DNA of 64,000 nucleotides, taken from Zoroaster sp. YZ-2022 (Eukaryota; Echinodermata; Asteroidea; Forcipulatida; Zoroasteridae). The DNA lies in contig CM055823.1 of NCBI GenBank assembly GCA_029582265.1, positions 27,640,569 to 27,704,568 on the forward strand. Direction: 5' to 3'. The position numbers and the translations under genes are program-made. The stretch's first letter is position 1. Each line of letters opens with the position of its first letter. Positions 1 to 64,000 of the stretch are shown here, in pieces. The notes under the pieces were generated by a model. That model was not told the origin of the DNA, did no database searches, and saw nothing but the letters and a program-made list of their open reading frames with translations.

Positions 1-2021
1 GTTTGCCAATACATATAGCTCTAGGTTTGCCAATACATATAGCTCTAGGTTTGCCAATACATATAGCTCTAGGTTTGCCAATACATATAGCTCTAGGTTT
101 GCCAATACATATAGCTCTAGGTTTGCCAATACATATAGCTCTAGGTTTGCCAATACATATACTGTAGCTCTAGGTTTGCCAATACATATACTGTAGCTCT
201 AGGTTTGCCAATACATACATGTATAGCTCTATGTTTGCCAATACACATAGCTCTAGGTTTGCCAATACATATAGCTCTAGGTTTGCCAATACATATAGCT
301 CTAGGTTTGCCAATACATATAGCTCTAGGTTTGCCAATACATATAGCTCTAGGTTTGCCAATACATATAGCTCTAGGTTTGCCAATACATACATGTATAG
401 CTCTGTTTGCCAATAGCTCTATGTTTGCCAATACACATAGCTCTAGGTTTGCCAATACACATAGCTCTATAGGTTTGCCAATACATATAGCTCTAGGTTT
501 GCCAATACATATAGCTCTAGGTTTGCCAATACACATAGCTCTAGGTTTGCCAATACATATAGCTCTAGGTTTGCCAATACATATAGCTCTAGGTTTGCCA
601 ATACACATAGCTCTAGGTTTGCCAATACATATAGCTCTAGGTTTGCCAATACATACATGTATAGCTCTATGTTTGCCAATACACATAGCTCTAGGTTTGC
701 CAATACATATAGCTCTAGGTTTGCCAATACATATAGCTCTAGGTTTGCCAATACATATAGCTCTAGGTTTGCCAATACATATAGCTCTAGGTTTGCCAAT
801 ACACATAGCTCTAGGTTTGCCAATAGCTCTATGTTTGCCAATACATATAGCTCTAGGTTTGCCAATACACATAGCTCTAGGTTTGCCAATACATATACAT
901 GTAGCTCTAGGTTTGCCAATACATACATGTATAGCTCTATGTTTGCCAATACACATAGCTCTAGGTTTGCCAATACATATAGCTCTAGGTTTGCCAATAC
1001 ATATAGCTCTAGGTTTGCCAATACACATAGCTCTAGGTTTGCCAATACATATAGCTCTAGGTTTGCCAATACATATAGCTCTAGGTTTGCCAATACACAT
1101 AGCTCTAGGTTTGCCAATACATACATGTATAGCTCTAGGTTTGCCAATAGCTCTATGTTTGCCAATACATATAGCTCTAGGTTTGCCAATACACATAGCT
1201 CTAGGTTTGCCAATACATATAGCTCTAGGTTTGCCAATACATATAGCTCTAGGTTTGCCAATACATATAGCTCTAGGTTTGCCAATACATATAGCTCTAT
1301 GTTTGCCAATACATATAGCTCTAGGTTTGCCAATACATATAGCTCTATGTTTGCCAATACATATAGCTCTAGGTTTGCCAATACATATAGCTCTAGGTTT
1401 GCCAATACACATAGCTCTAGGTTTGCCAATACATATAGCTCTATGTTTGCCAATACACATAGCTCTAGGTTTGCCAATACACATAGCTCTAGGTTTGCCA
1501 ATACACATAGCTCTAGGTTTGCCAATACATATAGCTCTAGGTTTGCCAATACATATAGCTCTATGTTTGCCAATAGCTCTATGTTTGCCAATACATATAG
1601 CTCTAGGTTTGCCAATACACATAGCTCTAGGTTTGCCAATACATATAGCTCTAGGTTTGCCAATACATATAGCTCTAGGTTTGCCAATACATATAGCTCT
1701 ATGTTTGCCAATAGCTCTATGTTTGCCAATACATATAGCTCTAGGTTTGCCAATACATATAGCTCTAGGTTTGCCAATACATATAGCTCTAGGTTTGCCA
1801 ATACATATAGCTCTAGGTTTGCCAATAGCTCTATGTTTGCCAATACATATAGCTCTAGGTTTGCCAATACATATAGCTCTATGTTTGCCAATACACATAG
1901 CTCTAGGTTTGCCAATACATATAGCTCTAGGTTTGCCAATACATACATGTAGCTCTAGGTTTGCCAATACATATACACTGTAGCTCTAGGTTTGCCAATA
2001 CATATGTAGCTCTAGGTTTGC
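1..2021. repeat. 24-bp satellite array, about 80 copies
   Basis: Tandem array with a 24-bp basic unit made of gtttgccaata followed by catatagctctag. It is already in progress at base 1, so its full length is unknown. Variants are single-base changes (catata/cacata, ctctag/ctctat), 18-bp short units lacking the catata part, and longer units with catacatgta. The unit length is a multiple of 3, so long open frames appear on both strands, but they are only repeated octapeptides. The array ends in a degenerate copy near 2021. No gene-like content is seen. Confidence 0.97.
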
Positions 2022-3771
2022 GACTGCAAATTTATTCTAGGCCAACCAACCCTTGTTCAAGTACCTTTGATGCTTCATATTACCGACTGAGGCTCTAAAT
2101 GCCGACTGAGAAAAATTATTGAGGGGGGGGGGTTCACACCACCCAACCCCCCCCTCCCTACGGCTCTGGTTGGTGTAAAATGTTTACACATATATCAATT
2201 ATCCTGGGTAATGATTTTATCTGAAGCGTCTTATCTTAGAGAAAACAAGAATTGTTTTGTCGACAAATGGTCCTCTTACGATTGAAAATCGCCTTCCTGA
2301 TGTCACCCTTGCAAAATCACCGCTTCAGTGGACAAAACCAGCCAACAAAATGTGTAAATAACAACAAATATATCAGTGCTGTTGAACCTGTTAAAGAGAC
2401 AATAATCGTCTTGAACATCAACACAGCGTACCAGTATTGGAATGCTAGTTGTTAACCCAGTGACTGAAAGTAACACCCAACGTGATAAGGTTCCGTTGCT
2501 GCTGCATAAATGAGCCAGTAATATTCAGTCGCTGTGTTCATCTTAAACTAGGACACCGATTCCATGCCCTGTTGAAAGTCTGCTCTGATCGTGCCGATAC
2601 TGTCCCTTTAATGCAAATGTCGCCATTTGTTTTCCATCAACGGACCTTAAAAAGATTATTCTGAATTCAAGAGGAAAAAAAAGGTTTTGGTTAAATGACA
2701 ATTTACAATATTTTGAGTTGCCTTTTTTAGTTGCTTTATTAATATTTCCTTAGAGTGGGGTCTTTAACCCTAACCACCCCAAATCCATCAAAATCCTCCA
2801 AGGGGCACTTTTCTGGAAAAATACAGCACTGTTGGAAACTGGCACTTTCACCTCTTCAAACGGGGCAAAATTACTGCCTGGCAAGAGGTACAGGCCATAA
2901 ATGCTGAATATTAATGATCAACGAAAATGCACAGTGCATTTTGAAGATAAGGGCATGTTTCCCAAAGTGCACTGATGGATTTTGGAGGATTCAGGAAGGT
3001 TCCTAGCCAGAATACCTAGTGGGTTTTAATCACAGGAACAGGTCTGTGGTATTCACACCAAGGAACAGGTCTGTGGTACACACCGAAACATGTCTGTGTT
3101 GTCACAGAGCAAGGGTTGTACCACTTGGAGTCAACCTAACAGTACTTCCTCTGTCTGGGAGTGGGACCTCTCAGGGCTGCTTGTCATCTGTTTTTCATAT
3201 TCTATTGTTATTTATTACCAATACCCCTTGATCCTAGACCCAGCTGGACTCAGTGACATTAATAATCCCTAAGTATCAAAATCAAATTACATATCAAATT
3301 GACTAATGTCTCTAATGACCTTAAGCTACACAGGGGCATTAGAAGCCAAAAAATGGGTCAGCACTCAGACTGGAGGGCACAATCTTGGATAACTGAAGTT
3401 ACCCAACCGCCTGATGTGGAGACAGGATAACTAAGTCACAGGCAAAAGGCTTCTTAAAAGGGGTTAGTGTTTCTGTAGGCCTTGGATTAAGCAGTTGGTT
3501 TTGTCCTTGTCTCAAAGAGTTAGAACTTGTAAAAACAAACTCGCTTTGATTTGACTTTCTGTGTAACACAGAGATGGGTCTTTTTTTAGTGAATTAAATG
3601 CACCTGAATTAAGTGATTTTGATATGCACACATGGCAAATTTTATTTTTGTTAAAATCCAAGACCACTAGTCAGAATAACATTACAACAAAACACCTTTT
3701 TTTCAGTTAAATTTTTGTGTGTTTGACTTAAATTGCCACGATGCATGTATGCTAAATTAACTCCTTCGTAA
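2022..3771. other. no gene seen; sparse repeats
   Basis: Unique-looking AT-rich sequence without a supportable coding region. It contains a poly-G/poly-C patch around 2124-2155, one truncated copy of the 225-bp MITE family B (2456-2611), and short direct repeats of 'ggattttggaggatt' type that recur near 26640-26930. Short open frames here show no recognisable motif. Confidence 0.6.
2456..2611. mobile_element. MITE family B, left-truncated copy
   Basis: The right two thirds of a family seen in full at 35449-35672. It carries the inner palindromic cores 'cagtgactgaaa' and 'ttcagtcgctgtg' and ends with 'gatactgtccctttaa'. The left terminal inverted repeat is missing. The family is palindromic with ends ttaaagggacagtatcgtc and no coding capacity. 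Confidence 0.8.
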
Positions 3772-4385
3772 AAGGGCTGTGCATTTTTGGTTATTTCGGG
3801 AGCCGGATACCTGAAATTTGAAATTTTCAGATACCTGGGTACCCATTTTGTAAAAACACATTAACCAGTTCGCATCGGAGGCCGTGTATACACGCAATTT
3901 TTTTTTGCACCACGGATCGGAGAGCGTCTAAACACGCCAGAGGAAACTCCGGAATATTTGTATGCATGCTCGGTTGAGCCACGCGTGTACGGTGACATGC
4001 TCTGAAGTGCCGGCCACACGCTGTGGAAGCTTCCATTAACGTGTATGTGGGAAAAAGAAACCCGCCACAGGGGCCCAGATAAACTTTTTTATTCCCGACG
4101 CGAACTGGTTAATACTCCTGAATGTATAAAATAACCAATACGAACACAAGTTTCAAACAAAAGCCAGCAAGTATGTGAATGGTTGTTGGCAAATGTTACT
4201 TCTAAAGCCTTCATCCAAATTTTCTTCATTTTGTTAGCAAAAAATTAGAGACTTCCATTATTTTGTGTGGTTTAAAAATGTTCAGTCGGAATTTTAAAAT
4301 GTCGTTTACGGGTAATTAGAACTGAAAAATGGAATCGGGGTAATGACATTTTCGGTCGGGTATCCGGATACCTTGCACAGCCTTA
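3772..4385. mobile_element. hAT-type non-autonomous element (family H) interrupted by a TTAA element
   Basis: Terminal inverted repeats aagggctgtgc and gcacagcctta. Flanking 8-bp direct repeats cttcgtaa (3764-3771) and ctttgtaa (4386-4393) differ at one base. An 8-bp duplication is characteristic of hAT transposons. Inside, the sequence runs through 'ggatacctgaaa' and its inverted partner 'ggtatccggatacc'. The middle is interrupted by a separate element at 3865-4109. Related copies lie at 46072-46425 and 47702-48199. No transposase frame is present. Confidence 0.85.
3865..4109. mobile_element. piggyBac-type MITE (family C), copy 1
   Basis: Flanked on both sides by TTAA (3861-3864 and 4110-4113), with inverted ends ccagttcgcatcgg and cgacgcgaactgg. 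Exact TTAA duplication is the hallmark of piggyBac-superfamily insertion. The core is more GC-rich than its surroundings. Three more copies with the same ends and TTAA flanks are at 17137, 29117 and 30090. It is non-coding, so an autonomous partner must be elsewhere if the family is active. Confidence 0.88.
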
Positions 4386-5450
4386 CTTTGTAATAACGCC
4401 ATTACCACGAATCCTTGTTTGTTAGATTCTAGGGTTTATGGTAATATCCAATTTCGAAAATTGCCTTCTGTTGAACAAAAGCAAGAAACCAATTTCACGG
4501 CCATAGTAAAAATTTAATTGAAACATCTCATTCTACAAATTTCATATAAATATTAGAGTTAAATGTACTTTGTAAGTCTTCACTTGCTCAGCAATGTGTT
4601 GTCACTTAAGTGCAATTATCAGGCCCTATTTGCCAAACATAATATAACTTGTTACAATGGCCAGCGGCTAAACAGCTGATGTATTCTCTACAGAAATGAA
4701 TAAATGATAAAAGGAAGTACAGGAGCCAGCTTGACACCCTATTTATGAAGGTGATGGATTGAGATGGTCATGGTCCATTGAACTCAGACACTGTTCTGGG
4801 GAGGTTTTAGCCCACTAGAAAGCTCTGAGCCATTATTCGGTCCACATAGAACCATTTGTACGCATGTACATGTACATGTAGCAAGATTTTTAAGTAGAAT
4901 TATGTTTTCCTATGGTAAATTTTGTTCTCACTTGTTATTAGTGCTAAAGTCAGTATTAATTTTGTAAATTTATTCTAATTGGATCAAGCAACTTCCTGCT
5001 CTGAAACTCAATAACTTTAATCAAATTATTTTGAGAGCTGGCATTCTTTATTTCTCATGTTCCCAATTATATTAATAAGAAAAAACACCACAATGGTTTT
5101 ATTTCATCTCCAAAATTTATGCTTTTATCACATTTAAAAAACAAAAATGAAACCACATTTGTGTAAATCTGTATACACTTAAAGCAAGAACCCACGTTAC
5201 TGCAAAAGACATCAAGCTAAAATTTTGCAGATCAAATTTCAACAGACACCTCTGGATGTTGGCCAAAATTATTAAAATTTGAAATCTCATCTTACATTTG
5301 ACTTCAAATTTTAATGGATTTTTCACACCGGTAACCAGTCGTGTTGCAACCTCGTTACAAGCTTGAGTGGCAAATGCGACACATGCGGTTACCAGGGGTT
5401 AACATATGCATCAGACGTGGTTGTTTTATCCAGAATTTGAAATTGAAGCT
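4386..5450. other. no gene seen
   Basis: AT-rich non-coding sequence with no tandem array or clear terminal-repeat element. A short tacatgtacatgta stretch lies near 4866. The minus-strand open frame at 5117-5326 has no recognisable domain and I do not call it. Confidence 0.55.
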
Positions 5451-5808
5451 TAGAGCCAAAAAATAAACGTCCCTGGTTTCTGGTCTCCGCGTGCGTCGCC
5501 TCAGACCTGCTCATCAGCATTTTTAATTTTCTTTATTTGCTGGGTCGATTGGAAATCTGCCGTGCTGTGCTTTAAATGACTTTTTCACATAGGGGTATGA
5601 ACGTTTGCCCGATTTGTGAGGCCTCTCTTAGCCACCATATTTTGCATATATGGGAAATTTGGTCCACACGTATTTTATGTATCACATATGTCCCTGTTGG
5701 CAAAAAAAAAAGATTACCCCCCCCCCCCCCCAAAAAAAATTAACGTCACTGTACTGATTTTGAAGCCGACCGATGACCAGAAACTGAAGACTTTTCTTCT
5801 TTGGCCTT
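5451..5808. mobile_element. interspersed element family E, copy 1
   Basis: About 355 bp bounded by inverted 'tggtttctggtctccgcg' and 'gaccagaaactgaagac', with the segment 'gaagccgaccgatgaccag' near the right end. It contains a poly-A/poly-C stretch. Other copies are at 10911-11232 (opposite orientation) and 32637-33012. Non-coding; superfamily not determined. Confidence 0.75.
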
Positions 5809-5939
5809 AAATTCACAATTGGTTGTCTCCAAAAACATGATCACAATTTTACATAAAATTTAATTATTATTGATGGTTTATGAGAAAGCAGCCGGTGGGC
5901 CGAAAACAATTAAATTTACATAGTTAAAAATACCATAAA

Positions 5940-6355
5940 AAAGCTTGGGCAGTAGGCCTATCAATTTTTTTTCATATATCGCGATTTTCGATAATATCAC
6001 GATTATTTTTTCATTCATGCATGATTGCTTTAGAGCCGATAACCACAGGTATGTACCCCTCTACAAGCGTCACAATAAATCGCAAATTCATTTGCAGATC
6101 AGAGCGTGTATGTACTTCTGAAGTAGGCCTAGTTCGCTTTTGTTTCTCACTTCCAAAAGCTGAAAAGACTGTTCTAATTTTGTTTCCATGGAATTTCTGA
6201 CTTGACTCACAATGGCGATTTTTTTTTCTAATCGCGATATATTTATTTAATCGTGACTTGCCGATATCTCAATAACTTAAAAAGGTTCTCGATATCGTAA
6301 TCGAATAAAAAAGGTATCGCGATATTCGATATTATCGTGTTATCACCCAAGCTTA
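5940..6355. mobile_element. hAT-type MITE (family A), copy 1
   Basis: A palindromic element of about 415 bp with ends aagcttgggc and gcccaagctta-like sequence. It is rich in atcgcgat/tatcg motifs on both arms and has an inner segment 'gctttagagccgataacc'. Sister copies at 17482 and 48232 have perfect 8-bp target duplications, which assigns the family to the hAT type. Flanks of this copy are too diverged to show the duplication clearly. Confidence 0.85.
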
Positions 6356-7890
6356 CCCCAATAATTTTTTTAAGGAAAGAAAGGGGAGGGGGGGGGGGGG
6401 GGGCGAGCAAATGAAAAGGTTACTAGTTTATAATTGGTATATAGTTGATGATTGATTACCAAACATCCCCTTGAAATATATCTGTCTCGGCCGACTCAGA
6501 TGCTGTTCGTAAAATTGTAGTGTAATAATTTCCAGAATGAATTTCTGTCATGGGTCTGCCCTCATAGAGCCAAAATGCAAACAGTGAACACTTTGTGGTT
6601 AAAGAATGTTCCACCAACATGTCATTGTTCCCCTGAGGGTAATCATTGGATTTTCTCCATGATGCATTGGACTTTCAGATATATATATACATGAATACAT
6701 ACTGTAAATGCATTGTTAAACGTTTAAAATTTTCATATATATTTTATACAATAGAGAGGGAAAGCTCTGTGGGGTGTCACATTATATTTTTTGAAATGTT
6801 TGTTTACCTTGTAGCGTAACAAACAAATAATGATACTTGAGGGACTGGAGCCTGAAAGTTCAAATACACATGTAGAGTTCACAAATATAGTTGACATAAA
6901 CTTAAAATGAAAGGTGTGAATGTAAAAAATGTCAGTTGTAATGTATTGTGACATTTTAAACCTTGTAAAAGTCAGCAGACTGTACAAAAATCTTTCCACC
7001 CTAGTTTTGTTGTTTTTGTCTTGTATAGTTTGGCTAAATCTGCACATGGCAGATTTGAAACCTACAGTAAATGGAAAAAGTTCAAGCTCACTCTTAAGGA
7101 CCAAAAATAATAATGTTTCAATTTCGGGTTGAGCTCAGCTTTAAAAAATGGTGCACATAACCCCTTCATGTTGTCGGTTTAAAGGGAATGTACAAAACAT
7201 CAGTATTTAGTAACGTACGTTGATTTCAACCCTTTTAAACCTACGTTTCATCACAATGGGTGCTCACATTTTTTTTTAGAAAACTGTCGGCATATTTTAA
7301 TGTTTTATAAAAAGTTGGCATTCAATTCAAAATAAAAAAATTCATGTTTTCAGAAAATTTATTTATTAAGTAAAAATTTCAAAATTTGAGAAATAAATAA
7401 TTATGTCATTTTGTGATGAAAATCCGAATCTGGGTTGCCAGCCATTCTGGCGAAGGCTGCAAATTCTCAGCTGATTGACCCAAAACGATTTCAAATTTGC
7501 TTATCTGCAAGTCTGAAGACATGTTTTCCCCCATTTCCCCTAGAAACCCATGACAAAATTCAGTTATGGAATTTGCCCATGAACTTCCAGTCTCTCTGAG
7601 GTTTGTTGTTAGTTCCTTAAATGTGGGTTACTCTTATTACCCTCATGGGGGTCGATACTGGCCAAGGATGGCACCACATCAGACCCCCTCAAGGTGTTTG
7701 ATTTCAACTCCAGGAATTAAAGGGAATATTTGCTGTATACAGCAGTAGTGTCTATCATTGTTACGAAGGTTTTATTATAATGTAAATAAAACCTTTTACG
7801 TTTTTGTACATACATGTACATGGGCCCTTTGAATTGAAAGAAAAAGCCTTTTGTTTTTTCATACCAAAAAGGGTTTCATAATTAGGGTTT
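6356..7890. other. no gene seen
   Basis: Non-coding, with a poly-G run at about 6386-6403 and AT-rich low-complexity patches near 7270-7400. The 123-residue minus-strand frame at 6733-7104 has no recognisable domain and poor coding character. I leave it uncalled. Confidence 0.55.
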
Positions 7891-7891
7891 G

Positions 7892-8227
7892 TTGGTATCA
7901 TTATTGGGAGAATAGGGTTTCAATCAGGATAAAAGTATATCCCAATCGGGATAGTATACAATGTAGCTGATATCAACTCCTCGGCATGCAAGGCAGGAGG
8001 TATCATTTCCTGATTGAAGCCTATTGTTATCCTCATTGGGAGAATAGGGTTTCAATCAGGATAAAAGTATATCCCAATCAGGATAGTATAGCTGACATCA
8101 ACTCCTAGGCATGCAAGGCAGAAGATATTGTTTCCTGATTGAAGTCTATTGGTATCCTCATTGGGAGAATAGGGTTTCAATCAGGATAAAAGTATATCCC
8201 AATTAGGATAGTATAGCTGACATCAAC
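7892..8227. repeat. tandem repeat, unit about 125-135 bp, about 2.6 copies
   Basis: The block 'attgggagaatagggtttca' followed by 'atcaggataaaagtatatcc' and 'ggcatgcaaggcag' recurs at about 7900, 8033 and 8160. The copies are nearly identical, which suggests recent duplication. Non-coding. Confidence 0.9.
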
Positions 8228-8296
8228 CATGTGTGGGTGTTTGTACATGTATGGATTATTATATCTACAGCTAGGCAAATATTTCCTTGACATTTA

Positions 8297-9130
8297 AAAA
8301 GATACAATGTTTCAGATCAATTTCTACCTTGACTTCCACAGGATAAGCAGTGTACATTACATGAACCTCATCACTACTTTTTTATAATCAAAATATTTAC
8401 ATTCAACTGGACACATTTGATACACTCTTTGTGGAAAGAGATACAATGTTTCAGATCATTTTCTACCTTGACTTCCACAGGATCAGCAGTGTACATTACA
8501 TCTCACCTCATCACTACTTTTTTATAATCAAAATATTTACATTCAACTGGACACATTTGATACACTCTTTGTGGAAAGAGATACAATGTTTCAGATCATT
8601 TTCTACCTTGACTTCCACAGGATCAGCAGTGTACATTACATCTCACCTCATCACTATTTTTTTATAATCAAAATATCTACATTCAACTGGACACATTTGA
8701 TACACTCTTTGTGGAAAGAGATACAATGTTTCAGATCATTTTCTACCTTGACTTCTACAGGATCAGCAGTGTACATTACATCTCACCTCATCACTGTTTT
8801 TTTATAATCAAAATATCTACATTCAACTGGACACATTTGATACACTCTTTGTGGAAAGAGATACAATGTTTCAGATCATTTTCTACCTTGACTTCTACAG
8901 GATCAGCAGTGTACATGTACATTACATCTCACCTCATCACTATTTTTTTATAATCAAAATATCTACATTCAACTGGACACATTTGATACACTCTTTGTGG
9001 AAAGAGATACAGTGTACAATGTTTCAGATCATTTTCTACCTTGACTTCAACAGGATCAGCAGTGTACATTACTTCTCACCTTATCACATCATCAAAACAT
9101 CTACATGTACATTCAGCTGGAAACATTAGC
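8297..9130. repeat. 140-bp tandem array, six copies
   Basis: Six head-to-tail units, each starting near 'gatacaatgtttcagatca' and containing 'aggatcagcagtgtacatta' and 'ttcaactggacacatttgat'. Units begin near 8303, 8440, 8580, 8720, 8860 and 9010. The fifth and sixth carry small insertions of tgtaca type. Translations across the array are shadows of the repeat. Confidence 0.95.
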
Positions 9131-9345
9131 ACTGCATCCAAGGACTCAGTAAATCTGTTATAAATACCTGTACATATTGACTGCGTCACATATGTTTATA
9201 ATTGAGAGTGTCCTTGGCTGTACAAAGGAATAACATGGCAGGCAACAATATGCACTGTATGTTCATATGTGCAGTCTATATTTTGCAGTTAGATCCCCAC
9301 ATATTAGCAATGATTGTAACAAATTACTGATGGGTAAGATTTGAG

Positions 9346-10642
9346 ACATGTATTAGTAATGCTGAAGGAGTCGTTTGTCACCCAGGGTACCCAGGCAATC
9401 TCAATCCTATATATACATTAGTAATGCATAAGGGGTCATTGTCACCTACTGTACACCCCAATGGTACCCAGGCAATCTCAATCCTACATTGTATATGTAC
9501 ATTAGTAATGCATAAGGGGTCGTTGTCACCTAGTGTACACCCCAATGGTACCCAGGCAATCTCAATCCTACATTGTATATGTACATTAGTAATGCATAAG
9601 GGGTCGTTGTCACCAAGGGTACTCACCAGTGGTACCCAGGCAATCTTAATCCTACTCCCCAATGGTACCCAGGCAATCTTAATCCTACTCCCCAATGGTA
9701 CCCAGGCAATCTTAATCCTATATGTACTAAGCTTGCATGATAACACAATAATATCGAATATCGCGATACCTTTTATATTCGATTATGATATCGAGAACCT
9801 TTTTAAGTTATCGAGAAATCGCGATTAACAAAATATATCGTGATTAAAAATATTGCCATTGTGAGTCACTTCACATAGAAACAAAATTAGGACAGTTTTT
9901 TTCAGCTTTTGGAAGTGAGAAATATAAGCGAAGTACATACACGCTATACAAACAAATGTATTGTGACTCTTGTAGAGGGGTACATAACTGTGGTTATCGG
10001 CTCTAAAGCAATCATGCATGACTGAAAAAAAATAATCGTGATACTCGCGATATATGTTTGCCGATATATCGTGGATGAAAAAAATTGATATCGCCCAAGC
10101 TTAATAATTATGTACATTAGTAATGCAGAAGGGGTCGTTGTCACCCAGGGTACTCCCCAATGGTACCCAGGCAATCTCAATCCTATATGTACATTAGTAA
10201 TGCAGAAGGGGACGTTGTCACCCAGGGTACTCCCCAATGGTACCCAGGCAATCTCAATCCTATATGTACATTAGTAATGCAGAAGGGGTCGTTGTCACCC
10301 AGGGTACTCCCCAATGGTACCCAGGCAATCTCAATCCTGTATGTACATTAGTAATGCAGAAGGGTCATTGTCATACAGGGTGCTCCCAATGGTACCCAGG
10401 CAATCTCAATCCTATACGTACATTAGTAATGCAGAAGGGGTCGTTGTCACCCAGGGTACTCCCCAATGGTACCCAGGCAATCTCAATCCTATATGTACAT
10501 TAGTAATGCAGAAGGGGTCGTTGTCACCCAGGGTACTCCCCAATGGTACCCAGGCAATCATAAAAGTACACCCAACATAGGATGGAGATTGCCTGGGTAC
10601 CATTGGGGAGTACCCTAGGTGACAACGACTCCTTCAGCAAAC
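9346..10642. repeat. 77-bp minisatellite, split by a hAT MITE, with an inverted terminal unit
   Basis: Tandem units contain 'tacattagtaatgcagaagg', 'gtcgttgtcaccc' and 'aatggtacccaggcaatct'. About five units precede a family A element (9728-10103) and six follow it. The last piece, about 10578-10640, is an inverted copy ('gattgcctgggtaccatt' ... 'gacaacgactccttc'). Partial units of about 28 bp repeat three times near 9655-9715. Long open frames here are repeat artefacts. Confidence 0.93.
9728..10103. mobile_element. hAT-type MITE (family A), copy 2
   Basis: Ends taagcttg and cgcccaagctta, the same internal organisation as the copy at 17482, inserted into the 77-bp minisatellite. The sequence 'tatgtac' of the repeat unit is found on both sides (just before the left end, and about 5 bp after the right end), consistent with a duplicated target. 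Confidence 0.87.
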
Positions 10643-10910
10643 ATATTCCTTCCTCCAAGAGCAACAGTGCCCTACTTAAAATTACCCAAAATATCAATAA
10701 TTTTTCTGCTGACATCACATCAAAATGTTATGGTATCGACCACCAATTCATTTTAAGAAAATTGATGGAAATCGCTGGTAAAAAAAACAAGGGAAAAAAC
10801 ATACTATATATAGGACATGTGCAGATACACTATAGTACAATTGACGTGCACCAGGAACATACTGTGTACAAAACTATTATTGATTGTACTTGTACACTGT
10901 AAATGTTTTG
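10643..10910. other. no gene seen
   Basis: Short AT-rich stretch between the minisatellite and the next element. The open frame that runs into it from 10582 starts in the inverted repeat unit and shows no conserved domain. Confidence 0.5.
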
Positions 10911-11232
10911 TAAGGCCAAGCAAAAAAGGTCTGTGGTTTCTGGTCCTAGGTTGGCTTCAAAATTGGTGCAGTGATGCAATTTTTTGATGGGAATCTTTTT
11001 TCGTTTGTGTTATTGTGGAACCAGACCAGATTTCCAATAGACAAAGGATGACTGCTCAAATCGAGCAAACAAGTCACAGCGGTGGCAGAATTCTAATCGA
11101 TCCACTAATTTTGGCTGCAATTTGACATCGTTTCATAGCACAAAAAAAATAGAAGACTAAAAATTCAGACGCGTGGGTCTGAGACGACATGAGCGGGGAC
11201 CAGAAACCTGAGACTTTTTCTTTTTGGCCTAA
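10911..11232. mobile_element. interspersed element family E, copy 2 (inverted)
   Basis: Begins 'ggtttctggtcctaggttgg' and ends 'gaccagaaacctgagac' plus a poly-T and 'ggcct'. It is the reverse-orientation relative of 5451-5808. It shares the inverted terminal motif tggtttctggtc/gaccagaaac. Non-coding. Confidence 0.72.
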
Positions 11233-11510
11233 AGCCATCTGGGATTCACTCCTGCCACCCCTCGACCCCTCGGGGCACAGGTGATTATATACAGGTGATT
11301 ATGATAAAAAAATCAATTGAAAGCCCTTCCAGTCATGGAAAAAGAAGTTTTTATTAACAGGGATACGGACAAATTACTGCTGACGGCAAGTTGTAGTACA
11401 ATGAAAGCCAAGCTGCTCTTTGTATTCATACTGTAATGAGTAGAAGGTAGATTGGGCAATTTTGAATTAGAAACAGATTCTAACTAAAAATAAACTGATG
11501 TCGTCAGACA

Positions 11511-11554
<44 letters not shown>

Positions 11555-11989
11555 TTCTGGTAATGAAACCAAGGTTGCCTCAAAAGCATACTTAAGCACT
11601 GTAGCTCGGAAGCCTGAGGAAACCTGTAAACAAGGGCGCTTGCTATGTGAACCAGAAACACCGGGGCCAGTAAACCCCTACTCTTCCACGATAAGTGTTC
11701 TGGGTTCTTTTACGTGCATTACTTTAATGATCTAGTACACATCTAGTACACATCCAGTTAGCTTGCAACAACTCGATTGCGTGTGATTATGTACTGTTAC
11801 TAAACTATGGTTTAATGCCGACAGAAATAACTACTATTTTTGCATTTATACTACAGCGGTACTTTAGGTCCTGTATGTTGGTAGGCAGTTTGCAACAGCT
11901 AAATTCTAAATTTACCAATAGAAATGTAAAAAAACTTTTCATTTTTAGTTTAATTTGTGAACAAATCTGATTCAAAGGAATGCCAACAT
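11233..11989. other. no gene; (TTA)n microsatellite and repeat remnant
   Basis: A (TTA)n run of about 14 units lies at 11511-11552. It is followed by about 170 bp reading through 'gtgttctgggttcttttacg', which looks like the body of a retroelement 3' region on the minus strand with the microsatellite as its tail. The family is not identified. Confidence 0.5.
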
Positions 11990-14092
11990 TGTGTCCAGTA
12001 CAGCGTCTGTAGCTTTCAATAAAAAATGTTTCGTAAAATGTCCATGGTGCAAAGTTAGTTATGGTACATGTAGTTTGAAACACATTTGAGGGGGGCTAGT
12101 AAATCACTATGATACTGAGATTATTTTACATATATGTTGAAGATTTCTACATTTTGAGACCTGTGGGACCCCTTTTTCAGTTTGCCACGCCCCCCCTTCT
12201 GTGTGCCTCCATTTCATCGACCATAAAAGATCACCCGAGTTTTTAGATAATGTATTTTATTGGCAATTCCAGAAATTGGAACATTGCTTATTTCCTTTTT
12301 AGAAACGAAAGCAAATAGTTTGAAATGTTATTTATACCTCAAAACTAAGTGTCGGAAGTTTGGCCAAGCGGTCATTGAATGTTGGGGCTATCTAAAATTC
12401 ATTTTACTGTTAAACCATTATTTTGTTAATTTTATAGTGTTTGTTTTTCTTTCCTCCAAGATTTTCTGATGAAAATTACTGATACGTACGACTGTAATCA
12501 GTCCATATCCATGGTTTAGTTTCATTCAAACTCGTACAGGGTTCTGCTCAGGAATTTTTAGTGCGGAAAAAATTAAAATCTCAGGAATGGAATCGTAACA
12601 CAGAATGAGGGTGTTATTTCGAGCTATCCTGTATAGAAATGCCTAAATTTTTACCGGTAAAGACAACATCTGTCATATTTTATTATATATTGTGTCCAGT
12701 ACAGCGTGTAGCTTTCAATAAAAATGTTTAGTAAAATGTCCATGGTGCAAAGTTAGTTATGGTACATGTAGTTTGAAACACATTTGAGGGGGGCTAGTAA
12801 ATCACTATGATACTGAGATTATTTTACATATGTTGAAGATTTCTACATTTTGAGACCTGTGGGACCCCTTTTTCAGTTTGCCACGCCCCCCTTCTGTGTG
12901 CCTCCATTTCATCGACCATAAAAGATCACCCGAGTTTTTAGATACATGTATTTTATTGGCAATTCCAGAAATTGGAACATTGCTTATTTCCTTTTTAGAA
13001 ACGAAAGCAAATAGTTTGAAATGTTATTTATACCTCAAAACTAAGTGTCGGAAGTTTGGCCAAGCGGTCATTGAATGTTGGGGCTATCTAAAATTCATTT
13101 TACTGTTAAACCATTATTTTGTTAATTTTATAGTGTTTGTTTTTCTTTCCTCCAAGATTTTCTGATGAAAATTACTGATACGTACGACTGTAATCAGTCC
13201 ATATCCATGGTTTAGTTTCATTCAAACTCGTACAGGGTTCTGCTCAGGAATTTTTTAGTGCCGGAAAAAAATTAAAATCTCAGGAATGGAATCCCGTAAC
13301 ACAGAATGAGGGTGTTATTTCGAGCTATCCTGTATAGAAATGCCTAAATTTTTACCGGTAAAGACAACATCTGTCATATTTTATTATATATTGTGTCCAG
13401 TACAGCGTCTGTAGCTTTCAATAAAAAATGTTTCGTAAAATGTCCATGGTGCAAAGTTAGTTATGGTACATGTAGTTTGAAACACATTTGAGGGGGGCTA
13501 GTAAATCACTATGATACTGAGATTATTTTACATATGTTGAAGATTTCTACATTTTGAGACCTGTGGGACCCCTTTTTCAGTTTGCCACGCCCCCCCTCCT
13601 GTGTGCCTCCATTTCATCGACCATAAAAGATCACCCGAGTTTTTAGATACATGTATTTTATTGGCAATTCCAGAAATTGGAACATTGCTTATTTCCTTTT
13701 TAGAAACGAAAGCAAATAGTTTGAAATGTTATTTATACCTCAAAACTAAGTGTCGGAAGTTTGGCCAAGCGGTCATTGAATGTTGGGGCTATCTAAAATT
13801 CATTTTACTGTTAAACCATTATTTTGTTAATTTTATAGTGTTTGTTTTTCTTTCCTCCAAGATTTTCTGATGAAAATTACTGATACGTACGACTGTAATC
13901 AGTCCATATCCATGGTTTAGTTTCATTCAAACTCGTACAGGGTTCTGCTCAGGAATTTTTTAGTGCCGGAAAAAAATTAAAATCTCAGGAATGGAATCCC
14001 GTAACACAGAATGAGGGTGTTATTTCGAGCTATCATGTATAGAAATGCCTTAATTTTTACCGGTAAAGACAACATCTGTCATATTTTATTGA
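11990..14092. repeat. three tandem copies of a 701-bp unit
   Basis: Units start at about 11990, 12691 and 13392, each with 'gtgtccagtacagcgt', and each ends with 'aacatctgtcatatttta'. They are nearly identical. Differences are small indels, for example ataaaaaatgtttcg versus ataaaaatgttta. Each holds the same roughly 70-95 codon open frame, but its conservation follows from recent duplication and it has no recognisable domain. Confidence 0.95.
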
Positions 14093-15740
14093 TAGTCTGT
14101 GAAAGGAAATAGGCAAGTTGGAAAATGAGTGGTGGTGGGAAATTTTTATTTATTTTTTTGCCAGTGCTGGTCGCAGTATCCCGAGTGCTGTTCAGGGTTT
14201 CTGGCGCCAACCACCATGGGCAGAATCCTGCTATGACACGTCCAACATGCAGTTTTCATTAAAAAAGATAGCTGAAAACAATGAAAAGGATCTTGTCTAT
14301 ACTAAGCCAAATACTTACTTGAAATCTCTCTGCAGATAATTTAAAAAAATTCACAAAGGAATAGTATTGTTTATTGCTCAAATACGTGTAGGTGTTGTTT
14401 GTTGTGACAATTGTCAGTTCCAGGGGTTTAATTTCAACTCTGTATAGACATTCCCAATTTAGCAGACCATTGTATGTCTGATATGAGCCATCTGATAATA
14501 CCCTAGTTTAATTTCGCCTCTTGGTGCATCACAAAGAGACAAGTTTTAATTAACACTCTTAGTCTAATGACAAGGCTTTGCTGATTACAGTCACATCATT
14601 AAAAAAGTCCCTACACACTGTTTAAATTAAGAAATAAAATAACATGTCATGAGTTAAGGACTGTTTGCGGTGATACCGGCCATGTGAAATTATCAATTAC
14701 TACTCAATTGAGAATTTCACACAGTGTCACCGCAAAAACAGTCTTTACTTATCCTTTTCACCATGCAAAGCTACAAATCTTACTACATGGTGTCACCGCA
14801 AACAGTCTCTAAACTTATCCTTTTCACCATACAAAGCTACAAATATTGTGTGTCATGAGTTAGTTTAAAACATCCGTTTATTCCTGCCATTCTGCAAGTC
14901 CTATCAGCATTGGGATATCATTGCATCATTGAGATGAAATAATATACACTTTCTTGTAATGTTTTAATCAAAAGGAAAACTTGGAAAGAGCCCCATCAAA
15001 AAGAACCCCATCAAAAAGAACATCATGAGTTAGTTTAAAACATCCATTTGAAACAGTTATTCTCCTTCAAGTCATTCTGAAAATCCTCTGAACAATGAGA
15101 TATCATTGCATCCTTGAGATATCATTGCATCCTTGAGATATACTTTCTTGTAACATTTTAATCCTTGGAAAGAGTCTTCATTAAAATGCCCACCATGTTT
15201 AAAACATCCACTTCAAACAGTTACTCTCTTTCCTTTCATTCTGAGAATCAACAATGAAGATCACCCATGTTGAGTCATCCTAACAGCTTCCTTAGCTAAT
15301 ACTCTCTGTTCTCATTTGTTCCATTCACCCGCCCTTAATCCCTTTTAATCCCTCAGTGACCCTCTTTTGAAATGGCAGCCTTAATCCTGAACCAAGTCAA
15401 GCAGTAGAAACAGTTGTGGTTTGTTTTGGTTGGCAAATCCTTTGGAACAATGGCAGTGATTTCCCAAAATATCCAACACCTGTTGAGGGGATCTTTGTGT
15501 TCCTATTTGTTGATATTGATTGGCTAGCCTATGTTCCTAGGAAATGGGAAAAGTGGGCTTGTGCCATGTAGCTACACTCTTCAAACTTGTACACCCACAC
15601 TTTTGGCAATTTAAAAGTTTTAAGGGAAGGTTTACAAAAATTGTACATTCCAACCTCTAGTTTTCAAGAAATATGTCACAAAACTATCATGTGAGAATTG
15701 TATCACAATAGATGCTTAATTTTGTTAAAAAAATAATAAC
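14093..15740. other. no gene; dispersed repeats
   Basis: Contains family D inverted-repeat material (14653-14835) and two or three diverged direct repeats with 'gagttagtttaaaacatcc' and 'gatatcattgcatc' (about 14860-15240). No coding exon could be supported. Confidence 0.55.
14653..14835. mobile_element. MITE family D, copy 1 with extra half
   Basis: Inverted arms 'actgtttgcggtgataccgg' and 'gtgtcaccgcaaaaacagtc' around 'actactcaattgag'. A second right arm, 'gtgtcaccgcaaacagtc', follows at 14790. Related elements are at 15741, 21232, 44346, 47334 and 51253. Confidence 0.75.
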
Positions 15741-15925
15741 TAAGTAAGACTAATTGCAGTGACACCGTGTGTAGTAATTAGTTCTGAAAAGAACTGGAGG
15801 TTCTGATCGTCCTCAGGAGAACTAATTTCAGAACTAATTATATACTACTCAATAGAGAATTTCACATGGTGTCACAGCAATTAGTCTTACTTATCCTCTT
15901 CACCATGCAAAGCTACAAGTTTTAC
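15741..15925. mobile_element. MITE family D, copy 2
   Basis: Inverted arms 'agtaagactaattgcagtga' and 'cacagcaattagtcttactt' enclose 'gttctgaaaagaactggagg' and 'gatcgtcctcagga'. The right flank 'caccatgcaaagctacaag' also follows the copies at 14653 and 47334, so it is part of the element. Non-coding. Confidence 0.8.
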
Positions 15926-15948
15926 CAAAAATAATAACTGTTCTTTTT

Positions 15949-15950
15949 TC

Positions 15951-15985
<35 letters not shown>

Positions 15986-16215
15986 GATTTGTAGTGCGCA
16001 CATATCCACCCTGCTGGGCGCTCAAGGCGCGGAAACAAAGAAAAAACATGAATACAAACAATATACAATGATATCATAGGGAGAAAATTATGTACTGAGA
16101 TACATGTACCTACAATGCAATTACAAATATACATCATCTTTGAAGAATTGTGACATAAGATGAGTTTTAAGCATCGACTTAAATCATGATTGATACCTGT
16201 ACCAATTTTACACCA
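15949..16215 (-). mobile_element. 3' end of a non-LTR retrotransposon
   Basis: Read on the minus strand, the segment encodes a short MLKTHLM-like C-terminus, the usual last motif of CR1/L2-type ORF2 proteins. It then continues through 'gcgccttgagcgcccagcag' and ends in (TTA)n. The tail matches 29745-29866 on the plus strand. It is a severely 5'-truncated copy. Confidence 0.72.
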
Positions 16216-16234
16216 AGTAAGTTTTTAGATAATA

Positions 16235-17014
16235 TACTACTCAAAACAATTTAGGGAACACCGGATTTTTAACATCAAATAGGTTTGAAATGTTCCATGA
16301 ACCGGGATTTTCATTTGCAACCCCCTCTCTCTTTCAGTAGTCATGTCATGAAATGTGTAATCACTACATGCATCCTTTATCATCTGTTTCATTGTGCAGT
16401 TGTTTCTCATCAATTCTGTGAAACATTGTTTTTATCTGAAATAAATGATCTTGCTTTAAAGAGGCACTCTAAGGTCAAATTCATTTTTGTGATGCACTCA
16501 TTTTCCAATAGATAAAGTCCTTATTAAAGTGTGAAAAAAATTACAAGTCTCTAACTTCACTTTAAAGTGGTGTAACATATCATTTTATTTGATACCCTTT
16601 CAGAGCGATATTTGAAACATGACGTCACAATTTTCTTACGGTAAATGAGTCTGTAACATTCCATACAGGAATGTTTTGTTTGTCAAAAAGTCAATTTCAA
16701 CGCCGATTTGATCAAATATTGTGGAGATTCAGGAATGAAGTGCAAATTCACCGTACAAAAATGTAGAGATCCATTTATTTGAAATGTGACGTCACTGTTG
16801 TCTTTGGATGTTAACAAATTTCACACAGGAAGGTTATCAAATAAAATGACATTTTACATCACTTTAACGTGAGGTTAGAGACTAATTTTTTTGGTGATTT
16901 TTTCACACTTTAATAAGGACTCTAGTTATTGGAAAATCACAAAACTAAAATTGACCTTAGAGCCCCTCTTTAACTGAGATTATTCCAGTGTTCCCTAAAT
17001 TGTTTTGAGTAGTA
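16235..17014. mobile_element. Tc1/mariner-type non-autonomous element with nested MITE
   Basis: Inverted ends tactactcaaaacaattta and its complement before 'gagtagta', each bordered by TA. A TA duplication and this end type fit the Tc1/mariner superfamily. Most of the interior is a second inverted-repeat element (16456-16973). No transposase frame remains. Confidence 0.82.
16456..16973. mobile_element. nested inverted-repeat element
   Basis: Inverted arms start 'ttaaagaggcactctaaggt' and end 'accttagagcccctctttaa'. The arms remain complementary for over 100 bp, through 'ccttattaaagtgtgaaaaa' and 'gtctctaac'. It sits inside the TA-flanked element and splits its original interior. Confidence 0.8.
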
Positions 17015-17136
17015 TATATTTGACAATCTGGTAATTACCAATGTTGTACAAGTTTCCATTTAAGATCCATAGACTGTAAGTTTTTGGAAGTACTGTTCCC
17101 ACATCTGCTTAATATTGAGTCCATACACTGTCTTAA

Positions 17137-17390
17137 CCAGTTCGCACCGGGAATAAAAAAGTTAATACAAACCCCCGTGGCGGGTTTATTTTTGCCGCAC
17201 AAACACGAACAATGGTGCTCACCAGAGCGTGACCGGGGAGACCGCGTCTTCCACCGTATGCTTATGGCTCGTTGCCACGTCGACCGGGAATCTATACAAA
17301 TATTCCTGAGAATCCTGTGGCGTGTTTAGATGCTCTCCGATCCGCTGTCCAAAAAAAGTGCGTGTATACACGGCCTCCGACGCGAACTGG
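17137..17390. mobile_element. piggyBac-type MITE (family C), copy 2
   Basis: TTAA at 17133-17136 and 17391-17394, inverted ends ccagttcgcaccgg and cgacgcgaactgg. Its internal sequence is in the opposite orientation to the copy at 3865. Non-coding; translations here are not real genes. Confidence 0.88.
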
Positions 17391-17481
17391 TTAAAGGTAT
17401 ATTGCCTGTGTTTGGCTAAGGCAACCCACAATTATGAAGCAGCCCAAACAGGGGTAATATGTTTTAGCTTGAGCCATAGAC

Positions 17482-17897
17482 TAAGCTTGGGCGATAACGT
17501 GATAATATCGAATATCGCGATACCTTTTTTTATTCGATTACAATATCGAGAACCTTTTTAAGTTATCGAGATATCGGCAAATCGCGATTAAAAAAATATA
17601 TCGCGATTAAACAAAAAATCGCCATTGTGAGCACGTCAGAAATTCCATGGAAACAAAATTAGAAGTCTTTTGAGCATTTGGAAGTGAGATACAAAAGCGA
17701 ACTACTTCAGAAGTACAAACACGCTCTGCAAATGAATTTGCGATTTATTGTGACGCTTGTAGAGGGGTAACATACCTGTGGTTATTGGCTCTAAAGCAAT
17801 AATGCATGAATGAAATAATAATCGCGATATTATCGAAAATCGCGATATATGTTTGCCGATATATCGTGGATGAAAAAATCGATATCGCCCAAGCTTA
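17482..17897. mobile_element. hAT-type MITE (family A), reference copy
   Basis: A 416-bp element with ends taagcttgggcgata and tatcgcccaagctta. It is flanked by a perfect 8-bp direct repeat ccatagac (17474-17481 and 17898-17905). This identifies the family as hAT type. The arms are dense in cgcgat and tatcg. Non-coding. Confidence 0.93.
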
Positions 17898-18210
17898 CCA
17901 TAGACCATTGTATCCACTGGTCCAATATTACCACATACTTTGTAACACCCTAAATATTATGAACAACATGATATGGATGTTAATTTGTGTAGGTGGAATA
18001 TTGTTTCACCCAAGTCCCAAAGGGGTTACCCCCTGGGGGTCAAAATGCTATATTTACACCCACCAAGGAATGTTTGGGTCTTGCTGCTTGATATTTATAC
18101 ACAATAGGAACAGAATAAGAAACCAAGTACAAAGTATAAACAAAGAGAAACATGAGATGCCTTTCCATTACTGGTATCTATTCCTTACTCTGGTCTGTTC
18201 TTTTTACTAA

Positions 18211-18423
18211 TTAAAGGGGCAGTATCGTCACGATCAACTGGGCATGGAATCGGAAAGCTATTTTTAGATTTACTCAGTGACTGTCATAATACCCCCACAT
18301 TTTAAGGTCATATTACCGTTGCTGCTGCAGTAATTTTCAGTCACTGTGTGAATCTTAAACTAGGACATCGATCCCATGCCCTGTCAAAAGTCTGCTCTGA
18401 TCGTGATAATACTGCCCCTTTAA
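18211..18423. mobile_element. MITE family B, full copy
   Basis: Ends ttaaaggggcagtatcgtca and actgcccctttaa, with inner arms 'ctcagtgactgtcataat' and 'ttttcagtcactgtg'. Palindromic and non-coding. This is one of at least eight copies in the window. Confidence 0.9.
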
Positions 18424-18718
18424 ATCTTTCTGGTTATGAAAGCAAGATTCTTCAAAAGCACAAGTCCTGTAGCTCATTAAGCCTGATGAAATCTGTTAAG
18501 AAAAGACTGTGAAGGATTGTTTAGTTTTACATGCAGGAGACTAGAGCAGACTAGTTTAAACGCTGAGAACAAACCAACCAGCTCTTCTCAGAGCCATCAC
18601 TTCTTCCAAGAAGAGATCATTACATGGTGTACCCGAAAGAACTCAATGATATCTATTTCCACTATGCAAAGCCTCAAATCCCACATCATGAAACTTGCTG
18701 TCTTTATTTAATTTAAAA

Positions 18719-19304
18719 CCCTCCTACACATGGAGGCCACTCTGATCCACAAAATTCTGTTCTTTAGCAACCTTCAGTACATACATGTACAAGCCTGCTG
18801 TCCTTTCCAAATAATCTTACAAAATCAACTGTGTGTCACCCAAGGCCACTGTAAATGTTTGAACATTAGTATGGCCTGCAATGTATCAATGGGAGACCAC
18901 TTTACCCTGCAATCTCAGTGGTGTGACAGTGCACAGAAAGGTAACCATAGGAGGTCACTGGCAACAGCTAATGGCTTGGAGTGGCCGGAATGGGTTGTTT
19001 CAAAAATTGCACTGATTGTAGGAGGGTTTGGGAGACCACCTTACCCTGCAATCTCAGTGGTGTGACAGTGCACAGAAGGGTAACCATAGGAGGCCACTGG
19101 CAACAGCTAATGGCTTGGAGTGGCCTGAATGGGTTGTTTCAAAAATTGCACTGATTGTAGGAGGGTTTGGGAGACCACCTTACCCTGCAATCTCAGTGGT
19201 GTGACAGTGCACAGAAGGGTAACCAAAGGAGGCCACTGGCAACAGCTAATGGCTTGGAGTGGCCTGAATGGGTTGTTTCAAAAATTGCACTAATTGTAGG
19301 AGGG
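18719..19304. mobile_element. CCCTCCTA-ended element with a 141-bp internal array
   Basis: Begins ccctcctacacatggaggcc and ends attgtaggaggg, so the ends are inverted repeats. The interior contains 2.7 tandem copies of a 141-bp unit with 'ggaggccactggcaacagct' and 'tgggttgtttcaaaaattgc'. A single-unit version of the same element is at 40940-41229. Related ends with other interiors are at 38510 and 46652. Confidence 0.8.
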
Positions 19305-19892
19305 TTATGTATTTATGTCGTCAAACTCGAAAGTAAATGTGTGTAGACAGGATAATGTAGAAAGTGCAAATCTGGGGGATGTTCACCTCTTCTTGTCCTT
19401 GTAAAGCTGTGCAGTGAGTGGTCGAGTTTACCTTCAGCTTTATGGTGTATTACCCATCCCATCAGGCAAAAAACATTCCCCCATTGACTAGATTCACCCA
19501 GGTGTGATGGTGTGACCTCACGCACCATGGCTAAATGGATCTAGGGGTTCTTAGGATGCACAATTTTTATGGGATTTTTCTATTTCAGCCAGACCTCCTC
19601 CTGTGTCAAGCTAAAAAAGTGCAAAGATGTGTTGTGGTCAGAGTTAATGGGATTAAAAACTTAAATGGTTCGTAGTTCTTTCATGAGATTTTTTTTATTA
19701 TGACAGACTGATATTTACAGATGACTGAAAACTCCAGTACACTTTTCATGTAAGGTCACTACATGTACTTTACACAATGGCGTTTATACAAACTACACAG
19801 GGCCCAATTTCATACAGCCGCTAAGCAGACGATTTCTTTTTTTTTGCTTAATATAAATTTTTCATTTCATAGCACTGCTTACCATTAAGCAT
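19305..19892. other. no gene seen
   Basis: Non-coding sequence between two repeat elements. No tandem repeat, inverted-repeat element or exon could be recognised. Confidence 0.5.
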
Positions 19893-20550
19893 AGAGCAGG
19901 CCTATGATTTCTCAGGATTTTTCCTGATTTCAGGATTTTGTACAAATCTCCCTTTGCCTGACAATTTTCTTGAAAGGAAAGAAGTAGCCAGCAAGGAAAG
20001 AGAGAAGTAACCTGTATTGTGTCCAAACCTCTAGTTTCTTGTTTGTGGGGGATGTGGAGAGTCTGTAAATCCTCCAAAATTAAACATCCAGGAGGTTCAG
20101 GGGGGCTTTGTCCCTCTAGACCAAAGGGAGACCAAGGCCCGCTACCTATTTTTCAGGACCTTTTACTTTTGTCAAATCACATCCCTGATAGAGAAAGAAA
20201 CGCTTATTTGCCGACCGGTATTGCTTTGACAGGGAGACCAAGGCCTGCTACCCATTTTTTCAGGAATTTTTACTTTTGTCAAATTACACTGAACAAAATT
20301 ATAAACGCCCCATGTGGCACTTTGAAACTTTTATTAGCCTTAGGGGTTGCAAAATCATACAAAATTCATTTTGTTGTTCAATATGCTACAGATTACTGTC
20401 CGTTAGAACACGATAGTGGCGTCTGGCAATCATTTAGGGTCACCCATTACATGTTACATAAATAATTTACATGGGGCGTTTATATTTTTGCTCAGTATAC
20501 ATCCTTGATAGAGAAAGACACGCTTACTTGCCGACCGGTATTGCTAGCAA
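19893..20550 (+). repeat. interspersed repeat family F, partly duplicated, with a mariner-type MITE inside
   Basis: Contains the family core 'gatgtggagagtctgtaaat', 'catccaggaggttcag' and 'ccaaagggagaccaaggcc', then 'ttttacttttgtcaaat'. The end segment 'cttgccgaccggtattgct' occurs twice (about 20208 and 20528), so the right part is duplicated. A TA-flanked element sits at 20287-20497. Other copies of F are at 24360, 28300 and 39305. Confidence 0.8.
20287..20497. mobile_element. Tc1/mariner-type MITE
   Basis: Left end cactgaacaaaattataaac, right end the inverted gtttatatttttgctcagta, with TA on both sides. Next to the ends, 'gccccatgt' and 'acatggggc' extend the pairing. The 211-bp element is non-coding and sits in repeat F. 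Confidence 0.87.
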
Positions 20551-23500
20551 TTTAATCTAAATTAAACATTTAAATTGACGTGTGCAACAGAGTGCCAAAA
20601 ATGTAACGTTAATAACAATAGTGTCAAAACAAGTTGAGCTTCTGTGATATATTGAAACTGCCTTCCAAATAAATTGACTCCACTTTTGGTTTGAGTTGTC
20701 ACCTTGGCGTGTGAAGCAGAGCAATCAACCATAACAAATCCTGCCTTAAACTTGGCAAAGCTTGTACTTTTCTGCCCTGCTTGTTGAGAAGTCGTGGTAA
20801 TATCTAGCGTGTCATGCCTAGTGAAGCATGGCTTCAAAAAGAGGAAAATGATGATCAAGAATTGGTTCAGGGATTTAATTGCATTGAAGGAAACAATACT
20901 TTTATCTTTGACAGGAAATTTGAGCTTCATAGTATTTTCATGTGGTTCTCTTGTTTAATTATGTAGAGCTTGGGTATTTTGCAGTGTGGGAAAATGCATT
21001 CTATGAGCAGTGATGCCTCATGCATAAGCACGACTGTACATTTCACCCTTGTATTGGTAGAGGTGAATAGATCTATCCAGGCCTGGCTCAACCAAAAACA
21101 TGTCTTGGGGGTAGTAGTTATTCAAACTTTAAATTCAGACTTGTCCACCTTGAAAATAGTCTTAAAATTGGGGGTGTGGATGAGAGAGGCACAGGTCCAG
21201 AGGTGCAAAGAGGTAATTCAAATCAAAAACAAAATAAGTAAGACTAATTGCGGTGACACCATGTGAAATGCTCAATTGAGTAGTAATTAGTTCTGAAAAG
21301 AACTGGAGGTACAACTCAACGTTTCTTCAATTGACATATTTCTAGGTTGCAGAAACATCTAGCTGACCCTATTTTTGGGTCCATAGAAGGCCGAGTTTTG
21401 TGTGGAATGAGTTATGTTCTTGTTTACAGGAGAAACGTGCAATTCTGTTAACTGTTACAGAGAGAAAGAATAACTGGTTGGATCATCACTGTCTCTACAA
21501 ATGCTGTGGTATGCTTGAACGATAAATTGTGGGGGATCACTGTCACAGAGGTTTCCATTATCAATTTAAAGTGATATACCGTGTTTATATATTTAGCTAA
21601 GAAAATTCAAAAATACTGGGAATTCAAACATTGGCCATCGATGTAGGTATTCGTAGATCAGAAGGTCTTGTCCCGTGGGGTTATCATGGGGAGAAAGAAG
21701 GTAGTGTTTTCCCCTGGAGCAGAGCACAAGAGTGCTGAGAAAGTGACTCTGGGGAACAAATATGACATGGCACTGTCACGCTAAGGGTGAATGACTGACA
21801 AACATTTATCCAGAAATTCCAAGCCCAGAAAAGTAGCTTTTGTCATTTCACGTACACAGTAGATTTGTGATTCTGTTTGTTAAATGAGAGCAGTTGTTGT
21901 CGGTGAACTATTTCGCTTGCATGGCAAAACAAAATGCTTTGGGAAAATTTGCTTCACAAAACTCAAGATTTGCTATTCAAAATTAGTACTACATACATGT
22001 ACACAGAATGCAGAATCCCTTGCTTAATCTTTCGTGGGATAAAATTTACATCTTGAGAAACTTTCCAGGTATTTCAAATTCGATGCATCAACTACCAAAG
22101 GTGTATCAAGACGTATACCCTGTGTCTTTCAAATGTTTGCTCTTTATTTTAATCAAGTCTTGTGAATATTCAAATTTGATGATAAAGAGAAGTTTCCATA
22201 GCAACAATGGCTCTAGTCCAGGCCCTAGATTAGCTATATGACTTTTTTTTATTAGCCCCATAGTCGCTTTGCAGATTGTTGTTCCGCCATCTTAGAAATT
22301 TCATCTCTGTTTGACAAGGAATAGTTGACCATTCTCTGCACATCCATCTTTGTCTAACATCCTGAAGGCAATTGACAGAGATCATAGTGCTGAAAAGCCA
22401 AACCGCAATACTTATTCATTCACATCATGAAGGGTGCGGGCTTATTTGTGTCAAGGGCTTGGTTATGGATTCTGTAATGGTCATTTGTTGGCACCTCATT
22501 TGACACTGATCCTGTTTGGAAATTAATGCGATGATCTGCATGTGACGCATTTGCTGGGAGGCGTGTGTCTTGACTCCAGTATTGACTACAAGATACAATG
22601 CACATACATGTAGTTCCTCCTCGGCAAATTTCAGCCGTGTTGGCCACAAGGCAGACACGTATTTTGGATGAACGTTTTTCAGGCTACACCATTTCAACAC
22701 GGCGTCCACCCGTGTAGAGCGCTTGACCTGTGGCGAAACTTACCCTGCTCGGGAGCTTGGATGAGAGCACTTGATCTGTGTAAAGAATTCGGACCAATTA
22801 TACGAAAAGCGCAAAAGCATGGTTCACGTGCAACAAAATTAGTGCTTGGAGTTACTGGTTAGTTTGCTAACCGTTTAACTGAATATTTCACGGTCGGTTA
22901 ACCAAAAATTGGTCAGTATATGGCACCCAACAGCCACACAAACTAGATAGTCGGCAAATGTGTATCCATTTTCAATCAAAAAGCATCAATAAACTTCCCG
23001 CAATGATTGTTTAATAACCAATGCGGCAAAAAGAGAAAGTCTATAACAACAAAATGGCCGTCAAATTCTTCCAAAATTGTTGGTGGTATTTTTTAAATAT
23101 TGGTTTCGGTTAGCTGGTTTGCAAATTTATAAACGGTTAGTGCAGTTTACATCGGTTAACTGTCCCAACACAAAGCAAAATGTGAACGCAATGTGTTGTT
23201 GACCTATGTGGAAAATTATACAGAGATGACACGTTTTGCACCTTAGAGTAGAATTTGCCATGGATCGAAAGTGAAAAGGAATTCTGAAAGACATCTAGAG
23301 GATATGTTCTTTAAATATGTATGGTAGAAAGCCAATCCGGTAAGATAGCCTGTGGGTTTCATTAGAGAGAGAGATCTATTCCTTCAGGTGATGAGTAAAT
23401 ACTGTAGTGCATTGCTTTCCTGTAACGTGCGTGCTTCCAATAAAAAGTGAGTAAATGGTTTATGGAGGACATCTTGAAAATGATTAATAGAACATAACAA

Positions 23501-24359
23501 ATCTTTTATATTATGGATGCAATCCACTGATTATTAGCCATTCCTTTATCAACTGACAACTTCACGTATGCCTATGTGTAAGTTAAATTCATGAGCACTT
23601 GGTATTTCAAGTCTTTTAAACTCCTAGCAATGTTCATGTATGTGATCGTAATAACTCATAGGATTTGCAAATCCCCCCATTTGATCTCAAGAGAGAAATT
23701 AAGACTAGGGGGTAGTCTTAGTCACAGCCAGAAGAAAATGGATCATTTGTTATCAATTATTTATTGGTAAATCTGTCACACTATGAAATCCTGTAAGCAT
23801 AATATTCCATCCGTAAGGCAAAGTAAATAAAGTGTTTTTTTGGAAAAAAATGTAAACAAAAGTAAGCTTTTTAGAAATAACTATATAGAAAGTAAATCAA
23901 GTCTTTTTGGGGGGAAAAATCCAAAAACTGTTAGAGATTTTGTTATGTTTAGGATAAGTTTAGAATACACCATCTGTATAGAAAAGTTAATCAAGTATAT
24001 TTTTAAAAATGCCTTACACCTTTTTTTCATGTATTCATATCTGATACATTTTGTGTGTCTTGGGTTCAGCTCTAAGGGACATCCATAATGTGTTGCTTTA
24101 GACAGTTTACCTGGGTGTCTATATCTGAAACAAATTTAAAGAGCACATGTCACTGTGGGGAATGTTTACTTAGTTAGACTCCGTCTCAGCCTGTCTGTCA
24201 CATTATTGTACAACAGAATGATAGACGGGTGTAACGGTGTACTGTATGGTTATTAGCGAAAGATAAAAACGGCTGCATTGAACAAATAAACTGTATTGTA
24301 TCTGTTTCTGTTTCTGTTTACGAGGGATGAATACTGATGAATGGGCGTTAGTACGTGCC
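20551..24359. other. 3.8 kb without a supportable gene
   Basis: Mostly single-copy-looking AT-rich DNA. It includes a fragment of MITE family D at 21232-21340 and a patch with repeated 'ggttaac'/'gctaaccg' motifs at 22855-23165 that may be an old inverted-repeat element. The 122-residue minus-strand frame at 20562-20930 and the 94-98 residue frames at 20970 and 22425 show no domain I recognise. Confidence 0.5.
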
Positions 24360-24740
24360 TCAGTTCCAATTACCCCGTAAACGACTTTTGAAAATTGTGA
24401 CTTTCAAAATTTTCTTGAAAGAAGAGAAGTAGCCACCAAGGAATGAAAGAAGTGTCCAAACCTCTAGTTTCTTGTTTGTGGGGATGTGGAGAGTCTGTAA
24501 ATCCTCCAAAATCAAACATCCAGGAGGTTCATGGGGGGCTTTGTCCTCTAGACCAAAGGGAGATCCAGTCCTGCTACCCACAGGAGGTTCAGGGGGGCTT
24601 TGTCCTCTAGACCAAAGGGAGATCCAGGCCTGCTACCCACAGGAGGTTCAGGGGGGCTTTGTCCTCTAGACCAAAGGGAGATCCAGGCCTGCTACCCATT
24701 TGTCAGGATTGTTTTACTTTTGTCAAATCACATCCCTAGA
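24360..24740 (+). repeat. interspersed repeat family F with three 59-bp internal units
   Basis: Same core as 19893 ('gatgtggagagtctgtaaat'). The segment 'acaggaggttcaggggggct' to 'gggagatccaggcctgctac' is repeated three times between about 24520 and 24700. The inverted copy at 39305-39690 carries the same triplication, so the expansion probably pre-dates dispersal. Confidence 0.85.
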
Positions 24741-25349
24741 CAGCACATGTACGCTGTACATGTAGCCATCTGTATAACTAGGCTGGAATTTCATCAATGC
24801 AAATAAACTGACAGGGTGTATTTGCTGAGAGGACACACAAGGATACTTTGAAGAGTGGACGGGAATGCTTCCATAGTCTTTGATGGTCTTCGAAGCCGCA
24901 GAAGAGAATTAATCTCCCCACGATGTGGCCTTTGTTGTGGGTAACCCCACTAGCCAGACCCATTTTGATGAGTGAATAAAAGTTACAAGTGCTACTGATA
25001 ATGAAAATGTGGGGAAAAAAAGGAAAGTCTGATGGCGAAATCTGGTATTTGGATAATGACTCAAAACTTTGGTTGTCTCATGGAGGTGGTTGTCTTCAGA
25101 TTTTGAGTTCATCCTTGGGAAACTAGGATAAATTGGTGATGGGGGATTTGAAATCAATATCATTAGCTATACTGTGGTTCCCAGTCATAATGAATTGAGC
25201 CCTAATTAAGGCACTTGTATGGGTGTAAATTGAATAAAGTTGGTTAATTGTGGTTTCTAATGCCTGTAGAGTTATATGTAACAAGAGTGTGTACGTTTAT
25301 GGTAAAGCTACGAGGCCTCATCTATGCATTGATTTTATTTGGTCCACAT

Positions 25350-25477
25350 TAAGCTTGGGTGATATTGATTTTTTTCATCCACGATATATCCACAAACATA
25401 TAGCGATTTTCGATAATATCGCGATTCTTTTTTCATTCATGCATGATTGCTTTAGAGCCGATAACCACAGGTATGTA
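25350..25477. mobile_element. MITE family A, truncated
   Basis: One end only: taagcttgggtgatattgat followed by 'tccacgatatatcc' and 'gctttagagccgataaccac'. It breaks off at 'aggtatgtacc', where unrelated sequence begins. The opposite arm is absent. Confidence 0.8.
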
Positions 25478-25489
25478 CCAACCAGATCC

Positions 25490-25562
25490 CATGCAAAAGA
25501 CCCAAGTGAAAACCCAACTGAAGACCCAAGTGAAAACCCAACTGAAGACCCAAGTGAGAAGC
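25490..25562. repeat. short minisatellite, about 30-bp unit
   Basis: Two and a half copies of 'gacccaagtgaaaacccaac' plus 'tgaa' type sequence. Its translation reads as DPSENPTE repeats, but no gene context supports coding. Confidence 0.8.
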
Positions 25563-28299
25563 CATGTATTAAAGTCACAAGTCATTTCTTCCAAATCAAA
25601 GTCAAGTCACAAGTCAAAATAATATTGACCTGTTCATTGGACCGGGAGTTAACACCTCTGAATCAAATTTGGCAGTCCAGCAGTTCTGCAAACACAGTTG
25701 ACCCATTTATGATCCACCTGTTTACTTTAAACCACTCCAGGTTTTTAATTTAACACTTTTTACAATTTATCTCTGTTCCTTTCTCAATGGTTTTTACTAA
25801 TTATGCTGGTACAACTAGTATTCAACATAATGTTGTTATTTAAATGTAAATACATGCGTTATTTACATTCCCACCTGTAGAGTACAAAATGCATTATGTG
25901 GAGTAATTATGCACCCACTGAATTCAGATTGTAAACAGTGCAGTGGTGATGAATTGTCCCTTGTACCATGAAGTGACAAATATGGAATGTGGGCATTTCG
26001 AGAAATCTTGTTTGCAGTTTATTTTGACTGATTTATCCTTCATAGCATATCAATAGTAATAAAACTGACCTTTAACATTAAGAAGAGGGTTAGTTGACGA
26101 TTATACATTGTATTAATGCTTTGTATAAATGCCTCATTACAAGAAAGATAATTTCTGGTTTTGTAGCCCGCATGACTTCACTATGGAAAAAAGTGTGCAT
26201 TTTTCCCATTTAGTGGTACATGTATATGTTTCAAATTTGTCAAAATTAAATACATAATGTATACATATGTATATACAATGTAAAAGCAGTAAAGCTATGA
26301 CATTGTACCGAAAGCACTAATTTCTTTGCTATATACATGTATATTTATTGTGAAAAGTTTTTTTTTACTTGTGTACATGATGTGTACAACAAGCAAAATC
26401 ATAAGAGAGCAATTTTTTTCATATTTTTACATCTAGATATTTATACAACCGTTTTTAAGAGTGTAGTTACTCGGGAAACGGTTTTGTTCAAACATTTTGC
26501 ATGGCAAAATTTGTATGCAGAAATATTTGTGTGTATGTTATGCTAATTTTGAATAGCTATTCTTGATTTTTTGTTTAGCAAATTGTGAATTTTGTGTAGC
26601 ATTTTGCCCTAACCTTCCCAAAATCCTGCAAAATCCTCTTTGCTAAAGTGAAGGATTTTGAAGGATTGAGGTTACATGCTACATGCTCTTTTCTAAAGTG
26701 ACAGATTTTGGAGGATTGAGGTTATTAGGCATACTTGCCTTTCTATGGTACATGTACATCCATGTTTGTTGTTGTGATTGCAAGGTCAGCGCTTGGGTCA
26801 GTGGACACTGTTTATTGCTCCATGCATTCAGGGAGGGTCCCCGGCCATGTACATGTCACAGATTAGAAACACATACGTGTGCATACATGTCATGTGCTTG
26901 CTTTACTACTGAAGGATTTTGGAGGATTCAGGTTATGTGTAAGCAAATGGGCCTAGGGAATTACGGTTAATAATAGAGGAGAAATCCAAATGATAAAATT
27001 TCCATCAGTAACCTAACTACATGTAGCTTGATCCTGTTTCCAACATGTTGTTATTTTATCATCTTACATTCATATGATATGAACGCATGCATGCTATACT
27101 GTTATTTCAGGTAACAACAAACCCAATATATTATCTCTTTTCGAGGCATGGATCGGATAAAAAATAATAATAATAATAAAACAAAGCTCATCAACACAAG
27201 TGTTAGTTTTCAAGGCAAGTTCAGTTGATATGTCAGTTTAATGTTTCGTTCAACAACACTTCTGTATCAAATTCACCGATAATGGATTACATTGAAGATA
27301 AGTCTGTAATCCAAACCATGTATCGGCACAAGGAGGGTTCCGTTCAGAAGCGCTAACAGTCAAAATGATTTTAAAGCCACCATTGAGTTTTGTGGAATAA
27401 CCCTTGTGCTTGTACCCAGTTTTCATTTAGGATTTGAAAATTGCCTGTCCAAAATGAACGAGGTTTTGAAAACCACCTGTCCAAAATGAACTAGGTTTTA
27501 AAAACCACCTGTCCAAAATGAACTAGGTTTTGAAACTGCCTGTCCAAAATTAACTAGGTTTTGAATTCTGCCTGTCCCAATTGAACTAGCTGGTGACAAA
27601 TTTTGAGCGCGAAGTTGTGAGCTGGCAAGCCATTTCAGTGTGGGGATATTAGGGTCCCGTTTTAGGACCCTGGAAAGATTTGGATTAGGTTCTCTCTGGT
27701 GTAATCTGAGGCTTTTCTAGCTTCAAAAATTGTTAAAGAACTTACCAGAAATAGGTTTGGTTTCAATTAGACTCTAAAAACAGGCTTTCATGGACATGTT
27801 AACAGGACAGACTAGATAATGGACACTGGACTGTCCTGGACAGGTAGGCTTGGCAGGTAGGGTCTAAATAGTCCCAACCTGTCCAAACCGATTTTTACCC
27901 GTCTTAGGGAACAGGTGGACGGGTGGCTAGATGAGACCCTGCAGGATATAGCCCTCTGATAGATTTTTCCCACATTGATCTTTACTTCACATCTCTTGTC
28001 CATGTTCTTCCGACATACTTTACAATGTCGTCCCTTCACCTCATTCTCTGTTTTCTCCTTGATCTTTTTCCTGACCTTGGGGAAGACAGAAGATGAGCTG
28101 GAGGGACGATATTTTGTTGGGGGGTAAAGTTGATGATGGTATCAAACATCCCTTTCTGTCTCAGGTGCTTTCATGTGACTGTAATTAAACATCTTGCAAA
28201 TTATTTATTCCCCTCTTGAGATATAAACTCCAGGATGGAATGAAATTGATAATATCTGAATGCATTTTCACTATGTTTTAGTTTTAAAATGCGGGCCTG
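25563..28299. other. no gene; minor repeats
   Basis: AT-rich non-coding DNA. Three 'ggattttggaggatt' motifs lie between 26640 and 26930. A 36-bp tandem repeat lies at 27424-27590. The minus-strand frame at 27812-28039 has cysteines but no recognisable zinc-binding pattern with enough context, so it is not called. Confidence 0.5.
27424..27590. repeat. 36-bp tandem repeat, about 4.5 copies
   Basis: Units of 'cctgtccaaaatgaactagg' followed by 'ttttgaaaaccac'. The copies degrade towards the right. Non-coding. Confidence 0.88.
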
Positions 28300-28695
<396 letters not shown>

Positions 28696-29116
28696 AAAAA
28701 AACACAATAAAATAAGCTGAAACAGTCACATGTTGAATTTTATTGCTTCTTATAAAGTATGGATGCATTTACAGACATTTTACAAGAAGTGCAAGGGTCT
28801 TACAAGCTAAAAGCTATACATTAGGAGGCTAGTACTGATGTTTTAAGTGCTATTCCCTTAAGGGCATGGCAAAAGTAGGTCACAAGCTTCCTCCTACTTC
28901 ATATTCTGTGAAGAGGAAACTGCTATATGATCTCTTTGGGGGGTTGGTTCAAATGGATACCGACCCTTGGTACCAACTAAGCATCAAGTCTTGCTGAATA
29001 CAACCTTTCTAGAGGTTGTCTCCTATAGATGCTTCATAATCTACCCTTGTTGTCATTTCACAGATCCTCTAAAATGCATTCAAAAATGTTGATCATCAAC
29101 CAAGAACTGTGATTAA
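28696..29116. other. no gene seen
   Basis: About 420 bp with no tandem repeat, transposon end or exon that I can recognise. Confidence 0.5.
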
Positions 29117-29370
29117 CCAGTTCGCGTCGGAGGCCGTGTATACACGCAATTTTTTTTTGCACCGCAGATCAGAGAGCATCTAAACACACCATAGGAAACT
29201 CGGGAATATTTGTATGCATGCTTGGTTGACGTGGCAACGAGCCGAGCATACAGTGACATGCTCGGTAGACGTGGCCACGCGCTGTGGAAGCTTCCATTAA
29301 CGTGTTTGTGTGGGAAAAAGAAACCCGCACAGGGGCCCAGAAAAACTTTTTTAGTCCCGACGCGAACTGG
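29117..29370. mobile_element. piggyBac-type MITE (family C), copy 3
   Basis: TTAA at 29113-29116 and 29371-29374, ends ccagttcgcgtcgg and cccgacgcgaactgg. It has landed directly at the 3' tail of the minus-strand SINE that begins at 29375. Non-coding. Confidence 0.9.
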
Positions 29371-29374
29371 TTAA

Positions 29375-29716
29375 TAATGGAGGCATTTTTAAAGCGCTCT
29401 TACACGAGGTATCACACAGCGCTGTACATTATTACCCCTGCTCATCAGGCGCATAAATCATTCCTGAAACCATCTCAGCTCCCTGGGGAGTATACAGCTC
29501 AATTGCTGCCATTTCGGCGCATATGGGCTAATCAAACACAACAACTAACTATGCCCTCACAGGTACTCATTTACTCCTGGGTGGAGAGAAGCAATTATGG
29601 TAAAGTGTCTTGCTCAAGGACACAAGCACAAGCACCACTGTTGTCGGGATTCGAACCCACATTCTGACGACTCAGCCATCAGAACACAAATCCGATGCAC
29701 TAAACTGCTCGGCCAT
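29375..29716 (-). mobile_element. tRNA-derived SINE, copy 1
   Basis: Read on the minus strand it starts 'tggccgagcagtttagtgc' (pol III A-box-like) and has a B box 'gggttcgaatccc'. It continues 'caagacactttaccataatt' and ends 'aagagcgctttaaaaatgcc' plus tccatta. The head has tRNA-like promoter boxes, but the length and body make it a SINE, not a tRNA gene. The 3' end resembles the tail of the LINE at 30881-31494. Confidence 0.88.
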
Positions 29717-29744
29717 GTTATATAATTTGTTTTGTTTTCCCTAT

Positions 29745-29866
29745 GCTATCATTGTATATTGTTTGTATTAATGTTTTTTCTTTGTTTCCGCGCCTTGAGC
29801 GCCCAGCAGGGTGGATATGTGTGCGCTAAAAATCTTTATTATTATTATTATTATTATTATTGATTC
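29745..29866 (+). mobile_element. LINE 3' tail fragment
   Basis: Contains 'ttgtatattgtttgtattaa', 'gcgccttgagcgcccagcag' and 'ggtggatatgtg', and ends in (TTA)n. It is the plus-strand match of the tail at 15949-16100. Only the 3' untranslated end is present. Confidence 0.75.
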
Positions 29867-30089
29867 TATTCAAATATCATTTTGATGCACAGTGTTTTTC
29901 AAATTGACGTAGATTTATATAGAATAATATTTGACTTTTCTTTAAAAAATATAGCACCACAGACAAAAAATTACAAAAGAAAAATTGCCAACAATTTCAA
30001 GAGATGTTTGATACCACCATCAACAGTTTTATGGAAAACTTTGATCATTTTTTTGCGTGCCCGGTAATAGGACATAAGCGCGCACTTAA

Positions 30090-30343
30090 CCAGTTCCCGT
30101 CGGGAATAAAAAAGTTTTTCTGGGCCCCTGTGCGGGTTTCTTTTTCCCACACAAACACATTAATGGAAGCTTCCACAGCGCGTGGCCACGTCTACTGAGC
30201 ATGTCATTGTACGCTCGGCTCGTTGCCACGTCAACCGAGCATGCATACAAATATTCCGGAGTTTCCTATGGCGTGTTTAGACGCTCTCCGATCCGTGGTG
30301 CAAAAAAAAATTGCGTGTATACACGGCCTCCAACGCGAACTGG
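30090..30343. mobile_element. piggyBac-type MITE (family C), copy 4
   Basis: TTAA at 30086-30089 and 30344-30347, ends ccagttcccgtcggg and caacgcgaactgg. It is an inverted relative of the copy only 720 bp upstream at 29117, so the pair forms a large imperfect inverted repeat. Non-coding. Confidence 0.9.
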
Positions 30344-30834
30344 TTAACCTAATCATTATTACGTCCTTCTTTCGGGCACACAGCGATTTAATGCAAAGAA
30401 TTATCAGAGGTACGTGTGTACATGTAGCTATGCTGCCTTTTACCCACTTGATTTTTGTGGGTTTTTTTTTTTTTTTTTCATGTTTTTTTTTTTTTTCATT
30501 AACCTTTTTATGGTACTTTATCTGACATCTTTTCTCTGATAATAATCCAGTTTTAAAAGAAATGGAACCAGAAATATCCAACAGGGTATTATCTTGTCAT
30601 AAGTATGCCAAACTTAATCAAACTTAAGAATGATGAATTGTGCAAAGTAACCATCAAATGGCATTAAACTGTCAGCACATCCTTGTAAAATAGATTAGTG
30701 AGTCATGCAATTTGTTTAGCAACTAGGATTAATGGTCTTGGGTTCATGGTCCTCTCTTGATCTGGGATTAAGCCAGATTTATGATTTCCTTCACAAAAAA
30801 CACTATAAAAACACATTATGAGCATTAGGGTTAA

Positions 30835-31672
30835 TTAAAGGGACACTATCGTCAGGATCAGAGCAGACTTTCAACAGGGCATACAATACAATACAATACA
30901 ATACAATACAATACAATACAATACAATACAATACAATGAAGGCATTTATATAACGCTCTTACACAAACGGTATAGACCTAATGCACATGACATCATTTGA
31001 GTAGGGCGCCCTCGGCTAGAGGTCAAAAGAAGGTTGCTCATTGGCCCAATCTGTGCGCCGCGCGTGTATAGATGTGCATTTTCCATTGTTTCATTATCAT
31101 TTTACCTCTAAGATGGCGGCGTGATGACGTCAACGCATAAGGTCTATCACAGCGCTTTACAGTGAGATGCAAGTACAATTTAAAATACACAGTGCCTAAA
31201 ATAAATGAGTCTTGAGAGATGCTTTAAATTGACTCAGTGAAGAAGCATGACGGATATCAGATGGTAGCTCATTAATGCTGGGTGCAGCAGAATAGAAACC
31301 CTTGTTAGCCGCAGTTAAATGTGTAGTTGGCTTTTTGAAGATCCGGGAATCAGAATTTGAACGGAGTCCACTGTGGTTAGGTTGGTATGGTATAATAAGC
31401 TCACAGAGATAGGATAGCGCAGAGTCAGTAACACATTTATAGGCAATAGTCAATGTTTTGAAATCAATCCGGTCTCGAACAGGAAGCCAGTGGCTTGGAA
31501 TCGGTGTCCTAGTTTAAGATAAACACAGTGACTGAAAATTATTGGCTCATTTACGCAGCAGCAACGGTAGTATGACCTTATAATGTGGGGTATTATTTTC
31601 AGTCACTGAGTTCGTCTCAAACTAGAACTCTGATTTCATGATCTGTTGATCATGACGATACTGCCCCTTTAA
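30835..31672. mobile_element. MITE family B interrupted by a LINE
   Basis: The left part runs ttaaagggacactatcgtca to 'caacagggcat' (to about 30880). The family continues at about 31495 with 'ggaatcggtgtcctagttta' and finishes 'gatactgcccctttaa'. The 614 bp between are a foreign insertion. Confidence 0.88.
30881..31494 (-). mobile_element. 5'-truncated CR1/L2-type LINE with (ATTGT)n tail
   Basis: On the minus strand the entry side begins with HWLPVRDRIDFKTL, then LRSNSDSR, AAPS-NELPSDIRHASSL and FKASLKTHLF. This is the standard C-terminal end of reverse transcriptase ORF2 in CR1/L2-like elements. The 3' untranslated part ends 'ttatataaatgccttcattg' and then a pure (ATTGT)n tract (30885-30937). 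No upstream domains remain. Confidence 0.87.
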
Positions 31673-31727
31673 AGATATTTAGTATAGAATTGGTAATTCA
31701 AAAATAACTAAATGGTTGAATTTTATT

Positions 31728-32323
31728 TAAAACTTACTCGGTGTAAAGCTGGTGTTGTATTAAATCTCCCCTAGAAATATTTGTATCTAAGGGGCTGTCA
31801 TATTTCAAACTTACTCGATGTAAAGCTAATGTGTTATATCAAATGTCCCCTGGTATCTAAGGGGCTGTCATATTTAAGGTTGAATTTTGTTGAATTTTAT
31901 TTAAAACTTACTCGGTGTAAAGCTGGTGTTATATCAAATCTCCCCTAGAAATATTTGTATCTAAGGGGCTGTCATATTTAAGAATGGTTGAATTTTATTT
32001 AAGACATACTCAGTGTAAAGCTGGTGTTATATCAAATCTCCCCTAGTATCTAAGGGGCTGTCATATTTAAGACATACTCAGTGTAAAGCTGGTGTTATAT
32101 CAAATCTCCCCTAGTATCTAAGGGGCTGTCATATTTAAGACATACTCAGTGTAAAGCTGGTGTTATATCAAATCTCCCCTAGTATCTAAGGGGCTGTCAT
32201 ATTTAAAACTTACTCAGTGTAAAGCTGGTGTTATATCAAATCTCCCCTAGTATCTAAGGGGCTGTCATATTTAAGACATACTCGGTGTAAAGCTGGTGTT
32301 ATATCAAATCTCCCCTGTCATAA
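31728..32323. repeat. minisatellite, unit about 63-95 bp, eight copies
   Basis: Units carry 'cagtgtaaagctggtgttat', 'atcaaatctcccctagtat' and 'ctaaggggctgtcatattt'. The first copies include extra 'gaaatatttgta' or 'ggttgaattttattt', while the later ones are homogeneous. Non-coding. Confidence 0.93.
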
Positions 32324-32636
32324 TTAAGAATGGTTAAATTATTGCAAATAAGTTTACCGAAAAGACTACTTTATCCTAGATTCAACATTCAAGAATTTAA
32401 TACACAAAATCTGAATGCATTTTCTATACACAATTTTAAAAAGCTTACATGTATATCCCGATTCAAAGTTCAAAGAGAGTATGCATACTTTCACAAGTAG
32501 TTTTGCCAACTTCACTTATAAATGTTTTACGTATCTTCCCTTTGAACAACAGTTTCATCATGACAACAAGTGCTGTCAAATCTTTTGATTTATGACTCAA
32601 TGTAATTCTACAGGTGCAGATTATATCAACAACAAA

Positions 32637-33012
32637 CGTTTCATTTCTGGTCTCCGCGTGCGTCACCTTAGACCCGCGCGTCGGCATTTTTATTTATTTA
32701 TTTATTTTTGCTACGTATGAAACGATGTCCAATTGCAGCCAAAGTTGGTGGATCGATTGGAATTCTGCCATGCTGTGCTTTAGACGACTTTTTTTTACAT
32801 ATGAACTTTTGCCCAATTCCTGAGGCCTCTCTTAGCAACCATGCTTTGTATATGGCAAATTTTGTCCCCGCGTATACAATATACATGTATCATGTATTTC
32901 CCTGTTGGCAAAAAAAAAAAAAGATGGCCGGAAAAAAAGCGTGTCACTGCACCGATTTTGAAGCCGACCGATGACCAGAAACTGGAGACTTTTTTGGGGG
33001 GGTGGGCCTTAT
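32637..33012. mobile_element. interspersed element family E, copy 3
   Basis: Begins 'catttctggtctccgcgtgc' and ends 'gaagccgaccgatgaccag' plus 'aaactggagac' and 'gggcctta'. It closely follows the copy at 5451. Open frames in it are not conserved genes. Confidence 0.75.
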
Positions 33013-33395
33013 AGAACCCCCTTGGCAAAACTATAACTGGCTCAGACACTTGTGCCAGTCCCATTTAACCAGGCCAGCAGGAATACTATCAATAGAGATT
33101 GTTTTCAACTAGATGAATTCCTTGGTAACCATTTAGGGTTTATTCACCAACTGGTCGATAGCAATCTGCGCTGATATTAAAAAACCTGTAATAGTGTAAC
33201 TGGAGACCGAAAGTCTAACCACAACATTTTGACAATTACTGAACATTGTTAAGGTATGTGACTCCTTCAACCACTTTGGGACCATATTGACTTTTTTTTT
33301 CATTGGATTTCAATTGATTGGTTACTTTCAAGGCTGCCATTTTTATGAAAAGCAGTGATAGGGTATCTGAAATACATTTGGCTGTATTCTGTAAA

Positions 33396-33550
33396 GAGAC
33401 CATATCATCACGATCAACAGGGCATGAAATCAGAGTGCTAGTTTTAGTTTTAACTCAGTGACTGAAAATAATACCCCACATATTACCATTGCTGCTTCAT
33501 AAATGGGCCAGTAATTTTCAGTCACTGTGAATCGTGATGATGTCCCTTAA
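33396..33550. mobile_element. MITE family B, internally shortened copy
   Basis: Starts 'taaagagaccatatcatcac' and ends 'gtgaatcgtgatgatgtccc'. The inner palindrome around 'cagtgactgaaaataat' and 'ttttcagtcactgtg' is intact, but the right arm lacks the usual 'gattccatgccctgt'. Confidence 0.82.
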
Positions 33551-34440
33551 AATGGAGGGTACAACATTGGTAATGTTGGCCAAACTGCTTCTATGAGTAT
33601 GCTTACTCTCTTTGAATCAAGATATACATGTACATTAAAGGGAAGGTACAACACTGGTAATGTTGGCAAAACTGCTTCTATGGGTATGCTTACTCTCTTT
33701 GAATCAAGATATACATTGAAGGGAAGGTACAGCATTGGTAATGTTGGCCAAACTGCTTCTATGAGTATGCTTACTCTCTTTGAATCAAGATATACATGTA
33801 CATTAAAGGGAAGGTACAACACTGGTAATGTTGGCAAAACTGCTTCTATGGGTATGCTTACTCTCTTTGAATCAAGATGTACATTGAAGGGAAGGTACAG
33901 CATTGGTAATGTTGGCCAAACTGCTTCTATGAGTATGCTTACTCTCTTTGAATCAAGATATACATGTACATTAAAGGGAAGGTACAACACTGGTAATGTT
34001 GGCAAAACTGCTTCTATGGGTATGCTTACTCTCTTTGAATCAAGATATACATTGAAGGGAAGGTACAACATTGGTAATGTTGGCAAAACTGCTTCTATGA
34101 GTGTGCTTACTCTCTTTGAATCAAGATATACATTGAAGGGAAGGTACAACATTGGTAATGTTGGCAAAACTGCTTCTATGAGTGTGCTTACTCTCTTTGA
34201 ATCAAGATATACATTGAAGGGAAGGTACAACATTGGTAATGTTGGCCAAACTGCTTCTATGGGTATGCTTACTCTCTTTGAATCAAGATATATATTGAAG
34301 GGAAGGTACAACACTGGTAATGTTGGCAAAACTGCTTCTATGAGTATGCTTACTCTCTTTGAATCAAGATAGACATTGAAGGGAAGGTACAACATTGGTA
34401 ATGTTGGCAAAACTGCTTCTATGAATTTGCTTACTTTCTT
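33551..34440. repeat. 81/87-bp minisatellite, about 11 copies
   Basis: Units contain 'ggtaatgttggcaaaactgc', 'ttctatgagtatgcttactc' and 'tttgaatcaagatatacat'. Two length forms, 81 and 87 bp (the latter with tacatgtacatta), alternate in the left half as 168-bp dimers. Both lengths are multiples of 3, so both strands stay open for about 260-290 codons. These are repeat artefacts. A second array of the same unit is at 36085-36690. Confidence 0.95.
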
Positions 34441-34458
34441 TGAATCATGATATGAACA

Positions 34459-35154
34459 TTAAAGGGGGACTGACATGGATTTAAATCAAACAGTTAAATA
34501 TGTGATCGTTTTATTCTTTTATATCAGTAAAAGATCAATACAATTTTTGTTTTGTGTTTTTATTGTTTTTGAGAGTGTTATTTTACCTTTGTAAAAATGC
34601 CCCCCACTTTTACGCCCTGCACGGAGGAGCTGTTCGTGACGTCATGTCGGGAAGAGAAATTCGGCTCAAAACTCGGTTCAAAATGATCGCTGCACAAAAC
34701 TATGTGAGCCGATGGACCTGACCACTTTACTCTTGTCAGTCGAACTTTGCTCGTCCAAATACGGCGATTTTTGGGTCACTTGGGAACAGATGAAGGCTAA
34801 CACCGTCTTTGGTGGTGTTGTTGCATCCTGCAGAAACACATCTTCACGGCATTTTATTAGTTCCGGAAACAAGAATCACGGAAGAAATAAAATCGACGCT
34901 ACGTGTGTGAAACGTTTGTATGTACATGTACATCATGGACACATCGGATCTTCCCGACCTTACGTCACATATCTTATGCAAATGAAGCTTCCACCATGGG
35001 CGGGGTTGCCTCCCCCAAACACTTCAAACATTGTTTTAAAATACTTGTACTCACAAATCAATGATTAAATAGACACAGGTGGGTCTCAAAAACAACATTT
35101 TATTACAAAACGCCTTAAGTACACACACAATAAAGGATGTCAGTCCCCCTTTAA
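34459..35154. mobile_element. inverted-repeat element inserted beside the minisatellite
   Basis: Ends ttaaagggggactgacat and atgtcagtccccctttaa. The sequence tgaacatt occurs immediately before the left end and again about 12 bp after the right end. A paralogous site without the element is at about 36700. A 118-residue frame at 34712-35068 lies inside but has no transposase motif that I recognise. Confidence 0.8.
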
Positions 35155-35189
35155 ACATCCTGTGAACATTTCAGCTCAGTGCAAATTCT

Positions 35190-35425
35190 AAGTCATCATG
35201 AAAAAAGTCTGAAAAGCATTCATAATATTTACAGAAAACTGCATATTTGTTTGTGATTTTTTTGAAATCGGAGTACTTCCTAATCTTTTTCTTCCTATAT
35301 ATTTCACTAAACTCTCAATCTCCAACAGTGAATGGATATTTAGTGTCAGATTTCTGTCCCAACATGGGCTGTTAAAACCACAGATCATTTTTCTCTGTAA
35401 AGGGTTGTGTGGAAACTCCGGTAAA
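35190..35425. repeat. segmental duplication flank, copy 1
   Basis: The sequence from 'gtcatcatgaaaaaagtctg' through 'ttttttgaaatcggagtact' to 'agatttctgtcccaacatgg' is repeated at about 36714-36890. Together with the two 81-bp arrays this shows a local duplication of array plus flank. Confidence 0.9.
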
Positions 35426-35448
35426 AATACTGCACGCAATGATTTCAT

Positions 35449-35672
35449 TTAAAGGGACGGTATCGTCACGATCAGAGCAGACATTTGACAGGGCATGGAA
35501 TCAGTGTCCGAGATTAAGATGAACACAGTGACTGAAAATTACTGGCTCATTTATTACTCAGCAATGGTAATATGACCTTATCATGTGGGGTATTATTTTC
35601 AGTCACTGAGTTAATTTAAAACTAGAACTCTGATTCCATGCCCTGTTGATCGTGACAATATTGTCCCTTTAA
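35449..35672. mobile_element. MITE family B, reference copy
   Basis: A full 224-bp element: ttaaagggacggtatcgtca at the left, 'cgtgacaatattgtcccttt' plus aa at the right, inner arms 'acagtgactgaaaattactg' and 'tattttcagtcactgag'. The element can fold along its whole length. Non-coding. Confidence 0.92.
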
Positions 35673-36084
35673 CCTTTCGGATGGCACATTTCCTTTGGCA
35701 GAAATATCTGTGTGTGTGTGTGTGTGTGTCATGTAATGGTCATGGTTATCTAATTGTGAATGTTTTGAAACATTTTTCTATGGGATACAATCAATATTGT
35801 TCACAGCACTGCACATCTCTAATGCAAAGTGCTTTTCATAGGAGTACAGCAAGAAAAACATTCACTCCTTTTGTCCATGTTATCCCTCCCCCTTTTTGGT
35901 CACCATGGATACGTACGTACCTGCACAGCATGATAGACACATTGTGTCCTGCGAACAATTCCATGAGACTTCTTGACACAACAACAAAAGCACACAGTTT
36001 TCTGTGTCACTATAGACCCTCTAGTGTAGAGGGTCCATGGTGCCGAAAGAGTGGGCAGGGACACTGACCAAATGATTTGTGTTT
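35673..36084. other. no gene; (GT)n run
   Basis: Contains a short (TG)n run at 35709-35729. The 128-residue frame at 35681-36067 starts upstream of this dinucleotide run and has no conserved motif, so it is not called. Confidence 0.5.
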
Positions 36085-36690
36085 TAAAGGGAAGGTACAG
36101 CATACGGATATGTTTACTTTCTTTGAATCAAGATATACATTGAAGGGAAGGTACAGCATTGGTAATGTTGGCCAAACTGCTTCTATGAGTATGCTTACTC
36201 TCTTTGAATCAAGATATACATTGAAGGGAAGGTACAGCATTGGTAATGTTGGCAAAACTGCTTCTATGAGTATGCTTACTCTCTTTGAATCAAGATATAC
36301 ATTGAAGGGAAGGTACAACATTGGTAATGTTGGCAAAACTGCTTCTATGAGTATGCTTACTCTCTTTGAATCAAGATATACATTGAAGGGAAGGTACAGC
36401 ATTGGTAATGTTGGCCAAACTGCTTCTATGAGTATGCTTACTCTCTTTGAATCAAGATATACATTGAAGGGAAGGTACAGCATTGGTAATGTTGGCCAAA
36501 CTGCTTCTATGAGTATGCTTACTCTCTTTGAATCAAGATATACATTGAAGGGAAGGTACAACATTGGTAATGTTGGCAAAACTGCTTCTATGAGTATGCT
36601 TACTCTCTTTGAATCAAGATATACATTGAAGGGAAGGTACAACATTGGTAATGTTGGCAAAACTGCTTCTATGAATTTTCTTACTTTCTT
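36085..36690. repeat. 81-bp minisatellite, second array, seven copies
   Basis: Same unit as 33551-34440 but almost only the 81-bp form. It ends in the same divergent unit ('atgaattttcttactttctt') and is followed by the duplicated flank at 36714. Confidence 0.95.
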
Positions 36691-36713
36691 TGAATCACGA
36701 TATGAACATTTCA

Positions 36714-36890
36714 GTCATCATGAAAAAAGTCTGAAAAGCATTCATAATATTTACAGAAAACTGCATATTTGTTTGTGATTTCTTTGAAATCGGAGTACTT
36801 CCTATTTTTTCTTCCTCTATATATTTCACTAAACTCAATCTCCAACAGTGAATGGATATTTAGTGCCAGATTTCTGTCCCAACATGGTAC
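36714..36890. repeat. segmental duplication flank, copy 2
   Basis: Matches 35190-35425 from 'catcatgaaaaaagtctgaa' to 'agatttctgtcccaacatgg'. Here it follows the array directly, without the 34459-35154 insertion. Confidence 0.9.
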
Positions 36891-36960
36891 AGCATCGGAT
36901 ATGTTTATTTTCTTTGAATCATATGCAATGTGTATCAACTAACCTGTAAAAGATTCAGCC

Positions 36961-37179
36961 TAAAGGGACAGTATCGTCACAATCAGAGCAGACTTTCAAC
37001 AGGGCATGGAATCGGTGTCATTGTTTAAGATGAACACTACTAAAAATTACTGGCTCATTTATGCAGCAGCAACGGTAATATGACCTTATCATGTGAGGTT
37101 TTATTGTCAGTCACTGAGTTAATTTAAAACTGGCACTCTGATTCCATGCTCTGTTGATCGTGCCGATATTGTCCATTTA
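36961..37179. mobile_element. MITE family B copy
   Basis: Starts taaagggacagtatcgtcac and ends 'gtgccgatattgtccattta'. Internal arms are slightly decayed ('gaacactactaaaaattac'). Non-coding. Confidence 0.88.
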
Positions 37180-38509
37180 GTCTTCGTCATGAGAAATGAT
37201 TAAAAAAATTATTCACAACTGTTTTAAAAAGTCCATATTTCTTATTGCGTTTTCTCTGAAATGAAATAATTTAACAGGTTGGTTTCTAGTAATGATATTT
37301 CTTTGTGCCATCTTTTTTGATTCCCAATTGTTCAACTTTCTGCATGCATCCCTCGAACCCTTTGGCACTAACTTTGTGATGGTCTTGAGTTGTCTTCCTA
37401 AAGTCACGAAAAAAAATCAAAGCTACAGGGGACATGCACGTTCTTAAAATACCATACACTGTGGGCCGACAAAGTGGAAAGTTTGACCGTATTTTCTTGT
37501 AGTCTAAGCAACAGGTGTTCATTACAGAGTGTCCAACATAAAACAGCAGTCTACCCTCTGGCAGTGAAGATGTCAACATCTGATCATGTGGGGGATGGCA
37601 AATTGATATGTGCTTGAAAAATAAGACATTTAAGCTTGGCTACTTGCTGCAGTCCACACATAATTCTTCAAGTGCCGAACTGCAAAAATGTACATTTTTG
37701 CTGTGAGAGAATTGATGTTTACCAATTCCGGGCCATGCCGTGACCCAATTGTAACAAGAAAAGACAGGGCATCACACCCCCTCAGTGGGTGGTTATTTGT
37801 TGTGATCTTGATGGCTAATAACCCCATCAGGTCAATGAGAAGTCAGACCTATAATTACTCCCTCCCAGACCTATATTTACTCCCTCCCTCCAATCAGCTG
37901 GGATTTAATGATCTTACACTTAAGGCCCTTCAAAAAGTGTTATTTTCCGTCCCACTCACTGTCATATCTACATGTAGATACTTTCTTCAAACGATTTCTA
38001 TATTTTAGTTTATATATTTGGAGAATTTCAAACACTCTCAGAGAATAATTATATTCTCACAGGTTTGTTTTAATATTATAAATTGCCACAACTTTTTGAG
38101 TCAAATATGAATTTGTGTAAATTTAAATTCAATATGTTGGTCCCCCTAAAAAATCCATCAGTGAATCATTTTTTAAGCTGAGCTACACCAGAAGCCAAAA
38201 GCTTATTTTCATCTGGCCCCAGAGCACCTGGGATTTTGTTGTTTGGCATCTGCTCAGGGACCAAAGATCTTTTTTTGTTGGTATGTGGTCAAACATTTGG
38301 GGACTGACTACTTCAGTGGGCAAATTAATGGGCCATATCCTGCCAGACACAATCAGTCTGTTTTTGTTGTGGTGGACCCACAGTAGTTACAGCTCAGCTT
38401 GGCTCATCCAACCCCTCAGCAGTAGGGCTGTTTACTGTTGGCTTACTAAACAGTTCAGCAACTTAGTCATAAACCATGGATCCCTTTACATGTGGTCAAA
38501 CATGACTAA
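37180..38509. other. no confirmed gene; decayed minus-strand frames
   Basis: Minus-strand frames at 37827-37630 and 37579-37286 are in different frames and together might be a broken coding segment. I recognise no domain in either, so this is only a note. The rest is non-coding. Confidence 0.3.
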
Positions 38510-38873
38510 CCCTCCTACTGTTTGACCATTTGAAACCATTCAAAATTTCCACTTACCAAAATGCCCATTGGTTTTGTACACACATGGTGATACCATTTGA
38601 AAAGTGTTGGTAGCAAGCTTTACTACCATTCAAATCCATTCAAATGCACAGAGGGTCCATTGATTCACCACTTAGAAGTATCCAAACAAGGTTTTGTATT
38701 AGCTGTACCATTTGGAAAGATCCAAACAAGGTTTTGTATTAGCTGACCTACCATTCAAAACCATTTTGGGGAATCAATACTGTACACAGTTATTTCACCA
38801 TTCAAAACCACAAAAGCGAATGGTTTCAAATGGTGGATCAACTTGTATGAAAAAGGTACCAGAAGTAGGAGGG
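38510..38873. mobile_element. CCCTCCTA-ended element with CTAA flanks
   Basis: Begins ccctcctactg and ends agtaggaggg, flanked by CTAA on both sides (38506-38509 and 38874-38877). Interior is made of diverged 'accattcaaaaccatt' motifs in both orientations. The 4-bp direct repeat resembles the TTAA of piggyBac-type insertions with one base changed. Confidence 0.75.
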
Positions 38874-39304
38874 CTAAAGTGACAAAAACAAGCAAAATAC
38901 GTTTACAAAGGCTACAGACTACCATTGTAATCTAGTGGTTTAACCACTGGATACAGGCACACCAGTCTTGTAAATATGGTTCCATTGTTGCTAAGCATGT
39001 AATATTTGCTTACTGTGCATTCCTCATTTGATGGAGTTTTAACATTTCATAGGATGAGCACAGAAAGGCCATGCTTATAGGCTGGCAAAATACATTAAGA
39101 AAGAACCTGCTAGGTTCGAAACGTAAGGCCAATAACCATTTTTTTTGCATTCCTTAACGTTTTATATTTTGTTGAAATACAGCCATAATAATGTAACATT
39201 ACCACAGCTTTCTCTGGGCTTTTGTTTGTGGGCTTGGTGTTCAACCAAACCCCCTCCCTCTTGGTAATCCTTCAGGCCTCATTTAAAAAAAAGTTAATGT
39301 CTTC

Positions 39305-39690
39305 AGGGGTGTGATTTGACAAAAGTAAAAAAATCCTGAAAAATCGGTAGCAGGCCTGGGTCTCCCTTTGCTCTAGAGGACAAAGCCCCCTGAACCTCCT
39401 GTGGGTAGCAGGCCTGGGTCTCCCTTTGCTCTAGAGGACAAAGCCCCCTGAACCTCCTGTGGGTAGCAGGCCTGGGTCTCCCTTTGGTCTAGAGGACAAA
39501 GCCCCCTGAACCTCCTGGATGTTCAATTTTGGAGGATTTACATGTACAGACTCTCCACATTCCCACAAACAAGAAACTAGAGGTTTGGACACAATACAGA
39601 CTGCCTCTTTCTTTCCTTGGCGGCTACTTCTCTTCTTTCAAGAAACTTTTGTCAAAATCCTGAAATCAGGAAAAATCCTGATAAATCACA
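39305..39690 (-). repeat. interspersed repeat family F, inverted copy with 59-bp triplication
   Basis: The reverse complement of the 24360-24740 copy: 'gtgtgatttgacaaaagtaa', three units with 'tagaggacaaagccccctga', then 'acagactctccacat' and 'ctgaaatcaggaaaaatcct'. It lies just 120 bp before the first recognised exon. Confidence 0.87.
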
Positions 39691-39811
39691 GTCCATAATG
39701 TCTTAAAGTACTTCTTTTACTTGTCTTCAGAACTGCTCCTCCGATTTAAAAATTTAAAAAGAATTTAAAAATTTAAAAAGAAATCTCTTGTTTTGTTTTC
39801 TTTGCCAACAG

Positions 39812-40018
39812 GTGTTGTGGCAATATCCACCTCCTCCAATACAGTGTCATCACTTTCTTCATCCACCTTATCCTCGTCCTGTTCCAAAGGGAATGAGCAC
39901 AGTCGAGGGAAGGGCGGCCGGGGCTGCGAAATCAAAACCAACGGCTCACTGCAGGAGCTCAGTAAAGCGGTAGAGCAGAGCCTGTTGGCGACATGCGTAG
40001 GAAGTATCGCAGAATTAG
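39812..40018 (+). CDS. ABTB3: ABTB-family exon 1 (first visible)
   Basis: The acceptor is 'ttttctttgccaacag' and the donor is 'ttag' followed by gtgaga. The exon enters in phase with two bases of a split glycine codon and leaves with one base. It encodes a serine-rich stretch (VVAISTSSNTVSSLSSS), a lysine/glycine-rich part, then ELSKAVEQSLLATCVGSIAEL, which is the strongly conserved block of ABTB2/ABTB3 ahead of the ankyrin region. The serine-rich part is not conserved in vertebrates. Reading on past the donor stays open for 25 codons to TAA at 40093, but family comparison puts the splice at 40018. At least one upstream exon must exist. Confidence 0.92.
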
Positions 40019-40599
40019 GTGAGAACGGCGGAAGAGATTACAGGAAATTGTGGTCAGAACTTGGGATCATGTACCAACAGTTCTTGAATGTGTAAATATT
40101 TTCAGTCAAAGCTTGACGAGAATCACGTAGAAGGATTTTATTTCTTTATTTTTTGTGTGGGATATTTTGCATCAAACAATTTCTCATGTATACCAGTATT
40201 TTTTAAATAATGGGCCGTGCCATATTGTGGATTATAAATATATACACATTTCCAAGAAGGAAAAACAAAAACCGCAACATACGCAATGAGTAATAATTTT
40301 GCAATATGTGTGCACACTATGAGTGCATGGATTGTTCAGTCATGTTAAACAAAAGTGCACACGTCCGTATGTGGCATGTTGAAAAACCATTAATTAATAA
40401 ACCTGAGTTTATGGGAGTTTGCTTGCATCGTTGAATTTTATAGTCTTTTAGCCAAATTGCGTACTATTTTCTTTACAAGCTTCTATTTATTTGAACAGCC
40501 CCATACTCTTTTTTTCCCTCTGGTTCATAGATAATTATATTCAAGGACGGATCAAGGGGGAGGGGTCAAAGGGGGCCATGGCCCCCCCCTAAAAAAAAT

Positions 40600-40793
40600 G
40601 TTTTATCAGAAATTTGAACAGTGTTCTGCCCTTCAAAGAGGTTCTCAAGACCTATCTTTTCCTCAAATCATAGCTGGTTTGTCCCTCTTTCTTTTGTCTT
40701 CTTGGTCCCTTTTCCTTTCTTTGTTATAGCGCCTTGTGTCCTTTGGTAATAATTTGGTGCTCTATAAATCCAGTTATTATTATTATTATTCTA
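40600..40793 (+). mobile_element. LINE 3' end in intron 1
   Basis: Encodes VLPFKEVLKTYLFLKS, the C-terminal motif of a CR1/L2-type ORF2. It is followed by 'tatagcgccttgtgtccttt', 'ttggtgctctataaatccag' and a (TTA)n tail. A very short 5'-truncated insertion in the same strand as the gene. Confidence 0.78.
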
Positions 40794-40939
40794 AAACTTT
40801 TGTTTTAGATTCGCCGTTTGATTATATTCTCATTTGTTTTTAGTTTACTATTTTTCATTTCTATATTATTGAATCTTTTCTCAACTATACGTATAGAAAT
40901 AAATATGACATTGAATTGAATGAGACTTTTAGACACAAG

Positions 40940-41229
40940 CCCTCCTACACATGGAGGCCACTCCGATCCACTAAATTCTGTTCTTAAGCAACCTTCAGTA
41001 CATACATGTACAAGCCTGCTGTCCTTTCCAAGTAATCTTACAAAATCAACTGTGTGCCACCCAAGGCCACTGTAAATGTTTGAACATATTAGTATGGCCT
41101 GCAATGTATCGATGGGAGACAACTTTACCCTGCAATCTCAATGGTAACCATAGGAGGCCACTGGCAACAGCTAATGGCTTGGAGTGGCCTGAATGGGTTG
41201 TTTCAAAAATTGCACTGATTGTAGGAAGG
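40940..41229. mobile_element. CCCTCCTA-ended element, single-unit form, intron 1
   Basis: Starts ccctcctacacatggaggcc and ends attgtaggaagg. It matches 18719-19304 along its length, including 'tacatacatgtacaagcctg' and 'ggccactggcaacagctaat', but has only one copy of the internal unit that is tandemly repeated there. Confidence 0.8.
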
Positions 41230-41365
41230 TTAAAGTACAACAGATTACTAGTTCTTTTCCTATTGTTCTCAATATCATGTGCTTGCTCAGAACTATGTTA
41301 ACAATGGGAAAAGGAGTTGAATTGGAGTTGAATGGTTGAATTGAAATTAATTTGCCTCTGTCCAG

Positions 41366-41558
41366 GTGATCTGGTGTGCCGAGCGATGCACTACCAGCAA
41401 GGAAAGCGGAAGATCCCGAGCAACCTGAATGGCCGACAAAGCACGACGTGGTCACCCAGTGCTCTGCACACGCTGTTCTACTACATGCGATGTAGTCAAC
41501 TGGAGTATAGCGACAACCCTAATGTTGATCCACCAGTCATTCAACTCAACCCGGAAAG
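41366..41558 (+). CDS. ABTB3: ABTB-family exon 2
   Basis: Acceptor 'ttgcctctgtccag', donor 'ggaaag' followed by gtacgc. The exon completes a glycine codon shared with exon 1 and ends with two bases of an arginine codon (phase 2). It encodes DLVCRAMHYQQGKRKI, then TTWSPSALHTLFYYMRCSQ and NPNVDPPVIQLNPE (residues about 71-133). DLVxRAMHHxQ and ALxTLxYFxxCPQME are conserved blocks in vertebrate relatives, which makes the assignment secure. The frame joins exon 3 to give the family motif [13 protein letters not shown]. Confidence 0.95.
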
Positions 41559-41654
41559 GTACGCCTGGAGAAACTCTTTTTCCCCCCAAAAAAAATTGAA
41601 ATTTTAATTGACAGTTTTTTAATGTTAATTTGTTTACTGCCCAGCTTGTGTCAG

Positions 41655-42130
41655 TTAAAGGGACAATATCAATCAATATGGCATGAAATTGGAGTGCTAA
41701 TTTTAGAGTAACTCAGTGACTGAAAATAATATCCCACATAAGGTCATATTACCGTTGCTGCTGTGTAATTGAGCCAGTAATTTTCAGTCACTGTGTTCAT
41801 CTTAAACTAGGACACCGATTCCATGCCCTGTTGAAAGTCTGCTGTACAATACAATGAAGGCATTTATATAGCGTTCTTACACAAACGGTATCACAGCGCT
41901 TTACAGTGAGATGCAAGTACAATTTAAAAATACACAGTGCCTAAAATAAATGAGTCTTGAGAGATGTTTTAAATTGACTCAATGAAGAAGCATGACGGAT
42001 ACCAGATGGTAGCTCATTCCAAATGCTGGGTGCAGCAGTATAGAAACCCTTGTTAGCCGCAGTTAAATGTGTAGTTGGCTTTTTGAAGATCCGGGAATCA
42101 GAATTTGAACGGTGTGATACTGTCCTTAAA
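41655..42130. mobile_element. MITE family B interrupted by a LINE, intron 2
   Basis: Left end ttaaagggacaatatcaatc, family body through 'cctgttgaaagtctgct' to about 41842, then foreign DNA. The right end 'gtgatactgtcc' plus ttaaa resumes at about 42113. A further isolated end, 'cgtgacgatattgtccc', occurs at 42243-42259. Confidence 0.85.
41843..42112 (-). mobile_element. 5'-truncated LINE, same family as 30881
   Basis: The minus strand encodes RSNSDSRIFKKPTTHL, AAPSIWNELPSGIRHASSL and FKTSLKTHLF, then the 3' part 'ttatataaatgccttcattg' and a short tattgta tail. It is about 95% alike to the 30881-31494 copy by eye and also sits inside MITE family B. Confidence 0.87.
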
Positions 42131-42285
42131 ACATTTAAATTAATAACTGCCATGTCAAAAACATTAATTGTGCAAGTGTATGTATTGTATTGTAAGTACC
42201 TGTATTATGAACAAGTAACTTGACTGACTATGAACAAGTATCGTGACGATATTGTCCCGTTTATACCGAAGTTACCAACAAATGA

Positions 42286-42498
<213 letters not shown>

Positions 42499-42609
42499 TA
42501 AAAATATAACGACAGGGTTTTTCGCAGAAGAAACACAAAATACAGAACAAGTTTGTAGGCCCTCAGAAGCTTTTTTCATAATTTAAGAAGGAATTCATTT
42601 GTCAACGAA

Positions 42610-43294
42610 TTAGGCCGTTTGTTTTTTATTACTTGGATTACGGATTTGTAAGCTACAAAAAATGAGCGGGGATCGGGGAAAAAAAAAAAAAAAAAAAAAA
42701 GAAAATGATCGGGATTACGGAATTCCGAGCTCACGAAATCGGGCGGGGCGAAAAAAAAAAGAAAAAAAAAATACCGAAGGCACGCAGGCGGCTTCTAAAA
42801 CACGTACATTATACACAATTTATGTAGACAAAAGCAGAAAGTCACTGAATGAATGTCGCGAGTGTTTAGGCTTAACAAAATGTTCTGTTTCCGGTTTCTG
42901 ACCGACCCTAACTTTACGCCGCGACCCTAAACAAATTCGCACACAGACCATTTGTTGACACAGCAATCGATTGCATGAGTTTGGGCCGTGAGGTCAAGTC
43001 GCGCGATGCACGTACATGTAGTTGTTACTAAATGGCCAATGTATGCACTTGGGCAAATAGTATAGTCTATAAACGGACTCGCACTTTTGTACGTGAATGC
43101 ATAACATTGGTCTGGTTTCCATCATACATCGGCCGCGATTTTTTTCTCCGTTCACTGGCTCACGGTACGTGTACACATTTACTGTACATGTATTGTAGGG
43201 ATCTTGTTGTATTTGAAGAAAATGTGATCTAAAAGTATTGTTTTGTACACGATGGTGTTTTGTACGCGATCGGTGGCACTGTTGTAAGTGTTGT

Positions 43295-43335
<41 letters not shown>

Positions 43336-43437
43336 AAAATTTGATTTTTCGGGCGGGGATTTTTTTAATTTTTTTCAGAAACGCGATTTTTTCGAGCGGC
43401 GATTCCGTAATCCAAGTTATTAAAAAAACATGGCCTT
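42610..43437. mobile_element. inverted-repeat element (family J), intron 3
   Basis: Ends 'attacttggattacggattt' and the inverted 'gattccgtaatccaagttat' are followed by ggcctta/taggcc. Inside the left arm lies a poly-A run, inside the right arm a poly-T run of about 34 bases (43299-43332), both next to a gcgggg motif. The poly-A and poly-T runs could pair in a hairpin. Short lysine-rich and phenylalanine-rich frames here are artefacts. Confidence 0.75.
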
Positions 43438-43905
43438 AGTATAATAAAATTATTGTTTCAAATGAGCAAAGCAGAAAATACTGTAACTTGAGACTTCATT
43501 AGAAAAAAAGGTAGGAATATTTCTTTATGCCAAACCAAACATGATGGGTTTGTTTCAGTTTGATTTTATTTCTGTAAATCTCATTTTTATAATTTTCCAA
43601 AAAAAGAATGATTTCAAAGATTGCAGATGCTGATTTGAATGATATTTTTCTGTTAACGACACTATGTATCAACCCTAACTCCCTAGACAACAAAGGCAGT
43701 TGGAGGATTTTGAAGGATTTTTTATTGTTCAGTAACAATGCTTAGGGAGTTAGGGTTAATAACCTGAAATTACGTATAAAAACTGACATTGGTTGGTAGT
43801 GTAATGTATATCAAAAAAATTAAGCGTAATCGTAATTACCAATGTTGTACCTTCCCTTTACATTTACAAACAGATAAGTTATTTTTAAAATGTACACTAC
43901 GTAAT

Positions 43906-44314
43906 TAAACTTGGGCGTTAACACGATAATATAGAATATCGTGATAACTTTTTATTCGATTATGATATCGAGAACCTTCTTAAGTTATCAAGATATCGGA
44001 AAATCGCGATTAAAAAAATATGTCGCGATTAAAAACAAACGCCATTGTGAGTCAAGTCAGAAATTCCATGAAACAAAATTAGAACAGTCTTTTCAGCTTT
44101 TGGAAGTGAGAAACAAAAGCGAACTACTTCAGAAGTACATACATGCTCTGCAAATGAATTTGGGATTTATTGTGATGCTTGTAGAGGGGTATATACATGT
44201 ACCTGTAGTTATCGGCTCTAAAGCAATCATGCATGAGTGAAAAAATAATCGCGATATTAATCAAAAATCACGATATATGTTTTGGATGAAAAAAATCGAT
44301 ATTGCCCAAGCATA
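43906..44314. mobile_element. hAT-type MITE (family A), intron 3
   Basis: Ends taaacttgggcgttaacacg and 'gatattgcccaagcata', with the usual 'gctctaaagcaatcatgc' segment in the right half. The 8-bp duplication is no longer clear. The overlapping 99-residue frame is a shadow. Confidence 0.85.
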
Positions 44315-44345
44315 TAAGTTATAAATTGAGTAATATATGTAGCTT

Positions 44346-44466
44346 TGACTGTTTGCGGTGACACTGTGAAATTCTCAAATTAAGTAGTAATTAGTTCTGA
44401 ATAGAACTGGAGGTTACAACTCGACATTTCGATCAGTATGCTCTGATCGTCTTCAGGGGAAATAAT
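44346..44466. mobile_element. MITE family D, half copy, intron 3
   Basis: Contains 'gactgtttgcggtgacac', 'gttctgaatagaactggagg' and 'gatcagtatgctctgatcgt'. The opposite arm is absent. Confidence 0.72.
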
Positions 44467-45660
44467 AAATTGAATTCAGAGGTTTTTGCATATAAAGAAT
44501 GTTGTTTGGGATACACATTTCCATCTGTGACACTAAAGGCAAAGATTTTTTTCCGGAAAATGATAATTCACAAATTGAGAATAATATAAAGAAACGGCTG
44601 TTACTGGGAGCAGGCAGGGGGCCGGCAGGTGGTGATTTTTACAGTGCTATATCGCAACCGCTAGGTGTGATAAATAGCGGCATCTCCCAGTGTGCCTGCA
44701 GCTCGGGCCGTCCGTTGTCAGTACATCATCACCGCAAATAGAAATCACGCAAGAGCGAGTGTGGACAATGAGCAGATGAATGATTACGTCCAATCGGTCA
44801 TGTGCAGCAAGAAGCGGCTTTTTTTTTTTCCTTTTTGTGTTTTCCTTTTTGTGTTTTCAACACTTGCCGCACGTATGAATCACATGACTACTATAGAAAC
44901 ACTTACAAATGTTAACTATTCAAGATTACATTATTCAGCTTGGCACGTATTCTACGTGTTTGCAACACTGACTGTGTGTTGTTTTTTTCAAGACTGAAAC
45001 AATATATTTATTGTGTGTTAAAATTGTCACTATCTGCCAGCATGCTTTGATACTTTGAAGTTTACACAAACAAACAAGAGGTCGTTGGTTCAATTTTGCT
45101 TTATTCACACCAAATAATATATGCAGACCACTTTAGTAAACTGACATAAAAAGTACAAAAGCATGGTCAGTGTGGTTATAAGAATGATTTACCATATCCG
45201 GGTGGTCAAGGTCAGTTTGGCAGTAATTTTATCACTTGGCTTAAATTAATTACACAAATCCGGCTTGAGCAAGTGCGCTGTGGTACGTATTTGGAACAAA
45301 GTCAATACTGGCTGGTGGTTCACTTCAAATGCTTCATTCAGTACCAAACTACCAATAAAATCCATAAAAGTAATATCCCTCAGTGAGCAATTTGGGTTGT
45401 ACTGTATTAAAGCAAAATACACAACAAAAACACAATTCACAAAAAAAAAAATCCCAATTCGCCTTATTCACAATAAGGGAAGCCGTCTTTAACTAACCCC
45501 CCATATCCGCCGGATCCCGGCGGATAGTCTCCCACTTTTTAATGAGCTCATTATTTTCGGGTCAATGCACATAAGTGCAATACGTCAGACGAATATGCAT
45601 GAGTTCTACTCAGACAGGCTTCACAAAGGCACCAATTATCGACAGTGTAATCTGGGGATA
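44467..45660. other. intron 3 sequence, nothing recognised
   Basis: Non-coding, with a poly-T patch near 44820-44831. The 80-101 residue frames here lack known motifs and family comparison leaves no gap in the protein that they could fill. Confidence 0.55.
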
Positions 45661-45663
45661 ACT

Positions 45664-46070
45664 CGGGAAAAAACTCGGGACGGGAACAACTTACGGGGTA
45701 GGAAAATAAACAGGACTGAGAAATAACCCGGGACGGGAAAATAAACGGGACTGAGAAATAACCCAGGACAGGGAAATATTACTGGCAGGAAAATAAACGG
45801 GACTGAGAAATAACTCGGGACGGGAACAAATTACGGGGCAGGAAAATAAACAGGACTGAGAAATAACTCGGGACGGGAACAAATTACGGGGCAGGAAAAT
45901 AAACAGGACTGAAAAATAACCCGGGACTGGAAAATATTACTGGCAGGAAAATAAACGGGACCGAGAAATAACTCGGGACGGGAACAAATTACGGGGCAGG
46001 AAAATAAACAGGACTGAGAAATAACCCGGGACGGGGAAATATTACTGGCAGGAAAATAAACGGGACGGTC
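45664..46070. repeat. minisatellite, units about 52-54 bp and shorter, about eight copies
   Basis: Alternating units of 'cgggacgggaacaaattacg' and 'gggaaatattactggcagg', each followed by 'aaaataaacgggactgagaa'. It runs directly into a family H hAT fragment. Open minus-strand frames are repeat artefacts. Confidence 0.9.
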
Positions 46071-46071
46071 A

Positions 46072-46425
46072 TTACCCGGTTCCATTTTTCGGTTCCAATT
46101 ACCTGTAAACGACTTTTTAAAATTCAGACTTAACATTTGAGCGGTGCGAACAGAAATCTGTGACTCTTGAACAATGTAATGTTTAACACTTTTACAGACA
46201 ATTATCTTTAAATTCAAGAAATTGCACTCCAATAAAGAAAAGATCGATTTAAGTATGGTATCCTCTGTATTATAAAAGTCAATTTGTTACCATTTACAGT
46301 ACATGTATTTGTACACCACCGGAGGCATGTTTTCAACAAAAATGAAAACGGGTATCCGGGTATCCGAAGTTTCCTGATTTCGGGTATCCGGTTCCAAAAA
46401 TATCCGAAAATGCACAGCCCTATTA
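46072..46425. mobile_element. hAT-type element family H, truncated, intron 3
   Basis: Contains 'ccggttccatttttcggttc', 'aattacctgtaaacgacttt', the conserved middle 'ctgtgactcttgaacaatgt', and the complete right end 'aaatgcacagccctatta'. The left terminal sequence is replaced by the minisatellite. Confidence 0.75.
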
Positions 46426-46651
46426 CGTCAGCCCATAAGTGTGACAGATCCCTTGTCTGGCAAAATGGAAATTATAGGAGCAATTCGTCTTATTCATGAT
46501 AAATACAAAAGTGATGATGCTGTAATTCTCACAACCACACTCTGTAGCTTACATGCTGCATGCACCAGCGATATTGCCCAATAATCTGATAGTTCCAAAG
46601 AAAAGTTCTTTCCTGACATAAGGAATAAATAAATGGATGTATTTCCATTAA

Positions 46652-47020
46652 CCCTCCTATAGGTTTAACACTCAAAGACACTCAAAATGTGTATGTCTCT
46701 CTTAACCCATTGACTTTGTGCAGTGCACTCAAATACACTCAAAATTTGTATGTAACTCCCAACCCATTGACTTTGTGCAGTGCACTCAAATACACTCTAA
46801 ATTTGTATGTAACTCCCAACCCATTGACTTTGTGCAGTGCACTCAAATAAATGCAAGGTCATGTGGCTAGGAGGTAAAACTAAAACCACTCAACAGTACA
46901 TACACAGCTCTGTGACTCTGTGGTTTGACCTACTAATTGGCAATGCACCCAAAAATACTCGAGTGACTGTCTGTGAGTGCCGTGCTGACTGGGCCAAATT
47001 TCAGCATGGGCATAGGAGGG
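46652..47020. mobile_element. piggyBac-type element with minisatellite core, intron 3
   Basis: Begins ccctcctatagg and ends cataggaggg, flanked by exact TTAA on both sides (46648-46651 and 47021-47024). TIRs starting CCC together with TTAA flanks fit the piggyBac superfamily. The core holds three tandem units of about 57-60 bp with 'cccattgactttgtgcagtg'. Non-coding. Confidence 0.87.
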
Positions 47021-47333
47021 TTAATGTACTTAAAAATTAATGACATTTGAAAGCAAGATTGCCCCTTCAGACAGACAAAATTAGGCAGGTTACTATAATG
47101 AGCATGTACAGGTACACAACCTCTTGTAGTCTGGGAATAAGACTTAAGATGGCTAACTCATGAATCAGGTGAGTTTGCAACACAGAAGTTCTATTTGAAA
47201 TTAGCATGACATACATGTACACACACAAAAATAGAATTCTGATAAAAAAATATTCTGCTATTCAACATTTTTGATCAAAATCGGTCTCTCTTTTCATGCC
47301 ATTATACAACTGTATCAAATAGCATTTTCTTTT

Positions 47334-47490
47334 AAGTAAGACTAATTGCGGTGACACCATGTGAAATTCTCTACCGAGTAGTAATTAGTTCTGAAAAGAA
47401 CTGGAGGTTACAACTGAAGAGAGAATTTCACATGGTGTCACTGCAATTAGTCTTACTTAACCTCTTCACCATGCAAAGCTACAAGTTTTA
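47334..47490. mobile_element. MITE family D, full copy, intron 3
   Basis: Inverted arms 'taagtaagactaattgcggt' and 'actgcaattagtcttactta' around 'gttctgaaaagaactggagg', followed by the shared flank 'caccatgcaaagctacaag'. Confidence 0.85.
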
Positions 47491-47701
47491 CCCAGCATTT
47501 TCTTTTGCCTGTTTACAAAGTCTCACTGGGAATTTCCATCATGTCCTCACCATAAATATAAAACTAATCACGCCAGGGAAGACTTTGACAAATGTGTAAA
47601 TCAAAAGCTTACATCCACCCAGCCATGCAGTTGTAATTAGTACTTGCTACCTCTATGGCATGTTTATAACTCAGACTATTCCATTTTGTTTTAAAGGAAG
47701 G

Positions 47702-48199
47702 TAGGGCTGTGCGTTTTCGTATATTTTTGCAACTGGATACCCGAAATCAAGAAACTTCTGATTCCCAGATACCTGTTTTTATTTTCAATTTCAACAACAC
47801 TTTTTTATTAATAGCGCAATAATTAATGTGGACTTTCCCCGTTACAGTATCCCCTATATTAGCAGCTCATGGCACACACTCCCAGTGCAGGCATAAAGCA
47901 TGCACTAATCCAATAACTGCAAACAATAGGCAAACATTGTATCACACTGAATCAGTTGGAGGAAAGTGTGTGCAAACCGTCTGTAAAATACTATAAAGGC
48001 TTTATCTAGTGTAATCTCTTGACAAAATAAAATTGTTAAAGTGTAAATATTACATTATTCAAGAGCCACAGATTTCTGTTGGCACCGCTCAAATGTTAAG
48101 TCCGAATTTTAAAAAGTTGCTCACGGGTAATTGGAACCGAAAAATGGAAGCAAGTAATGACAGTTTCAGTCAGGTATCCGGGTACCCTGCACAGCCTTA
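47702..48199. mobile_element. hAT-type element (family H), full copy, intron 3
   Basis: Ends tagggctgtgc and gcacagcctta, with a perfect 8-bp target duplication aaggaagg (47694-47701 and 48200-48207). The 498-bp interior has no transposase. It ends only 32 bp before another hAT-type element. Confidence 0.92.
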
Positions 48200-48231
48200 A
48201 AGGAAGGCATGACATTTTTTTTGGTAACATA

Positions 48232-49068
48232 TAGGCTTGGGCGATACCGATTTATTTTATTTTATTTTTTATTTATTTATTTTTTTATCCATGATATATC
48301 GCCAAACATATATCGCGATTTTCGATAATATCGCGATTATTTGTTTTTCATTCACGCATGATTGCTTTAGAGCCAATAAGCTTTTGTTTCTCACTTCCGG
48401 AAGCTGAAAAGACTGTCCTAATTTCATTTCCATGGAACTTTTGACTTGACTCACAATGGCGTTTTTCTTAATCGCGATATATATTTTTTAATCGCAATTT
48501 TCCAATATCTCGATAGGGTAGAATGTCATATCTGGCCGCCACTATTTTTCATTAAATATAACCAATAATGTAATCTTACCTACCTGGTAAGGTGGAGAAC
48601 ATGTGGATGATGATGGACATATACTTCAAATTATTCCAGGATATTTATTTCATGAAAAATCAGGCATTTTTGGTATACGATGACTTCCTCAGTCATGTCA
48701 GTCTGATCTTGTAAACTCCACAATTAGTGACCAACACAGTCATTGTACATGCGTAGTGGCAACTATAATAGGATCCTTCTATTTTCTGAAGGGGAGGATT
48801 TTTTTAGAAGGGAAATCAAGTCCGAAAACCATCATAAAAGTGGATTTTAAAGATAGTTTTCGCTTTCTGTACCACCAAAAATCGATAGAATGATTTTTTA
48901 ACTGGTTAGTGGTTGCAAAAAAAATCCAAAAAAGCCCTTAAAAAGTGGCGGCCAGATACGACATTCTTTCCTCTCGATAACTTGAAAAGGTTCTCGATAT
49001 CGTAATTGAATAAATAAGAAAAAAAGGTATTGCGATATTCAATATTATCATGTTATCGCCCAAGCTTA
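48232..49068. mobile_element. hAT-type MITE (family A) with a nested hAT-type element, intron 3
   Basis: Ends taggcttgggcgata and tatcgcccaagctta in spirit (right end 'gttatcgcccaagctta'), with a perfect 8-bp duplication gtaacata (48224-48231 and 49069-49076). A different element occupies 48516-48971. Without it the host is close to the normal 416-bp length. Confidence 0.93.
48516..48971. mobile_element. nested hAT-type MITE
   Basis: Ends gggtagaatgtcatatctgg and the inverse of 'ccagatacgacattctttcc', with the shared inner part ccgccact. It is flanked by a perfect 8-bp direct repeat tctcgata (48508-48515 and 48972-48979), which is family A sequence. It is 456 bp and non-coding, and is the only copy in the window. 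Confidence 0.92.
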
Positions 49069-49076
49069 GTAACATA

Positions 49077-49931
49077 CGTTCATTTCAACCCTCTTGATTT
49101 CAAGAAATAAACTAATCAGTGATAGCTTCATCACAATAGGTGCTCACACACGTTTTTTCAGTTTTTTCATCAATTCATTGTTAACAATTCCTGTTTTCTC
49201 TAAGGTGAAAGCACTTCAGATGAAGTAATCTTTTCAGGATGATTAATAAGCGTACACCCAGTAAGTTTTTCGATAAGAATTTGTCAAAAGAATGCACGCT
49301 AGATCAATTTCTGACAATTTGCAAATGAATGATTAGATCCAGCCAGTCGTGCGGTTGTAATTAGTCATGTAGCTTCTTCTGCGGCAACTGTTCATATCTT
49401 TCTTTATCTCTTGGATACCGTAAATATGTCTACGCTAGAGCAGACTTTGACAATGAACAAATGAAATATTATACGTGCTATGAGTTGTGCAGTGATTCAT
49501 GTAATTAATACGTGTAAAGTGGTCCTGCCAACACGGCCTTATAACGCCTTTCATGGTCAGAGGGATGTAGAGTAACACAATATGCACCTGGCCTTCACAG
49601 TGAAATGACTCCGACTATTTAAAAAAAAAAATTTGTAACAAATTATTAATGTCAAGGCAAAAATAATTTGAAATCGACTTTGATATGACCTTCTTGAATA
49701 AAGTCATCATTATTAAGTAATAAAATTGGGAAGTTTTTTCTGTAAAGATAACTGTTTTCACCTCTACTACCAAGTATAAATTCTGTTTTATTGTTTTATT
49801 GTTTCACAAAATACGTAGGTTCTGTCAAAAGAAAGTAAATAAAAAAAAATACATATTCAGTCAAGCTTTTTAATTATTTCCAGGTCATTACTAGCATGTT
49901 TAAACTTTTATTATTTGTGTTTGGATAGTGA
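49077..49931. other. intron 3 sequence, nothing recognised
   Basis: AT-rich non-coding DNA with no repeat boundaries or exon that I can support. Confidence 0.5.
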
Positions 49932-50387
49932 ATATGACATAAAACACAATAAAGGGGGCCACTTTGCATCCGTCACGTTAGCAGTTTTTCCAATGGTTGT
50001 TATTTATATTTAAGTACCTGAAACTGACCAAAAAGTGTTTCAACATGTGAATGGACATGCAGGCTTATACTAGAACTAATTTGAGTTGATTTATTTTATT
50101 TTAAAAAATTTTATTTTATTTTTTTACCCTCAAATTTCCATAAAAATTGGACGGAAAAGGTTACCTCACTTTTCCGTCCATTTATTGATGGAAATTTTAG
50201 GATAATTTAAAAAATAATAGTAATAATCAACTCAAATTACCTTTAGGATAAGAATGCATGTCTATTCAAATGTTGAAATTCTTTTTGGGTGGTTTCAGAT
50301 ATTTAACAAAAAATTACAACCATTAGAAAAACTGCTAACGTGACGGTAGGAAAGTGGCCCCCTTTATTGTGTTTTATGTCATATGCA
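49932..50387. mobile_element. long-hairpin MITE, intron 3
   Basis: Arms start 'atatgacataaaacacaata' and end with the inverse; each continues through 'aaagggggccactt' and 'gtcacgttagcagtttttc'. The centre again pairs ('ggacggaaaaggttacctca' against 'cttttccgtcc'). Almost all of the 456 bp can fold into one stem. No coding frame. Confidence 0.87.
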
Positions 50388-50802
50388 ACTTACAAGGATA
50401 AATGATGAAATCTAAATTTTCCCCATTTTTATATTAAAAGGGAAAATATGTTAATGATGGCAAAACTGCTAATACAAGTTTGCTTATTCTCTTGGTTTAC
50501 AACCAGCCTGTGAAAAGTTATTCTGCTGTGTCGAAAAAATAATTTGAGAATTTGGGAGACTGGTCCCCTGTCTGTATCCTATCAAGGATAGAGACAGGCT
50601 CTGAGCGTACCACTCAATTGATTTCATTGGATACGTTGCGCGGAAGATCGTCTTGTTTTGACTCGGAGGATCGCGTGCTAGCTACCAACCAAGGTCAACG
50701 TTATAACATGGTGGCTGTGTGCGTGCACGGTATTTGGCCGGTATTTGGCCGGTATTTGGCCAGTATCTGGCATAATTCACAAGCCTCAAAGCATGATGTC
50801 GG

Positions 50803-51240
50803 ATCTTTTTTTATTTTTTATTTTAATCAGTTTTATTTAAACAGGGTAGCCTCATCAGTTAAAAAAACTGCTATCCCTGAAGGCCCTGTATAAAAAGAGT
50901 TAACACTTTAACATTGTAAAACCACTAACAACTTAAGGAAATTAAGATTAAGATAAATTAATATAAAGTAAAAACTATATTATATATACATGATAAACAA
51001 CAAGATAACTTGCAAACATCAACGGAAAATAAAGATTAAATAAAAAACCACCAATTTACCGTAAAAAATTATTACAAAAATTCAGACCAGATAAAAATAT
51101 AAAAAGTCTTAACCAGAAGAAAACACAAAACTGTATACATAAAACCAAATTCAAATTCAATAAACGAAATTAATCAAATGTAAAATACAAACGGCATGAA
51201 ATCTTCAGGCTAGGAAAGATAACTCTTTAATAAATCCTAA
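50803..51240 (-). mobile_element. LINE 3' untranslated remnant, intron 3
   Basis: 'ttttatttaaacagggtagc' and 'aactgctatccctgaaggcc' resemble the sequence at the 3' end of the LINE at 57878 ('tttatttacccagggtatgc' and 'ttccattggggccctgcgt'). It is followed by an A-rich body. Only the 3' region seems present. Confidence 0.6.
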
Positions 51241-51252
51241 ACGAATGTTATT

Positions 51253-51376
51253 TAAGTAAGACTAATTGCGGTGACACCATGTGGAATCTCAATTGAGTAG
51301 TAATTAGTTCTGAAAAGAACTGGAGGTACAACTCGACATTTCGATCAGTATGCTCTGATCGTCCTCAGGAGAATGC
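51253..51376. mobile_element. MITE family D, half copy, intron 3
   Basis: 'taagtaagactaattgcggt' through 'gttctgaaaagaactggagg' to 'gctctgatcgtcctcaggag'; the second arm is missing. Confidence 0.78.
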
Positions 51377-51796
51377 CGGACTCTGGAAAATGCTGCTGCT
51401 TAAGTAGACTGCTGGAGGATCATCCCATGAATGGATGCTGGAGGATTAGTTCGTTGAGGCGCGCAGGCGGGAACTGTTGAGACTAGGATCCTAGGGGTTG
51501 GGGGAGAGGAGTGTGTGCTCACTGAACTGAATTAGTTGTTAACAAGCACAGGGGGAAGGAGGGTGGTTGACTTAGGATATAGGAGATCCCTCAGTCTGGG
51601 GTGGGTTATGGACTTTGGATGGTATTTAATTTTCCTTAATATAAAGTGATAGCACCTCAGACAAAAATATATTGTAGGGAAGATTGATGCTGTCAGCAGC
51701 TTTATACCAAGTAAGTTTTACATTATATTTTTACAATTTTGGTTATTTTTGAATGTTTATTGTTTAGATTTGTTTATTATTTTTGTTTTGTTTTAG

Positions 51797-51962
51797 TACG
51801 GATGAGGTCGTGTGCTCCTCCAGACATCTTAATGCTCACCAGTCATCATTACAGTTCCAGCAAGACTTGGGCTTCCGGATGCTGGCATGCGGCAGAGCAG
51901 ACCTCGTCTCCGAAGCCATCTTGCTCTTGGGTAAAGATGGAATCAACTCAATCAGTGAGCAG
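51797..51962 (+). CDS. ABTB3: ABTB-family exon 4
   Basis: Acceptor 'ttgttttgttttag', donor 'gagcag' followed by gtgtgt. The first base completes a serine codon (AG/T) with exon 3, and the exon ends in phase 0. It encodes TDEVVCSSRHLNAHQSS, then LQFQQDLGFRMLACGRADLV and SEAILLLGKDGINSISEQ (residues 186-240). KFxQDLGFRMLxCGRxDLV is a strong family word and begins the ankyrin region. Exon 3 and 4 are separated by 9.3 kb filled mostly with transposons. Confidence 0.95.
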
Positions 51963-52052
51963 GTGTGTACAATTGAATTGAAGCAGTGTGATAATTTCTC
52001 AGGCCCGGATTATTTGTTTATTTTATTAAATTTTTATTGACACAGGATAACT

Positions 52053-52408
52053 TTAATAATAATAATAATAATAATAATGGAGGCATTTTTAAAGTGCTCT
52101 TACACGAGGTATCACAGCGCTGTACATTATTACCCCTACTCATCAGGCGCATAAATCATTCCTGAAACCATCTCAGCTCCTTGGGAATATACAGCTCAAT
52201 TGCTGCCATTTCAGCGCATATGGGCTAATCAAACACAACAACCAACTCTGCCCTCACAGGTACCCATTTACTCCTGGGTGGAGAGAAGCAATTATGGTAA
52301 AGTGTCTTGCTCGAGGACACAAGCACCACGGTTGCGGTTGGGATTCGAACCCACATTCTGACACAAATTAGAACACAAATCCAATACACTAAACTGTTCG
52401 GTCATGGC
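52053..52408 (-). mobile_element. tRNA-derived SINE, copy 2, intron 4
   Basis: The minus strand carries the A-box-like 'gaccgaacagtttagtgt', B box 'gggttcgaatccc', 'caagacactttaccataatt' and the tail 'gtgatacctcgtgtaagagc' ending 'aaaaatgcctcc' and (ATT)n. It is full length and antisense to the gene. Confidence 0.9.
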
Positions 52409-52863
52409 ACTCCCAGTTTGACAATTTCCCAGTCTGACAAGCCCAACATTAAAATTTTATGAATTTTGCTCCGAGATGTGCGAGTGTATTGAAAGTTGAA
52501 ATTATCTGACTATCTGAAAATTTACCCAGCAACCAGGCTGGCAGCAAGAAATCGAGATTGGAAGTTTAGATCGGTCCATTAGCCAATTGACCTACCCCCT
52601 GGCAGGTGGGCAGGTGTTAAAGGGACATTATAACATCAATATGTACTTCTACTAGTTTGTTAATTTACTCTCTTTGAATCAAGATATACAATAACAAAAC
52701 AAATCTGTGAAAGTTTTTCACGAGAAAATAGTGAAAATTTGTGTGTGCCATAATCATCATAATTTACACTATGTTAAAAATCAGTCAATTGGTTTATTTT
52801 TGAATTACCAATTTTTATACCTTATCTTTAAGTGCATTAATCTGTCTTGTTTTTTGTTACCAG

Positions 52864-55304
52864 GGCTTAACTCTTATGTTGTTGTTTTTATTTACCATTC
52901 AGGGCTTAACTCTTATGTTGTTGTTTATATTTACCATTCAGGGCTTAACTCTTATGTTGTTGTTTTTATTTACCATTCAGGGCTTAACTCTTATGTTGTT
53001 GTTTTTATTTACCATTCAGGGCTTAACTCTTATGTTGTTGTTTTTATTTACCATTCAGGGCTTAACTCTTATGTTGTTGTTTTTATTTACCATTCAGGGC
53101 TTAACTCTTATGTTGTTGTTTTTATTTACCATTCAGGGCTTAACTCTTATGTTGTTGTTTTTATTTACCATTCAGGGCTTAACTCTTATGTTGTTGTTTT
53201 TATTTACCATTCAGGGCTTAACTCTTGTGTTGTTGTTTTTATTTACCATTCAGGGCTTAACTCTTATGTTGTTGTTTTTATTTACCATTCAGGGCTTAAC
53301 TCTTATGTTGTTGTTTTTATTTACCATTCAGGGCTTAACTCTTATGTTGTTGTTTTTATTTACCATTCAGGGCTTAACTCTTGTGTTGTTGTTTTTATTT
53401 ACCATTCAGGGCTTAACTCTTATGTTGTTGTTTTTATTTACCATTCAGGGCTTAACTCTTATGTTGTTGTTTTTTTTTACCATTCAGGGCTTAACTCTTA
53501 TGTTGTTGTTTTTATTTACCATTCAGGGCTTAACTCTTATGTTGTTGTTTATATTTACCATTCAGGGCTTAACCCTTATGTTGTTGTTTTTATTTACCAT
53601 TCAGGGCTTAACTCTTATGTTGTTTTTATTTACCATTCAGGGCTTAACCCTTATGTTGTTGTTTTTATTTACCATTCAGGGCTTAACTCTTATGTTGTTG
53701 TTTTATTTACCATTCAGGGCTTAACTCTTATGTTGTTGTTTTATTTACCATTCAGGGCTTAACTCTTATGTTGTTGTTTTTATTTACCATTCAGGGCTTA
53801 ACTCTTATGTTGTTGTTTTATTTACCATTCAGGGCTTAACTCTTATGTTGTTGTTTTATTTACCATTCAGGGCTTAACTCTTATGTTGTTGTTTTTATTT
53901 ACCATTCAGGGCTTAACTCTTATGTTGTTGTTTTATTTACCATTCAGGGCTTAACTCTTATGTTGTTGTTTTATTTACCATTCAGGGCTTAACTCTTATG
54001 TTGTTGTTTTATTTACCATTCAGGGCTTAACTCTTATGTTGTTGTTTTTATTTACCATTCAGGGCTTAACTCTTATGTTGTTGTTTTATTTACCATTCAG
54101 GGCTTAACTCTTGTGTTGTTGTTTTATTTACCATTCAGGGCTTAACTCTTATGTTGTTGTTTTATTTACCATTCAGGGCTTAACTCTTATGTTGTTTTTA
54201 TTTACCATTCAGGGCTTAACTCTTGTGTTGTTGTTTTTATTTACCATTCAGGGCTTAACTCTTATGTTGTTGTTTTTATTTACCATTCAGGGCTTAACTC
54301 TTATGTTGTTGTTTTTATTTACCATTCAGGGCTTAACTCTTGTGTTGTTGTTTTTATTTACCATTCAGGGCTTAACTCTTATGTTGTTGTTTTATTTACC
54401 ATTCAGGGCTTAACTCTTATGTTGTTGTTGTTGTTTTTATTTACCATTCAGGGCTTAACTCTTATGTTGTTGTTTTTATTTACCATTCAGGGCTTAACTC
54501 TTATGTTGTTGTTTTATTTACCATTCAGGGCTTAACTCTTATGTTGTTGTTTTATTTACCATTCAGGGCTTAACTCTTATGTTGTTGTTTATATTTACCA
54601 TTCAGGGCTTAACTCTTATGTTGTTGTTTTTATTTACCATTCAGGGCTTAACTCTTATGTTGTTGTTTTTATTTACCATTCAGGGCTTAACTCTTATGTT
54701 GTTGTTTTTATTTACCATTCAGGGCTTAACTCTTATGTTGTTGTTTTTATTTACCATTCAGGGCTTAACTCTTATGTTGTTTTTATTTACCATTCAGGGC
54801 TTAACTCTTGTGTTGTTGTTTTTATTTACCATTCAGGGCTTAACTCTTGTGTTGTTGTTTTTATTTACCATTCAGGGCTTAACTCTTGTGTTGTTGTTTT
54901 TATTTACCATTCAGGGCTTAACTCTTACGTTGTTGTTTTTATTTACCATTCAGGGCTTAACTCTTACGTTGTTGTTTTTATTTACCATTCAGGGCTTAAC
55001 TCTTATGTTGTTGTTTTTATTTACCATTCAGGGCTTAACCCTTACCTTGTTGTTTTTATTTACCATTCAGGGCTTAATTCTTGTGTTGTTGTTTTTATTT
55101 ACCATTCAGGGCTTAACTCTTACCTTGTTGTTTTTATTTACCATTCAGGGCTTAATTCTTGTGTTGTTGTTTTTATTTACCATTCAGGGCTTAACTCTTA
55201 CCTTGTTGTTTTTATTTACCATTCAGGGCTTAATTCTTGTGTTGTTGTTTTTATTTACCATTCAGGGCTTAACTCTTACCTTGTTGTTTTTATTTACCAT
55301 TCAG
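52864..55304 (+). repeat. satellite made of the exon 5 splice-acceptor junction, about 63 units
   Basis: Tandem units of 39 bp (some 38 or 36). Each reads ggcttaactcttatg, then ttgttgtttttatttacc, then attcag. The array begins after an acceptor-like 'ttttttgttaccag' at 52863 and ends at the real acceptor of exon 5, whose first bases are ggcttaactcctcttatgtt. The unit therefore contains the exon start (three bases shorter), a branch-point-like TTAAC, a pyrimidine tract and a CAG. Copies with atgttg, gtgttg, acgttg and accttg are scattered. In the last 300 bp two variants alternate. Confidence 0.95.
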
Positions 55305-55394
55305 GGCTTAACTCCTCTTATGTTTGCCTGCTCTAGAGGGGACGAGGCCATGGCACAGATTCTCATCAGAAATGGTGCCGACATTGACCAAGCT
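55305..55394 (+). CDS. ABTB3: ABTB-family exon 5 (ankyrin repeat)
   Basis: Acceptor 'atttaccattcag', donor 'gct' followed by gtaagt. It has 90 nt, phase 0 at both ends. It encodes GLTPLMFACSRGDEAMAQIL and IRNGADIDQA (residues 241-270), a canonical ankyrin repeat (G-TPLM-A---GD----Q-LI--GADI). The start GLTPLM corresponds to GMTPLM in vertebrate relatives and exon 4 ends SEQ, so the biologically expected acceptor is the last one, at 55304. Any of 19 upstream acceptor copies (from 54566) would also stay in frame. Confidence 0.95.
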
Positions 55395-55781
55395 GTAAGT
55401 CTTTGCTGTGGGTCTGTTTGTAGGTCTGCATTTACCTGTTCTTGTATCTGATCGTCAATAGTTGTAGTCGAGTTCTTTGTCATGAGTACTAGAAAAATTT
55501 ACTTGAGTACGAGTTTGATGACCACAACTCTGCTGACCGATGTCTATCTGCATGGCAATCACAGAAACTTACTTAATAATGCCCCTTGAGCGATTTCGCC
55601 CACCCTTGACAGCATAGAAAACTTGACCATGCGACAACCTTTTGTTTGATGGAGGAGTATCATTATTGGTTCAGTTTACGGTTTGCATTATTAAACACAA
55701 TGTGGTTTGATTCTCAACTATGGCAGAGTGAGATTGTGAACCTTTTATTTCCTTGTTAACGTAATTCTTGTATCTTTTCAG

Positions 55782-55883
55782 GTTCCGAGTCAGCACACCA
55801 GTTATCCGTGTGTTCATCCTGCCATTAGGCATTGGACAGCTCTCTCCTTTGCAGTAATAAATGGAAACGTGTCGGTGGTCCAG
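55782..55883 (+). CDS. ABTB3: ABTB-family exon 6 (ankyrin repeat)
   Basis: Acceptor 'cttgtatcttttcag', donor 'gtccag' followed by gtaagt. 102 nt, phase 0 to 0. It encodes VPSQHTSYPCVHPAIR and HWTALSFAVINGNVSVVQ (residues 271-304). The P-VHP--RHWT-L-FAV--G---VVQ pattern is a family hallmark and forms the next ankyrin repeat with exon 7 supplying LLLDAGA. Confidence 0.96.
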
Positions 55884-56095
55884 GTAAGTTGAAGTCAAAA
55901 GAAGTTTTGATCTGTCAATTGCCGTCTTATTGGCAGTGTGTTTGGTATTCTCAAAAAGCATTGATGTTCTCTGTTTTACAGGAAATTAATAACTGGTGTA
56001 AAGTTGATGATGGTGAAAGCATCCCTTGAAATCCTTCAGTTTGAGGCTTTTCAGAAATGTCAAATTTTATTCTCCAAATGCCCACTTGAATTTAG

Positions 56096-56341
<246 letters not shown>

Positions 56342-56393
56342 TAAATCTGAATTTGGGGCAGATGGATTCGTTCTTGTGTAAAGTACCTTCCCT

Positions 56394-56549
56394 TTAAAGG
56401 GGCATTATTGTCATGATCAGAGCAGACTTTCGACAGGGCATGGTAATATGATCTTATCACGCCCTGTCACTGAGTTCATCTAAAACTAGGATACCGATTC
56501 CATGCCCTGTCGAAAGTCTGCTGTGATCGTGATGATACTGTCCCTTTAA
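56394..56549. mobile_element. MITE family B, shortened, intron 7
   Basis: Left tttaaaggggcattattgtc, right 'gtgatgatactgtcccttta'. The centre is deleted ('atggtaatatgatcttatca' then 'cactgagttcatct'). It lies between exon 7 and exon 8 and spares both splice sites. Confidence 0.85.
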
Positions 56550-56859
56550 GTCTGCTGAAACCCGATCACGACCTCAAACTTTTGCAGTGTTTCTGTAAAA
56601 AAAAATGCACATACAGCAAACATATGCGTAAGATAGCCGCTCCATCACAGTCCTCGATCTTAACTGCGGCCACTGTGGCCATGGCTGTGGTGCCCCTCCG
56701 AGTTGGCCGTAATGCCCCCTTTGGTTGGCCTTGAAATTTTGAGGCATCCAAGGCCAAAGTGGCCGTGCCCTCTCAATCCTTAAGGTCGAGGCTTGCCATC
56801 ACAAAAGTTTTTTTTCTGTTAGTAAATGGTTGTCCTGAAAGCAAGTGATTATAATTTAG

Positions 56860-57024
<165 letters not shown>

Positions 57025-57432
57025 TAAGAGATGAGGTCACAGCTCTGGTCAGCCAATAACAGCAGAGAATCGATGATTTTTAGATCAATTTGTAAAAGCT
57101 TTTGACCATTGGTTATTATTTTGTTACTAATTCTATGACGACTGTGATAATTTTTCAGTTTTCAATTTAGGAAAGAGTGCAATTTTTCAAATGAGATTTT
57201 TCACAAAATAATTGACTGAAACATTTTATTATGAAACAGTCTTTTAGTGTGATTATTTGACCAGCATAGGATTTATGATCCTGGGTCATTTAGTTGTTTA
57301 TTTCATTACTGTTTAAATATGCTTCAATAAATTATTTGGTGAACTGACTTATTTCAAGTACTTGACTTTCTTTAAAAAACAATTTAAAAAATAAATAAAT
57401 AATTAAATGCGGTGGAATCTTCTCTTTGTCAG

Positions 57433-57598
57433 AAACATCTTGAGAAAACTTCTTGAGCAGCCGCGGAGTGTGAAGTCAACAGACATATTGTCCCTGGAGG
57501 AGATCTTAGCGGAAGGGAACGACCCCGAACCTCTTTTGCCTAAAATGCCCAAGCTTAGAAGAACAGGCAGTAAAAGCAAGATAACACTGGCCCTACAG
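57433..57598 (+). CDS. ABTB3: ABTB-family exon 9
   Basis: Acceptor 'cttctctttgtcag', donor 'ctacag' followed by gtatgt. One base completes arginine; the exon ends in phase 0. It encodes NILRKLLEQPRSVKSTDILS, then LEEILAEGNDPEPLLPKMPK and a basic stretch ending LALQ (residues 380-434). N-LRKLL-QP and DILSLEEILAEG are nearly invariant in the family. A SINE starts about 11 bp after the donor. Confidence 0.96.
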
Positions 57599-57609
57599 GT
57601 ATGTGAATG

Positions 57610-57877
57610 GGGTGTCACGGTCGAGCGGTTTAGTGCATCGGATTTGTGTTCTGATGGCTGAGTCGTCAGAATGTGGGTTCGAATCCCAACCACGACCGTG
57701 GTGCCTATGTCCTCGAGCAAGACACTTTACCATAATTGCTTCTCTCCACCCAGGGGTAAATGGGTACCTGTGAGGGCAGAATTGGTTGTTGTGTTTGATT
57801 AGCCCTATATGCACCAAAATGGCAGCAGTTGAGCTGTATACTCCCCAGGGAGCTGAGATGGTTTCAGGAATGATTTA
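57610..57877 (+). mobile_element. tRNA-derived SINE, copy 3, 5' part, intron 9
   Basis: Sense orientation. A-box-like 'cggtcgagcggtttagtgc', B box 'gggttcgaatccc' (about 57675-57687), 'caagacactttaccataatt', to 'gtttcaggaatgattta', where the LINE at 57878 interrupts it. It begins immediately behind the exon 9 donor. Confidence 0.9.
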
Positions 57878-60465
57878 TTTATTTATATTTATTTATTACA
57901 TTTATTTACCCAGGGTATGCCCAAACAGTTAAAAACTGGTTTCCATTGGGGCCCTGCGTATGTCAACTTTAAAAATTAAAACATACAGAAAATACGACAA
58001 TCCACGTAAAAAATAACAATTAGATACAACATCACAGAAGTAATTAAAATTGTACATAGATTAAGATCAACAATTATAAGCTGTGTGAAATCTTAACATA
58101 CAAATTTGGGCACCAACATACGCCGAAAGTACGGGAAGGCGAAAACCTTCTTGAGGAAAAAGCGAGAAATTCCCTTCCGGCTCCGAATTGCGGCAACCAA
58201 GTTTATAAACTCCGTAAGTCAGCACAGAAATAATTAATTTGTATTGACAGCGTTAAGTACATAAAAGAATGCCTTGTATACAGAATAAACATTATTGGAT
58301 GAACGTTTCTAAGTTCAACTTTGAACGAACCCAGTGAATTTACGGCTCTTAGTTGGGCATTCAAGTTATTCCATATATGCACCTTTTACAGCAAAGCTCG
58401 TAAAGTAGGATTCCTTCCATAAAGGAACCCCAGTGCCGAGTCAGTGGATCGTCTCGTTTCACGAATCTGTGTAAGCGGTGTGTGAATAGATTAGTCATGT
58501 ACAGAGGACCCATTTTGTTTATGCATTTGTAAACAAGAACAGCTTTTTGTACATAACTATTTCAGAAAATGAGAGCCAATTAAGTTTAGCAAACATTTCA
58601 GATGATGGTGTAAGAAAGTCACACTTCAGAATTATCCATGTGCCCTTTTCAGGCATTTGTTAAGAATAACATTGTGAGATATGCATCGATCTCCCCAAAC
58701 AGTACAACAGTAATCTAAGGATGGCTTAACTAAGCTTACAAACAGGATTTGCAGGCAGCTTTGTGGAACACAATCGCGAATTCTATTTAACATACCCAGT
58801 TTAGACGACCTTAGTCGGCGTATTCAACGTGAGGAGTCCAACTTAAAGTTTCATCAATAATAACACCCAAACATTTACATGAATTCACCTTTACAATTGG
58901 ACCATCAGTCACTTACATTAAGGCCAGTGTTTGAAACCTTTTGCCTGGATCCAATGAGCATGGATTTAGTTTTGGTGGCATTTATTGTAAGTTTGTTTTT
59001 GACGCACCAATCATGGATTCTGACTAGGGCTATATTCAAGATATTCTCTATTTCATTAACACTGGAGGAACTACAAGTTAGTGTAGAGTCATCTGCATAC
59101 ATGTACATGAACAAACTGCAGTTTGGGGGGATACAAAGTGGAAGATCACTAGTATAAATAATGAATAACAGAGGGCCTAGGATTGAACCCTGCGGCACGC
59201 CAACATTTAATGGCAAGGCCTTAGATATATTACCATCGATTTTCACAGATTGACTACGTTCACTCAGATATGATTTAAACCATTGAATTACAGAAGTTGA
59301 CATATTCAACTCTTTAAGTTTCTCTAGCAGAATGTTATGATTAACAGAATCGAATGCTTTACTGAGATCTATAAAGACTGTGCCTGTCATTTCCCCACGT
59401 TCCATAGCTTGAAAACATTTGTTCGTTATTAGTCATGTAGGGTACTTTCAGTCGAGTGTAATGGCCTAAATCCCAATTGGCAAGCAGGAATAAGATTACT
59501 TTCATCGAGGTAAGAATAAATAGCTGAATGTACCCATCTTTCTAAAATCTTCGAGATAATCGGCAGGATGGAAATAGGCCGATAGTTACTTGTGTTACAT
59601 TTGTCTCCTCCCTTATGAATAGGTGTGACCAGAGCTTGTTTCCAATCCTTAGGGTACTGGTCACATCTTATCGATAAGTTAAAAATGTGGGTTAATGATC
59701 TAATAATATACGGGGAAGCTATTTTAATCATTTTAACACTGATGCCATCAGGACCTGTTGCTTTCCCGACTAACATTGATGCTATTTGTTTTTGCACATA
59801 ATCTTCTGTTATGTCGGGCAATATGCATTGCTCATAGACTGAGTTATGAAGAGATGAATCGATATTGTCGGCTCACTTCAAAATCACGGTGGCATTACTA
59901 CACACACGTTCCCCAATTGTGGAAAAGTTAACCATTAAATGTATCAGCGATGTCAACAAGATCCTCGATATTTTCACCATTCGCAGAAAGGATAGAATTT
60001 GGAGTAATTCTGTTTTTGTTAGGAAGCACCTCTTTTAGTTTTTTCCACAGCATAGATGAATTACTTTTATTGTCCTCAATGGTATAAAGTATTCACTTTT
60101 CGTCGCATTTGCGGATTTTCTTAATAACCGTGTTCCGCAACTTTTTTGTATGCATCCCAATCATTTTGTGAACCTGAACGTTTTGCGATTTTATGTGCAG
60201 GTCACGTTGTCGCATAAGTTGAAGAATGTCTCCATCAAGCCAGGGCAAGTGAGTCACCCGAACACGTTTGATTTTATTGGTGCATGGTGGTTAATTATAC
60301 TCATAAACAGGGAGTGCCATAGGGACCATGCTTCATTAACATCATGACAACTGAGTACATGATCCCATGGTGCGTTAATGAGGTCTTCTTTGAAAGCATC
60401 ACTATCTATATCTTTAAAACATCTGAAGTTAATTGAATGTGTCTGAAGTTAATTGAATGTTAATT
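57878..60465 (-). mobile_element. CR1/L2/Jockey-type LINE, 5'-truncated, nested in the SINE, intron 9
   Basis: The SINE sequence stops at 'atgattta' and resumes at about 60466, so this 2.6 kb is an insertion. Its 3' end, on the left, is (ttta)n-like. The minus strand then carries a long 3' untranslated region, the reverse transcriptase (58905-59821) and an upstream linker with WKKLKEVLPNKN. The endonuclease domain is missing, so it is 5'-truncated. Confidence 0.87.
58905..59821 (-). pseudogene. non-LTR reverse transcriptase, frameshifted
   Basis: Two minus-strand frames, 59821-59429 and 59405-58905, are offset by a frameshift. In order they show GPDGISVKMIKI, NYRPISILPIISKILER, GTVFIDLSKAFDSVNH (first catalytic Asp), VPQGSILGPLLFIIY, YADDSTL (catalytic DD) and the NATKTKSMLIGS region, with CLGVIIDETLSW just beyond. 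All core motifs of a LINE reverse transcriptase are present, but the break and further stops make it non-functional. The protein would copy its RNA at a nicked target site. Confidence 0.93.
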
Positions 60466-60546
60466 TATGTGTCTGATGAGCAGGGGTAATAATGTACAGC
60501 GCCTTGAGCACCAGTTTGGTGGATACGTGCGCTATATTAGTTCCAA
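60466..60546 (+). mobile_element. SINE copy 3, 3' part
   Basis: Continues the SINE of 57610 with 'gtctgatgagcaggggtaat' and 'aatgtacagcgcc'. The tail then reads 'ttgagcaccagtttggtgga' and 'tacgtgcgctatatt', unlike the tail of copies 1 and 2, and resembles the LINE tail at 29745-29866. Confidence 0.78.
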
Positions 60547-60623
60547 ATTATGTCTCTATATCTATTATATAAATTACCTTTTAAATACGTATTTTCCCCC
60601 TCCTCCACCCCTTTAAATCCTAG

Positions 60624-60872
<249 letters not shown>

Positions 60873-61449
60873 TAAACCATATTTTAAGGTTTATCACGTT
60901 TTTCCCGTTAGTTTACCGGTAGTTTCCTGCAGTTTCCTTTTCATCAGAACATTGTTGCTTTATTTGAGGAAAGGAAACTAATTTTAGTCAGTTTTTCCTG
61001 AAAAGAGTTCATTTTACAATTACTTTATAAAATATTTCATTGTAAAATATTTTGTTTCCTGTCTGAAATGAAATAACCAATTTTCCGATTAAAGCAAAAT
61101 AAATTCCTGAAAAATGTTGGTAAATATCTTCTTAATGTGAATTAGTTGGCAGTCAATTAAACTGAAGTCAATTTAGCCGATACAAACCAAATTATTAATT
61201 TCTCTGAATTGAATATAAATTTTAAAAAGAAAAAAAGATGTTGATTTAGTATTTCAATCCTTTACTGAGCACTGATGATAAGTTAAGACCAATTCATTAA
61301 TACTTCTACTACAACAGAAGAAAAATAAAAACATAAATAGACTCAGAGAAGCTGAAAGTGGGAATTGAGATTCCTCTTGAAACAGGATAGATCGTAGGAT
61401 GAAGGGAAACATGCACCATGGCAAGGAATTCCAAAGAGATGCAGCACGT

Positions 61450-62380
61450 GGGGAAAAAGCTATTAGTATAGCTTGTTGTTCTACATCTAGGTATAGCTAG
61501 GGTGTATGGGTGAGAAGAGGCGGAAAGCCGAGTAGCTTGTTGTTCTACATCTAGGTATAGCTAGGGTGTATGGGTGAGAAGAGGTGGAAAGCCGAGTAGC
61601 TTGTTGTCCTACATCTAGGTATAGCTAGGGGTATATGGGTGAGAAGAGGTGGAAAGCCGAGTAGCTTGTTGTTCTACCTCTAGGTATAGCTAGGGGTATA
61701 TGGGTGAGAAGAGGTGGAAAGCCGAGTAGCTTGTTGTTCTACATCTAGGTATAGCTAGGGGTATATGGGTGAGAGGAGGTGGAAAGCTGAGTAGCTTGTT
61801 GTTCTACATCTAGGTATAGCTAGGGTATATGGGTGAGAAGAGGTGGAAAGCTGAGTAGCTTGTTGTTCTACATCTAGGTATAGCTAGGGTGTATGGGTGA
61901 GAAGAGGTGGAAAGCCGAGTAGCTTGTTGTTCTACATCTAGGTATAGCTAGGGGTATATGGGTGAGAAGAGGTGGAAAGCCGAGTAGCTTGTTGTTCTAC
62001 ATCTAGGTATAGCTAGGGGTATATGGGTGAGAAGAGGTGGAAAGCTGAGTAGCTTGTTGTTCTACATCTAGGTATAGCTAGGGTATATGGGTGAGAAGAG
62101 GTGGAAAGCTGAGTAGCTTGTTGTTCTACATCTAGGTATAGCTAGGGTATATGGGTGAGAAGAGGTGGAAAGCTGAGTAGCTTGTTGTTCTACATCTAGG
62201 TATAGCTAGGGGTATGTGGGTGAGAAGAGGTGGAAAGCTGAGTAGCTTGTTGTTCTACATCTAGGTATAGCTAGGGTGTATGGGTGAGAAGAGGTGGAAA
62301 GCCTAGTAGCTTGTTGTTCTACATCTACATGTAGGTATAGCTAGGGTGTATGGGTGAGAACAGATGGAAAGCCGAGTTTC
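61450..62380. repeat. 65-bp minisatellite, about 14 copies
   Basis: Units contain 'gtagcttgttgttctacatc', 'taggtatagctaggg', 'tatatgggtgagaagaggtg' and 'gaaagc'. Variants: gggtgta versus ggggtata, gccgag versus gctgag. The last copy carries an extra acatgt. Non-coding. Confidence 0.95.
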
Positions 62381-63055
62381 ACACTCAAACGCCCTAACAG
62401 GTGAAACCAAGTTGGATAGACCGGTGGAACATTTACCATGATAATAACTTTATTCCATTACTGATTGCTGTGATCAAGTGGATTGGCTAATACCCTCATC
62501 TTATAAATCATGTACTTTTATGTCCTGTTAAATGCTGCATGGTTATATTAGTCTGTTCATCCATCGTACACCCGGACAATGCAGATCTTAAAGCGTGCTA
62601 AGAGAATGGTGATTACAATATGTTCTTGTTGCATGCTGTATAATTGTATAATTGTATAACTCGTGACTTTTACAGATAATTGTTTTCATCATTTCAGACC
62701 GTTTCTGTTATGCCTCTTAATGTTATTAGGGGCCTTGTCAAATTTCTGTTTTATATTCAAGTAATTTTTAAGAAACAATTTCCCTGGAGATAGGACAAGA
62801 TTAAATTATGTACAGGGAACAATTTTGTTTCAAATAATCAGTGTAAGCCACTATTTTTTCATCAATTTAAAAATTAAAAAACAAAAATAAATTCAAATAA
62901 AATAGAAATCAATAATACAAAATTTGTTTTAAAATAATAGTGTAAGCCATGATGGGCGTGTGCGTAGACACGCCCCCCTGTTGCTATCACTAAGGCAGAA
63001 CAAAAATGCAAACCCCCATTGCTAATGTACCTGCTGCACAGCAGTTTGTTTTAAT

Positions 63056-63420
63056 TTAGGGAGAATGGCCAAAGTCGAGGTACAGCCAAGCCTTTGAGAA
63101 TCCTGGCCAGGCCGGGGCTACCTGGCCTCCTAATCTGTCTTTTGTGAGTCCTAATCCTGTAACAAGTACAGTACCTGCCAATCAACTTAACGTGGGATTC
63201 TGGAGGGCCTAGCCCAGCTCATTAGAATGGCTGCAGTTGTGAACAAAAGACAGCTGAGGTGTCAGTCAAGTCTGTGTTAACAATAAAAAGCTATTCATTA
63301 GTAAAGGGTCTTGTGCTCTCAGCTAGGGGATTATATAGGCCTCTGGGCGTTGGCAAAGCCTGGGCATAGCTGGGCATCTCAAAGGCTTGGCTGTACCACA
63401 ACTTTAGCCCTCCTCCCTAA
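63056..63420. mobile_element. inverted-repeat element (family K), intron 10
   Basis: Left arm 'ttagggagaatggccaaagt' with 'ggtacagccaagcctttgag', right arm 'ctcaaaggcttggctgtacc' with 'agccctcctccctaa'. A third, isolated end lies at 63680-63721 ('cttggctgtaccatgacttt'). No coding frame and no clear target duplication. Confidence 0.78.
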
Positions 63421-64000
63421 GTTTACAGCCTTTCTCTTGGATGCCGTATGTGGTTGTCATATATTGTTGTTTATATTTAGAATCAAAAGGTCAAGCCATC
63501 CACTTTATGCTGCTCAAAGTGTGCTTATTTTTGTGTAAAGTTCTTCACCAAAAAAAAATGCTTCATCGAGAGAAAAAATATTTAAAATATTTAAAACACA
63601 TTGCTTAAATTAGGTTGTTTTTATATTTTTACAAAAAAACGACAGCACTTTAAAAATAATAAATTTGGAAGAATTCTTTTGCTTGGCTGTACCATGACTT
63701 TGGCCTCCTCCTCCTCCCTTAGCATGCCCTCCCCAGCTCCTATTCAACATTTCTGGGTATTTAATGCAATTCCCGTGATGATGACATGTATATTTTGCAT
63801 TCCCACCCAGTGCTCGTGTTTGACTGTGATAGTATTTGCGTGTTAACTTTCTTTTGTTATGATTGTGAAGAACCCAGTAAACAGTTTGTCGTTGTGAGAT
63901 AGTGTTCACTACCCCTGCACCATGATCCCAGATATATACCCATCCCCATAATAACATGTATGATATTGGGTTTCATAAAAGAAGAAAGTATAAGATATCT

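Follow-up and report, generated by a model that had tools for sequence, protein, structure and literature searches.

A tandem array of 63 splice-acceptor units stands at the intron 4–exon 5 boundary of an ABTB2/ABTB3 (BTBD11) homologue in the sea star Zoroaster sp. YZ-2022, and, judging from the DNA sequence, it is probably a mirage-type minisatellite, which arose by tandem duplication of the intron 4–exon 5 junction and is removed with the intron, mostly by use of its last AG. Mirages, as the available text of two amphioxus papers describes them (PMC3087553, PMC3902484), are minisatellite-like repeats of intron–exon boundaries, either 5' or 3', which carry AG or GT in many copies and lie beside the authentic exon. 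The window, i.e. the whole stretch of DNA analysed, has a length of 64,000 nucleotides (assembly GCA_029582265.1, contig CM055823.1, positions 27,640,569 to 27,704,568 of the forward strand), and the positions given here are those within the window. Features of the array and its host gene are collected in Table 1.

Table 1. Positions of the splice-site array and of the neighbouring parts of its host gene in the window
Feature	Position	Strand	Basis
ABTB2/ABTB3 (BTBD11) homologue, 10 exons in the window	39812..60866	+	In-frame gene model, homologues
Exon 4, ends ...SISEQ, phase 0, donor CAG/GTGTGT	51797..51962	+	Gene model, donor list, homologue alignment
Unique part of intron 4, with an acceptor of its own at the end	51963..52863	+	
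Splice-site array, 63 units: exon 5 start, TTAAC/TTAAT, T-rich tract and ACCATTCAG	52864..55304	+	
Last four units, two-unit pattern F-G-F-G	55149..55304	+	
AG needed by the canonical protein, acceptor 64 of 64	55303..55304	+	Gene model, homologue alignment
Exon 5, 90 nt, GLTPLMFACSRGDEAMAQILIRNGADIDQA, ankyrin repeat, donor GCT/GTAAGT	55305..55394	+	Gene model

The host gene and the array

The ten exons, each with AG before it and GT after it, join into one open frame of 514 aa; the gene model lacks the 5' and 3' gene ends, and exon numbers count only the exons within the window. The sequence marks the gene as a homologue of ABTB2/ABTB3 (BTBD11). Among the matches listed, the closest proteins are those annotated as BTBD11-like or ABTB2-like in the sea stars Asterias rubens (88.3% identity), Acanthaster planci (83.9%) and Patiria miniata (87.2%), and the more distant ones come from a crinoid (68.5%), urchins (65.0–67.6%), a hemichordate (63.2%) and Branchiostoma lanceolatum (58.2%); the homologue search used a length-extended query, and these identities are over the aligned window residues. 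By these values the window belongs to a sea star, probably other than the three named, and an amphioxus origin, which the mirages had brought to mind, was rejected. Pfam assigned ankyrin repeat families to the gene product, and the solved-structure matches listed (60 of 339) are ankyrin-repeat proteins by name or fusions with them, many of which are designed proteins. Pfam found no BTB domain in the 330-aa piece scanned, and the exons of the model do not extend to the region where the homologues have their BTB domain; the BTB-encoding part probably lies beyond the window. The translation of exon 5 opens with GLTPLMF, in frame with the nine other exons, and the residues encoded by exons 4 and 5 are contiguous in all 11 aligned homologues.

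When the array is cut at AG/GGCTTAA, its 63 head-to-tail units provide 64 AG acceptors, the first at 52863 and the last at 55304. Tandem Repeats Finder reported the repeat at 52861–55314 (period 39, 63.3 copies, 96% matches), which extends 10 nt inside exon 5. Both approaches uphold the count, coordinates and anatomy that an earlier note on this DNA had given for the array. Most units have 39 nt (n = 46), and the others have 38 nt (n = 13), 36 nt (n = 3) or 45 nt (n = 1); 13 sequence types are found among the 63. Types F and G take turns in the last six units, which contain the F-G pair three times. Every unit starts with GGCTTAA and ends with TTTACCATTCAG, and the AG is terminal in every unit.

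YTNAY is the branch-point pattern, and it is fitted by the TTAAC present in 60 of the 63 units as well as by the TTAAT present in the other three. From the candidate branch A to the final G of the AG the distance is 32 nt in 46 units, 31 nt in 13, 29 nt in three and 38 nt in one, and no further AG occurs between the candidate branch A and the terminal AG in any of the 63 units. At the sequence level, all units thus have the elements of a 3' splice site (branch-point match, T-rich tract and AG), as had been claimed from the first reading of this stretch. The criterion YTNAY is a loose one: the consensus unit has three extra matches closer to the AG, and when we compared it on simple sequence features with eight other acceptors of the gene, four of these (E7–E10) had no YTNAY within 45 nt.

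The 19-nt core TTTACCATTCAGGGCTTAA was found 63 times when up to three mismatches were permitted, and all occurrences are exact and inside the array, with none elsewhere in the window and 0.02 expected by shuffling. Constraint on this invariant core was considered and rejected, because a gap of this kind arose by chance in 6.6% of the simulations. Among the 44 array intervals of the window, which were merged by hand from 65 rows of Tandem Repeats Finder, only the splice-site array crosses an exon boundary; two others, 39744–39782 and the T-rich run 42287–42337, lie within 60 nt of an acceptor. Rfam gave no matches at gathering scores, and the scan for bacterial promoters and terminators, which is irrelevant to the array, found none.

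Origin and turnover of the array

The consensus unit and exon 5 have 17 nt in common, aligned with one 3-nt gap, and therefore the unit includes exon sequence, so that the earlier statement that it carries the start of exon 5 is sustained; the remaining 22–24 nt of the unit are intron-end-like. The unique part of intron 4 has its own acceptor at 52863, made up of a TTAAT located 23 nt ahead of the end of its AG, a T-rich tract and CAG. This first acceptor is within the unique intron, whereas the array itself supplies both the branch point and the pyrimidine tract for the last one; acceptor 52863 may be the original intron end. We compared the unique flank with the unit, and a resemblance as good was obtained in 26 of 400 dinucleotide shuffles and, in a second shuffle test, in 37 of 500, while such a score is reached in 0.3% of 17512 background windows. 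Of the ten intron ends scored, the unique flank and the T-rich one preceding exon 3 share the best raw score, and the intron end before exon 1 has a better z against the unit (2.3; 13 of 500 shuffles). Because the resemblance of the flank is weak, a derivation of the intron half from intron 4's own end is plausible and unproved. Older degenerate copies upstream of the array were not established, the second stretch considered there being matched by 153 of 400 shuffles.

In the simplest history, the array would have started with one duplication of the intron end together with the exon start, followed by the loss of 3 nt in the founder unit or their gain in the exon, and afterwards by amplification. 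The first acceptor would then keep the original intron end, the acceptor required by the protein would be an array copy, and the intron half of all units would have been derived from the end of intron 4 itself.

Identical units are adjacent 20 times against 11.9 expected, and 14 of 5000 shuffles reach 20. The thirteen units of 38 nt are confined to units 22–44, and none of 5000 random placings was as tight. The array has evolved in concert by these measures, and the grouping of its variants looks like ordinary repeat turnover, such as unequal exchange or slippage would cause.

Choice among the 64 acceptors

Only acceptor 64 (55304) gives the contiguous exon 4–exon 5 protein in the window, and the proposal that the array ends precisely at the genuine exon 5 acceptor is borne out, since this acceptor opens the 90-nt in-frame exon and the 11 homologues are contiguous at the junction. 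Between -186 and +7, acceptor 62 (55226) does not differ from acceptor 64 at all, and acceptor 60 agrees with 64 at every position from -108 to +7. Because of the identity between 62 and 64, signals located in -186 to +7 cannot discriminate between these two, and the sequence from +8 onward, the sequence farther upstream or the position must do so. From +8, the whole exon 5 and its GTAAGT donor stand behind acceptor 64, whereas more of the T-rich array stands behind 62 and 60; the longest purine run is 8 in exon 5 versus 4 in the array. A selecting role of RNA structure was rejected, because the last 255 nt of the array plus exon 5 do not fold better than shuffled sequence (z +1.82; 99 of 100 shuffles were at least as good). 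Recursive or nested splicing was rejected too, because the array contains no GTRAG.

According to the mirage explanation, the whole array would be transcribed and excised as intron, and the spliceosome would mostly take the last AG, because this is the sole copy with a full exon behind it (enhancers, the GTAAGT donor and exon definition); behind the other copies, a short exon piece would be followed by T-rich sequence. The array would be tolerated because the mRNA is not broken, and no benefit of the array is required; that regular splicing goes on undisturbed may be indirectly supported by the unbroken protein of the relatives. The question raised in the earlier note, how the last copy is chosen by the spliceosome, is a fair one, but it has a precedent: for duplicated beta-globin 3' splice sites, of which the first copy was followed by 14, 55 or 205 nt of exon, the available text of PMC5389562 reports that the distal copy was used exclusively and very inefficiently, with 55 and 205 nt as well as with 14 nt. 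For an influence of exon length on which site is chosen, the same text refers to Reed and Maniatis (1986), and in the part available this effect is absent from the splicing result of the paper itself. By analogy, these constructs favour exon sequence or position as what decides in the sea star, and they do not separate one from the other. The beta-globin construct, as described there, resembles the sea star array in having tandem identical 3' splice sites with an exon piece behind the upstream one (17 matching nt in the sea star), and differs from it in being artificial, with two copies, from a human gene and in vitro.

According to the abstract of PMC5389562, splicing is inhibited when two 3' splice sites are occupied concurrently, and therefore 64 sites might not be harmless. 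The array might act as a splicing brake: with many 3' splice sites occupied by U2AF, U2 snRNP and pyrimidine-tract binders, exon 4 would be joined to exon 5 more slowly, and the copy number would set the mRNA level or how often exon 5 is skipped. Besides the inhibition by concurrent occupancy, this would be in line with the presence of 64 sequence-complete sites in 2.4 kb and with the length of exon 5, because skipping of a 90-nt exon would preserve the frame. We nevertheless regard such a brake as rather improbable, because nothing in the present analysis indicates selection on the array and because mirages in amphioxus are thought, on the basis of Adh3 data and globin RT-PCR as given in the available text of PMC3087553, not to interfere with regular splicing. 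In a wider form, the array would be a copy-number dial: 64 near-identical sites would compete for U2AF and U2 snRNP, the array length would set the rate or inclusion of exon 5 or add variable in-frame hydrophobic repeats, and in several deuterostome phyla the turnover of boundary minisatellites might be a general means of altering splicing. This wider proposal is in our view unlikely. As for the in-frame repeats, upstream acceptors might be used at a useful rate, by which hydrophobic repeats of 13 residues (GLTLMLLFLFTIQ) would be inserted between the ankyrin repeats and the protein length would vary among individuals. In favour of this, 20 of the 64 acceptors (45–64, the canonical one included) keep the open frame through the exons in the window, with inserts of 0–738 nt. 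The other 44 acceptors, however, lead to a premature stop, for which reason a coding array was rejected as the main reading; 17 of the 63 units have a length other than 39 nt, six of the seven substitutions, tried singly, alter the peptide, and the insert peptide occurs in none of the 240 ABTB-type matches listed (two lists of 120), none of which is known from the source species. Regular insertion of such repeats thus appears most unlikely.

If the first acceptor, which is the nearest to the donor, were used instead, the mRNA would mostly carry premature stops and the allele would be weak or null. This acceptor lies in unique sequence, with a YTNAY match and a T-rich tract of its own, and its use leads to a stop; but the ten-exon frame is intact over the 514 aa, which suggests a working gene, and the exclusive use of the distal beta-globin site (in the available part of PMC5389562) is against it, so that we consider this very unlikely. 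An assembly artefact, with an inflated copy number or shuffled units, is extremely improbable: the length of the T run varies between units, as sequencing errors could produce, but the variants are clustered along the array, with the 38-nt units grouped as described above, and this argues against random assembly error. The explanation by a mirage that is removed with intron 4 accordingly keeps its preference among these readings.

Relation to known systems and other repeats of the window

The opinion in the earlier note that no satellite built in this way had been described does not stand, because mirages are known in amphioxus: Adh3 and the globins BflGb6 and BflGb9 bear them according to the available text of PMC3087553, and TnC and PGBD5 were added by PMC3902484, as far as its available text goes. 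The array of the sea star is like them in spanning the boundary, in having a unit composed of the exon start and an acceptor-like intron half, and in lying beside the authentic exon, since it stops at 55304 and exon 5 begins at 55305. The unit of 39 nt is inside the range of the Adh3 mirage, whose units of 10–72 bp show somatic instability (as cited in PMC3087553), and is shorter than the unit of BflGb6, for which the same source, in the part available, gives 150–160 bp with 6 and 3 units in two haplotypes. In contrast to these mirages, the present array belongs to a sea star rather than a cephalochordate and has 63 copies versus 6 and 3 in BflGb6. Every copy in the sea star is sequence-complete; for amphioxus, the available text of PMC3087553 notes that many mirage repeats could act as cryptic splice sites. 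Length instability of mirages has been described in amphioxus, whereas the array of the sea star is known from one haplotype.

Human IFI6 (6-16) has a splice-donor minisatellite (Turri et al., 1995), of which two downstream units serve as donors and three mRNA species result, according to the part of PMC4526556 available. This case and ours are alike in that minisatellite units are splice sites of their own gene, and differ in that the units are donors there and acceptors in the sea star. Tandem duplication can also give coding genes new splice sites, as when introns are gained from duplicated proto-splice sites (available text of PMC2891723; the model is also in PMC3087553). Compared with this process, what has been multiplied in the sea star is the end of an existing intron; no new intron is apparent, and the array is devoid of GTRAG. 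Searching the open-licence literature by titles and the beginnings of abstracts, we found no boundary minisatellite in echinoderms and no intron minisatellite in sea stars, the match for the latter concerning sea bass.

The array is therefore a clean case of an already known mirage kind, in a phylum that is new to such repeats as far as our search goes; relative to amphioxus, the other phylum, the 63 copies and the natural experiment provided by the matched acceptors 62 and 64 are new. It suggests that boundary minisatellites occur in echinoderms too, the searched print having them in amphioxus only, plus one human gene (donors). Choice between competing 3' splice sites has often been studied with two-site constructs. 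In the sea star, there are 64 natural sites, and one pair of them shares the same sequence for 186 nt on the upstream side and 7 nt on the downstream side, which keeps the nearby upstream signals constant. The roles of exon and position can be read from ordinary RNA-seq, and the array can serve as a system for testing how 3' splice sites are chosen.

Other repeats were found in the window, some of them in the introns of the same gene. A dispersed repeat of about 270–350 bp, which by eye looks like a tRNA-derived SINE, is present in intron 4 at 52072–52406, with copies at 29372–29717 and 57609–57878 that are 90% and 88% identical to it, respectively. Two arrays of an 81-bp unit occupy 33554–34466 and 36109–36703, and a 26-nt piece of this unit is found at 52665–52690 in intron 4, a short distance upstream of the splice-site array. 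The intron before exon 10 contains remains of a retroelement reverse transcriptase on the minus strand at 58908–59432 (Pfam RVT_1) and 59432–59872 (by eye), the best protein relative of which is 90% identical over 91%. About 600 bp past exon 10 of the ABTB2/ABTB3 homologue, a 14-copy array of a 64-bp unit is located at 61469–62377. An 83-copy array of a 24-bp unit (GTTTGCCAATACATATAGCTCTAG) at 1–2021 reaches the edge of the window, a perfect TTA run of 61.7 copies lies at 28349–28533, and the three-copy arrays at 24521–24698 and 39346–39517, with units of 59 bp and 58 bp respectively, look by eye to be related and in opposite orientation.
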